A stretch of 64,000 nucleotides of DNA from Saxidomus purpurata (lineage: Eukaryota; Mollusca; Bivalvia; Venerida; Veneridae), in contig JAFMSR010000007.1 in NCBI GenBank assembly GCA_022818135.1, positions 3,898,181-3,962,180 on the forward strand, given 5' to 3'. The notes beneath the pieces are model-generated. The model saw only the letters and a program-made list of their open reading frames with translations, was not told the origin of the DNA and made no database searches. Every line of letters begins with the position of its first letter. Position 1 is the stretch's first letter. Position numbers and translations under genes: made by a program. Positions 1 to 64,000 of the stretch are shown here, piece after piece.

Positions 1-432
1 TTTGTTTTGTAAGAAGTTACCTTTAAAATAATTTATGTCATACAATAAAGAAGAAGTGCTCAATTATATGTTTCTGTGTTCTATTTGCTATCCACAATAG
101 GGTACTATTTAACCTACAAGAATGGAAGACAAAGGATTCAAAAATGACATTAAGATGTTACAGGTTTGTTCATGACTATAAACACAAAATCTGGCATAAC
201 TTTGCTAATTTTCAAGATTGGACTCTCATATTTTCAGGTTTTACTTCGGAGACAACATAGATTGCAAATATGCAAAAACATAAAAATCTGTAATTTTGGC
301 CAGAAGCCCCATTTTTGTATTCCATGACACATATAATTAAATGAATTGAAACAATAATTCCTGCCATTTTGATAAGCTCATTGCATTTTTGCTGCAGATT
401 AAGTCTGGCGACAATACCACCTGCATTAATAC
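1..432. other. AT-rich stretch, no gene seen
   Basis: Unique-looking AT-rich sequence with no long frame and no recognisable repeat. Confidence 0.6.
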
Positions 433-751
433 TAGGGATGTCAATAACCGGTTATTTGACTAACCGGTTAACCGTTTATTTTTCCGAACGGTTAACCGTT
501 TAACCGAAAGTGCCCATTTTTCCCATTGAAACGGTAAATCCCTCCCTTGAGGTAGGGACTTTTCCCCCGTGGACATTGCTTATTGGCAGTGATAAACAAA
601 CATGATTTTTTAAAATGATTTTTTTTTGCGTTTTCTTCCCTATTTTTGCATATACATATATATATTTTGATAATCAGTTACCGATTTCGTAACCGGTTAA
701 TCGTTTGTTCAGTCTGTTAACCGGTTAACTGATTAATTGTTGACATCCCCA
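433..751. mobile_element. hAT-like MITE, 319 bp
   Basis: The ends are tagggatgtcaa and ttgacatcccca, an inverted pair with one mismatch. They are flanked by attaatac (425-432) and attaatat (752-759), an 8-bp target duplication with one change, as left by hAT transposases. Inside are many aaccggtt palindromes and no coding capacity. Confidence 0.72.
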
Positions 752-926
752 ATTAATATACATGTATTAGGAAAGACATTAAAGATTTTTACGCTATCAA
801 AAAATCACCTCTAAATAATACAACAAGCTTATGGAATTCAAAATACAAACCCGAATTAGAGGCAGAAAATCAGTTATTAAGCTTCTACAGTTACTTCAAA
901 ATATGGACATGGCTTAAAAACAAAGG

Positions 927-1790
927 ACAAGAGGGCCAAGATGGCCCTATATCACTCACCTGTATATCAATTGCCAATAATACAAGAGGTCATGATTTTA
1001 ACATAATTAGTAGAGGTCCACTACACAATGCTTAGCAACATTCCAAAAACTAAGCTCTGTCTGTGGGCCTTGTGGTTTTTTTAAGTTTTCCTTATATAGG
1101 CCTATGCGAAATCAAGTGACCCCCCTCCCCCTCCCAGAAAAGGTTGATTTTTACCCAAGGGTCATGATTTGAACAATCTTGGTAAAGGTCCACAAGGCAA
1201 TGCTACATACTAAATATCTAAGTTCTAGGCCTTGAGGTTTCAGAAATGAAGACTTTTAAAGCTTTTCCAATGTAAAATCAGGGCTGGGTCAGTTTGACCT
1301 AGGGGGTAATAATTTGAACAATCTTGGTAAAGGTCCACTAGGCAATGCTACATGCTAAATATCTAAGCTCTAGGCTGTGTGGTTTCAAAGAAGAAGATTT
1401 TTAAAGTTTTTCCTATATAAGCCTATGTAAAACTAAGTGACCCCCTGGCAGGGTTAATTTTGACCTGGGGGGTCATAATTTGAACAATCTTGGTATAGGT
1501 CCACTAGACAATGTTACATGCTAAACATCTTAGCTCTAGGCCTTGTGGTTTCAGAGAAGAAGATTTTTTAATGTTTTTTCCTATTTTTTGCCATAGCAAC
1601 CAGTTCTGCATGGAATGGAATTCTTTGAACCATTTTGGTAGAGCTTCATGCAAGGAACATCCCTGCATAGTTTCATCAACATTGGCCCAGTGGTTTCAGA
1701 GGAGATGTCGCTTGAATCAAAATGTTGATGGACGACGGACAATCATCCATTAGAAAAGCTCACCCTGGCAAAGCCAGATGAGCTAAAAAA
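927..1790 (-). mobile_element. Helentron-like element, family A
   Basis: Starts acaagagggccaagatggcc (hairpin of agggcca and tggccct), then atcactcacc. Ends agctcaccctggcaaagcca followed by gatgagctaaaaaa. The body has about five diverged units with tcatgatttgaacaatcttg, aatatctaagctctaggcc and aagtgacccccag. A gatggacgacgga tract lies before the end. No transposase, so it is non-autonomous. Confidence 0.72.
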
Positions 1791-1847
1791 GGCAAGTGTG
1801 CAACTGGTTGATGAAAAAGTATTTATTATAATCCACTGTCTGAGATA

Positions 1848-2870
1848 ACTAGAGCTATCACTTAATGTGATCAATACCCCCAAAAGACTGCTTTATAAAC
1901 TGAGGAAGTTTGTAGTAACAGGATACCTTGTAAAAGAAAACTAAAATAGAGATATTGTTCTTGGCAATAACTTGGTAATTACTCAAGATAGAGTTATTGT
2001 TCTTGTACACTGCACTTCCTCTCATTGTGCTGAACCATTAAATGGGCAATAACTCTGTAATGAGTCAAGATAGAGTTATGGTTCCTGTGCAGTGCACTTC
2101 CTCTCAATGTACTTGACCATTGTATGAAGTTAAATTGAATTCCAACCAGCAGTTTTCAAGTTATGCTCTGCGACAAGGAAAAGTAACAAAGGGCAATAAC
2201 TCTGTAATTACTCAAGATAGAGTTATGGTTCTTGTACACTGCACTTCCTCTCATCGTGCTAGATCATTGTGTGAAGTTGTATTAAATTCCAACCAGTAGT
2301 TTTCAAGTAATGCTCCGGACAAGGAAAAGTAACAAAGGGCAATAACTTTGTAATGAGTCAAGACGGAGTTACAGTTCTTGTGCACTGCACTTCCTCTCAA
2401 TGTACTTGACCATTGTATGAAGTTGTATTGAATTCAAACCATTAGTTTTCAAGTAATGCTCCGGACAAGGAAAAGTAACAAAGGGCAATTACTCTGTAAT
2501 TACTCAAGATAGAGTTATGGTTCTTATACACTGCACTTCCTCTCATTGTGCTAGACCATTGTATGAAGTTGTATTGAATTCCAACCAGTAGTTTTCAAGT
2601 TATGCTGCGGACAAGGAAAAGTAACAAAGGGCAATAACTCTGTAATGAGTCAAGATGGAGTTATAGTTCTTGTGCACTGCACTTCCTCTCAATGTGCTTG
2701 ACCATTGTATGAAGTTGTATTGAATTCCAACTAGTAGTTTTCAAGTTATGCTCCGGACAAGGAAAATGCAACAGACCACGTGACCGACCGCCCGCCCGCC
2801 CGCCTGACCAACAGACCAACCACCGGGTGACTCCTATATACCCCCCCCAAACTTCGTTTCGGGGGTATAA
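1848..2870 (-). mobile_element. Helentron-like element, family B, intact copy
   Basis: Starts ctagagctatcacttaatgt then aatacccccaaaagactg. Ends ctcctatatacccccc then cgtttcgggggtataa, so the arms pair. About six tandem units of about 146 bp carry gggcaataactctgtaat and cactgcacttcctctca. The units alternate between two forms. A ccgcccgcccgcc tract precedes the end. Confidence 0.78.
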
Positions 2871-4109
2871 TTACCTTTTTTTCTACTCTCAGCTATTAGA
2901 GCAAGCCTTTTTATTTAGTAAGTCACTCTCTCATTATTCATTGGTTAAAAAATATGTTAACTCCTCATTCAACAAATAATTACAAGTAATTTTGGTGAAT
3001 ATCCACAAAATAACTATATTAAAGTGTTATAATAATTGAATGAGTTTATTTCAATGAAAAAGCAATACTTTATTTTGGTTAAACAAGTTTAGCAGAGCAA
3101 ACAAGCGGAAACTTTAAGCAAAAAATAATGGAAGCAAAATTCATAACTTAAAATTAAAAGAAAGAACTACAGCTTTCTAAAATGTTAAGTGAAAGTATGG
3201 AAGGTAACCCTCCCTGGAGAGCATTACGTGCTAGAAACACAAAACATACCAATGTAGTGCCTATAGTCTGCTACAAATTATACATAATGCAATTTGTGAA
3301 AATTTGTGAAATTAATTGAAAAATTCATTAGCAAGAAAGTTATTAGATTAGTGGGCATATAGTATTAACAGTTCTGTTTTCAATAAAATTGTTTTAATAC
3401 AGTCGAACTTCATATCTCAAGACCAGTATTTGGACCAGTTAAAAAATGAAAGAAGAACACGTGTTGTTGTTGAAGTTTCCCTCATCTCAGACCAGTTAAA
3501 AATGCATTTATTACCAAGTTGGCCTCATCAGCAAAACTTATTTACTATGAATTGACCCTTTGGTCCTGAAATGTTCAGCTTTAATATCAAGTGGTCTCAA
3601 CAGCTGAATTTCAGCGTACATAACATATGCCAGCTGATTTTTGTTACCAAAATAAGACTAAATTTGCCAAGGACTACAGCATGTTACAACCTTACTTAAA
3701 CTATCCTCTATGAATAAAACTTCAGACAATGGCAATGCATGAAAAATACAGGTTATCAGTGCATACTACACGAATACAGTCATAGCTAGTGACTCTCATT
3801 AGTACAGTAGTATAATACAATGTAATACAACAGTAAATGATAAGAAATTTATAAAAATATATGCGAAGGCCGACTCGAAAGTTAATCAATGAGCAAGGGT
3901 TTATGTAGAAGTTAATCATATTATTTCAAGTATATGATAGTGTTATTGCGATTTTATCCATTGACATCTAACATATTTTCACACAGTAGCATGAAACTGC
4001 TCTACCAAACAAATATAACCTGTAACTGTCATGCAACACAATATTGGAAACAAAAACTGGAATTTTTTTTTAAAAATTCAAACATATTCAGTTACAGTCC
4101 CCTAGTAGT
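2871..4109. other. Stretch without a supported gene
   Basis: AT-rich sequence. Around 3405-3500 there is a diverged repeat beginning acagtcgaacttcatatctc, with gaccagtt repeated, like the ends of old DNA transposons. Short frames near 3722-4206 look random. Confidence 0.5.
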
Positions 4110-4458
4110 GCTACTGTCACATGTATATCTGTACCATGTCCGTACGATTTATAAATTGTGCGATTCCACAAACTTTAAAATCCATACAGTCCGAGTACAA
4201 TTGTAGCTTTTGGTCACAAGCCTACGGGCCCTTAACTATCTTTTGGAGGATGCAATCTTATGATATCCGTATGGACATCGCAGACAAATCGTGCAGAGCT
4301 CGCAAGGAGCTTGGATGTACCTCATACGTTGCTTGTATGGTACCAACCCTAAACATTACTTTGTGAAACTCAAAAGATATTCCTGGTTTGATACCACCTA
4401 TGGAACCCGTACAGCAAACGTAATGCCTTAAGAGCCCCCCGAGTCCTGTACAAGTTAA

Positions 4459-6748
4459 AACTAGAGCTATCACTAACCCCCGAAAGACTGCTTTATAAAC
4501 TGAGGAGGAGTAACAGAATACCTTGCAAAAAAAACTAAAATAGAGATATTGTTCTTCACAATAACTCTGTAATCAGTCAAGATAGAGTTATGGTTCTTGT
4601 ACACTGCACTTCCTCTCATTGTGCTGGACCATTGTATGAAGTTGTATTGCATTCCAACCAGTAGTTTTCAAGTTATGCTCTGCGACAAGGAAAAGTAACA
4701 AGAGCTGTCAGTAGGACAGCGCGCTCGACTTTTTTAGTGCTTGCCAATAAAACAAAACTTTGACAGTTAAGGGCACACAAGACTTTAACTAGGAATTTCT
4801 AAGTACAAATCAAGAAACATTTTCACAGAGTTATCTTCTCTTGCTTACAGATAGGTCTCATGATGGTAAACAAGTATTCAAACTTTCAAAGTAATATCTC
4901 GAACAGTTTAGTCAAAAAGTGGACTGGTACGAAAAACTTTACCAAGATTCTAAGTCGATAAAGGGGCTTAATTTTTAAAACAAATCCCTCACAGACTTAC
5001 CTTCTCTTGCCTACAGATGGGGGTATTATGATGTAAACAAGCATTCAAAGTTTCAAAGCAATATCTCAAAGGGTTAAGGCAATAAGTGGATTTTACCCAT
5101 ATTCAAAGTATTTTCTAAGTCAAAAAGGGGCATAATTCTGTCAAAAACCTTGACAGAGTTATGTACTCTTGTCTGTTGATGTAGGTCATGATGGTAAACA
5201 AGTATGGTTAGTTTCAAAGCAATACCTCCAATGGTTTTGAAATAAAGTGAGGTGGTACGAAAAACTTAACCAAGCTCAATACACTTTCTAAGTCAAAAAA
5301 GGGCCATAATTTTGCCAAAAACCTTGACAGAGTTATGTACTCTTGTCTGTAGATGGAGGTTATGATGGTAAACAAGTATGGTAAGTTTCAAAGCCATACC
5401 TCCAATACTTTTGAAATAAAGTGGGGTGGTACGAAAAACTTAACCAAGGTGTGACGCCAACGCCGACGCCGGGGCGAGTAGGATAGCTCCCCTTTTCATA
5501 GAAAAGTCGAGCTAAAAATGGGCAATAACTTTGTAAATACTCAAGATAGAGTTATGGTTCTTGTACACTGCACTTCCTCTCATTGTGCTAGACCATTGTA
5601 TGAAGTTGTATTGAATTCCAACTAGTAGTTTTCTAGTAATGCTCCGGACAAGGAAAAGTAACACAGGGCAATAACTCTGTAATCAGTCAAGAAAGAGTTA
5701 TGGTTCCTGTGCACTGCACTTCCTCTCAATGTACTTGACCATTGTATGAAGTTGTATTGGATTCCAACCAGTAGTTTTTAAGTAATAATTCGGACAAGGA
5801 AAAGTATTAAAGGGCAATAACTCTGTAAATACTCAAAATAGAGTTATGGTTCTTGTACATTGCATTTTCTCTCATTGTGCTAGACAATTTTATGAAGTTG
5901 TATTGAATTCAAACCATTAGTTTTCAAGTAATGCTCCGGACAAGGAAAAGTAACAAAGGGCAATAACTCTGTAATGAGTCAAGAAAGAGTTATGGTTCCT
6001 GTGCACTGCACTTCCTCTCAATGTACTTGACCATTGTATGAAGTTGTATTGAATTCCAACCAGTAGTTTTCAAGTTATGCTCCGGACAAGGAAATGTATC
6101 AAAGGGCAATAACTCTGTAATTACTATAGATAGAGTTATGGTTCTTGTACACTGCACTTCCTCTTATTGCGCTTGATCATTGTATGAAGTTGTTTTGAAT
6201 TCCAACCAGTAGTTTTCAAATAATGCTCCAGACAAGGAAAAGTATTAAAGGGCAATAACTCTGTAAATACTCAAGATAGAGTTATGGTTCTTGTACACTG
6301 CACTTCCTCTCATGGTGCTAGACAAATTTATGAAGTTGTATTGAATTCCAACCAGTAGTTTTTAAGTAATGCTCTGGACAAGGAAAAGTAACAAAAGGCA
6401 ATAACTCTGTAATGAGTCAAGATGGAGTTATGGTTCTTGTGCACTGCACTTCCTCTCAATGTACTTGACCATTGTATGAAGTGGTATTGAATTCCAACCA
6501 GTACTTTTCAAGCTATGCTCTGCGACAAGGAAATGTATCAAAGGGCAATAACTCTGTAATTACTATAGAGTTATGGATCTTGTACACTGCACTTCCCCTT
6601 ATTGTGCTTGATCATTGTATGAAGTTGTATTGAATTCCAACTAGTAGTTTTCAAGTTATGCTCCGGACAAGGAAAATGCAACAGACCACCCGACCACCGG
6701 GTGACTCCTATATACCGCCCCCCCCCCAACTTCGTTTCGGGGGTATAA
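4459..6748 (-). mobile_element. Helentron-like element, family B, with nested C copy
   Basis: Starts aactagagctatcactaacc then cccgaaagactg, ends cgtttcgggggtataaaa. Contains about nine of the 146-bp units in the two alternating forms. A C-family element (4698-5518) is inserted between two units. Confidence 0.78.
4698..5518 (-). mobile_element. Helentron-like element, family C, nested in B
   Basis: Starts acaagagctgtcagtaggac then agcgcgctcgactttttt (hairpin ctgtc/gacag, arm gctcgactttt). Ends aaaagtcgagctaaaaat. The units contain aaagggcataattctgtcaa, ttgacagagttatgtactct and gatggtaaacaagtat. A gacgccggggcgagtagga tract precedes the end. The B units join perfectly on either side. Confidence 0.76.
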
Positions 6749-6856
6749 AAACCTTAAGATGCTCGCAACGGTCAATGATGTCCATATGGACTCCGTGCGA
6801 TTTTGCAAAATTTCAGGTACAGAGCTTGTAGCATGGATGTGACCAGGGCATAACCC

Positions 6857-7937
6857 GAGACATGCTTTTCATCATCCAGTAGAGGTCGTCCGTCTATACT
6901 TTTATCCTTTGAAATATTTCACATTCTAGGTAACAATATTGAGAGTACTGGTACACAATTAACACTGCCTACATAAGCTATGATGTATTTGTTGGTAATT
7001 TTTTGCTGAGGCTTCCACTGGTTGAAGAAAACATGCTCAAATTAAGAGAAGACAATTCATGCCTACCAAAATACAAAATAATATACATATACAATGAACA
7101 ACTGGAACTATATTTAGGGTTGTATGCTCCAGGCATACCATTGCTAAGATCAAAGAATGGCAAATGTATGTAGATGGATAGCGCTGAACTTCTAACCAAG
7201 AATCATGGACTCTAATCCCTTCCGGAAAGGGCTTGAGTCGCAATTTCCATGCACAATACAGAAAATCAAAGAAACAATGATTCATCCCTAGGATATTCCC
7301 CTCTTAATATTGAAATTTCTTTTTGAAACAGATGCAAACTTATTTCATTAAAGTTAATATGAACAGACTCTGTGAAGTTATACTGCTGTCCTACAAACAG
7401 TCAAAAGTATTTTTGATGAGGCACCATGTGGAAGAAAAGACAAACAAACAAATGAACAAGAGGACAGTGCAATGACTATAAATTAACCCTCTGTTTCAGA
7501 GGGAATTAAAACAACATACTACGGGTGCTACAATACAAGCATGTTATAACTGTGATGACCAGTTTTATAACTTTATGTGTAATACAAACTTATGCTGTCT
7601 GTTAAATCCATGTGACCCACAGAGCATACATCACTCAATGAATAGCGAAACGGCAAGGACGTATTTGCCCGCTCTTTCTTTCGGTTGCCTGAAAACCATT
7701 ATTTTAACAACATTTGAAAGACTTACTTTTTGAAGGATTTTAACAAACAAGATTATTAGCTAATGCCCTATACAATGTATGACTAGTAATTTGACATTTT
7801 TGACTGTTTTTGGCTATTCCGACATCTGACTGGGAACAGCTCACAAGCAGGTAGGAGAGCAAACAGTTCTAAGTGTTTAACCCCTGAACAACATTTCCAG
7901 AGCAGTAACAGGTGCAGATATTCATAGATTAGTATGA
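6857..7937. other. Stretch without a supported gene
   Basis: Two overlapping minus-strand frames (about 7037-7285) show no family motif and no convincing splice borders. Otherwise AT-rich unique-looking sequence. Confidence 0.5.
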
Positions 7938-8560
7938 AAACAAGAGATTTTTGCTCACCTGGCTACATGTACCATTGGCTATAATATAAGGTCATCAATA
8001 ACAGAAAGAGTAAATTTTCACATGGGGGTCATGATTTGAACAGTTTTGGTAGAGGTCCAAGAGGCATTGCTACTTGCCAAATATCTAAGCTATAGATAGA
8101 TCTTGTGGTTTCACAGAAGAAAACTTTTTAAAGTTTTTCCTTAATAAGCCTAATAGCATGTAAAATCACGAGACACCCAGGTCATGATTTGAATAATATT
8201 GAGGTCCATAAGCTAAATATCTATGCTCTAGACATACTGGTTTCAGAGAAAAAGATTTAAGTTTTGCATATATAACCCTGTGTAAAAACAAGTGACCCCC
8301 CTCCCTCAGGCAGGGTAAATTGTGTCCCTGGAGTCATAATTTAAACAATAGGCAATGCCACATGCCAAATAACTAACCTCTGTGCCTTCCTGTTCTTGAG
8401 AAGAAGATTTTTTCAAGATTTTCCTTTCTGTTGCCATGGCAACCAGAGTTCTGCATGGAGTTGATTTATTTGAACAATTATGATAGGGCTTCATCAACAT
8501 TGGCCAAATGGTTTTAGAGGAGATGTCATTTGAAGGAAAATGTTAACAGACTATGTAGCA
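7938..8560 (-). mobile_element. Degenerate family A element
   Basis: Starts aacaagagatttttgctcac then ctggctacatg, with the body phrases gggggtcatgatttgaacag, ggtagaggtcca, ctaagctatag and aagtgacccccctcc. The inner hairpin is damaged and the end is not recognisable. Confidence 0.55.
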
Positions 8561-9311
8561 AGGACGCCAGATCCTGAAAGCTAATTCTGGCACTTTTATG
8601 CGATATTGATGTATCAGACAAGCTAACAAAATATAATAAATCAAATCACTACAGTAAATATAGTGTCACCAATGGCCCCGAAACAGCCAACTCGACTTAT
8701 AGGCAAGCTATATTGTATTTGTAACGAAGGAATAATAAAGATGTTCAAACATGATCTTAAGGAGAGAGTTTATAAATAAGCCCAGAGCTTTCTACTCACT
8801 CCTTTATGCTGTTGTATATTAAGTATGTATAACATGTGATTTCTCAATAAAATATTGTTTAAACCAAACATGATCTTTTTTTTTCTTTCCTAATTTATGT
8901 ACATGAACATTCATTTAATTCTAAATATCCCGGTACAGAAATTTGTACTGCCCAGCTCTGTATTGCAATATACCTGTATATCATTGAATCACTATAAACT
9001 GTCATGTAACTGCACCACTCATGTCATAATTGTATAAACGAAAGTAGTTAGAGTCTTAAGGACACCAATTACAAACAAACCCTTGTCCCCTTTAACCCCT
9101 TGCTCACTAAAAACCCATCCCCTAAACCTTGCTCATTTTTGAAAAAATGGGCAAAACCTTTCCTACTGAAATTAGAGCTTGAAGCTTAATTTAAAGCCAC
9201 ATTAAATAAATTAAAAACAAACCCTTTTTATGCAACTATAAGCAAGGATCTAGATACACTGATTATAAACATTGACGCAGATCAATTAGTACTGGCAGCA
9301 AATTTTGTTAA
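8561..9311. other. Stretch without a supported gene
   Basis: AT-rich. A tttatgctgttgtatattaa stretch with an AATAAA-like motif near 8850 is on the plus strand, but no gene leads into it. Confidence 0.5.
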
Positions 9312-10218
9312 AGCAAGAGACCCAAAAGGGCCAGTATCGCTCTACTGGTCTGTCTGACAAGATTGTTTAAAGTAAGTTTTGTGAAAATCTTTTGCAATGT
9401 TACCAAAGGAAAGCTAACAGAGTTTACTGTGACATTGACCCACTGACCCCAAATAAAACAGTATGGATCATCTACTCAGTAAGACCAATCATCTTATGAC
9501 GTTTGAAGACTGTGGGTGATGAAGATCTCAAGAAATTGAGTGGAAAAGATTTTAAAAGTTCAGTTCACTGTGAACTTGACCTTTGACCCACTGACCCAAA
9601 AAGACAATAGGGATCATCTACTTAGTAAGACCAATCTGACCCCAAATTGACAGAGATAATCTACATGTTACAGGGAACCTTCTGAGCAAGTTTTACAACA
9701 ACTGAATCAAAGCTGTGACCCGTAGAGCGTTATCAAGGAAAATCTAATGGAGGTCACTTTGACCTTGACCTTTGACAAACTGACACCAACATCAGTAAGG
9801 ATCATCTTCATATTACAGGGAACCTTCTGAGCAAGTTTGATGAAAGTTAAAGGAAAATTGTGACCTGTAGAGTGTTATCAAGCAATTGCTATCGCAGGTC
9901 ACTGTGACCTTGACCTTTGACTCACTGACCCCATAAACAATAGGGAACATCTACAAATTGCTGGGAAAAGTCAAATGAATATTGGGACCTGCAGATTGTA
10001 TCAAGAAAAAGTTTACGGACGGACTCACCAGAGGGACTTTGTGAGGTTATCCCTTTTATCTTTCCCATAATGATTGAATTAACTGAAACAACCTCACAAT
10101 GCTAAGTTGTACTCAAACCCTAACCCCCTAATGTCTACTTGGCATGTACGGACAGACAGACGATGGACAAACCACCATGGCATAAACTCTGCTGGACTTC
10201 ATTCAGTAGAGCTGAAAA
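9312..10218 (-). mobile_element. Helentron-like element, family K
   Basis: Starts gcaagagacccaaaagggcc then agtatcgctctactgg. Ends cattcagtagagctgaaaat, so gctctactg pairs with cagtagagc. The body has diverged units of about 145 bp with gtgaccttgacctttgac and ttctgagcaagttt. A gacggacagacag-like tract precedes the end. Confidence 0.62.
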
Positions 10219-11094
10219 TCTGCAATCAGCATACTTAGGCCTCTGAATGTACATGAGGTTTTTGTAGACATTTAAATAGCATTGCATTCTAATATTTTAA
10301 CAAGGCATGGCATGTTACATTTACTTAAGTTATAAAATGTGATATACAATGCATTATTGCACAAATTTGTAATGCATGTTTGGCTGTTCTGATGGAAATA
10401 ACTTTGCTTTTTTAACATCTATATTGTGGCTTTATTGGTAATTTTGAATAACAACTCTCAATTAAAGAACATTGTTCTTCACACTTCTCAGTAATTTTGT
10501 TGTTATTGGAAAAAATTTCATCAAGGGTATATAAGACATGCCCACGCCAAACAACCAGCAGGAAATCTGTCAATGGCAGGTTTTATCGGAAACACACAAA
10601 AAACTTGATCTACCAGTAAAAGTGATGAATACCCCCAGATATCTCCTTCACATGATAATCCTACCCTTTTGTTAGCAATTTTAACCTGCTTGGACACTGT
10701 AAAGGAAAAAGGGTTACTATATATGGGTACTGCATGCTTATGGTAGTGGTTGCTATTTTGGAGAAAATGTAAGAAGTTTCAAGAAATTCCAGCCCAAAAA
10801 ATATGCCAGCACAACATGCTAATGATATGCTCAACTTAGCTTGGTACTTTATCACTCATGAGAAATTTCACTGATTTTCAATCAGTGATAGCCAAGGAAC
10901 AGTGTGCCATAAAACCCGTCTTAATGTATATCATATAACTGTATGAATAATTCATGACAATAACCCAATCAAATGCATACAGGTGTATCAAGCTGTAAAT
11001 TGACACAAGCTTAGAACTAATCTTTTCATTGAATTCTGGTCAGTGGTAACTGCAAAATAGCAGACAAGCAACTCTTTGTAAACAATATGTTTGA
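10219..11094. other. Stretch without a supported gene
   Basis: AT-rich. At about 10612-10650 there is a lone head fragment (gtgatgaatacccccag) of the B/H type without its end. Confidence 0.5.
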
Positions 11095-11458
11095 CACAAG
11101 AGCTATCCCTCACAAGTGACAAATGAGGTGTCTTGTCCATGTGCTCAATAATTGTGCCAAGTTATTTTAAAATCCTTCCATGCATGACAAAGTTACAGTC
11201 CGAACACAAATGTGTACATATAAAGAGGATTTCATTACCTCAAACTCTAAGCATGACCTTGACCTGTGAAGTAGGGATGTGGGTCTTGCACGCGACACGT
11301 CGTCTTGATGTGCTACATATTTGTGCCAAGTTATTTTAAAATCCTTCAATGCATGACAGAGTTACAGCCCGGACACGAAAAATGTAAGGTCTGACACACA
11401 GACAGACGGACAGACAGACGGTGCAATTTTGATATGACACCCTTTGGTGGCATAAAAA
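11095..11458 (-). mobile_element. Helentron-like element, family F, short copy
   Basis: Starts acacaagagctatccctcac then aagtgacaaatgagg. Ends acaccctttggtggcataaa. It holds two units with aagttattttaaaatccttc, tgcatgacaaagttacagtc and cgacacgtcgtcttgatgtg. A gacagacggacagacagacg tract precedes the end. Confidence 0.68.
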
Positions 11459-11596
11459 TCGAAGGGCAATAACTCTATGAAAATGTATCAGGGCATAAAA
11501 TGAAAACAATACACACAACTAACGATCAACCGACCAACAGACAAACGAGTGTGATTCCAATATAGCCCCTATATACTTTGTATCAGGGGTGTACAT
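11459..11596 (-). repeat. Remnant of a B-like element end
   Basis: gggcaataactctatgaaaa, then a gaccgaccaacagacaaac-like tract, then agcccctatata and tatcaggggtgtaca. It looks like the last unit and end of a B-type copy directly abutting the F copy. Confidence 0.5.
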
Positions 11597-11692
11597 ACAT
11601 GTATATATGCCACACAGGATTTACCAAAATAACCATGCCTGGTGTCTTCTTTCAATTAAGATAAGCTACACTGAAATCAAATCTAGCATCCA

Positions 11693-11698
11693 TTTATT
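11693..11698 (-). promoter_or_regulatory. Candidate polyadenylation signal
   Basis: AATAAA on the minus strand about 110 bp after the possible PPIP5K stop at 11805. It fits a 3' UTR ending near 11670. The motif is common in AT-rich DNA. Confidence 0.35.
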
Positions 11699-11804
11699 TA
11701 AATACAGAATATTCTTCAAAACTGTGACGATTTTTTCAAGAACATTTTTAAAGCAAGACTCAAAATTTCAAGTCTCAAAAGACAAAGATTCCAATATTCC
11801 TCAT

Positions 11805-11962
11805 TTAGAAATATGACTGATTTCTCATTTTATAAATTAAAGCCTTTGCTTTTATCTGAATAAAAAAGATGTTAAGTATCTTACAAAGACAAGTTTCCTT
11901 TTTCTCATTATTTTCTAGGCTCCGGCTACGTTGTTCTTCGTAACTCTTTGCACTCTCGAAAC
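11805..11962 (-). CDS. PPIP5K: PPIP5K exon 24, possible terminal exon
   Basis: Residues 1254-1305 and a TAA stop at 11805-11807. It starts [20 protein letters not shown], then becomes hydrophobic and less protein-like. There is an AATAAA about 110 bp downstream (plus strand 11693-11698). A good donor, GTAAGA, at 11884 would cut the exon after KKETCLC and splice on to something beyond. Vertebrate homologues have a conserved block further downstream (around the LHNALSLKQVDEFL region) that I do not see here, so the stop may belong to a short isoform only. Confidence 0.6.
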
Positions 11963-14900
11963 CTGCAAAACAACAGCTACAGTGTAATATTTAGTCCTTA
12001 CCCATATGAATTTTTACAATGGACTTGTCCATCTTTCTATTTGGACAGTTACATTAAAAGTTTGAAGGGGTGTTCAGTGAAAATTTACTTACTGAATAGC
12101 AACCATTGTAGATCCTGACCAGACTGCACGGATGTGATCATGATCTGCACTGGTCGTAAAGCCAGAAATTATTGAAATTATGCTCTGGGCAAGAAAATAT
12201 TACAAAAGGGAGACAATTAAAAATGATGCAAATTGAAGACAGACATGGAGACAGAGCAACCAATACATGCTTACCCTCCCGAAACAAAAGAAAAAAACAT
12301 TTCAAACTTACTACCAGCTCGTTCTCTAGGTTTGCCAGCCACTGGAACAATGATCTCTATAGGATCCGAGACAGAATTTTCACTTCTAGCTGAATCTGTC
12401 CGCGTCAGCTTGGATTCTTCCGGCTCATCACTTCTCCCTGCCTTCAGAGTTGTACTTGAAGCCCCTATAGTCTGTAAAAGTTAACTATTTAAAGTAAAGA
12501 TAGGTAGATATTACTGTTGATATAATGTGTTTATAGGTTCATTGTTCTTGCTTTCTTCCTGCCAGGAACTGATATTATATCAACCAGATACAGCTGTTGA
12601 AAGTAAACCAATGAGAGAAATCAAATTCTGGATCAACAACTTTTGCAATGTGTGCTTAAAGTAGAGAGAATCTTGTCAAACTTTTAAAACACAAGGTTCA
12701 GACATAATCACAATGAAGTGATCTCTTGTAAAAAGAGTTTGACAAGTATGAATGAAGGTTTAATGACATGTTGTACCAGCATCTGCATCTGAAAAAGCAC
12801 TCTGGATTGATCTCACTGTAATTCTAGTGTCTTGATAGGAATAATATCATGAGGTATACAGCAAGCATTCAAAGCATTTCTAGACTTTCAACTGAAATAA
12901 AACACAATGACTATCAGCCATGTAGATATACTGTCACTAAACAGCATTATGTTTCCATGGTAATTTCAAAATCATTCTATCATTCTTTACAGTAGAGTAA
13001 GTGTGACAAACCTTTTCAGTTTGTGCCGAGGCATCATCCCAGTCCCACTCAGGAATGTCAGGGTCTGGCGACTTCGGCTGAGGGACCTGTTTCCTCGACT
13101 GAAAAAAGGGATTATCAAAATTTGTTTTCTCCCGCATCATGTAATTACATCTAGTTTATCTTTTGGGTATTACATTCATAACATTTTTATCAATAATTCT
13201 TAGAGTATTGCGTGCAAACAGGTATAATATCTGTTAATACCTTGAATACAGTAAAAGTTAGTCTAAGAGTGAATGTAGCTATAGGTCTGTGTGTGAAGTA
13301 CTGAAAGCTCTTCAAGCTCCAAGTTTAGTATTCAGACAACACCTTTATGTCACCAACACTCTTATTTCTGGTCCAGGAAGATCACTCAAAAGAAATTAGA
13401 TTAATTTGAAATTGATGTTTTTTCGTAATACAAGTGTACAATGTATAATCAAATTTAATTGTTTTAAGCTACTAAACCTCTCTCTTCTTACCTGTTCTAG
13501 AAGTTCTGACTCATTAGTGATAGTCTTAGAATGTTCATCGTCAGATGCTTTCTCTCCAAAAGCATCATAAAACAACACTTCATCATGAGATGATGAATCT
13601 ATATCTTTCTCTTCTTCCCTCACATGTTTATCCACTGATTTTTCACAATTCTTATCTAATTTTTCTTCAGAATCTGGCTTTGTCACAATCACATCAAATT
13701 TCCGTGTCTTTTTGATCTTCAAATTTGTTTCAATCTGTACTTCTTCTGATTTCCTTTTTTCATCACTTTTATCAGCAGTACCACTTAATTCATCAATTTT
13801 AGCAGTATTATCTGCTGAATCAACAATATCACATTGTGAGGCAACACTTTCAACCTGGTCAACAGATTCCTTTTCTGCTTCATCTTTAACTAAATCTGCC
13901 ACTGTAGTAGCATTTTCTTCATTTACAGCATCATTCTCAATGTCTTTTAAGTCTTTATTTATCACATTCTGAACCTCTCTAGTTTTTAGAAGTTCTGTAT
14001 CTTCACTGTTTAATGTAATCTTTGGCACATCTTGGGATACATCTCCAATATTTTCCTTTGAAACATCATCTGTACATGACTTCTCATTTTCAGCAACACC
14101 TTTGTCCACTTCCACACCTTCAGTATCAACCTCTTCTTCACTAACCTTTTCTATTTCAGAATTGTCAAGGACAATTGACTCTTCGGTGTAGCTCTCCTCT
14201 TTGATGGTCTCTTGTATAACTTCAGATTTTCCTGGGTCATCATGTCTGGACATATCACTGTCTATATGTTTCAATCCACCTTCATGTGCCTTCTTTCCCT
14301 GTCACATATAATAAGAAAATTTCCTTTATGGCACTTCAGTAAACATAACTAGAACTGTCACAAGAGTGACAAATTATACCCCCACAATACAGCTTTGTCA
14401 CAGAAGTATGGCAACCATAAGAAAGGAATGGCCACAAGGACATAGAGTTGAGTTATAATACAATAACTTGTGTAAATCTATTGTTGTAATAGCATACAAA
14501 ATGTGTAAGGTTGACCTTGACCCTTGTGACCTTGACCCCTAATTTTTTTTTGCTACAATTAATTAACAATTTTTTTTCATATTTTTAGTAACAGTGAGCT
14601 TGACCTTGACCCTAGTGACCTTGACCCCCCAAAAATTTGTTTGCTTAAAACAATCTAAAAACCAAAAATAAATAAAAATCTATTTTTAGTAACAGTGACC
14701 TTGACCTTGACCCTAGTGACCTTGACCCCGATTTTTTTTTTTTGCTTAAAACAATCTAAAAACTAAAAATAAATAAAAATCTATTTTTCGTAACAGTGAC
14801 CTTGACCCTAGTGACCCAAAGCTTCCTCTCCACCCAAGCTACCTACACACCAAGTTTCATTACAATTGGTCACTCCTAACTAAAGTTATTGAGCAAAAAC

Positions 14901-17900
14901 CATTTTTCTATTTTTAGTAACAGTGCCCTTGACCTTGAACCTAGTGACCCCAAATGCAATCCCAAGCTTCCTCTCTACACAAGCTACCTACACACAGAGT
15001 TTGATTGCAATTAGTCACTCCTAACTTGAATTATTGAGCAGAAACCATTTTTCTATTTTTAGTAACAGTGACCTTGACCTTGACCCTAGTGACCCCAAAT
15101 GCAATCCCAAGCTTCCTCTCCACACAAGCTACCTACACACCAAGTTTCATTGTAATTGGTCACTCCTAACTTGAGTTATTGAGCGGAAACCATTTTTCTA
15201 TTTTTAGTAACAGTGACCTTGACCTTGACCCTAGTGACCCCAAAGTTGAACTTGACCTGTATTTCATGAAGTTGCATGTGTGTACCAAAAATTATTCAAA
15301 AGGGTAAAGTCGTTCATGAGTTATCATCCGGAAACCAAAACCAACAGACCGACCGACCGACCGACTGACCGACAAACCGACAAGCTCACTCCTATATACC
15401 CCCCCAAACTTCGTTTTGTGGGGGTATAACAAATTCATGTTTGTGCTGGCAATAATAAGCTAGTGCTCTGTAATTAGCAATTAACTTAATAACTGTGGTT
15501 GAGGATAACAGTTTTTACCTCACTACATTTGGAGTACAATGTGTCTAGTAAATTTAATTGTACACAAGAAGTCAGATATGCTACATGCACACTTTATGCA
15601 TCAGCAAGAAACTACTTATTACTAATTTACTTAATTTACACAAACGTCAAACACTGAAGGCCTAAAAAAGATTCTTAACTTTTTAACTATAATCACAAGA
15701 AATGCGGCAATGCCGCCAAACCAGATTTTCAACAGCGCCTGTAGAAATTCTAGAATTTAATAATACATTTATTAAAAAAAAACAAGTTACAAAGTAGACA
15801 TGAAATAATATATCATATCTTTTTTAAATTACCTCCAAAGATGATATGACCTTTGACTGCCAAATCAAGTTAAAATCATGTAAACAGGATTTTCAATGTT
15901 AATGTCACTGTGACCTTGACCTTGGAGCCAGCCATGCGGAACATGCGTTCTGCACGTCATCTTGATGTGGTAAACATTTGTCTGAAGTTTCATCAAAATT
16001 CTTCAAAGGGTTGAAGAGTTACAGAGCGGACAGGATTTTCAATGTTAATGTCACTGTGACCTTGACCTTGGAGCCAGCCATGCGGAACATGCGTTCTGCA
16101 CGTCATCTTGATGTGGTAAACATTTGTCTGAAGTTTCATCAAAATTCTTCAAAGGGTTGAAGAGTTACAGAGCGGACACAATTTCGTTTGACGCCCGCCC
16201 ATCCGCCCATCCGCCCATCCGCCCGCCATACCCCAATCTAATAACCAGGATTTTCAAAATTGAAAACCTGGTTAAAAAGCCCATCAGCAAGCAAGGACAG
16301 AGCACTAAGAAATCTGGTAAGATCATATAAAAGTGTCGATATGTTTTGAATATAACTGCTAATGCATTCAAAAACACTATTTTCGATGCAATTGCCTATT
16401 CCTGGATTAAAGGTAAATTAAATCTAAACTTTCAAGTAGCCCAAAAGGTATAGAAACATGACCGACTGAAGTACGTTTCATCAATAGGTATTAGTAAATC
16501 ATTCAGCATTTCATTAATACAAACACAGCCTCTCTAGGTAGAAAGAGTACATTCATACTCTTTTGGATTCAATTTAATAAAAAGTTTTTTCAAGTTTGAA
16601 AGATAAACTTCAAAAGCGCTACCAAAACAAACATAGGACAATTTCTTTCTCTATGCAACTACAGACAAAACCAAACACAACCCACTGTATAGAACAGCAC
16701 CTATAAAAGTGGCAGCTTTTTCACATGTGACTATAGTAAGACCATACTTACCTGTCTCACCAAGAACGATGTTCTATAGCCAGACCCAGCTGGATTGACA
16801 ACATTTTTATCACTACTTGTATATGCTCCAGGACTGAAGTGTAACTCTACATGAAATTTCTCTGGTGAACCAGCATCCTGTAACAAAATATGAAGACTCT
16901 AGTTACATAACTGGCAAAAATGTCAAACATTGTAGGCAAGTAAAAGACTCTCAAATTTTCAACTGTAATTAAAAGGCCTTTAGCAAGCACCAACATCTTG
17001 TAAAAATATTGGTCTGCTTACATCAATTTCAATGTAGACCAATAGACCAATTGTAACTGTAAAATTAGAAATGTTAAAAGCATGATTTACAAATATTTCT
17101 TGATACATTAAATTTTGCTTCCACCATTTCTTTTACTGTTGAAACAGTCCTCACAAAACAAGGCAAAGAAGATGTGCTTGTATTTTCTACTAGTTTTGCC
17201 TGTACCTTTGATGGGTCTTCAAACATCATTATGTTAATCTGTGTCATGTAATTCAGTTCAGGTGTGGTACTTAAAAAGTCCATGGCCTTATTCCACTGCT
17301 CGTCTTTTGCTTCCTGAAAGAAACAACTACAGTAAACTCCATTTATAACAAACTCCTTGGGACCATTTAAATTTGTTCCTTATATCCAGAGTTTGTTATA
17401 TTCACATAACATTTTTATATAAAATAGAGAAAGCAAAATACTCGATACATCCCATGATTAAGAGATGCACATATTTGCAGGATGATAAGGACCTGAACTG
17501 GCTGCAAGTCAGAATCATTCCCCACTAACAGAGTAAAGGTTAAACATATAGTACATATATATTGAATCAATATTGGTTGCATCTTTCAATAATAAACTCA
17601 TGTATATCAACAGGTGAAAATGAACATTTTGACCAAATGAACCATGTGAGTCAACTTAATCTGGTATAAAATGACCACGGCGTCTCTTGCATTTGGTTAG
17701 AAATAACTTGAAACTATTATAATTCTGCACATCATTGTTACAGAAAAGGAGATGTTTACGTAAGAGCACTATGTACATATTTTCTATACACATACCTCAC
17801 ACAAACCACCATAACGCAGCATATTGAGTAGACTGTGTATATGACTTTCACTGGTGAAGTACAGTCTGGTTCTCACAAATCTCTCTGGTGACGACACACC

Positions 17901-20900
17901 TTTAGAATACCTACAAGTAGTTAACAATGATAACATCTAGATGCTTCACTGTCTTAAAGACATGGAAAGTAAAGCTGGAACAGTATCTGATTGGTCATTT
18001 CTGTTTAAGGGAATATTGGGCTAAGATGGCATTTCATATCTGACAATTACCATAGAGTGAAACAGTTTTCCAAAACTATACTGCTTGTGACCACTACAGA
18101 ATTAGTCTGTTCAGGAGAAAATGCTTCAACAGTTTCCTACTGTTTTCTCCTGACAGCAACAAAAAATTTTGAATACAAATGTATACTTGATTCAGGAGAT
18201 TAAGCAATTTTAAAGAAGTTTCATATTTCAAGATTTAGTAACTATGACATGCATTAAATCACTTTATTGTTAATAATTCAGTGAAAAATGTGTATGTATA
18301 AGGGCTTGAAACAAAATTTAGTGATAAATTACCAAAGAGTTGATAATCTACTTGCTTTGGATATCAGTTTATGAAATTTCTTCACAGGTTGTAAGAGATA
18401 TTTATAAGACGCAAACAACATGGAAAACTGTAGGATAGACAAAGACCCTTCCTATAACACCATCTCTGCACATGCAGCACATGATAAAAGAGACTTTGGA
18501 CTAATATTTTCAAGACATTCTACCGCCCTTCAACTAATTTTTAAAACACGTGCCATTTTCTAATAACAGTAAACTCACTGTGAGTTAAGTCTGGTACTTT
18601 CTTCATCAGATTCTAGGCAACCCACGTGAAGGTCACTATGTATTTTACGCATCAATGGCGTGCATATACTCTGTGAAATGTGCAATTTCTCTTCAACTGT
18701 TATCCCATATTCCTATAAAATATAGCACAGTATCACTTTTGCAATCTTTTATTCTGTATTCAAATTTCTTATGTCTGAATACTATTTATAACTGTCAAAG
18801 ATGTCTAAAATCTGAAATAATGTTTTTATGAAGTGAACATAAATGCTAGAAAACTTACAATTTTAGAAATGACAATGTAATTTGACCTTTATGCAATAAA
18901 AATTACCTTTTACCTACCTTTTATTTTTAATGACCTTGATCTATTGGCGATATAAATAACATTGAATACTTGGGTGTATAACCTTATATGACCTGCCAGA
19001 AATTTTAACGACCTTGACCTACATGAATTATGCATGACCTTGACCTACATTAAGTATAAATAACCTTGACCTACCTGAGGTATAACAATATCCGCTAGAG
19101 CTTTGGAACACAGGAATAACTCCTCTGCTCTCTCAAACTGTAAAGTTTTCTGGTTATGCTGTAGATCATATTTGATACAGTCATATATATCTGGTATCTT
19201 GCTAATATCATAATTATCTGTCTTTAGTTTAAAGTCTTTCTCCAACTTTGCCCAGCGTCGTATCAACAACTCCCAGGACTCTCCGTGGTATAGTTTCAAG
19301 TCTGTAATAATCAAATACACTGTAAGACATCTGATTTAAAGTGATATTATTGTTCAAAGTGACCATCAAAATTTAAAATAAAACATTAATCAGTGTTTTA
19401 TACTCCTAGAATAACTAGAACTATCACTGAAGGTGATGAATACCCCCCACTGAGACAGTATATAAAATTAATGTAATATTTGATGCTTTAATTATTGTTG
19501 GACCTGCACAACTTGAGGCTTCTGTGAAATACAATTAACTTCTGACCAGGGGTTTTGGAGATAAAAAGCACACAACATTTTACTATCTCAAGCCCCTGTG
19601 ACCTTTGACCTAGTGACCCGAAACATGGACCATGCACAACTAGACATGGTGCTTATCTATTCTGTGAAGTATCATTAAATTGTGACCAGGGCTTTTGGAG
19701 ATTTAGAGTCCAAAAATTTTACCATCTCGATCCTCTGTGACCTTGACCTTTGACCCGAAACATAAAACTTGCACAACTAGGCATTGTACTTATTACTTGT
19801 GTGAAGTATCATTAAATTCTGACCAGGGATTTTTGAGATTTAGTGTCCACAAGATTTTACTATCTGGAGCCCCTGTGACCTTGACCTTTGACCTAGAGAC
19901 CCAAAACATGGACCATGCACAACTAGGCATTGTACTTTACACTTGTGTGAAGTATCATTAAATTCTGACCAGGGTTTTTGGAGATTTAGTGTCTACAAGA
20001 TTTTACTATCTGGAGCCCCTGTGACCTTGACCTTCGACCTAGAGACCCGAAACATGGACCATGCACAACTAGGCATTGTACTTTACACTTGTGTGCGTGC
20101 GTGCGTGTGTGTGGTATAATAAATCAACCTTTTCTAATAACTTTAATAATCAATTTGTCAACTGACAGCAAGTAACAGACCCTCCCTTTGTGGAGGTCCA
20201 GTCGAGGAAGGTCTTTGAATATAGCCATTAATGTTTCGTTGATTTCATGTTTAACCATGCATTAATATGTTACTGCCTGTTTTGATTAATACACAGTTAA
20301 TTGTAGCACATAATTGATTTTCTCGGGTATTGGTAGACCTAATCACCACTGTTCCTTTCATTAAGAGAATAAAGGGATAAATTAGAAACAACACACTTTT
20401 AATATTTCATTTCGAGATACAATGAATTTTTTTCTACAATTTTTTTGGCAACCAAATTCACTTTTGGGCAAGCAAATCTTAACAGTTGATTACCCGAAAT
20501 AGCAACCAGATAGAAACTAAAAACCCCTGTGACCTTGACCTTTGACCCAGTGACTTCAAAATCAATAGGGGTCACCTAATGGTCATGACTAATCTCCATG
20601 CAAAATATGAAGACTGTGGGTCAAAGGAATCTGAAGTTATTAGGGGGAAAATGTTTTTTAAGTCAAGGCCCCTGTGACCTTGACCTTTGACCCCATGACC
20701 TCAAAATCAATAGGGATCATCTACTGATCATGTCCAATGTAAAAGCCAAATATGAAGACTGTGGGTCAAAGAAATCTCAAGTTATTGGGGGGAAAATGTT
20801 TTTGAAGTCAAGGCCCCTGTGACCTTTGACCCCATGACCTCAAAATCAATAGGGATCATCTACTGATCATGTCCAATGTAAATGCCAAATATGAAGACTG

Positions 20901-23900
20901 TGGGTCAAAGAAATCTCAAGTTATTGGGCGGACAAGCTTTTTGAAGTCAAGGCCCCTGTGACCTTGACCTTTGACCCCGTGACCTCAAAATCAATAGGGA
21001 TCATCTACTGATCATGTCCAATGTAAATGCCAAATATGAAGACTGTGGGTCAAAGAAATCTCAAGTTATTGGGCGGACAAGAAAAAACCGACGGACGGCC
21101 GGACGTCCAGACAGACGTCCGGACATCTGTCCGGACGTCCAAGCTGATTCCAGTATACCCCCCTTACAACTTCGTTGTGCGGGGGTATAATAAACATTGC
21201 CATAGTTATAACCCAAAAATGACGATCTGTATAACAGTTTCATTCACATTGAATATAGAGAAAATCTGTAAAAATCTTTTTTGACTATCCTAGTCAAAAA
21301 TAAAAAATCCACCCTTTCGGTTATGTATATCTTAATTTGTATTTGTCAATAACAGAAATAACTTGGTAAGACTTATTTCTTATCTATTTTTAAAGCATCC
21401 ACTGGGTTCTGAGCATCATTCTTGACTATAAACCAATGTGACCATTTTGAAGGGTTATATAACTTTAAACAGTTTGTAATGTGGTACAAACTGCATCTTC
21501 AAATTGCTACTGAAGGTTTCTTTCTGTAGAACGGCTTGAAAGAATCTCATGTCAAGCAATTTCAAAGGACACTCTAAAGGTTGTGATTTACTTTTTATGT
21601 AAGATTACTTTTTCTGACCATAGAAACTATTGCAATGTTTGATATATCAACCCAAATTCCAACTGATGCAATGCTTAATTGTCTTTAGCAACATAAAAGC
21701 TTATGGAATCATTTCACATACTACATTTTAAGTCAACATTAGCCATGTCTGTTCACAGCTTACCTCTAGACTTCAGTTCCATTTTCAATGTCCTTATCTT
21801 GGCTGTAATCTCCTGTACCATTTCATACACCCGATCACACATCCGCTTAGGATTCTTTATAAATGCCATTGCCTTTACAAGTGATGTGTTCTTTGTAGGA
21901 GCCAACTAATGAATTAGAAAGTGATAAAATGAGTGTTATTTTTAGCTTATGTATCTCTTGGCCTATAGGAAAGAGTTATGTTTAGCTCCTGTATCTTGGC
22001 AAATACTTGCTGAAAGGCTTATAATGGAAATGTAAGCTTACTATTTACATTGAAACACTTTGAAATAAACCGTTAATTTTGCATTTCCTTCTTTCTGTTC
22101 ATGCACTTTAAACACACATGTAGGCACTTTGAACACTGATAGACTAAACATTGCAAGTGAATACAACAAACAATGAGGAACTCCCTGAAACAATATCCCC
22201 CAACTAAAGCATGATATTGTGTAAATGATAAATGTGATCATCTTCTCCTAGAGAGAAAGACTAAAAACAACAGAGGTACAAACCTTGTCTTCATCCTCAA
22301 CTGTGAAACATTTATCCTGATTCAAGATCTCCATCAATTTTTCCTTCACACTGAAATCACAAGAAACAATACTGAATACATTCCAACTTCCTCAAAGTAC
22401 AAAGTACTCAAAGGCTATGCAGGATGTCTATCATTGCATTTCCATGAAACTTTTACTTATTCTGACTTAACATGGCTATCAGTTCTTATCAGTAGGCCTA
22501 TCATTTTGCACATAACACTATATCCCTTGATCACAAAGATGAGCCATCCATAATGGGAGCAGGAGGTTGAATCCCAGACAGGATTCAATTCAATATGGTG
22601 AGCCACCAGTTAATTGTAAAATAACTGGCATTACAGCTGACCCTATAAAGTGGGAGGGTCTGTAATAATGAAACACTTTGCCTTAACACTCAGTGACACT
22701 GACAAACATGGAAGGTTTAGAATTAACATCTATGAGGTTAATGACTTAAACCATTGATCTACACTGGTCAGTATGAAGCCCATTTTCCCTTTGTCAATCA
22801 TTTACTCTCGAAAGTAATTATAAAGGAGAACATTTTAATATGATTTTAAAATGTTGAGCAGAACAGTCAGGCTGCCAGACTGAGTGAAGAACATGACCGT
22901 AGTCTGATCCATAGATCTAAGACTGAAGCGGAGAAGCTGACCCTACTTCACGACCTAGGCCTAGGCATGTCAGCTGTTTCACAGACACCATAGCCAAAGG
23001 CAGTAGTATTGTACTCACATATGCTGATATTTTGATGTTTCACCCTCCTTATCTAGTAAACCGTTTGTGTTGGCACTCTTCACCATGGAAACCAATATTG
23101 GTGTCAGCTCTCCCTCTAATGCTAACAGACCCTATAATAGCATTCTAGCATTCATTAGTAAAAGAAGTTGCACTATGAATATGTATTAAGTGTTCTAACA
23201 TTTCAAATGAAACTTGAAGTCCTTTGAAATGGTGTATATTCTTTTTATACCTTAAACTTCCAGACATAAAATTAGAGTACAACTTATTGACTCAAATTTC
23301 TGAAAAAAAACTTATGTCGTCACAATATATGAAGTGAAGCTAAAAATATTTGAAGTCAAAGACTGGACAATTTCATCCTTTGCCAAAACTTAGAATAGGC
23401 CAACTGCTTCTATAACAAGAGCTGTCAGTAGGACAGCGCGCTTGACTTTTAAGTGCTTGCCTATAAAACAAAACTTTGACAGTTAAGGGCACACAAGACT
23501 TTAACTAGGAATTTCTAAGTACAAATCAAGAAACATTTTCACAGAGTTATCTTCTCTTGCTTACAGATAGGTCTCATGATGGTTCATAAGTACTCCAAGT
23601 TTCAAAGTAATATCTCAAATGGTAACAAGTCAACAAGTGGAAAAGAATGAAAAACTTAACCAAGATTCTAAGTTGATAAAGGGCCTTAATTTTTAAAACA
23701 AATCCCTGACAGAGTTACCTTCTCTTGCCTACAGATAGGGGTAATTAGTACATAAGTACTCCAACTTTCAAAGTAATATCTCAAATGATTAAGTCAACAA
23801 GTGGACAAGAATGAAAATTTTAACTGAGTTTCTAAGTCAAAAAGGGCCATAATTCAAATAAAATCCTTGACAGAATTACCTTCTCCTGCCCATGTTTTGG

Positions 23901-26900
23901 GATCATGATGGTTTACAAGTATTCCAACTTTCAAATTAATATCTCAAACAGTTTAGTCAAAAAGTGGACTGGTACGAAAAACTTAACCAAGATTCTAAGT
24001 CGATAAAGGGCCTTAATTTTTAAAACAAATCCCTGACAGAGTTACCTTCTCTTGCCTACAGATGTGGGTAATGATGTAAACAAGCATTCAAAGTTTCAAA
24101 GCAATATCTCAAAGGGTTAAGGCAATAAGTGGATTTTACCCATATTCAATGTATTTTCTAAGTAAAAAAGGGGCATAATTCTGTAAAAAACCTTGACAGA
24201 GTTATGTACTCTTGTCTGTTGATGAAGGTCATGATGGTAAACAAGTATGCTTAGTTTCAAAGCAATACCTCCAATGGTTTTGAAATAAAGTGAGGTGGTA
24301 CAAAAAACTTAACCAAGCTCAATACACTTTCTAAGTCAAAAAAGGGCCATAATTCTGTCAAAAACTTTGACAGAGTCATGTACTCTTGTCTGTAGATGGA
24401 GGCTATGATGGTAAACAAGTATGGTAAGTTTCAAAGCCATACCTCTAATGCTTTTGAAATGAAGTGGGGTGGTACGAAAAACTTAACCAAGGTGTGACAC
24501 CAACGCCGACGCCGGGGCGAGTAGGATAGCTCCCCTTTTCTTCGAAAAGTCGAGCTAAAAATCAATGAATCCTGGACTTATGAAAATTCATAAGTTGTTT
24601 TAAAATGTCAAAAGAATATTTCAAGCAAATTTAACTTGACTAATAACAGAGGACAATGACAAACTTTTGTGAATGCTGCGGCAGTCATCTGCACTCTTCC
24701 TTCATCTGATGCATAAATCTTGAGATCATGTCTGAATGTACTGTGCAGGCGGAGAAAACCAAGACCTGGAGTCTCAAACTCTCCTAGAAATACATGTAAA
24801 CAATTTTCTAGGTCACTGAATTACTGTTAAAACCATAAGGTGAAGAAATGGAATTTTCTATAATAATGTTTTTACTTTGCACTATAAATTTTCAAAGGCC
24901 AGCTGGTATACTGAGCCATGCAGCTAAAAGACTTTTGCTGATTTAACAAAACAAGTAACTTTTGAGAATTGAAACTTAAATTGTTGACAACTATAATTAA
25001 TATGATGACATGAATTTCTTTCCTTTTGATATTATTTTGATAACATTCTCAAATTTTCAACTGATATAACACATTTGTCCTAAGTTTTAATGTCTTTAAT
25101 TGATGACATTCTCAGATTTTCAATTACCTCTAGAAAACTCCTTATGACAGCCATCAAAGCTCTGAAACTACTTATATTTAGATGTATTCAAACTATTTCC
25201 ATATACCTTGTCCACCAGGATAAAGTGTTCTAAATGCCTTTCCAAGATCCTCCGCCTGATACTTTCCTGCTGGAGTTAACTCCCCTCCCCATTTCACTAT
25301 TAACACAAGAGATGGCTCCTTGGGGTATTCATCTATAATATGAAATATATCATAAAATCCACAAGTTTGTATATTTTCACACCAATCAATTTCCTATACA
25401 AACTTTTTCCGGCTCTCCATCTGGTACTTATATCAGACACTGACTATTACATTTTAAATTTAGACAAACTCGCTAAGTACTTAGTACTGCATCCTTCAAT
25501 GCATTCAGAATTCTATTTCAAACAGGCTTTAGAGTATCATCAGTTGTTTTTTCTCTTTAACTGGCCTACTAGCCCAAACTTGAAAATATAAATTCACTTT
25601 ACACTGACGACCACTTTGCATTGTCTGACAAAAACTGCTTTATAAATGAATCTGAACTTCATCAGGATGGGAGTTGTGGTCTCTTTCTAACCCATGTTAA
25701 CCAAAAAAGGAAAACTGTCCATCATTATGCGTCATGATCTACAAAAACAGCTTAACAAAATGAAGCAGCCACTGTGTTTAGACAAATAGTTTGTAAGCAA
25801 ATCACTAAAAATGTAGTTTTTCAAACATGATGCAATTTTTATTTATAATAGGGATTTATTATATCCAACTTTTGCTAACTGACAAAGGTGGATGGACAGA
25901 CTATTCAATGTCAGACAATGGCTGATTACAACACATCCCCATGTACACAACATGCTCAGTGGGTCAGAAATGAAGATCAACAGGAAAAACATTAAAATTC
26001 TTATGACTGATAATTACATTTCCTCCATTGTTAAAATAATACAATTTTTTCTATTTCTTTTCTACAATTACCAAAACGAAGGTTGTAAAATATATTGCAG
26101 TGAAAGACAGAAATGATTTTGATAAATAAGTCTATGCCAATTATTATTCTAAAACTGATACTAGGAGATACACTGACAAGTAAATCTAAATGTAACAAAA
26201 ATGATATTCATTAATTTTTTTGACTTTTTAAAGCTAAAATACAAATATGAAACATACAAATATCTACAACATATACAATATCATCAAAAAGAATATAAAA
26301 ACATATTGCAGAAAAGCATACAAAATAGCAAACTTTATCACCCATTGTTAATAAAATAATTATGATATTTTCTACAAATATATGATACACACTGATTTGT
26401 CATTTCAAGTTAGTTTTTGTTGCAGAAGATCTAACAATTTAATTTGATCTTTACATCTCATCTTTGTTTTGTTAAAAACATTTCAAATTAAAGCATCTAT
26501 ACCATCAACATTCTCAAACAGGCATCACCCAACATAATTAGGAACATTGTTGTACAACTGTGTGAATGGCCTAAATGAAAGATTTTTATGTATTTTTTAT
26601 TTTAACTGAAGAAGTCCGACCTATTCTAATAACCCATGCTTTCATGAAGATGACCCAGCCTCTATCCCAATCACAACCAGTATATTCTGACTAATACTGC
26701 TGAAGATTTCATGGAAGATTTAATGATTAAAGGAGCTGCAAGAGCGTGAGGAACAGCTTTCTCCTTATTGACCATACAACCCTTTTTTTTCTCCAACAGG
26801 TTCCCAAGTTGCAATCCCTAACAAAGATTTCATCAAAGGTAACATTCTAACTAAAGCCTAAGCTGAAAGTGATTCATACCTCCACTGTGTCAGAGATTAT

Positions 26901-29900
26901 GAGCTATATACCAAGTTTGGTTACAATACCTATCTCCTAGGAGTAATATGTGACATAAAATAAGTGATGCAACCGTAAATGTGATCACATACAACTGTTC
27001 CTGTGTCACAAAACACAACAGAGTAACTTCTTGATCAGCCTCCTATCAACACTTCTTATTGTGGAAGTCCTATCAACACTTCTTATTGTGGAAGTCCTAT
27101 CAACACTTCTTATTGTGGAAGTCCTATCAACACTTCTTATTGTGGAAGTACATGTATACCAAAAGTTCAAAAAGTGTAAAATTACAACAGTTTTACTGTG
27201 ATCTTTATCACATTAACAAGGCATATCATGATCATAGATTAGAGATAGAGGAATGGTAAATAAAGTACATGTTGAGTCTTTGGCTCTTATTTGCTAAAAA
27301 GTATCACTTACAAAAGCTGTTGGGAGGCAAGCTTCAAGTCCTAACCATATTAAGTTGATAATCATTACCCCATTTTTCAACATACATATCACTCTGACCT
27401 TGACCTTTAACCTACTAATCTCCAAATTCTTCTAAACGCTTCTAACATAACTTAAAGTTAGCAAATTGATTCAAACACTGTCAAACCAAAACATGAACAG
27501 TAAAGAAAGCTTAGAACAGTGAAGGGGGTCAAGTTTAAAAGCTTAGTGCTGAAGCTAAATCACTCACTAATTCAGACAAAGTCAGAGAAGGGAAAGAAGA
27601 GATAAAAAGTTTCTTTAAACACGAGGGCCATGATGGCCCTTTATCGCTCACCCGAGTACAACTGCTTTTAACAAAGTTGCTAGAAATCATCGAAACAACC
27701 TTTCTGACAAATTTCCAGGATATTTGGGCTGAAAATGTTACCTCTAGAGTGTTAACAAGGTTTTTCCATATTTGGGCTCTGTGACCTAGTTTTTGACCCA
27801 AGATGACCCATATTCGAACTTGAGCTAGAAATCATAGAAACAACCTTTCTGACAAATTTCCAGGATATTTGGGCTGAAAAATGTTACCTCTACAGTATTA
27901 ACAAGGCTTTTCCATATTTGGGCTCTGTGACCTAGTTTTTGACCCCAGATGACCCATATTGAAACTTGAGCTAGAAATCATCGAAACAACCTTTCTGACA
28001 AATTTCAAGGATATTTGGGCTGAAAATGTTACCTCTATAGTGTTAACAAGGTTTTTCCACATTTGGGCTCTGTGACCTAGTTTTTGACCCCAGATGACCC
28101 ATATTGAAACTTGAGCTAGAAATCATCGAAACAACCTTTCTGACAAATTTCCAGGATATTTGGGCTGAAAATGTTACCTCTAGAGTGTTAACAAGGTTTT
28201 TCCACATTTGGGCTCTGTGACCTAGTTTTTGACCCCAGATGACCATATTCGAACTTGAGCTAGAAATCATCGAAACAACCTTTCTGACAAATTTCAAGGA
28301 TATCTGGGCTGAAAATGTAACATCTAGAGTGTTAACAAGGTTTTTCCATATTTGGGCTGTGTGACCTAGATTTTGACCCCAGATGACCCATATTCGAACT
28401 TGGGCTAGAAATCATCTCAACAACCTTTCTGACAAATTGCCAGGATGTTTGGGCTGAAAATGTTACCTCTAGGGTGTTAACAAGGTTTTTCCATATTTGG
28501 GCTGTGTGACCTAGTTTTTGACCCCAGGTGACCCATATTAAAACTTGAGCTAGAAATCAACTAAACAACCTTTCTGACAAATTGCCAGGATATTTGGACT
28601 GAAACAGTAGCCTCTAGAGCCTTAACAAGATTTTTCTATTTTTGGGCTGTGTGACCTAGTTTTTCATCCGAGATGACCCATATTCGAACTCGTCCGAGTA
28701 ATTACTGGGACAAACATCCTGACCAAGTTTCGTGACAATTGAGGCAAAAATGTGACCACTAGAGTGTTAACGAACTAAGTGTGGACGGACGACGGACGAT
28801 GGACATTCATCGATCCTAATAGCTCACCCTGAGCCAGCTCAGGTGAGCTAAAAACAAGGGAATATTAAACTAAATCTAATGAAGAGATTTTTGCACAGAA
28901 GTTTCAGAAAATTTATTGCACTATATACATCAGATAATGCCTTGGTCACATATACGTATGATATCCGAACGTTCTATAAAATCGTACAATTCCATCAACT
29001 TTTAAAATACGTACAGCCTCCGTACAATCGTAGCTTCAGGTCATATGTCTACAAAGCCTTGTATGATCTTCTGGAGGATGCAATTGTAGGTATAGGTACA
29101 GACATAGCAGACAGGTCGTGCAGAGATTGGAATGAGCTCGGACATACCTCGTACCATGCACGCGTTTGTACGGTGCTCGTACGGTGTCTGTAATACAAGC
29201 AAAAACCAGTTTGGCGATAATTTCTCATTTTTAACTAGAATCGTCAAGGATGTTGTACAGAGCCCGTGTGGTGAAGGTTACATCCTGCAGGCCTTGTGCA
29301 GACATTGCAAGTTCCCCACCCGGTGTCCGTAGTATCGTACGTATTGCTTCTCCCATGTGATAGACTTACAAGCACCTGCAAACTCTTACGGGCCTCGCTG
29401 TGTTTCAAATCCACACAGACATAGTGTGATGCTCGTACGAGCTCTACTGGGGCCATTGGGAGCTGCTCCCAACTTCGAAAATTACTATGAGCTATTCGAT
29501 AACTAGCGAGCTCGGTGAAACATTTTTACCGAGTTCCTGAGTTCTCTACGAGTTCAAAAAATCCGTACAATGCTCGCAAGATTGAACAATGTCCATACGG
29601 AATCTGTGTGATTTTGCAAAATTTCGACCAAAAACCTACTCGTACAGAGATCATAGCGCTTATGTGACCAGGGTTTAATCAGCTAGTAAATGGGCAGAAT
29701 TGAATTATCCCCCCAAAAAATCTGAACCTTTCAGACCTTATAAAATGTTTTGAAATTTAACACTGACATAATAACTTTATGAGCATTATCAATTTTTCTT
29801 CAGATTCATCTTTGGACAAGGAAACCCACCATTACTTTCTTAACAAAAGAACTAGAACTGTCACAAGAGTGACGAATTATACCCCCACAATACAGCTTTG

Positions 29901-32900
29901 TCACAGAAGTATGGCAACCATAAGAAAGGAATGGCCACAAGGACATAGAGTTGAGTTATTATACAATAACTTGTGTAAATGTATTGTTTTAATAGCAAAA
30001 ATACATTTTTAGTATAAGTGACCTTGACCTTGACCCTAGTGACCTTGACCCCCAAATTATTTTTTTGGCTTAAAACAATCTAAAAACTAAAAATAAATAA
30101 AAATCTATTTTTAGTAACAGTGACCTTGACCCTAGTGACCTTGACCCAAATTTTTTTTTTGCTTAAAAGACTCTAAAAACTCAAAATAAATAAAAATCTA
30201 TTTTGAGTAACCTGACCTTGACCTTGACCCCACGACCTTGACCACGAAAATTTTTTTTTTGCTTAAAACAATCGAAAAACTAAATATAAATAAAAATTTA
30301 TTTTTAGTAACAGTGACCTTGACTTTGACCCTAGTGACCTTGACCCTAGTGACCCAAAGCTTCCTCTCCACGCAAGCCCCCCCCACCCCAAGTTTCATTA
30401 CAATTGGTCACTCCTAACCAAGTTATTGAGCGGAAACCATTTTCCTATTTTTAGTAACAGTGCCCTTGACCTTGAACCTAGTGACCCAAAATGCAATGCC
30501 AAGCTTCCTCTCTACACAAGCTACCTACACACTGAGTTTGATTGCAATTAGTCACTCCACTTCGCCCCTGGCCCGGGAAACCATTTTTCTATTTTTAGTA
30601 ACAGTGACCTTGACCTTGACCCTAGTGACCCAAATGCAATCCCAAGCGGGCCCCCCAAAAAAAAACCAAAAAAAAAAAAAGTTTCATTGAAATCGGTCAA
30701 GCATTTCATGAGTTATCATCCGGAAACTTGTTTTACAGTTCAGAGTCACTGTGACCTTGACCTTTAACCTACTGACCCCAAAGTCGAACTTGACCTGTAT
30801 TTCATAAAGTTGCACGTGTGTACCAAAAATATATCAAAAAGGGTAAAGTCGTTCATGAGTTATCATTCGAAAAAAAAACCAAAACACAAGCTAAACCAAC
30901 AGACCGACCAAAAAAACAAACAAAAAAAACCTTTTTTAATACCCCCCCCAAACTTCGTTTTGTGGGGGTATAATAATTGAAAACTAAGATCTACACAAAA
31001 TAGTGTTATAACGGGCACAAGTATATAATAAAATAACAAATCTGGCACTCCCAGTAAAAGAAGGGTCATTGTTAGTATAGGAATTAAATCATGGATCACC
31101 CTAGCTGTATTGCAATATACACAAGACTAGTATAGACTTGACAAATACTAAGCAGAATGCAAGACAAAATGCGTTTACATAGTTGTCCTAAATATGGACA
31201 CAATCAAACCAATATTTCCTTTAAACGAAATGCTGATTGGACATGTAACAAGTTATCCAAAGGCAGTAACTCTGGATTTAAAGAATGGTTACACAGAAGT
31301 TTTTATAATGGTAAAATCCAGTGATATAATGAGAAGGCTAACTATACTGTACTTAGAGAAATGATAAGTTAGGTTAAACCTTAGGTATAATGCATCAAAA
31401 CAACACAATTTCACAACTGTACCAACAATGCACATCTATTAATCATAATTATGCAAAAATGAGATCAGGAATTAAGCACTAATGAAATGTTAAAGGGAGG
31501 TCACTCTTTGTTAATTTCAGCACTGAAGCCAGACTTACAGCCCCTGGAATGTGTTTTATACAAACCATCACTTGAAGTTGCTGGTCTGCCATATGGCTGA
31601 TATTTCAATTGAATTTTCCTGTTTATTCCAGAGAACTCATACCTACATACAATGAATAAATGAACTAAATATCTTTAAAAAATTTAAATGACATTAGAGT
31701 TTTGAAACTAGTGTAGCTTATCATATCTTTCCAAAGCTAATAAGAAACTGAATATAAACTGACCCATAATCTGTTATGTTCTGTGTTAGAAATTACAGCC
31801 TCACAGTAAAAATGACTTAACTCGTCCATATTTATAGCAAATTAGAGTCATTCCATCACTTCTACCAAACAAGAGGGCCATGATGGCCCTTTATCGCTCA
31901 CCCAAGGGCATTTTGGACTGTAAATGTTACCTCTAGAGTGTAAACAAGGCTTTTCCATATTTGGGCTCTGTGACCTAGTTTTTGACCCCAGATGACCCAT
32001 ATTCGATCATGAGCTAGAAATCATTTAAACAACCTTTCTGACAAATTTGGGCTGAAAATGTTACCTCTAGAGTATAAACAAGGTTTTTCCATATTTGGGC
32101 TCTGTGACCTAGTTTTTGACCCCAGATGACCCATATTCGAACTTGAGCTAGAAATCATTTAAACAACCTTTCTGACAAATTTCCAGGATATTTGGGCTGA
32201 AAATGCTACATCTAGAGTGTAAACAAGGCTTTTCCATGATTGGGCTCTGTGACCTAGTTTTTGACCCCAGATGACCAATATTCGAACTTGAGCTAGAAAT
32301 CATCAAAACAACCTTTCAGACAAATTTCCAGGATATTTGTGCTGAAAATGTAACCTCTAGAGTGTTAACAAGGTTTTTCCACATTTGGGCTCTGTGACCT
32401 AGTTTTTGACCCCAGATGACCCATATTCGAACTTGACCTAGAAATCATCAAAACAACCTTTCTGACAAATTTCCAGGATATTTGGGCTGAAAATGTTACC
32501 TCTTGAGTTTTAACAAGGTTTTTCCATATTTGGGCTCTGTGACCTAGTTTTTGACCCCAGATGACCCATATTCGAACTTGAGCTAGAAATCATAGAAACA
32601 ACCTTTCCGACAAATTTCCAGGATATTTGGGCTGAAAATGTAACCTCTAGAGTGTTAACAAGGTTTTTCCACATTTGGGCTCTGTGACCTAGTTTTTGAC
32701 CCCAGATGACCCATATTCAAACTTGACCTAGAAATCATCAAAACAACCTTTCTGACAAATTTCCAGGATATTTGGGCTGAAAATGTTACCTCTTGAGTGT
32801 TAACAAGGTTTTTCCATATTTGGGCTCTGTGACCTAGTTTTTGACCCCAGATGACCCATATTCGAACTTGAGCTAGAAATCATCAAAACAACCTTTCTGA

Positions 32901-35900
32901 CAAATTTCAAGGATAATTGGCCTGAAAATGTAACATCTAGAGTGTTAACAAGGTTTTTCCATATTTGGTCTGTGTGACCTATTTTTGACCCCAGATGACC
33001 CATATTCAAACCTGGGCTAGAAATCATCGAAACAACCTTTCTGACATATTTCCAGGATATTTGGGCTGAAAATGTTACCTTTAGAGTGTTAACAAGGTTT
33101 TTCCATATTCAGGTTGTGTGACCTTGTTTTTGACCCCAGATGACCCATATTCGAACTTGAGCTAGAAATCATCTTAACAACCTTTCTGACAAATTTCCAG
33201 GATATTTGGGCTGAAAATGTTACCTCTAGAGTGTTAACAAGGTTTTTCAATATTTGGGCTGTGTGACCTAGTTTTTGACCCCAGGTGACCCATATTGAAA
33301 CTTGAGCTAGAAATTAACCAAACAACCTCTCTGACAAATTGCCAGGATATTTGGACTGAAACAGTAGCCTCTAGAGCCTTAACAAGATTTTTCCATTTGG
33401 GCTCTGTGACCTAGTTTTTGACCCCAGATGACCCATATTCGAACTCGTCCGAGTAATTTCTGGGACAAACATCCTGACCAAGTTTCATGACAATTGAGGC
33501 AAAAATGTGACCACTAGAGTGTTAACAAACTAAGTGTGGACGGACGACAGACGACGGACATTCATCGATCCTAATAGCTCACCCTGAGCCTACAGCTCAG
33601 GTGAGCTAAAAATATTAATTTCATCATTTAAGGGGCCTTAATCTGTGTTTTTTAATCATGTACATTACTTGAACTTTCAAATTCAAAACGTGAACAATGA
33701 AACAGAACTGTTGTACATTTCAGATATTTCTTCAACTGTTATTTCAAACACAGAATGTTCAAGAATCTGGGTCATGTGCACTCTCACTCTCTAAAAGCTT
33801 CTGGAAAACAATAAAGACACTATAACAAAGGGTGCTGTAATAAACTTAAGGCTGCAAATGTGGCTATAGAAAAGCAGAAGTTAATATCAGCTGTAAGAGA
33901 TGAGACATCTAAAGAAATACTATTCTATTGATTCCGCTAACATAACTGCCTGGACACGATGAAAAAGTTTGGATAAGGGCATCGCTCCAAAACAAGGGCA
34001 GTCTAGGTGTTAAAATATACGAGAATATATCTTACTTTAAAAAGAGAAAACAGAGATGGTAATGTTTTCTCTGCATGTTGTTTGATACATGTACTGTAAG
34101 GATCAAACATTTTATTATTCTGAAGTTCTTAGATTTCTTGAAAAGTCTCAGGTACCAAAATAAGCAGGAGCAAAACAGTATCTCTAAAAACTGACCAATG
34201 ATAATAATGTTTCTGTTATAATCAGGCACTTCTTCCCTTACCTAAATGATTACACATAAATCTATATAAAAAAATTGCCACTGAATACAATATGTAACAA
34301 ACAAAAATGATTAAATATAATAAAGCAAAGATGAATTTTTGAATTTAAATTGGTCAAGTTTAAAGAAACACATTTTCCATGCAGAGAACGGCACAACATG
34401 CCAAGCACAGGGCCAAAGTCTGGTCTACAAAATATTATCTGAGATTACGTACAAGGAGGTGGAGCATACTTAACGATCTCAAAATTCAGACCTTCTTCGC
34501 TTGATGACTTTTTCGGTGCCCCATTGGGCTGGTACTTTAGCTGCACTTTACGATTTATACCAGAAAAGTGTCCATACCTAAATTAATACATACATGATTA
34601 TACATACATTATTTCATACCATTGGTTGATCAATGACTCCATTCTTTTCGCAGACACTGATGTAGGAAAGACAATTACTGTGTGTTTGGTCAAAGCATTT
34701 GTTTCAATAATACTGACATGATTTTTATCAAAATCATAAATTTTATACAACAAATCAACTTACTGGGGAAAAAAAATGTTTCTATCTTTTTAAAAGAATT
34801 ACGGACATAAAATTTGAGGTTTCATTTTGGTTATTTCAAATGATACTGAATTCCCAAAAAATGATTTCCTTGTGTTCATGTCACTGTATTCCTTTGCAAA
34901 ATGCTTTGTCCATAACTTTTAAACATTCAGTGTGAAATTATGGAAAAACAAATACGTTTAGCTGAAATGCTACCTGTATTATGCCAAGATGAAGCCATAG
35001 TTTTATAAACACAAGGGTCAAGAAGATGTTAATGAAGCTGGAACTTTGTTTGTTAAAAGGACCCAGTACCCTACTGATAGAGACCCAGTAACCTACTGAT
35101 AGAGACTTTGAACTGCTTGGTAATCATCTTATAATTTTGCAGTCTTCCCGAAAAGTGCCTGTCTGCCTTAAATGTCGAACAAAATCTTAGTTGGTCAGGC
35201 AAATATTTGCTGCTGTCTGACTGAATGCCAGGCACTTTATGTCATTTTACACAACAGATTCTCTTGTATGGTCAGACAAAAGTTCCATCTGTCAGGCAAA
35301 GTTTTGTGTTATTTGATCACAAAATTTTTCAGGAAGGCTGATTTTCCCCAATTAAAGCAGACACCAATTGACTGTGAATGTTTCCAACTGGGTAACAGTT
35401 AATCAGTCTGGTACAGTTCGATGCCAAATTAGTTTGGGCAACCAGTCTGGTTTCGTTAATTTCCAGTGGTTAAGAGTTTAGGTTTCTGGTAAACATCCCA
35501 GCCTTGGTGAAAACATAAAGCCAATACAGCCCCTTGCTACAAACGAACTTAACTGTGGTAAAACTTTTGCTAACAAGAAAAAATAAATTCAACTAAAAAT
35601 TACAGCTGCATCAAATAATTTACAATTTCAAATAAGCATTCATTCATTTTAAAGCCTGAAAAAGAATAAGTTCTATCATTACATGCAAGCATTTTGCAAG
35701 CATTTGTTTGCATAAGTTAATTACAGAACGTTTATCATAAATGAAAATGTCCTTGATACATTAACATTAAATTTATCAGTTCAAAGTAAGTTCAATAAAA
35801 CATTGCAATTACCTACTTTAAGCAATTTGTAACTTCTTCAAACTGGAGTAAAAGCAAACCTACCCAGTTCTTTGTAATGTTTAGACCAAACATAAAATGC

Positions 35901-38900
35901 ATTCTCTTCTCATCAGGCATGACCACAAACAAACCTCTCTCTTCTGCTTACAGACATACTTTATATATTTTGTTGATATACCAGACTCTCTGCCGCTCTT
36001 GTCAAACATTCTGCTCTATAACCACAAGTTATAATAAACTGTCTGCTTTTACTATAAATGTAGACATCTTTAAACCTTTCTACTTCTTAACCAAACTCTG
36101 AACATTAACAAGAACTCTTTAAACTGGATTATTAAAGACTTACATTTCCAGGACTAACTTCAGCTGCTGCAGTTTTGCTTTCTTCTCAAGAACCTCTGGG
36201 TTTGGGTCATGCCCGCTTTCATTTAGAAGATCTCGGGCAATATCCAGCACTTCCTGTAACTGTTTTGGCTTCTTCAGTTTCAGATGGCCCTTTTTGTATC
36301 CACCATGCCTTTCAAACAGCTCGAAGAATCTGACGAAATGAAGAGAAGAATTTTCTCTCAACTTGTCAATACTCAATACTAATATATCTACACCATGCAG
36401 CTGTTGCTAAATAAACTACTAATAAATAAACTATTCTAACGCACTAACGATGTTACATCATTTCTGTTTGGTAACATCGTTTAAATTTGTGACTATTAAA
36501 TAACAAATATAGAGTGGCAAAAATTGAACAGCGTTTAAATCATCGCACTGTGTGTTAGAAAAGGGTTAACTATTTAATGATTTTCACATTTCCGACCGTA
36601 GGCCTATAATTATACGGTTTTAACGGTTGCAAACCGTTTTAACAGCTCCGGTTAACGCTGTAGCCATTGAAAATATTTGCGACCATTAAAAACCGTATGT
36701 ACAGTTGCAAATATCAAAATTACAAAACAATTTACCCTTTTATACAATTTTCATGGAATGCACATCTACTATTCAAATTCAGTGTATCGGCCTTAAAAAG
36801 TCTCCTCATGTTAACAGTCAGAGTTGTCATGTATTTAACATACAGTAACATTTTACCCCCCGTAAAGGGAGATACCCCCCTCTCCTTCCCCCCTTTTTTA
36901 ATTATATACTTGTATATAAACCTTCTTCCATTGTGGTGTAGTGAAGTCACTTAGATATTTATTACTTGCACAACATTTTTTGGGAGATTTTTACGGTTAT
37001 AGACTCAGCCTGGTCTAAGAAGTTCTTACATGTACTTTTGCATTGCTGACTCAAGATAAATATTCTCATTATAGAGCAAGTCAATTCTGCAGATGTCATT
37101 TCTACACAATTTTCTTCAGTATAAATTCAACAGTTGTATTCCTTGACCTGCATATCTGCCTCCAGTTTATGAAAATAAGAATGATTTGACAAGCCTGAAT
37201 TCACACTTGATGGATGTGTTTTCATTTGCAATTCAGAGTTTTATTCTCTCCTTTAATGGCAGTTTTAGATCTACAGGTAGATCAAGATCAGCAATTTTCC
37301 TAAAATGTCTTTATTACTTTAGAGGGAGACAACTAAATTTTTATTCTATTTTTTTCTAGTTTTGGGTTGTTCCCCCTTGCAAACATCTCTTTGTCCATTT
37401 GAACGTCTATAATTTCAGACAGTGCTTGGTTTATAAATGGATCTTATGGTATTTAATGTGTTAAATGTTATAAAATCTTGTGTATTTAATGTGCTATAGG
37501 TCTTAAATAATATTTAACTAGTATTTACTATTAAATAATTAAATATTTTAATTATGTCATGACAGCCATGTATCTCTTTTGTTTGTCGTGAAAATAGATT
37601 TAAGGTAATGGCTGTATTTCTATATTGTATCTGACATAAAATAAAGTTTCTTGTATCTTGTATCTTATTTATAAGTAATTACAAGTATCTAGAACATCTT
37701 TAACCCGAAATGTGTTGCCTTTCAAAATAGCTTATCCAGTAAAATCTTACTTCTTATGTTTGACCTCCATCTTCATCTTCTGTTTTGGAGTTCTATCACC
37801 ATGTCTTATCACAGCAATAACACATCGCAGCTCCATCCTACAGTATATTTGTTACAAAAGGTACATGTGTTATATTCTCAAGCTTTAACCCTTACGCTGT
37901 AAAATCACTAAAATGTGAGTGTACATCATCCAATCTGAACGATTCCATTAATTGTTCAAATGTTTGCTCACCTGGATAGCCAACAAATGTGCAAGCTGAT
38001 CATAATCTGCACTTATTACATTGCCATCAGAAGGGTAAAAGTTACAAATAATTACAAGTTTTGAATCAAACTGAGCTATTTTACATAATAGGAGAGTTGT
38101 CAGCCATGGTATCTGATCTGAGATTGGTGCTAAGAAAGCTTCCCCACCACTTTTTTCTCCAGTTTTATGTATAAAATGAGTAAAGAATTCCTCAAACAAG
38201 GCAATGTACACTTAAAATGAAACTTCAAAACTAGATGGGTGTACAGTAGAACATTTGTGTCGCCCTCTTACGCTTTGTCAGAATAACCAATAATTTTGTG
38301 ACAAAATCTAAGTACAAAAAGGGGCATAACTCTGTCAAATATGACCTTGACCAACAAAATTTGGCGGCATCATGACGCTTATGTCATAAGCAATACAATT
38401 TGAAAGTTTGATGAAGAAATCTTAAGAAATGGCAAAGTTATAGCCAACATTAAGTTTTCGTGACAAAATCTAAGTACAAAAAGGGGCATAACTCTGTCAA
38501 ATATGACCTTGACCTACAAAATATGGCGGCATCACAACCCTTTTGACATAAACAATACAATTGTAAAGTTTGATAAAGAAATCTTAAGAAATGGCAAAGT
38601 TATAGCAAAAATCTAAGTAGAAAAAGGGGCATAACTCTGTCAAATATGACCTTGACCTACAAAATTTGGCGGCATCATGACCCTTTTGTCATAAGCAATA
38701 CAATTGTAAAGTTTGAGGAAGAAATCTTAAGAAATAGCAAAGTTATAGCCAACGTTAAGTTTTCGTGACAAAATCTAAGTACAAAAAGGGGCATAACTCT
38801 GTCAAATATGACCTTGACCTACAAAATTTGGGGGCATCATGACCCTTTTGTAATAAGCAATACAATTGTAAAGTTTGATGAAGAAATCTTAAGAAATGGC

Positions 38901-41900
38901 AAAGTTATAGCCAACGTTAAGTTTGTGTGACGGACGGACAGACAGAGGGACGGACAAAGCGATCCCTATGTATCGCCTTTTCTCCGAAAGGGCGACACAA
39001 AAATAACTTCCCAATAACTATTGATGAAACAACAAATTAAATATTTTCTTTTTTCAGTGGAAAGTGCACTTTATATGACAAAATGTGTAAGTGTTTTATA
39101 TGAATGACTGTCTTCTATGCTGGCTGTCTACAGCACAAACTAAATCATTTACAGAATGGCTTTTGTGGCTCTTAACAGCTGATTGTCCACTTGATATAAC
39201 TTCTACTGTTCTACTGAATTAGCATCCAAAAACAGACTTGTTTAGATTTTCATAGTTTTTCTAGACTGGTTCTCAAGTGGTAAGTCCAAATTATGGTGAC
39301 TGATTACAGACACAGCTGAAGCAGTTACCTGCTGTAAGATCTTGATACAGACAGTACTTACATTGAGCCCGATGTGGTGGGTACAACAGGTATATCCTCT
39401 GGTGCAGCCCCTAAAACAAGGGCCACATTTTGTATGTGTAACTGAGGGGCTAATGCCCTTACTATCATTGTCCTGTAAATAGATAAACATGTAAACAGAA
39501 TGGTTCATATCCACCTAAATATATTCTACAGGATTTACAATTCATTAGAATTGAGCTTGTCTTCATCATCTACATGTAATGGTTATATGAATATGATTTC
39601 TGGATATTCCATCAGTTTGTTATCTTTTTATGATACTCTATCTTTCATACAAGTATTACCCTTAGCAGTTACCAAAATAACAGATATCTGTTGCTAGGCA
39701 ACCGTAATATCAATTATCTTCAATAACAATGATGGTTTCAACTGTAAAGTCCTTATTTCTAATTGTCTTAAGAACATATTATAAAAGATAAAATCCCAAA
39801 ACAAACAAGTCTTGTAAACAAGATTCTAAAATGTACAACTTCCAAAAACTGTGACAATGAAAAACATTTAAAAACACATATAACAGAATTGTAAATGCAG
39901 TTGATACAGTCTGTGTGACATGGTCAACGTGCCTTACTCAGTCTGTCTTCCTATATCCCAAATAGTCAACAGTACACAATTTATTGACCCTAACCACACT
40001 GGCACTATTGATTGTTAAATGCCCAGTATCTTTTCAATTATTTACAAGGTTTTGAGGTCACATTCTTGCAATGGAGTATTACTACACTCTTAGCCTCCTT
40101 AAGAAACTGCCAATTTTCATAACGGGCTAGGTTGGTAGCAGGACTCAAACCAATAAGCCAAACAGTGACAATTTAGGTGATTTTGCCATGGAGGTAGATG
40201 GGACAACTATCAAGACAGGTTCAACAGTATACAGGTTATTTACCCTAACACGTTGGCACAATCATCATAGTATTTGGTGGAATTCTTCACAAAGCTGAAG
40301 CCATTAACATCACAGACGTATGACTTTCCACTGGTCCTCAATAGGTCAAACCCACATACATTTTGCTGAAAAAATCACAAACACAAAATGTATCTAATGT
40401 ATAGTTAAAGTACTTTTATTCATAGATGTTTTTGTAGCAACTACTTGCTTCAATGTACAAGAAAAGCATAATTAGACCAGACAACACAAGGTGTCCGAAG
40501 GGACAAGATTTGAACAAGAGGGCCAACTTGGCCCTATAAAGCTCACCAGGCTACCATTGGCTATAATATAAGGTGAACAATTGCATCACAGGAAAGGTCA
40601 ATTTTGACCTTGGGGTCATGATTTGGACAGTTTTAGTACAGATCCACTACACAATTCTACATTCCAAATATCTAAGCTCTAGGCCTTGTGGTTTTGGACA
40701 AGAATCTTTTTGTAGTCTATGTGAAATCAAGTGACCCCCTGTGTGAGGTTCATTTTGACCCTGGGGTTATAATTTGAACAGTCCACAAGACAATGATTGC
40801 TTTGTTGTTTAAGAGAAGATATTAAAAAATTTCTTATAGAAATCTATGTAAAGTCAAGCGACCTCCAGACAGGGTCAATTTTGATATGGGAGTCATGATT
40901 TGAACATTCTTGGTAGACGTCCTCAAGGTTATGCCAAATATCTAAGCTCTGGGCCTTCCAGTTTCTCAAAGAAGATTCTTAAAGTCTCCTATTTGTTGCC
41001 ATAGCAACCAAATGTCTTATTGCAACTACTTCCTTTGAACAATCTTTGATGAGGTTCACCCAAGGAAAATCGAAATTGATCAAGTAGTTTTTCACAAGAA
41101 GATTTGAATGGACGCTTGTCTGTGAATGGTCACAATAGCTCACCCGAGCTAAAAAGTGGGATGGTACAGAAAATTTACACCAAGGCAAGACAGTGACTCA
41201 GATGCCAAGGCAAGTAAGATACTCCCCTATTTGATATTCAGACTAAAAAGCACTTGTAATCTTTGAACTTACCTTAAAAGCATGGCAAAGTTTTCTTGCA
41301 ATATTTTTCTCTGTGGGTGAAAGGAGAACTGGGTATCGGACCTCTTTCCCGTCTTTATCTCTCTCCACTTTGCCATCAAGTGCGGGGGATTTCCTAGCCT
41401 CGGCATGCACATAGTCCGGCCCTACTGTGTAAACCTTGACATCTGTGCCATCAGTTGGCATGAAATCTTCATAAATGTACGAGCCTGTCTTTCTTACTCG
41501 ACCAATCGTGGAATAGACACTACTTCTTGAACCGACCTAAACTCCAGATAGAAAACAGTACATAATTAAAAAACAGTTTAACACCACATCAGTTAATTGT
41601 ATGAAATACCAGTTACAAAAACACAACTTTCATCTGAATAATTCTGTGAAATTCTAAAACTATTTTACTGCTTCCAACAATGTCATAGTGAAATCAAGAC
41701 CAGAAGGAATCAGGCAAAATTTTGAAAGCAAATAATGTGGAGGTATGTTTTCATGTCTACTACTGATTTAGTATATCAAGGGTTGACCGTAAACTGTGGT
41801 TTGACCTTTATTAAATTATTTCATATAAGTTACGACAGCTTTGTAGTAAACCCTCGATGTGTAAATTGTATTCTACAATTTTTTGTTCCAAGAACTTTTT

Positions 41901-44900
41901 GTATTGCAGAAGCATATCTTCAATACATACATAGGAAAGAAAATATTGACAGTTAAAATATGTTTTAAAACTGCAGAAGTATATCTTCAATACATATATA
42001 ATCATAGAAATGGAAATAGTGACCACTAAAATACAATGTAGGAAAATCAATTCAATGAGTACAAAATGCTAAATATAGACAGAGGTATTCTGCTAGCATA
42101 GATGAGTTATGCAGTCAGTTATAGCCTGACAAATCAAAGCATGCACCAGAGTCTCAGTATAGAGTTGCATGATGCAGAAGATAAGACATGCAAATATGAA
42201 AATGTAAGTTGATGACTACACATTTCCCTTCCCTACTTTCAAGTAATTGTTTTACTTGGTTCAAGTTACTGAAAGCAAAGGACTGACTATGAAGGTAAAA
42301 GATGAACTTTGCTTCCAATTTTATACAAAACCTGAATCATTATCTTAATCATTATCTTTCATGATTAATAGTTTCATTGCTCTTTCCTTAAATGTGACAC
42401 ATGCAAAACAGAAATATTGACATATCATAGGCTAAACTTTCAGTTCTTTATTGACAAAAACCTAATCAAAACCAAAAGTGAACAACCTCACATGCTGACG
42501 AACAGTTTAGTAATGCTGCCTGACTCTAGATTATCTACGAGTCCCACAAATTACCCAGACATACTGACAGTCAATGACAGCTCTATATGCCTTCTCCAAA
42601 GTTGAGAAACAAATCTTAAGCTTCCTCATCATGGTTTCTTGATAGGTGAAAATAGATGGCAATACATTTTTGAGAACTTGCAAATTTTAGAGGTATTGCA
42701 CTGAAATACAATGGTAACAATAAGTTTGAATATCATGATTCAAGTCCATGGTATAATTCCATCAGTCCCTTCACCTGACAATACAGAAAATTTATGTAAG
42801 TCTATGCATCTAACAAATGCATGCTTAAGAGCCTGAGTAAGTCAGAAAAGCACCAAGAACATGCCTGGAAATTAAACTCTCATCTACATGTATATGGTGA
42901 CTAACACTAGACTTTTGAGATACTGGTACAAGGCCACATAGATGTATGCACAATGCATTGGATGTTTGCACAAGGTAACAGAAATATTAACACAAGGTTT
43001 ATGCACAAAAGGCAACAGAAATGTTTGCACAAGGTGAAATGATAGCATGCAAAAGTCAACAGGAATGTTTGCACACATCAACAGGAATATTGCAAAGGGC
43101 AATTAGGGCAGTAAACAAACAAAAAAATTGATGATGAATTGCCATGCAATATAAAGCCCCCTACTTGTTGGGGCAATCTATACATAATACAAATGTACAC
43201 ATTTATCCTGTGGTAAAGGTAATCCAATGAAATTACTGAGGAGAATAAGTATGTCACAGATCATTTATATTTGTAAATCTGTACATGTGGCAATGTAGAT
43301 ACAGCTATATCAAACCAAGGTATAACACCTACTTGTGACGTTGGGAGTAGGTGGCTGGGTGTTGTTTGCGACACATATTTAAGGTATGGGTAATAATTGT
43401 GGTACTACAGTCTATGCATGTACAAGCTACAGAGGATAGGAAATACTGCTATATAATGAGAATGTTGAGCTGTAAGTGTGACCTTGACCTCAGGAGTAGG
43501 TGGCTGGGTGTTGTGCAAGACACACCTTCATCACATGACTAACACTCCTGTGAAGTTATATTGAAATTGGTCCATGCACTAAAAATATACAGAGAAATAT
43601 AAAAATATGATACTAACTTACAGAGTTTGAGCTCTTAAGTATGACCTTGACTTGGGGAGCAAGGGAATGGGCATTGTGCATCATTCACCCTCTTTACATT
43701 GGTAACAATTTCATAATGTTATATCAAAATTGGTTCCTACATGTGGGAGGTACAGACCAGAAACGAAATTGATCTTAATAGAATTTGAGCCCTCATAGAT
43801 AGAAGGTTATGTGTTCAAGCCCTGCCACAGACATGTCTCTTTAAGTGAGAAAGTTGGCAGATTCTTTCAAGAACAGGAGCTAGTACTGGTTTGCAAAATA
43901 GCTGGACTGGGCTTTAAACTCCTATAACTAGGGGCATGACACACCTTTTGTGGTATGGGTAACTGTTGTGTGAAGTTACATCAAAATTGGTGCATGCATG
44001 TGGAAGATACTAACCAGAAACAAAATTGCAGACGGACAGAACAGCAAAAGCCTGTAGTAATCGAACCGGACATATGACCAGTAGGGCACTAAAATTAGCA
44101 CCATGCAAGACTATTGGGATGCATGTGCAAGGCAACATGAAAGTTTGCATAAAGCAAGAGTATGTTTGCACCAAATCGCAGGAATGCTTTCTAAAGGCAA
44201 AAGGAATGTCTGGGAACAAGCAGAAATTCCACCCATGCAAAAGGCTCAAAATTGTGTTTCTGTGAATGTCAGACAAGTTGGAGAACAAATCAAATAAATA
44301 TAAGAAAGAAGGCATTTAGAATACATGACTGAACAAAATAATGTACATCAGTCCTGTTTAAATATAAGTCCTTTATGTATGACATAACATCCCTAGAGTA
44401 AAGACTTCACTTTATTGCCTTTCAAGTTCAAAAACTCAATAAAATTGAATACTTAAAACTTAATTACATGTACATGCTCTTCTCACATTCTCTCCTCTCA
44501 AAAAACTAAATTACCTGTGACAAGGCAATGAAGAATGTTTTACAATCCTTTTGAACTTTAAACAAAATATTTGAAATAGGGCCTTGAATGAAGAGTCAGA
44601 CTGTATCCCAACTGAGCGCATATCAATGTCTTTTTACTCCAGTTTCCATGGTGGTCTTATAATTGTTTAAACTAGAACTGTCACAAGAGTGACGAATTAT
44701 ACCCCCACAATACAGCTTTGTCACAGAAGTATGGCAACCATAAGAAAGGAATGGCCACAAGGACATAGAGTTGAGTTATTATACAATAACTTGTGTAAAT
44801 GTATTGTTTTAACAGCATACAAAATGTGTAAGGTTGACCTTGACCCTTGTGACCTTGACCCCCAATTTTTTTTTTGCTACAATTAATTAACAGTTTTATT

Positions 44901-47900
44901 TTTTTTAGTAACAGTGAGCTTGACCTTGACCCTAGTGACCTTGACCCCAAAAATTTTGGCAATAACTCTGTTATTTGTCAAGATAGAGTTATGGTTCTTG
45001 TACACTGCACTTCCTCTGAATGTGCTTGACCATTTTATGAAGTCTTAATGAATTCCAGCCAATGGTTTTCGAATTATGCTCTGGAAGAGTAAAAGTAACA
45101 AAGGGCAATAACTCTGAAATGAGTCAAGGTAGAGTTATTGCTCTTTTGCACTGCACTTCCTCTCATAGTGCTTGACCATTGTGTGAAGTTGTATTGAATT
45201 CCAACCAGTAGTTTTCAAGTTATGCTCTGGACAAGGAAAAGTAACAAAGGGCAATAACTCTGTAATTAGTCAAGATAGAGTAATGGTTCCTGTGCACTGC
45301 ACTTCCTCTAAATGTTCTTGACCATTGTATGAAGTTGTATTGAATTCCAACCAGTAGTTTTCAAGTTATGCTCAGGACAAGGAAAAGTTGCAAAGGGTAA
45401 CAAGCTTTTTGAAGTCAAGGCCCCTGTGACCTTGACCTTTGACCCGGTGACCTCAAAATCAATAGGGGTCATCTACTAGTCATGACTAACCTCCATGCCA
45501 AATATGAAGACTGTGGGTCAAAGGAATCTTAAGTTATTGGGCGGACAAGCTTTTTGAAGTCAAGGCCCCTGTGACCTTGACCTTTGACCCGGTGACCTCA
45601 AAATCAATAGGGGTCATCTACTAGTCATGACTAACCTCCATGCCAAATATGAAGACTGTGGGTCAAAGGAATCTTAAGTTATTGGGCGGACAAGGAAAAA
45701 CCGACGGACGGCCGGACGGACAAGCTGATTCCAGTATACCCTCCTTACAACTTCGTTGTGCGGGGGTATAAAGAGGACACAATGGGAAGGACATTGACTT
45801 CCATCAAGGTAGAAATCATTTTAGTTTGCAGCATTACTTTGAATATTTTGTGTATCCTTTACAGCTTAATTCTATCTAACTGATCTCGGAGCAGAAAATA
45901 TAGGCTACGGAGAGTTTTTTTAGCCATACATCTGACAACCAAAGAAACACAACATTTTTTTTTGCTAGGTCTGGATAAACCACCATGCCAAATCCAGCAA
46001 AACTGACTGCGTACAACTCTCTTCGACACAGGTTCCCAGAATCTGACCTTCCTAAAGAGTCTTTGACAGCCACCGCCGGCCGACACAGGGAAGTATATAT
46101 AGATGTTGTGATCCTCAGCATTCACCGGCTTCTCTACAAACGGTCGTTGAAAAGACGTTCCATTTACATCAATGGCATCCTCGTTCTCTTCAAAACAGCC
46201 TACAACACAGAAATTAAAGGTATGTAGTCCTGTATCTACAGTAATTATCTGTCTCACCAAACATTTAAAATATATGTATGGTCAACGGCACATTTATTAA
46301 GGTATTATAACGTTGAAATTAATCTGTAAAGTCAAGAACTTGTATCCGAAAACAAGAATGACATTTCAATCTAACAAGAGGGCCAATATTGCCCTATATG
46401 GCCCACCTGAGTACATACCTACTTATGAACCAATTTTATCGAAATTCAACCTTAAACTATATAGCATGGTTAACAAATGTGGCTTCTAGAGTGTTACAAA
46501 GGTTTTTCTTTGATCTGACCATGTGACATAGTTTTGAACTCAGGTAATCCAGATTCGAACTTGACCTAGAAATCATGGAGAGAAACATTCTGACCATCTT
46601 TATGAAGATTGGATGACAAATGTGTTACCTCTAGAGTTTGAACGTACAGACAAATGACAGATGACAGAAAACGGGGGAAGGGGCAGGGGCAATCACAATA
46701 TCTCATCTTTTTCAGGTGAGCTAAAAAAAAAAAAGAGCCCACACTATTTACAGTTCCTTTGAACTTGAGATCTGTACTAATCATGTATATAAGCAAAAGT
46801 CAGCAATGACACTTTATGTATGCAGTATTTGACTTCTACACTGATGAATTCATCCTTGCATTTCCTACACATGGACAGGGGTATCTGATCTTAGACCACT
46901 ATAATTACAGCTAGTCTGTATCAACCATGTGCCAGATTAATGTATATCAAACACCAATAAATCTATCAAACCTTTCTCAACGTCATCTCTGTTCATCACA
47001 GCATATCTAGGATGAGCTATGCCTTCCCTCACAAGTATTTTGTAAACTTCACGCCTAAAACAAATGTAAGTAGATTCTATTTAGGAAACAGAAAGAATGT
47101 TGAAAAGCTTTTTTTTTTTAGAAAAACTGCTACAGATACCAAGCACTTTTTTCAGTATATGTATATTCTGTTTTAAGATGCACAAAATCTTCTTATAGGT
47201 CACCAGGATGTGTCTAAATAATCTAAAACAAGTTCAAACTAGACTTATCACTAAATGTGATTAATACCCCCGAAAGACTGCTTTATAAACTGAGGAAGTT
47301 CGTAGTGACAAAATACCTTGTAAAACAAGAGCTGTCACATGACATCACGCTCGACTATTCGAAAGCTTGTTGGTAAAATGGGGTTTTTGTCTAAGAACAG
47401 GAGTATTGTGTAATTGTCTATAAGAATTAAGGTCAAAGATATGAAACTTGTTCAAAGACCTTTGTAAATGTACATTGCATTCAAAGCCTTACTCTGGATT
47501 CTGCAAGCCAACTGGAGGGAGGATGGGGGGGATAATTTCAAAGAAATACATAACCTTGTGTATTTGATCATGAATAATTTTGTAACTTTTCAAAATTGAT
47601 ATGTATAGAATACAAGAGGGCCATGATGGCCCTGTATCGCTCACCTGTCTACCATTGGCAAAAATAAAAAGGTTATTAATAGCAGAAAGGATCAATTTTT
47701 ACCTTTGGCTCATGATATCCTCTTAATAAGCCTATGTAAAATCAAAAGACCCCCACCCAGGCAGGGTTAATTTTGACCCTGAGGTCAGGATTTGAACAAT
47801 CTTGGTAGAGAGTCAGTTATTGCCACATGCTGAATATCTAGCTCTAGGCCTCATTATTTTGCTGTCTGATCATGATCTGCACTGTTGGCTATTCTTTTTT

Positions 47901-50900
47901 GCTGTCTGATCATGATCTGCATAATATTCATTGTATGTTGGCTGGTCATGATCTGCACTGTCAGCTTTTTTTTTTTTTGCTGTCTAATCATGATCTGCAC
48001 TGTTTGCTATGCATTATTTAGCTGTCTGATCATGATCTGCACTTTCATAATTTAGCTGTCTGATCATGATCTGCCTTTCATTATTTTGCTGTCTGATCAT
48101 GATCTGCCTTTCTGACAAATTTCAAGGATATCTGGGCTGAAAATGTAACTCTAGAGTGTTAACAAGGTTTTTCCATATTTGGGCTGTGACCTAGTTTTGA
48201 CCCCAGATGACCCATATTCAAACTTGGGCTAAAAATCAACTTAACAACCTTTCTGACAAATTTCCAGGATATTTGGGCTGAAAATGTTACCTCTAGAGTG
48301 TTAACAAGGTTTTTCCATATTTGGGCTGTGTGACCTAGTTTTGACCCCAGGTGACCCATATTAAAACTTGAGCTAGAAATCATAGAAACAACCTTTCTGA
48401 CAATTGCCAGGATTTTGGACTGAAACAGTAGCCTCTAGAGCCTTAACAAGATTTTTCTATTTTTGGGCTCTGTGACCTAGTTTTTGACCCCAGATGACCC
48501 ATATTCGAACCCGTCCGAGTAATTACTGGGACAAACATCCTGACCAAGTTTCGTGACAATTGAGGAAAAAATGTGACCACTAGAGTGTTCGAACTAATGT
48601 GGACGGACGACGGACGGCGTCCCCGGCCGACGTCCGGCGGACGCGGACATTCATCGATCCTAATAGCTACCTGAGCCGCTCAGGTAGCTAGCATTTCAAA
48701 AGAAAGCCATTTTGAGTATTTCCATTTTAGTCTGGAAAAACTGTGACAAAATTCTAAGTTAAAAAGGGCATAAAGATGTCAAAAATCAAAAACATTGGTG
48801 AAGATAGTGACATTTTAAGTTTCAAGTCAATTCGTTCGATAGTATTCTATCTTTAACAAAAAATTCAAAGTTACAAAGGGACACAAATCTATCAAAAATC
48901 AAAACAGAGTTATAGAGATTGTTTCCTCAGGTGTAGATGTTGATGGTTGACACATACTTTGAGTTTCAAGTCAATACTTTTGATAGTATTCAAGATATTT
49001 GACTTTATAAAATCTTTTACCAAATATTCTAAGTTAAAAAGGGATATAAATCTGTCAAAAATCAAAACAGTTATGGGGATTGTTTCCTCAGGTGTAGATG
49101 TTGATGGTAAACATATATTTTGAGTTTCAAGTCAATACCTTATATAGTATTCAAGATATTTGAATTTACAAAAAAAATTTACCAAAATTCTAAGTTAAAA
49201 AGGGGCATAAATCTGTCAAAAATCAAAACAGAGTTATGGGAATTGTTTCCTCAGGTGTATATGTTGATGGTAAACACATACTTTGAGTTTCAAGTCAATA
49301 CCTTTGATAAGATATTTGAATTTATAAAAAACTTTAACCAAAAATTCTAAGTTAAAAAAGGGCATTAATCTGTCAAAAATCAAAACAGAGTTATGGGTAT
49401 TGTTTCCTCAGGTGTAGATGTTGATGGTAGACACATACTTTGAGTTTCAAGTCAATACCTTTGATAGTATTCAAGATATTTGAATTTATAAAAAACTTTA
49501 ACCAACACAGACGCCGACGCCGGGGCGAGTGCAATAGCCTCCTTATTCTTCGAATAGTCGAGCTAAAACCTAAAAAAGAGATATTGTTCTTGGCAATAAC
49601 TCTGTAATGAGTCAGGATAGAGTTATGGTTCCTGTACACTGCACTTCCTCTCATTGTGTTTGACCATTGTATGAAGTTGTATTGAATTCCAACCAGTAGT
49701 TTTCGAATTATGCTCCGGACAAGTAAAAGTAACAAAGGGCAATAGCTCTGTAATGAGTCAAGATAGAGTTGTTATTATTTTGCACTGCACTTCCTCTCAT
49801 TGTGCTTGACCATTGTATGAAGTTGTATTGAATTCCAACCAGTAGTTTTCAAATTATGTTCTGGACAAGGAAAAGTAACAAAAGGCAATAACTCTGTAAT
49901 TACTCAAGACAGAGTTGTGGTTCTTATACACTGCACTTCCTCTCATTGTGCTAGACCATTGTATGAAGTTGTATTGAATTCCAACCAGTAGTTTTCAAGT
50001 AATGCTCCGGACAAGGAAAAGTAACAAAGGGCAATAACTCTGTAATGAGTCAAGAAAGAGTTATGGTTCCTGTGCACTGCACTTCCTCTCAATGTACTTG
50101 ACCATTGTATGAAGTTGTATTGAATTCCAACCAGTAGTTTTCAAGTTATGCTCCGGACAAGGAAAAGTAACAAAGGGCAATAACTCTGTAATGAGTCAAG
50201 AAAGAGTTATGGTTCCTGTGCACTGCACTTCCTCTCATTGTGCTAGACCATTGTATGAAGTTGTATTGAATTCCAACCGGTAGTTTTCAAGTTATCCTCC
50301 GGACAAGGAAAAGTAACAAAGGGCAATAACTCTGTAATGAGTCAAGACAGAGTTGTTATTCTTTTGCACTGCACTTCCTCTCATTGTGCTTGACCATTGT
50401 ATGAAGTTGTATTGAATTCCAACCAGTAGTTTTCAAGTTATGCCCTGGACAAGGAAAAGTAACAAAGGGCAATAACTCTGTAATGAGTCAAGATAGAGTT
50501 ATGGTTCTTGTACACTGCACTTCCTCTCATTGTGCTAGACCATTGTATGAAGTTGTATTGAATTCCAACCAGTAGTTTTCAAGTTATGCCCCGGACATGG
50601 AAAAGTAACAAAGGGCAATAACTCTGTAATGAGTCAAGATGGAGTTATGGTTCTTGTGCACTGCACTTCCTCTCAATGTGCTTGACCATTGTATGAAGTT
50701 GTATTGAATTCCGACAAGTAGTTTTCAAGCTATGCTCCGGACAAGGAAAATGCAACAGACCACCTGACCTCCCGCCCACCCGCCCGACCAACCACCGGGT
50801 GACTCCTATATACCCCCCCAAACTTCGTTTCGGGGGTATAAACATAACATAAAATTAAATTTGTTCCCCTGCTTTACCAGACCCTAGTTCTTTACAAAAA

Positions 50901-52486
50901 GACCCCTTGGCTCTTTTACCTGCCCAGTGTGTAGCACCTACACACACAAGACTACCTCTGGGTTTCTAACCAGTTCATCTCTAGAGGGGTGGGAAACACT
51001 GTAAAGTGTTTCAGGGACTTTGGAATGGTAGTCCAATGTGTTAAAACCATTAGACCATCGTCCCACCCCATATCTATACTGTATTAAATTCTTATCAATA
51101 GTCACTTCCATAAGGTACATGTTTTACCTGTCTTTCAATGCATACTGTGCCTCCAAATCATTAACAACAAACGGTTTGTGCAAGTTCTTGTATTGGATAG
51201 CTTTTTCCAGTGGAAATCCATGCGAGAAGAAAGCGATGAGGGCGTCTACAACAGGCCAGTCCTCAACATTTTGCTCTAAGATAACACTCTCTTCAAATAC
51301 TTCAATCTGCAATGAATGAGACAGTATATTTTCATTTTTCAAAGAAACTGCTTCTAAAATTAACTTGTTCCATGTTTGATGCAGTAACCATGACTGATCC
51401 TACAATTACTGGACATGACTGGGCAACCAATATCTGACATAACTACAGGGAAACCCAAATGTATCTGGAAGGTGATTACTGAAGTCTTACATTTTCGGAA
51501 AAAAGAGCACAAGTTTTGGTAAAACTTGAAAAAATTATAAATGCATTTTCCTCATTTCTGCAAGATTTTGCACAGTTTTGTTTCCTGAAATTTTGTGAAA
51601 TTTTCAACAACTAAAAAGAGAAAGATAATATTGTCACTTCTGTTGTATTTGTTTATAATTGTATTAACCTGATGAAGGCATTTAAACCAAAACATCAAAC
51701 TGTGGTAAAGCTGTTTTATAAAATTCATGTGTTGTTATCCACCACCTGAAATTTTCATGTAATGTCACCACATAAAAGTGAAGAGCAAAATTTTCAATTT
51801 AAAATTGTTTATCTTACAAAAGATCATGGAAGCAAATGCTTACAATTAATGAAGATTGTGTACCAGTAATTTGTTTTTTGTTTCTGCTGCAACATTACAA
51901 GGTAAATCAAGCTTATCCCCACTTTAAACATTAATTTTATGGGTTACTGGTGAACTGAGTTCATTAGAAGTACTAGAGAAATGTTTCATGCTGCATAATT
52001 TAAGTCATCAATCAGGTTTGTTTTTTGTCATTTTGCAAACTTAGATAATTATACTGAATTAATTTTAAATCTGAATATTTAAGAGCAGATCTCTTAGCAG
52101 GGAATATAATTATAATGCATTGAAATAAATTTGTCAGTTATTAATGTTCTACTGCGTAAATGTATTTTCTAAACCGTTTCACCTGTACCCATGGTCGCAA
52201 TTTACTTAAACCAACACCAGTATCAGATTGCTTTACTTAATTCAGTGAGGAAGTCAATATATAACTTCCATTTTCCTCAACATCTTATGTGAACTTTCCA
52301 ATAATTTTTTAAATGAAAGGATAAGACAGTAAGACAAAATGTGTTGTGCCAACGGTAGAGACTTACCTGTAAATGTTCAAATCTCTCGAGTCTCATTAGT
52401 ATTTCCTTCATTGGTTTCGATTTCGCTTTCTTTGCCATTGCACATATTCCCACCCTTATCTTCTGACCATCTAAATTTTTTTGAAA
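11805..52486 (-). CDS. PPIP5K: PPIP5K / VIP1 inositol pyrophosphate kinase gene (24 coding exons found, 5' end missing)
   Basis: The family is a two-domain cytosolic enzyme. Its ATP-grasp domain phosphorylates InsP6 and 5-InsP7 at the 1 position, and its histidine-phosphatase-like domain can remove that phosphate. Numbering here starts at the first residue of exon 1. The kinase part is about residues 1-344 and includes [47 protein letters not shown], and the metal-binding region CGFD (270-273) with CDVNG (284-288). The phosphatase part starts with RHGDRTP (355-361) and goes on with [73 protein letters not shown] and [12 protein letters not shown]. An acidic tail follows. All introns join in phase with GT/AG ends. 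The family and domain order are seen directly in the sequence; enzyme activity is inferred from conservation. The start codon and first exon are not identified, and the stop at 11805 is one of two possible 3' ends. Confidence 0.95.
12312..12471 (-). CDS. PPIP5K: PPIP5K exon 23 (tail)
   Basis: 160 bp, residues 1201-1254. It encodes [20 protein letters not shown], then [17 protein letters not shown] and [16 protein letters not shown]. It is rich in Ser/Thr and probably phosphorylated. The donor GTAAGT at 12311 was preferred to the weaker GTTTGA four bases further on. Confidence 0.76.
13012..13098 (-). CDS. PPIP5K: PPIP5K exon 22 (tail)
   Basis: 87 bp, residues 1172-1200. It encodes [20 protein letters not shown] then DDASAQTEK, a Pro/Asp-rich segment with a Trp pair. 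The acceptor is ttttcag and the donor is GTTTGT. Phase is preserved. Confidence 0.8.
13492..14298 (-). CDS. PPIP5K: PPIP5K exon 21, large acidic exon
   Basis: 807 bp, residues 903-1171, phase 0 at both ends, by far the largest exon. It is rich in Glu, Asp, Ser, Lys and Val with little sign of folding, so it is probably a disordered tail. One basic patch (LKIKKTRKF) could be a nuclear-localisation signal. Near the end, [15 protein letters not shown] resembles an FFAT motif. It was assigned to this gene by its acceptor (gacag), its donor (GTAAGA) and in-phase joins on both sides. It is not clearly alignable with the vertebrate tail. The real exon begins with GKKAHEGG after the acceptor, not at the in-frame TTG. 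Confidence 0.82.
14347..15429 (-). mobile_element. Helentron-like element, family E
   Basis: Starts aactagaactgtcacaagag then tgacaaattatacccccaca. Ends cgttttgtgggggtataa; ttatacccccacaa pairs with ttgtgggggtataa. The terminal hairpin is gtcac/gtgac. The body has units with gtaacagtgaccttgacctt, gaccctagtgacc and aagcttcctctc. A gaccgaccgaccgac tract precedes the end. It sits in the intron between exons 20 and 21. Confidence 0.78.
15694..16278 (-). mobile_element. Helentron-like element, family I
   Basis: Starts cacaagaaatgcggcaatgc then cgccaaaccagattttcaac. Ends attgaaaacctggttaaaaa, so aaccagattttcaa pairs with the end. The hairpin is gcggca/tgccgc. Two units of about 145 bp are almost identical (15885-16175). 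A cgcccatccgcccatccgcc tract precedes the end. Confidence 0.72.
16175..17205. other. Introns around exon 20
   Basis: Apart from the end of the I element and exon 20, only AT-rich intron sequence is seen here. Confidence 0.5.
16752..16877 (-). CDS. PPIP5K: PPIP5K exon 20 (end of phosphatase domain)
   Basis: 126 bp, residues 861-902, phase 0 at both ends. It encodes [20 protein letters not shown], then a loop and [23 protein letters not shown] is the conserved last strand of the phosphatase region. The acceptor is ttacag and the donor is GTAAGT. Confidence 0.92.
17206..17313 (-). CDS. PPIP5K: PPIP5K exon 19
   Basis: 108 bp, residues 825-860, phase 0 at both ends. It encodes [20 protein letters not shown], then [16 protein letters not shown]. 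The family equivalent is [25 protein letters not shown]. The acceptor is tttcag and the donor is GTACAG. Confidence 0.93.
17331..17420. repeat. Old DNA-transposon-like repeat
   Basis: tacagtaaactccatttata then acaaactccttgggacc is typical of the ends of small Tc1/mariner-type MITEs. A partial inverse, gagtttgttata, follows. Confidence 0.35.
17796..17910 (-). CDS. PPIP5K: PPIP5K exon 18 (phosphatase)
   Basis: 115 bp, residues 786-824. It encodes [20 protein letters not shown] then [27 protein letters not shown] supplies the second catalytic-histidine region of the fold. The acceptor is ttgtag and the donor is GTATGT. Confidence 0.93.
18579..18712 (-). CDS. PPIP5K: PPIP5K exon 17
   Basis: 134 bp, residues 742-786. 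It encodes [20 protein letters not shown] then [11 protein letters not shown] and an acidic SDEEST stretch. EYGIT after VIPQ is the expected family order. The acceptor is ttatag and the donor is GTGAGT. Confidence 0.91.
19075..19301 (-). CDS. PPIP5K: PPIP5K exon 16 (phosphatase)
   Basis: 227 bp, residues 666-741. It encodes [40 protein letters not shown] and [11 protein letters not shown], a hallmark PPIP5K segment. The acceptor is ttacag and the donor is GTAGGT. The donor lies inside a small run of repeated GTAGGTCAAGG motifs (plus strand 19010-19075). Confidence 0.95.
19413..21190 (-). mobile_element. Helentron-like element(s), family H, probably two joined copies
   Basis: Starts aactagaactatcactgaag then gtgatgaatacccccc. 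A run of units with acatggaccatgcacaacta and ttctgaccaggg ends near 20121 (gtgtgtggtataataa). After about 390 bp of other sequence a second set of units (atgaagactgtgggtcaaag, atcaataggg) ends cgttgtgcgggggtataa at 21190. Both sets carry gtgaccttgacctttgac. A gacggacggccggacg tract precedes the final end. Confidence 0.66.
21764..21905 (-). CDS. PPIP5K: PPIP5K exon 15
   Basis: 142 bp, residues 619-666. It encodes [20 protein letters not shown], then [17 protein letters not shown], matching the family's IKNP..CDxVY block. The acceptor is cattag and the donor is GTAAGC. The plus-strand open frame over it is a shadow. Confidence 0.91.
22284..22350 (-). CDS. PPIP5K: PPIP5K exon 14
   Basis: 67 bp, residues 596-618, found by phase continuity. 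It encodes [20 protein letters not shown], matching the family's helix ending in FTxED. The acceptor is tttcag and the donor is GTTTGT. Confidence 0.88.
23019..23131 (-). CDS. PPIP5K: PPIP5K exon 13
   Basis: 113 bp, residues 559-596. It encodes [20 protein letters not shown] then [10 protein letters not shown], matching the family. The acceptor is ttatag and the donor is GTGAGT. It leaves two bases (AT). Confidence 0.92.
23415..24561 (-). mobile_element. Helentron-like element, family C
   Basis: Starts acaagagctgtcagtaggac then agcgcgcttgactttt. Ends cttcgaaaagtcgagctaaa. It closely resembles the nested copy at 4698-5518 but is longer, with an extra block of diverged units. It fills nearly the whole intron between exons 12 and 13. 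Confidence 0.78.
24665..24783 (-). CDS. PPIP5K: PPIP5K exon 12 (phosphatase)
   Basis: 119 bp, residues 519-558. It encodes [20 protein letters not shown], then [12 protein letters not shown], a near-invariant block of the family that lines the phosphatase pocket. The acceptor is ttctag and the donor is GTTTGT. The following intron is filled almost completely by one C-family element. Confidence 0.93.
25207..25332 (-). CDS. PPIP5K: PPIP5K exon 11 (phosphatase)
   Basis: 126 bp, residues 477-519. It encodes [20 protein letters not shown] then [14 protein letters not shown] and YPGGQG, matching the family's [10 protein letters not shown] block. The acceptor is ttatag and the donor is GTATAT. Confidence 0.93.
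25333..27044. other. Intron sequence without a gene
   Basis: Long AT-rich stretch of the intron between exons 10b and 11. Small frames near 25340 and 25892 show no family motif. Confidence 0.55.
27045..27150. repeat. 27-bp minisatellite, about four copies
   Basis: Four near-identical units of cctatcaacacttcttattg followed by tggaagt. Translation gives WKSYQHFLL repeated, which is not a gene. Confidence 0.85.
27619..28855 (-). mobile_element. Helentron-like element, family D
   Basis: Starts aaacacgagggccatgatgg then ccctttatcgctcaccc. Ends agctcaccctgagccagctc then aggtgagctaaaaa. Contains about seven tandem units of 147 bp with aacaacctttctgacaaatt, tccaggatatttgggctg and gtgacctagtttttgacccc. 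A ggacggacgacggacgatgg tract precedes the end. Confidence 0.8.
28941..29676. mobile_element. Inverted-repeat element J, intact copy
   Basis: Bounded by cttggtcacata and tatgtgaccagg, an inverted pair. The interior is dense in short palindromes such as cgtacg and tacgta-like runs, and matches both halves of the copy at 4110-6856. It has no coding capacity. Superfamily unknown. Confidence 0.55.
29850..30973 (-). mobile_element. Helentron-like element, family E
   Basis: Starts aactagaactgtcacaagag then tgacgaattatacccccaca, ends cgttttgtgggggtataa. The units match the copy at 14347-15429. Parts near 30370, 30545-30680 and 30885-30950 are distorted by runs of C and A and look like sequencing or assembly errors. 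Confidence 0.76.
31539..31642 (-). CDS. PPIP5K: PPIP5K exon 10b (duplicated, probably mutually exclusive)
   Basis: 104 bp. It encodes [20 protein letters not shown], then [14 protein letters not shown], clearly homologous to exon 10a but shorter and different after the shared GINRK..QLKYQP core. The acceptor is atgtag and the donor is GTAAGT. Its entry and exit phases equal those of 10a. Splicing 10a to 10b would read C-M-S-S-L-E-stop. An earlier GTTTGT at the SSD codons is a weaker alternative donor in the same phase. Confidence 0.85.
31868..33612 (-). mobile_element. Helentron-like element, family D, between exons 10b and 10a
   Basis: Starts aacaagagggccatgatggc then cctttatcgctcaccc. Ends agctcaccctgagcctacag then ctcaggtgagctaaaaa. 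About eleven tandem units of about 147 bp, some nearly identical. It is the bulk of the intron that separates the two alternative exons. Confidence 0.82.
33613..34452. other. Intron sequence without a gene
   Basis: AT-rich intron sequence upstream of the 10a donor. No repeat or gene recognised. Confidence 0.5.
34453..34577 (-). CDS. PPIP5K: PPIP5K exon 10a (alternative version)
   Basis: 125 bp, residues 435-477. It encodes [20 protein letters not shown], then [20 protein letters not shown]. It is the version closest to the usual family sequence. It needs one base to complete the incoming codon and leaves one base (T), exactly like exon 10b. The acceptor is atttag and the donor is GTACGT. Confidence 0.9.
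34578..36143. other. Intron 9, mostly unique
   Basis: Contains a 23-bp direct duplication around 35060-35105 (acccagtaccctactgatag) and the small inverted-repeat element at 35140-35340. The remainder is AT-rich with no gene. Confidence 0.5.
35140..35340. mobile_element. Small MITE-like element, about 200 bp
   Basis: Ends cagtcttcccgaaaa and tttttcaggaaggctg are inverted copies with two or three mismatches. Internal gtcaggcaaa and gtctgactg-type repeats are arranged as a long imperfect palindrome. No target duplication could be fixed. Confidence 0.5.
36144..36329 (-). CDS. PPIP5K: PPIP5K exon 9
   Basis: 186 bp, residues 373-435. It encodes [20 protein letters not shown], then [15 protein letters not shown] and [10 protein letters not shown]. 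In vertebrate PPIP5Ks this area also contributes to a split PH-like, lipid-binding module. The true acceptor is cgtcag at 36330; the open frame upstream of it is intronic. It leaves two bases (AT), completed by G from either version of exon 10. Confidence 0.94.
36431..36560. mobile_element. MITE-like element with inner perfect hairpin
   Basis: Ends ctattctaacgcac and gtgtgttagaaa are inverted. Inside is a perfect 11-bp stem, aacgatgttac with gtaacatcgtt. An adjacent stretch to 36700 has further inverted copies of aaccgt and acggtt. Confidence 0.45.
36700..37750. other. Intron sequence without a gene
   Basis: AT-rich intron between exons 8 and 9. The small frames at 36667-36954 overlap on both strands and show no motif. 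Confidence 0.5.
37751..37837 (-). CDS. PPIP5K: PPIP5K exon 8 (phosphatase RHG motif)
   Basis: 87 bp, residues 344-373. It encodes [20 protein letters not shown] and MKMEV. RHGDRTP (355-361) is the RHGxRxP signature of histidine acid phosphatases, with His356 as the expected nucleophile. The acceptor is ctgtag and the donor is GTAAGA. Confidence 0.95.
38228..39003 (-). mobile_element. Helentron-like element, family G
   Basis: Starts aaactagatgggtgtacagt then a tttgtgtcgccct arm. Ends agggcgacacaaaaat, so tgtgtcgccct pairs with agggcgacaca. Four units with aaaaaggggcataactctgt, caaatatgaccttgacc and ttaagaaatggcaaagttat. A gacggacggacagacagagg tract precedes the end. It lies between exons 7 and 8. 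Confidence 0.76.
39362..39472 (-). CDS. PPIP5K: PPIP5K exon 7 (kinase end and linker)
   Basis: 111 bp, residues 307-344. It reads [12 protein letters not shown], then [15 protein letters not shown], the linker that leads into the phosphatase domain. The larger open frame over the same bases is in another frame and is a shadow. The donor is GTAAGT. Confidence 0.9.
39473..40243. other. Intron 6 without a gene
   Basis: Unique-looking AT-rich intron sequence. No repeat was recognised. Confidence 0.5.
40244..40365 (-). CDS. PPIP5K: PPIP5K exon 6 (kinase, metal-binding site)
   Basis: 122 bp, residues 267-307. It encodes [20 protein letters not shown] followed by FSFVKNS and [10 protein letters not shown]. 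Asp273, Asp285 and Asn287 match the acidic and Asn residues that hold magnesium in the family, so the kinase site appears intact. The acceptor is tttcag and the donor is GTAAAT. Confidence 0.94.
40514..41156 (-). mobile_element. Helentron-like element, family A
   Basis: Starts acaagagggccaacttggcc then ctataaagctcacc. Ends agctcacccgagctaaaaag. The body is the usual A phrases, degenerate. Just after it (41157-41250) a fragment with ggcaagacagtgactcagat and agtaagatactcccc resembles an old C-family end. Confidence 0.68.
41273..41536 (-). CDS. PPIP5K: PPIP5K exon 5 (kinase core)
   Basis: 264 bp, residues 179-266, phase 0 at both ends. It encodes [29 protein letters not shown] and [17 protein letters not shown], then the AFK end. 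This is the most conserved stretch of the kinase, bearing substrate- and nucleotide-binding residues. The acceptor is gtttag and the donor is GTAAGT. Confidence 0.95.
41537..42880. other. Intron sequence without a gene
   Basis: AT-rich. A local duplication of gcagaagtatatcttcaata around 41908 and 41973 is the only structure seen. Confidence 0.5.
42881..44330. repeat. Old, degenerate tandem repeats
   Basis: 42950-43100 has imperfect units of aacagaaatgtttgcacaag, with similar phrases at 44095-44230. Between them, 43340-44040 carries about four diverged units with gtgaccttgacctcaggagt, ggtggctgggtgttgt and gtgaagttatat. They look like decayed F-type cores without clear ends. Confidence 0.5.
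44669..45772 (-). mobile_element. Mosaic Helentron-like element: E head, B and H cores
   Basis: Head is E type (aactagaactgtcacaagag, then cccccacaatac and E units to about 44957). At a sharp point it changes to three B-type units (44958-45400), then to two H-type units (45405-45700; tgaagactgtgggtcaaagg). It ends with an H-type close, cgttgtgcgggggtata. One head and one end enclose three core families. Confidence 0.72.
46048..46199 (-). CDS. PPIP5K: PPIP5K exon 4 (kinase, ATP site)
   Basis: 152 bp, residues 128-178. It encodes [20 protein letters not shown] then NIYIYFP and [18 protein letters not shown] holds a lysine that contacts ATP in the family, and SAGGG is the glycine-rich loop. The open frame runs on past the donor GTCAGA at 46047, but that extension is intronic. 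Confidence 0.94.
46373..46734 (-). mobile_element. Short A/D-type Helentron-like element
   Basis: Starts aacaagagggccaatattgc then cctatatggcccacctga. Ends tttttcaggtgagctaaaaa. Two diverged units. A gacagaaaacgggggaagg tract precedes the end. Confidence 0.62.
46972..47054 (-). CDS. PPIP5K: PPIP5K exon 3 (kinase)
   Basis: 83 bp, residues 100-128. It is too short to show as an open frame and was found by extending the split Arg codon of exon 2. It reads [20 protein letters not shown] then NRDDVEK, the expected family segment between the QYALKDR helix and the FVEKPV strand. The acceptor is ttttag and the donor is GTTTGA. Confidence 0.9.
47612..48692 (-). mobile_element. A-headed, D-ended chimera nested in the C-type element
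   Basis: Head acaagagggccatgatggcc then an A-type body to 47855. Next a minisatellite (47856-48110), then D-type 147-bp units and a D-type end (gacggacgacggacgg tract, then tacctgagccgctcaggtag). The terminal gagct has decayed. Confidence 0.64.
47856..48110. repeat. Minisatellite with core tgatcatgatctgcac
   Basis: Six units of about 35-55 bp, each gctgtctgatcatgatctgc followed by a variable T-rich spacer. A single copy of the core also occurs at 12136-12151 and a variant at 37998-38014. Confidence 0.75.
50843..51127. other. Intron sequence without a gene
   Basis: Short intron stretch after exon 2. Nothing recognised. Confidence 0.5.
51128..51306 (-). CDS. PPIP5K: PPIP5K exon 2 (kinase)
   Basis: 179 bp, residues 41-100, enters in phase 0 and leaves two bases. 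It encodes [26 protein letters not shown] and [17 protein letters not shown], the second N-terminal subdomain of the ATP-grasp kinase. The acceptor is attgcag and the donor is GTAAAA. Confidence 0.94.
51307..52366. other. Intron 1 as found
   Basis: AT-rich, apparently free of repeats. It is one of the few element-free introns in the window. Confidence 0.5.
52367..52486 (-). CDS. PPIP5K: PPIP5K exon 1 as found (kinase N-terminus)
   Basis: 120 bp, residues 1-40, phase 0 at both ends. It encodes [20 protein letters not shown], the first beta strand and loop of the family's kinase region. The acceptor is tttcag at 52487 and the donor is GTAAGT at 52366. Since the exon opens with an acceptor, at least one more exon with the initiator Met must lie upstream (to the right). 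The 28-bp satellite starts about 110 bp upstream. Confidence 0.93.
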
Positions 52487-52597
52487 CTGAAACAAAAATC
52501 AAATTTTACGGTCAAACTGCAAGTGATTTTGAAACGTATCCTAAGACACAGCCTTTCATTTCTATTCAAGGTTAGCATGTACATGTTGAAAGTGTAA

Positions 52598-54835
52598 GAA
52601 GCTGTTGATATGGACATAAAATATAGAAGCTGTTGATATGGACATTAAATATAGAAGCTGTTAATATGGACATTAAATATAGAAGCTGTTAATATGGACA
52701 TTAAATATAGAAGCTGTTAATATGGACATAAAATATTGAAGCTGTTAATATGGACATTAAATATAGAAGCTGTTAATATGGACATTAAATATAGAAGCTG
52801 TTAATATGGACATTAAATATAGAAGCTGTTAATATGGACATTAAATAGAGAAGCTGTTAATATGGACATAAAATATAGAAGCTGTTGATATGGACATTAA
52901 ATATAGAAGCTGTTAATATGGACATAAAATATTGAAGCTGTTGATATGGACATTAAATATAGAAGCTGTTGATATGGACATTAAATATAGAAGCTGTTAA
53001 TATGGACATAAAATATTGAAGCTGTTGATATGGACATTAAATATAGAAGCTGTTAATATGGACATTAAATAGAGAAGCTGTTAATATGGACATTAAATAT
53101 AGAAGCTGTTGATATGGACATTAAATATAGAAGCTGTTAATATGGACATAAAATATAGAAGCTGTTGATATGGACATTAAATATAGAAGCTGTTAATATG
53201 GACATAAAATATAGAAGCTGTTAATATGGACATAAAATACAGAAGCTGTTGATATGGACATTAAATATAGAAGCTGTTAATATGGACATTAAATATAGAA
53301 GCTGTTAATATGGACATAAAATATTGAAGCTGTTGATATGGACATTAAATATTGAAGCTGTTGATATGGACATTAAATATAGAAGCTGTTAATATGGACA
53401 TAAAATATTGAAGCTGTTAATATGGACATAAAATATTGAAGCTGTTGATATGGACATTAAATATTGAAGCTGTTGATACTGACATTAAATATAGAAGCTG
53501 TTAATATGGACATAAAATATTGAAGCTGTTGATATGGACATTAAATATAGAAGCTGTTAATATGGACATAAAATATAGAAGCTGTTGATATGGACATTAA
53601 ATATAGAAGCTGTTAATATGGACATAAAATATTGAAGCTGTTGATATGGACATTAAATATAGAAGCTGTTAATATGGACATAAAATATAGAAGCTGTTGA
53701 TATGGACATTAAATATAGAAGCTGTTGATATGGACATTAAATATAGAAGCTGTTAATATGGACATAAAATATTGAAGCTGTTGATATGGACATAAAATAT
53801 AGAAGCTGTTGATATGGACATTAAATATAGAAGCTGTTAATATGGACATTAAATATTGAAGCTGTTAATATGGACATAAAATATTGAAGCTGTTAATATG
53901 GACATTAAATATAGAAGCTGTTGATATGGACATAAAATATAGAAGCTGTTAATATGGACATAAAATATAGAAGCTGTTGATATGGACATTAAATATTGAA
54001 GCTGTTAATATGGACATAAAATATTGAAGCTGTTAATATGGACATTAAATATAGAAGCTGTTAATATGGACATAAAATATTGAAGCTGTTAATATGGACA
54101 TTAAATATAGAAGCTGTTGATATGGACATAAAATATAGAAGCTGTTAATATGGACATAAAATATAGAAGCTGTTGATATGGACATAAAATATAGAAGCTG
54201 TTAATATGGACATAAAATATAGAAGCTGTTGATATGGACATTAAATATTGAAGCTGTTAATATGGACATTAAATATAGAAGCTGTTGATATGGACATAAA
54301 ATATAGAAGCTGTTAATATGGACATAAAATATAGAAGCTGTTGATATGGACATTAAATATTGAAGCTGTTAATATGGACATAAAATATTGAAGCTGTTAA
54401 TATGGACATAAAATATTGAAGCTGTTGATACTGACATTAAATATAGAAGCTGTTAATATGGACATAAAATATTGAAGCTGTTGATATGGACATTAAATAT
54501 TGAAGCTGTTGATACTGACATTAAATATAGAAGCTGTTAATATGGACATAAAATATTGAAGCTGTTGATATGGACATTAAATATAGAAGCTGTTAATATG
54601 GACATAAAATATAGAAGCTGTTGATATGGACATTAAATATAGAAGCTGTTAATATGGACATTAAATATAGAAGCTGTTGATATGGACATTAAATATAGAA
54701 GCTGTTGATATGGACATAAAATATTGAAGCTGTTGATATGGACATTAAATAGAGAAGCTGTTAATATGGACATTAAATAGAGAAGCTGTTAGTATGGACA
54801 TTAAATAGAGAAGCTGTTAATATTGACATGAAATC
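52598..54835. repeat. 28-bp satellite, about 80 copies
   Basis: Unit gaagctgttaatatggacat then taaatata. Variation is confined to a few positions: a or g after gctgtt, tt or ta after ggaca, and atag, attg or agag at the unit end. These combine in recurring patterns. On the gene strand each unit contains ATTAACAG or ATCAACAG followed by CTTC. It starts about 110 bp upstream of the exon 1 acceptor. Confidence 0.95.
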
Positions 54836-55129
54836 AGAATCCGCCTTTTAAAGTGATATACAGTTATATACCTTTTAAAAAGACCATCATTATTTTATAG
54901 ACATTAAGCACTGATACACATTCTTTGAAAATAAAATATTACCAATGTTATTTACATAATATACACAATACACACCCCACTGACACAGTATATAAAATTT
55001 ATGTAACAATAATTATAAGAATAAAATCTTTATTTATAGGATGTTAACATTAAGTAAATATACAAAACATTTGGCTTATTTACAATGTGTCTTTCTGAAA
55101 AGAAATAACATTTATACAACTAACAATTG

Positions 55130-55295
55130 AATGGATGGATGGACATGATGGATGGATTGATGGATGGATGCATGAATGCATGAATGAATGAATGAATGGA
55201 CAAATTGACAAATGAATGAATGATTGAATGAATGAATGAATGAATGAATGAATGAATGAATGAATGAATGAATGAATGAATGAATGAATGAATGC
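55130..55295. repeat. GAAT microsatellite
   Basis: Runs of gaatgaatgaat, with a ggatggatggat block before it. The long IHSFIHSF frames on the minus strand are its translation and not a gene. Confidence 0.95.
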
Positions 55296-55698
55296 TTAGA
55301 GAATAAAAGAATGCAGAATAAATGAACATTTTCTAAAGCAATATTAACTATAGCATGTATAGCAGATGTACTCGACAAACACTCACTGATTGAGAAAAAA
55401 CAGTTCAATAATTATGTTGAAACATTTCATGCTTTTATTATTGGACCTGCACAAATTAAGACATGGTACTTACATGTATCACTTCTGTGAAGTGTAATTA
55501 AATTCTGACCAGGGATTTTGGAGATGAAGAGCACACCAGATTTTATTATGTTGAGCCCCTATGACCTTGACCTAGTGACACGAAACATGGACCATGCACA
55601 ACTAGGCATGGTACTAATCACTTCTGTCAAATATCATTAAATTGTGACCAGGGGTTTAGGAGATTAAGAGCGCACAAGATTTTACTATCTGAAGCCCC

Positions 55699-57806
55699 CA
55701 GGGATCAGGAAAACTAAAAATTTGACGGTCTGGACCGATTTTCAACTTGCTGGACCGATTCACATCACAAAAAATTGCTTAAAAAACTTGTCCGAGATTT
55801 TTAAAAAAAAGCCATAAAATCGCTCAAATATGACAAAAGAAGTTGCTTGTGTAATTACACATAGCATCTGTGTTATTAGCACCTATCTAATATCCCAATA
55901 AACGTGTCATGTTAATAACCGGCGGCGGTCTTTACCTAATTGGTCCAACACACCAGTTCTACAATACCTCAGGCGTCGCTAACATGTTATTGATTAAAGG
56001 ATTTTAATAAAGTGTTTGCAGCTCCGATTGACTTTATGCCGGACCGATTGTCTTTAGGCCGCTAATCATTACCTACACTTTGAAATGACCAAACTGTTTC
56101 AACATTACTTGTCATTATGTATTATTATGGCTTGATTAAAAACGATTCGGTCCACGTGTACTTTTGTAAGAAAACAAGATGAGATGAAAGAAATTAGTAA
56201 CGGCTGTCCCTCCCAAGTGCGAATGCCCCGAAAGAGGTGCCTCACAGTCTGTGTCCTCTCCATATGCTCAATAAATGTGCTATGTAATTTTAAATTCCTT
56301 CCATGCTGACGAGTAATCATGCATACGTATTCCATTACTTTAAACACTAAGTGTGACCTTGACCTTTGAGGTAGGGACTTGGGTCTTGCATGCGACACAT
56401 CCGCTTGATGTGCTAGACTTTGTGCACAGTTATTTTAAAATCCTTCAAAGCATAATAAAGTTATAGTCCGGACAAAAATGTATGCATATATACAGGATTC
56501 CATTACCTAAAACTCTAAGTGTGACCTTGACTTTTGTGGTAGGGATGTGGGTAAACACGATCACGCGTTGATGTGCAAGACATTTGTCAATTATTTAAAA
56601 TCCTTCAAGGATGACAAAGTTACGTTCACACGATGTGTTATTTGCTTATATAGAGATCATTACCTTAAACTCTAAGTAGACTTGACCTTTGAGCTAGGAC
56701 ATGGGTCTTGCACGACCCCTAATCGTCTCCTTGATGTGCTGACATTTGTGCCAAGTTATTTTAAAATCCTTCAATGCATGACAAAGTTACAGTCCGGACA
56801 CGAATGTATGCATATAAGTTGTATGCTATAAACCTTGGAGGAATCCTTACCTTCAAACTCTAAGTATGACCTTGACCTTTGAGCTAGGGCGGTGGTTCTT
56901 GCACGCGACACGTCGTCTTGATTGTGCTAGACATGTGTGCCTAGTCTATTTTAAACCTTCAATGCATGACAAAGTTACAGTCCGGACACGAATGTGTGCT
57001 ATATGAGGATTCCATAACCTTCACTACCCCAAGTGTGACCTTCACCTTTGAGGTAGGGATGTGGGTCTTGCACGCGACACGTCGTCTTGATGTGCTTGAC
57101 ATGTGTGCCAAGTTATTTTAAAATCCTTCCATGCATGACAAAGTTACAGCCGGACACGAATTTTTAAGACGGCAGACGGGCAGACGGACAGACGGTCAGC
57201 GGACACGGTCCGTCCTTCCCCCCCCCCCCCGGCATTAAATACCCCCCGGTTTAAAAAAAAACCCCCCAAATTGTGCCGGCTATATAATGTATCATGTTTC
57301 GGCATTCAATGCCTTTCGATTTATTGTTGAAATGGCACAACGCAACATATTTGTGATGTTCAAAAAATCAAATGACCGAAATGGCAAACTGGCTCATGAT
57401 AATCACGAGAATATTAACTGGAACCCGAAAGAAACAAATAACCAGACTGGCAACCGGTAGGTAAATGTTTCCGAAAGTCAAAAGGGCAATTAAGCCGACA
57501 GATAATGTTAATCGGACTGGCAACCTGAGAGACATAAAAAAAATATTCAAAACGAAACCATACAACAAAAATTTATAGCCCATACCTAACACATGGATTA
57601 TTACAAAACTTTATGGGGGTGACTTTGAACGTAATTCTAATTCTAAGTTCTAATCGAAATTGAACACACTTTCAATGATAAAATCACATGGAAATTATTA
57701 TATTTATTTATGAAAACTGGCTCGATATTATTCTTATTACTTAGGGCTGACAATGTGCCCTTAGCTTGTCCAGACCAATTGAGATTTGAAAATTTCCTGA
57801 TCCCTG
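55699..57806. mobile_element. hAT-like element nested in family H
   Basis: Ends cagggatcaggaaa and tttcctgatccctg are a perfect 14-bp inverted repeat. It is flanked by gaagcccc and caagcccc, an 8-bp duplication with one change. Subterminal ctggaccgatt and aatcggtcc-type repeats are seen. No transposase frame was recognised, so it is probably non-autonomous. It holds a nested F copy. Confidence 0.75.
56197..57265 (-). mobile_element. Family F element nested in the hAT-like element
   Basis: Starts acggctgtccctcccaagtg then cgaatgccccgaaag. Five units with gtgaccttgacctttgaggt, gggtcttgcacgcgacac and gttattttaaaatccttc, damaged by small deletions. The end (57220-57270) is a C-run and A-run blur where gccccctttgggggcat would be expected. 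Confidence 0.65.
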
Positions 57807-58171
57807 CAAGCCCCTGTGACCTTGACCTTTGACCTAGTTACCAATAACATGGACCATGCACGACTAGGCATGGTTTTTATCACTTCTGTGAAGTATCATT
57901 AAATTCTGACCAGGGGTTTTGGAGATTAATCATCCACAAGATTTTACTATCTTGAGCCCCTGTGACCTTTACCTTTGACCCAGTGACCCGAAACATAGAC
58001 CATGCAAAACTAGACATTGTGATTATCACTTCTGTGAAGTATCGTTAAATTCTGATGAGGGGTTTTTGAGATTTAGTGTCCACAAGATTATGTCTATGAA
58101 CAGATGGACGGATGAACAGACAAGCTGAATCAAGTATACCCCACCCCTTACACTTTGTGTTCAGGGGTATA

Positions 58172-60697
58172 TTCAAAGCTTTTTTTATCTTAAATAGAAA
58201 AATATACTTATAATACTAACCGTGTATTTTATAAGAAATAGTATATCCATGATTGTCTGGCTGTTTCACAGGTGTGAAATGATGTAATATATGATTAACC
58301 CATAAAATAAGACATATTTCACACTATATAGGCAATATGTAACAGATGAATACCCTTTATATACATTTTCATATCATGTAAATGATACACACTGAATGCT
58401 GGGTATGTCAATGAATTTTGTGACACCGTCAAATCCGGAGCTAGATAGAGTCACTGTCGCTAATAGTTGGATCTCCAGACTGCATGTCACAAAAATTGGT
58501 GATCCAATTATTTATGTGATTAGTATAAAGCCTCTGTGGTAAAAAGAACCTAAAGATAGCTTGACATTGACCCCTTAACCATCCTATTAACATTTAAATC
58601 AATCTACACCATACATCAGTTATGGTAATTACTGCCTACTTTTCCAAAACCTTTGCCTTCAAAACAATTAGGGGTCATCTGCTTGCCAGCTTAACTAACC
58701 AACTTACCAAGATTGAGGAACTTAGGCCAAAGCGTTTCTAGTAATTGATTAGACAAGGTTTGGACTACCGACAGACCAAACAGACATTTCTATCTACCTC
58801 AAACATTTGTGTGAAGTTTCACTTAAAATCTGTATTGCAATAATTGAAATACAAGAATACAAAAAACTTCCCATTTCAAAAAACCCCGCAGAAACAATAA
58901 TCAAACAACAGATGAATATCCAATCAGAAATGCATCACTAGTATACAGTATACTAAGTCTTACAGCAGTCTTTGGAAAATTTGTTAAAAGCATGGTCCTG
59001 AACTTTTAACAGGTGCCTGAATTAAATTAATTTAAGCAGGCACACCACAAGCTCTTAACCTGAGATACATTCAAATGAACCTATAGCATCCAAACACTGC
59101 TTAATAACCAAAGTGTACCAATGGTACCCATTAAACTCTAAACCAATATCAAAGCCTGTAATTATAAAGTTTAAAGAATATTAACACATTTGATACTTTA
59201 GCACTGATGTAAACATGATAAAATCCAAGATTTCTAAAATGTAAACTCAGATGTATCCAGTCTTAATTAAAACACTGCTTTAGCTTCCTTCTATTGTATA
59301 CTGAAGACCAGATCAGAGAAAGACCCCGTTCACATGGTACACATCATAATAAGAGGTCTATCTCTGTATGAAAACTTAACCTTTGTAAGAAGTCACCCGG
59401 AACAAAGCAACCATTTGACTGAAGCTGAACAAGGGCTAACCAGGATCCTGTTAAATGTATGTAGAAATATTAGCTTATAAAATGGGACAGCATTCTTACA
59501 AATGGTATTGTACAACAAACAGCCCTTTTTTGGAAAGAAAACACTTCATACTAAACAGCCTGGCCTCTTTTTAAGAAAGATTCAAAATGAAGAATATATT
59601 TTTTAAAGAAATAAGAAGGTTGCTTTTTTATTTCTAAATTTTACTGTGCCATACTGAAAGTTAAACTTTACACCTAGCAATAACTGAAAGCCATGACATC
59701 AAGATGAGGTGGCCATAAAGCTTTTTACTGCCATCATTTACAAAGTATAACCATGTGAACAAGACCTTGATTTACATATATATAAAGTGATATTGTACAG
59801 ACATCACTTCCTAGCATTAACCTCAAACAGATGGCTTCTCAATTGACTCATCAATCACAATTTCAATCAGAATGTTAAAGTCACATCTACTGTGATACTC
59901 TACAGAAACAATAGGGAAGAAAACTAGAAGGAAAATATATACATTGTAGTACAACAAATGTATAAATAAAACATTAAATTAAATGTAAAATTCAAATGAA
60001 ATTGTTTCTCATTAAGATCTACCAGAGTATCTGTAGGTGTCAATTAAGTATTACCTTAACTCTACCCGCCACTCTACATTGACATACACCAGTGATAGAG
60101 GGATATAATTTTGCAACACTTTTAAGATTTTTGCTACCTTCATTCAAAAGAAATGACCTTGAAATATCGACTGTTATGTTGTTTTATAGAATTACAGAAT
60201 TTTTTAAGAAAGAAAGGAACTATAATTTTGCAACTGTATAAGTTCCATTAAATTGATAAACCAAGGGCACATAACTCTTCAACATCTGTTGAGAATGCTT
60301 ATGCAGTAAAGGAACTTGACAAAGATCTAATTGGGATATGAATAATCTGACTAATTATTTTAAGGGATGACAATGAAATATAAGTGCTCACTGCCAAAGA
60401 AAGTAAATTTTGATGATAAGGCCAAAAAATCAAAATGTGTGTTTTGGGTCTCCTTTCAAAACACATATTTAGGCCAGTCAGTCAGTCGGTCGCTAATAGT
60501 TTTTTTTTTTAATTCATTTTCCAAGTTTGCTCTAAAACACCTGAAAATTTGTCTTTTTTATCTTTTTCTTATAAAATAAAGTTTGAGGTCAGAATTAAAA
60601 AGTTAAAGTCAGTCGGGAAACACATATTTCAATTGGCCTTACACATTATGTATACTGTTTTTGCCAAGTTTCAGTGCAATAAAGGCAGTTTGCATAT
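58172..60697. other. Long stretch without a supported gene
   Basis: Mostly unique AT-rich sequence. It should contain or lead to the missing first PPIP5K exon, but no frame could be joined in phase to exon 1. A minus-strand Met at about 58249 opens a 20-residue hydrophobic frame that has no support. Confidence 0.45.
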
Positions 60698-62402
60698 AAA
60701 CTAGATGCCCACGTGCAACATGTCGAGCCCGCCATATGTCAAAAGGGCTAACTCCTTACCAAGTAGAGATGGGTCAAAATACACCTAAATATTGGATGTA
60801 ACATGCATGTTGTACCACAGAAAAGCGGTCTCGATTTTTCTCTACGGCCAGTAATAACAAGAGCTGTCCCTCACAAATGACGAACGCCCCCGAAAGAGGT
60901 GCCTCACAGTCTGTGTCCTCTCCATGTGCTCAATAAATGTGCTATGTAATTTTAAAATCCTTCCATGCATGACAGAGTAATCATGCATACAGTATTCCAT
61001 TACTTTAAACACTAAGTGTGACCTTGACCTTTGAGGTAGGGACTTGGGTCTTGCACGCGACACATCCGCTTGATGTGCTAGACATTTGTGCCAAGTTATT
61101 TTAAAATCCTTCAAAGCATAATAAAGTTATAGTCCGGACACAAATGTATGCATATATACAGGATTCCTTTACCTATAAACTGTAAGTGTGACCTTGACCT
61201 TTGTGGCAGGGATGTGGGTCTTGCACGCGACACGTCGTCTTGATGTGCTAGACATTTGTGCCAAATTATTTTAAAATCCTTAAAGGCATGACAAAGTTAC
61301 AGTCCGGACACGAATGTGTGCATATATGCATATATAGAGGAATCCATTACCTTCAAACTCTAAGTGTGACCTTGACCTTTGAGGTAGGGACGTGGGTCTT
61401 GCACGCGACACGTCGTCTTGATGTGCTAGACATTTGTGCCAAGTTATTTTAAAATCCTTCAATGCATGACAAAGTTACAGTCCGGACACGAATGTGTGCA
61501 TATATGCATATATAGAGGAATCCATTACCTTCAAACTCTAAGTATGACCTTGACCTTTGAGCTAGGGACGTGGGTCTTGCACGCGACACATCGTCTTGAT
61601 GTGCTAGACATGTGTGCCTAGTTATTTTAAAATCCTTCTATGCATGACAGAGTTACAGTCCGGACACGAATGTGTGCATATATAGAGGATTCCATAACCT
61701 TCATACTCCAAGTGTGACCTTGACCTTTGAGGTAGGGATGTGGGTCTTGCACGCGCCACGTCGTCTTGATGTGCTAGACATGTGTGCCAAGTTATTTTAA
61801 AATCCTTCAATGCATGACAGAGTTACAGTCCGGACACGAATTTGTAAGTGGGGATGCACGGACGGACGGACAGACGGTGCGATTTTAATATGCCGCCCTT
61901 TGGGGGCATAAAAAAGTTACAATATAAGCTATTTATAGTAACAACAAGGGGAAGTAATTCTAAAAACAAGGGTAACCATGGTGGTGAACATTTGTACAAG
62001 TAACTCAAAATCCCTCCATGCTGAAGAAGAAATGCCCAGACAAACATATTCTTGACTTTGAACTTTACCTCTAAGGTGACCTTGACCTTGACCTACATGT
62101 AGGGACCTGGTTCTGCCATGCCCCGTCTCATGAGGTGAACTTGTGCCAAGTTTACTCCAACGAAAGTGCCGACAGCTTCTTGTTTGCCACCACCCTTGAC
62201 CTTAAACCTAGGGACCTGGTTCTTGCGCATGACACTCCGTCTCATGATGGTGAACATTTGTGCCAAGTAACATCAAAATCCCTCCATGCATGAAAAAGAA
62301 ATGGTCCGGACAAAATCGGACGGACGCACTGACAGCGCACATACACCGAACCGCCAAAAGTGACAATTATATCGAGCTCACCGCAAGCGGGCTAGACAAA
62401 AA
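60698..62402 (-). mobile_element. Helentron-like element, family L, with nested F copy
   Basis: Starts aaactagatgcccacgtgca then acatgtcgagcccgcc. Ends accgcaagcgggctagacaa, so gtcgagcccgc pairs with gcgggctagac. Its own units (aaatccctccatgc, accttgaccttgacctac) occupy 61920-62310. A cggacggacgcactgacagc tract precedes the end. Confidence 0.58.
60857..61915 (-). mobile_element. Helentron-like element, family F, best copy
   Basis: Starts acaagagctgtccctcacaa then atgacgaacgcccccgaaag. Ends ccctttgggggcataaaaaa. Five tandem units of 175-177 bp, nearly identical in the last four, with gtgaccttgacctttgaggt and gcgacacgtcgtcttgatgt. A gacggacggacagacgg tract precedes the end. The PTSLPQRSRSHLEF-like frames on the minus strand are repeat shadows. 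Confidence 0.8.
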
Positions 62403-62775
62403 CCACATGCTGCACTACCATATACTATGTTTGTTATATCAAGAGAATACTATTAAATTCCAAAGACAAAACTTTGCAAGGTATGGTGGATGCATGCCAA
62501 AAATGTGTCCATCACATCTACACTTCATGGTAACTATGTTTCCAATATTTCCATACAATACCTGGAACTTGAACACTAACACCTTAACTCAGGGGGGCTA
62601 ATGGAGAAACAACACGTCAAACACCGAGATTAAGTAACCGCTTAAGTTCATGAGCCATTATAAGAACAGACTGACAGAGACACAGACCTACAAAGTAGCT
62701 AAATTGAACAGTAGGTTTCAGGTCTACACTACTTTATCATGACCTAAGCTTGCTTACCAAGACAGAACACACTAA
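62403..62775. other. Stretch without a supported gene
   Basis: Unique-looking. The frame at 62260-62601 begins in the L element and has no family motif. Confidence 0.45.
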
Positions 62776-63640
62776 TCAAGAAAATAGGGCCAAAATGGCT
62801 TTAATCGCTTTGTCATGTCACTTCCTGGTGGTAGATTATAGTTAATGTTATATACAACAATAAGTTTCCACCATATACCCATTTAAAAAAATAATCCCCC
62901 CCCCTTTATAATGTCAATTTTACCCGGCATATTTGAATAAACTAAATGTAGAGTAAACCTAAATGCAACAGGCCAAAGATCTAGGCCCTAGGCCTTGTGG
63001 TTTCAAGACAACATTTTCTATTTTAAAACATAGGTCCTATCGAATAAGCACCCCCGAAAGGGGTAAATTTTGACCATGGGCTTCTGATTTTAACATTTTT
63101 TGTAGAGGTCCACTACATATTGCTATATTCTAAATATCTAAGCTCTGGGCCTAGTGGTTCTAGACAAGAAGAATTTTGAAGTCTTCCATATAAAAGCCTA
63201 TGTGAAATCAAGTGATCCTGGGCAGAGTCAATTTTGAACTGGGGGTCATGATTTGAACAATCTTCATAGGGATCAACTAGGCAGTGATACATGCCAAATA
63301 TCTAAGCTCTAGGTCTTGTGGCTTTAGAGATGAAGAATTTTAAAGATTTTCCTATATAAGCCTAAATAAAATCAAGTGACCCCCAGGCAGGGTCAATTTT
63401 GACCCAGGGGTCATGTTTTTAACAATCCTACAGGCAATGCAACATGCTAAATATCTAAAGCTCTACGCCTTGCGGTTTCAGAGAAAAAGATTTTTTTGCA
63501 ACCTAGAGTTCTGTATGGAATGGAATTAATTGAAAACTAGGCAATGTATGACAGGGCGTCATAATGAACATCCTTGTCAAGTTTCATCAACAATGACTGC
63601 CAGATGATATCTTGTTTGAAAGAAATGTGAACGTTTGGCG
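62776..63640 (-). mobile_element. Degenerate family A element
   Basis: Head caagaaaatagggccaaaat then ggctttaatcgc. A-type body phrases (tctaagctctgggccta, gtcatgatttgaacaatctt, aagtgacccccaggcagggt). No clear end is seen. Confidence 0.55.
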
Positions 63641-64000
63641 CAGAGGAAGATGTGATCTTAAAAAGTTTTACTATATTATTCTTTGGCATACTAAGCGACT
63701 GACTAGACATTGATTATTTCGGGCCAATTCGAACATCTTGGTTTCCGTGGAAAACTAGCCTGAACTTTAGCATGCCAAGTACTAAGCCATGGCAACTTGG
63801 AACTTGTTTACAGATATGTAGCTTTTTACAGTTTTATACCTATTTATTGCCATAGCACAGAGTTCTGCATGAATGTTATCTTGAACAAGTTTTCTATAGC
63901 TTTATATAGGAAATGCATTCCTACCAGTGTTGAATTAGAATTGAAATAAAAAATTCTGATATGTCAATTTTAGAGAAAAGGCAAATTCATTTCTTGACAA
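63641..64000. other. Window edge, no gene seen
   Basis: AT-rich, possibly further A-type remnant (catagcacagagttctgcat also occurs near 1590). No coding signal. Confidence 0.45.

Follow-up and report, generated by a model that had tools for sequence, protein, structure and literature searches.

In the bivalve Saxidomus purpurata, exon 10 of PPIP5K is present in two homologous versions, 10a and 10b, which we consider probably to be a tandemly duplicated, mutually exclusive pair. Both exons were confirmed on the minus strand of the window (the whole stretch of 64,000 nucleotides analyzed), as proposed in a first-pass annotation. Each has an AG acceptor and GT donors, and each does begin two bases into a codon and end with one base over (Table 1).

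Table 1. Positions in the window of the PPIP5K gene model and of the exons discussed
Feature	Position	Strand	Description
PPIP5K gene model	16752..52486	minus	21 exons including both 10a and 10b; excludes first coding exon and C-terminal tail
Exon 9, constitutive	36144..36329	minus	supported by splice sites, frame and homologue match
Exon 10a, proximal-donor form	34492..34577	minus	86 bp, 28 residues, donor AAG/GTCTGA
Exon 10a, distal-donor form	34453..34577	minus	125 bp, 13 more residues, donor CTT/GTACGT
Exon 10b, proximal-donor form	31566..31642	minus	77 bp, 25 residues, donor ATG/GTTTGT
Exon 10b, distal-donor form	31539..31642	minus	104 bp, adds GLYKTHSRG, donor GCT/GTAAGT
Exon 11, constitutive	25207..25332	minus	carries hinge strand KWGG

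Gene model, reading frame and constraint

The modeled protein has an ATP-grasp kinase domain and a histidine phosphatase domain, with the RHxxR catalytic motif encoded by exon 8 as RHGDR. Pfam families PF18086, PF08443 and PF00328 all scored above cut-off in both isoforms built with proximal donors, and kinase and 1,5-InsP8 phosphatase activities are predicted for the protein. The gene is apparently single-copy. When the best candidates in the whole assembly were scored, the phosphatase part gave 12 matches, each inside the PPIP5K gene; no second locus was found, and a 10b query recovered 10b and 10a only. On these searches (best candidates scored), the possibility that 10b is supplied from another PPIP5K locus was rejected.

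Exon 9 ends at 36144 in ..GAA AT/gtaagt, leaving two codon bases, and exon 11 begins at 25332 with two codon bases (AT GAA TAC). Each version of exon 10 has two in-frame donors. The four resulting lengths (125 and 104 bp, or 86 and 77 bp) all leave a remainder of two when divided by three, and entry and exit phases are the same for 10a and 10b. With 10a alone, the 20-exon model is stop-free over 902 aa, and with 10b alone it is stop-free over 895 aa. Including both gives C-MSSLE-stop for all four pairings of proximal and distal donors, and skipping both gives LEI-stop. The earlier claim that the frame is kept by either exon alone, stops after six codons with both and is broken with neither was thus confirmed in the gene model. 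Double inclusion would stay open only if 10a used a different and less likely donor, giving a 10a length of 69, 108 or 129. Among these, the GT at length 108 has a splice-site score of 3.5, above the 2.0 of the distal 10a donor (scores were derived from 19 sites of the PPIP5K gene in the window), and allows 10a and 10b together in frame. From this arrangement we infer exclusive splicing of 10a and 10b in S. purpurata.

The pair resembles the human mutually exclusive clusters of PMC5740500 in consisting of homologous neighbors that share a frame and differ in length by a small multiple of three. In those clusters, too, incompatible frames can bring about exclusion: 377 (60%) of the 629 human clusters include exons not divisible by three, and frame enforcement is, by that account, ordinary among mutually exclusive exons. 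The string PPIP5K is absent from the main text of PMC5740500. Steric crowding was rejected as the exclusion mechanism because an intron of ∼2.8 kb separates 10a from 10b. Two inverted repeats of at least 22 nt were found between 25200 and 36400. One is A/T-rich (30086-30308), and the other is a weak 22-nt pair (77% complementary, in one genome) with arms 5 kb apart, at 28430 and 33466, that flank 10b.

A 22-aa ungapped stretch of 10a scored 88 against 10b, compared to 20 at the next-best place on the minus strand. The best score in 60 first-order Markov resamplings was 30, and a chance open frame as the origin of 10b was rejected on that basis. In the core, 36 of 54 bases are identical, and the 18 that differ are distributed over the three codon positions as 5/1/12. 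Four core codons are identical, 11 differ synonymously and 3 non-synonymously; judged from these codons, 10b is constrained as a protein. This constraint, together with the fact that oyster and Gigantopelta protein models carry 10b but not 10a, speaks against 10b being a poison exon, which would be added to 10a to create a stop and lower PPIP5K output, with the 10b-only protein incidental. Although such an exon is what the six-codon stop in every one of the four donor pairings would produce, it would have no need to preserve the K-x-Q-x-K motif described below, and we consider this reading improbable.

The segment exchanged between the isoforms

In yeast Vip1, a member of the same enzyme family whose phosphatase domain carries a GAF insert (PDB 9grh/9grn/9gro), the K-x-Q-x-K of a GAF-domain strand holds 1,5-InsP8, and a mutant of Glu576, Lys623, Gln625 and Lys627 is inactive (PMC11836120). 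The exon 10 sequence RK[VI]QLK aligns with KIQLK of Vip1, with K-x-Q-x-K placed on KIQLK in both isoforms, and in these alignments exon 10 residues correspond to Lys623/Gln625/Lys627. Yeast residues were numbered with an offset of 533, under which 13 of the 14 visible residues named in PMC11836120 match by letter (residue 557 is F, not K). A phmmer alignment that paired another stretch of exon 10 with KLNFPGTKIQ was set aside for the alignments placing K-x-Q-x-K on KIQLK. An HMM alignment, for which a pattern retained 15 of 32 selected homologues along with both window isoforms, left the middle of the GAF domain unaligned. The AlphaFold model of a bivalve homologue matched the 9grh/9grn/9gro chains with E values of 1.8e-13 to 6.0e-12 and target TM scores of 0.40-0.43; the predicted structure of the 10a type has a mean pLDDT of just 58.5.

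The swapped piece is therefore, by alignment, the GAF-domain strand with the turn preceding it and the poorly ordered loop behind it. The turn reads Y-GH-F in 10a versus Y-E-F, one residue shorter, in 10b. Both exons retain K-x-Q-x-K, and the residues flanking it are exchanged. A surface loop near the PH-like part, as originally suggested, was not borne out; with exon 10 aligned to the GAF strand, the idea that a PH-like or lipid-binding surface loop is exchanged was rejected, and nothing in the analysis supports tuning of lipid binding.

How far the loop differs depends on donor choice. The distal 10a donor (score 2.0) and the proximal 10b donor both score below all 19 constitutive donors. 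At the protein level, Sinanodonta P0018 and Pinctada P0004 fit the proximal 10a donor. Mactra P0002 carries an extension, GLNFESTKYDVSPH, similar at the protein level to the distal 10a form, and the oyster and Gigantopelta 10b proteins fit, again at that level, the proximal 10b donor. The 125 and 104 bp first assigned to the exons are valid with the distal donors, but their 3′ ends should be considered uncertain, as upstream in-frame donors exist. Likewise, the contrast drawn between PKKSSSEEG and a loop of 15 residues holds with distal donors, but proximal donors give 12 versus 10 residues. The long contrast is uncertain because there are two donors per exon and homologous proteins mostly agree with the shorter, proximal-donor forms (86 and 77 bp).

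10b-type exons in other molluscs

The homologue set comprised 162 proteins: 120 listed of 443 found, plus those of a second search. The second search was limited to 10b and returned 43 proteins, none of which is of the 10b type; it says little because known 10b records were also not returned. Among the matches listed, K-x-Q-x-K is kept in 163 of 163 exon-10 segments, as it is in both window exons, and a Y and F separated by one residue occur in 5 of the 163 segments, all from molluscs, with two residues in the other 158. Note that the genus names Mytilus, Biomphalaria, Ostrea and Haliotis are readings of abbreviated labels.

Protein models with 10b and without 10a are Gigantopelta P0003, Ostrea P0021, and Crassostrea P0025 and P0026. 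The outcome in which 10b is broken in all related species was thus not seen, since intact 10b types are present in the oyster and Gigantopelta models. P0003 and P0021 are 79% and 77% identical to window 10b and 64% and 59% identical to window 10a, and the 10a-type proteins P0018 and P0002 are 96% and 85% identical to window 10a and 77% and 82% identical to 10b (all over 22-41 residues). Window 10b and the homologous 10b types form one split with a bootstrap value of 92, from 25 columns only.

An alignment used 44 of the 162 proteins, and a tree with exon 10 masked was built from 19 of those 44 and the window protein. P0003 joined Patella P0010 and P0097 with a bootstrap of 98, and these three sit within a group of gastropods (91). 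The abbreviated label of P0003, '[Gig', would also fit the mussel Gigantidas, but given this placement the protein is read as probably Gigantopelta. In the same tree the window protein and Sinanodonta join the gastropods (100), away from the other bivalves, so that bivalves do not form one group. A version of 10b common to oysters and a snail makes an old, real switch more likely than a leftover, and the two exons probably arose before bivalves and gastropods separated, which was probably over 500 million years ago.

Enforcement by the reading frame, as first claimed, stands insofar as the frame favors use of one exon at a time, but Magallana model P0001 carries both, reading 10a ..SSSEDEVWRMFDLLGPLSR and then 10b in frame. 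Either this model is wrong or oysters are able to include both. If the latter, 10a and 10b could be true alternatives that are not strictly exclusive, with another 10a donor in some molluscs giving both in frame and a repeated GAF strand, as the window GT at length 108 would also permit. However, Ostrea and Crassostrea models have 10b alone, the frame is broken by the proximal as well as the distal 10a donor, and a duplicate strand would presumably disrupt the GAF domain; we regard this as slightly less probable than the poison exon. Least probable is that 10b is a decaying copy in S. purpurata, open by chance, with only 10a in use: 10a alone is found in 23 of the 28 mollusc-named representatives (among the matches listed, where clustering at 90% hides isoforms) and the proximal 10b donor is poor, but 10b has an open frame, canonical sites and third-position-biased divergence, and oyster and gastropod 10b-type proteins are closer to it than to window 10a.

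Predicted effect and significance

Under the preferred reading of an exclusive pair, tandem duplication gave rise to 10a and 10b, and each transcript would take one. With the likely donors, transcripts containing both or neither would stop at once and presumably be lost by nonsense-mediated decay. The swap would alter the turn ahead of the K-x-Q-x-K strand and the flexible loop up to the KWGG hinge strand, and the K-x-Q-x-K residues would hold 1,5-InsP8 on the path toward the active site of the phosphatase. Most likely, the choice of exon would tune how 1,5-InsP8 is captured and channelled, and so shift the balance of kinase to phosphatase, depending on tissue or state. That the choice tunes phosphatase activity is a tentative proposal. 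The isoforms may differ in activity, but since K-x-Q-x-K is kept in both, their activities could also be equal. More speculatively still, 10a/10b splicing may have served molluscs since before the bivalve-gastropod split as a means of setting the PPIP5K phosphatase arm, by a switch between two forms of the GAF strand that captures 1,5-InsP8 and with a second donor lengthening the loop to the hinge, to give up to four isoforms that differ in the balance of making and breaking 1,5-InsP8.

A mutually exclusive exon pair is a known kind of switch. The closest likeness is coq-2 of helminths, annelids and molluscs, a metabolic enzyme gene with two homologous internal exons of which one is used (PMC7434440). 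There too the swap changes the enzyme core near the substrates, and the a-form is like the sole exon of animals that lack a second copy. However, coq-2 is another gene with another reaction, and its C. elegans exons, equal at 134 nt, have had their use and effect shown by RNA-seq and exon removal (PMC7434440), whereas the PPIP5K pair is predicted from sequence. Human PPIP5K2 is an alternatively spliced orthologue, but there one exon is included or skipped, in frame in PMC7735754, rather than a homologous pair being exchanged (PMC7735754 and PMC8370746). For yeast Vip1, neither 'splic' nor 'exon' occurs in the main text of PMC11836120. No report of a 10a/10b-type switch in PPIP5K was found in the literature searched, in which the present case is apparently unreported.

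It is not settled how PPIP5K, with opposed kinase and phosphatase domains in one protein, sets its net output. Isoforms differing only around the substrate-capturing GAF strand, if real, would be a natural experiment on that output, and one in which evolution would have retained the pair for probably more than 500 million years. An enzyme that signals phosphate and energy balance would then join the mollusc enzymes switched by exclusive exons.

Gene model and reading frame of the exon 10 pair

The PPIP5K gene was modelled without its first coding exon and C-terminal tail (coordinates in the table). PPIP5K2_N, RimK-type ATP-grasp and His_Phos_2 scored above cut-off (Pfam) in the isoforms carrying either version of exon 10, 10a or 10b, with its upstream (proximal) donor. 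The nearest homologue by identity among those examined was that of Mactra antiquata (P0002), also a bivalve of the order Venerida (92% over 724 residues). An acidic open stretch is 38–47% identical to parts of the P0002 C-terminal tail and is likely a PPIP5K tail exon that evolves fast. Elsewhere, open stretches in which motifs such as QLLYLMSISTASIFNVHINSFYI recur are probably a tandem repeat.

Features of the PPIP5K region, in window positions; a slash marks the exon end
Feature	Position	Strand	Details
PPIP5K gene	52486 down to 16752	minus	21 exons modelled, including 10a and 10b; all AG acceptors and GT donors
10a proximal donor	end 34492	minus	86 bp, AAG/GTCTGA
10a distal donor	end 34453	minus	125 bp, CTT/GTACGT
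10b proximal donor	end 31566	minus	77 bp, ATG/GTTTGT
10b distal donor	end 31539	minus	104 bp, GCT/GTAAGT
Tandem arrays, 145-bp unit	32045-33445, 27679-28690		either side of 10b
Acidic open stretch	14301-13399	minus	about 300 residues
Motif-repeating open stretches	53712-54788	minus

Exon 9 ends with two codon bases left over, the first two bases of exon 11 complete a codon, and the lengths of 10a and 10b are both 2 modulo 3. Models containing 10a only (902 aa) or 10b only (895 aa) had no stop. Joining both exons produced a stop after C-MSSLE, and skipping both gave LEI-stop. The first-pass annotation was therefore right that the frame enforces use of one exon at a time, with the proviso that enforcement hinges on the 10a donor used. 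Double inclusion met a stop whichever of its two donors each exon used; a further three GTs in 10a, giving lengths of 69, 108 and 129, would leave the frame open, and the 108 site scored 3.5. Exclusion by crowding is unlikely because about 2.8 kb separates the two exons, and the intron pairing candidates came to a single weak one (22 nt, 77%) with arms either side of 10b. The visible enforcer is the reading frame, much as length incompatibility enforces exclusion in 377 (60%) of the human clusters of mutually exclusive exons (PMC5740500).

The arrays flanking 10b lie in its two neighbouring introns, on the same strand, and hold about 9.7 and 7 copies with 91–92% matches. Such direct repeats could promote loss of 10b by unequal crossing-over.

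Donor choice within each exon

Each exon has a second, upstream donor of the same phase, which the first-pass annotation missed. The contrast it drew between the charged loops of 10a and 10b is limited to the distal-donor pair. Combining the choice of exon with that of donor could yield as many as four in-frame isoforms. In Pinctada, Sinanodonta, oysters and Gigantopelta, the protein passes at the upstream donor position directly to the peptide of exon 11, as use of that donor predicts (read from proteins, not introns), and the Mactra extension GLNFESTKYDVSPH resembles the distal 10a form (14 residues in the window). Donors scored 7.7 (proximal) and 2.0 (distal) for 10a, and 4.2 and 6.3 for 10b; acceptors of both exons scored low, at 3.1 (below all 19) and 4.9 (above one). 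Note that the score was built on this gene's 19 constitutive donors and ranks the same 19 sites on which it was trained, so the weakness of the sites at 10a and 10b is a hint only.

Homologues differ by as much as about 20 residues in the length of the loop from exon 10 to the KWGG strand (P0005, P0006, P0010, P0011, P0019, P0031, P0103, and among insect proteins P0007 and P0024, for example); the Mytilus proteins P0006 and P0088 differ by 12. This variation suggests that alternative donors or micro-exons may follow exon 10 across protostomes.

Constraint on 10b and its age

Of the 18 core codons compared between 10a and 10b, 4 are identical, 11 differ silently and 3 change the amino acid. The base differences (5, 1 and 12 at codon positions 1, 2 and 3) show constraint at the protein level. 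Searches of all 4232 contigs of the assembly (1.13 Gb) placed all 12 reported phosphatase-part matches within this gene, and reported 10b and 10a alone for the 10b query; these searches score best candidates only, and one did not list 10b itself, so that weak extra copies could escape. No second copy of any other PPIP5K exon was found in tblastn scans of the gene's strand.

Homologues comprised 162 representatives from two protein searches (best 120 of 443 matches; 43 matches). Exon-10 segments read Y-two residues-F in 158 of 163 and Y-one residue-F, the type of 10b in the window (YEF), in five: Gigantopelta P0003, Ostrea P0021, Crassostrea P0025 and P0026, and the second copy in Magallana P0001. 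Over stretches of 22–41 residues, P0003 is 79% identical to 10b and 64% to 10a, and P0021 77% and 59%; the 10a-type P0018 (Sinanodonta) is 96% identical to 10a and 77% to 10b, and the 10a-type P0002 85% and 82%. In a tree of 46 distinct segments of 25 residues, the 10b types of the window, the oysters and Gigantopelta, three distinct sequences, formed one split (bootstrap 92). The record name of P0003 breaks off at '[Gig', and its placement was therefore checked: with exon 10 masked, it joined Patella and P0097 (98) inside gastropods (91), in keeping with Gigantopelta. The window and Sinanodonta also fell with gastropods (100), apart from other bivalves, so the masked tree is not a clean species tree. 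A single duplication older than the bivalve–gastropod split would fit these data best. The 'isoform X' label of P0003 and P0021 suggests that they are NCBI gene models, and such models usually draw partly on RNA reads. These relatives are the strongest evidence that 10b is likely to be real and old.

Among the matches listed, 28 representatives read as molluscan from partly cut names; 23 showed 10a only, four 10b only, and one, the Magallana gigas model P0001, both, in the same order as in the window. Single-form records say little either way because the proteins were clustered at 90% identity, which conceals alternative isoforms. The second of the two protein searches (43 matches), limited to 10b, returned no further 10b-type proteins and also missed known 10b records. 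P0001, the only homologue in which both exons were seen, keeps them in frame via an unusual 10a end, VWRMFDLLGPLSR. Automatic annotation may have joined the exons in error, or double inclusion may occur at times in oysters; the fusion is a genuine contrary observation to strict exclusion.

Residues encoded by exon 10 and what the swap would change

Yeast Vip1 crystal structures (PMC11836120) show that in PPIP5K phosphatases 1,5-InsP8 is bound by a GAF domain, which is mobile about a hinge taking in Gly646-Gly647; joint mutation of GAF residues Glu576, Lys623, Gln625 and Lys627 abolished Vip1 activity. By global pairwise alignment, Lys623-x-Gln625-x-Lys627 matches K-V-Q-L-K in 10a and K-I-Q-L-K in 10b, and the hinge glycines match KWGG in exon 11; a sequence search paired the K-x-Q-x-K stretch differently, and an HMM left it unaligned. 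All 163 homologous segments have the motif. In the AlphaFold model of P0018 (mean pLDDT 58.5), the motif lies on a strand at 517–524, where the means of 10-residue blocks are 76 and 74; values drop below 50 at 530–536, and the next strand, with KWGG, spans 544–554. The model matched Vip1 phosphatase chains in the PDB with Foldseek E values of 1.8e-13 to 6.0e-12, at a target TM-score of only 0.40–0.43. From the alignment, the conservation and the model, the swap would retain the substrate-holding residues and alter the turn that precedes the strand as well as the flexible loop toward the hinge. The structural logic and conservation behind the proposed effect are good; a difference in activity between 10a and 10b isoforms is a guess.

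A metabolic enzyme gene with mutually exclusive exons, coq-2, is already known in molluscs (PMC7434440). No description of such a pair in PPIP5K was found in the open literature, most subscription papers lying outside the search, nor in the parts covered of PMC7735754, PMC8370746 and PMC4063336; the string PPIP5K is absent from the main text of the duplicated-exon papers PMC9741552 and PMC9013439. PPIP5K would be a new gene for a known type of switch, and the interest of the pair lies chiefly in which strand gets swapped and in its apparent age.
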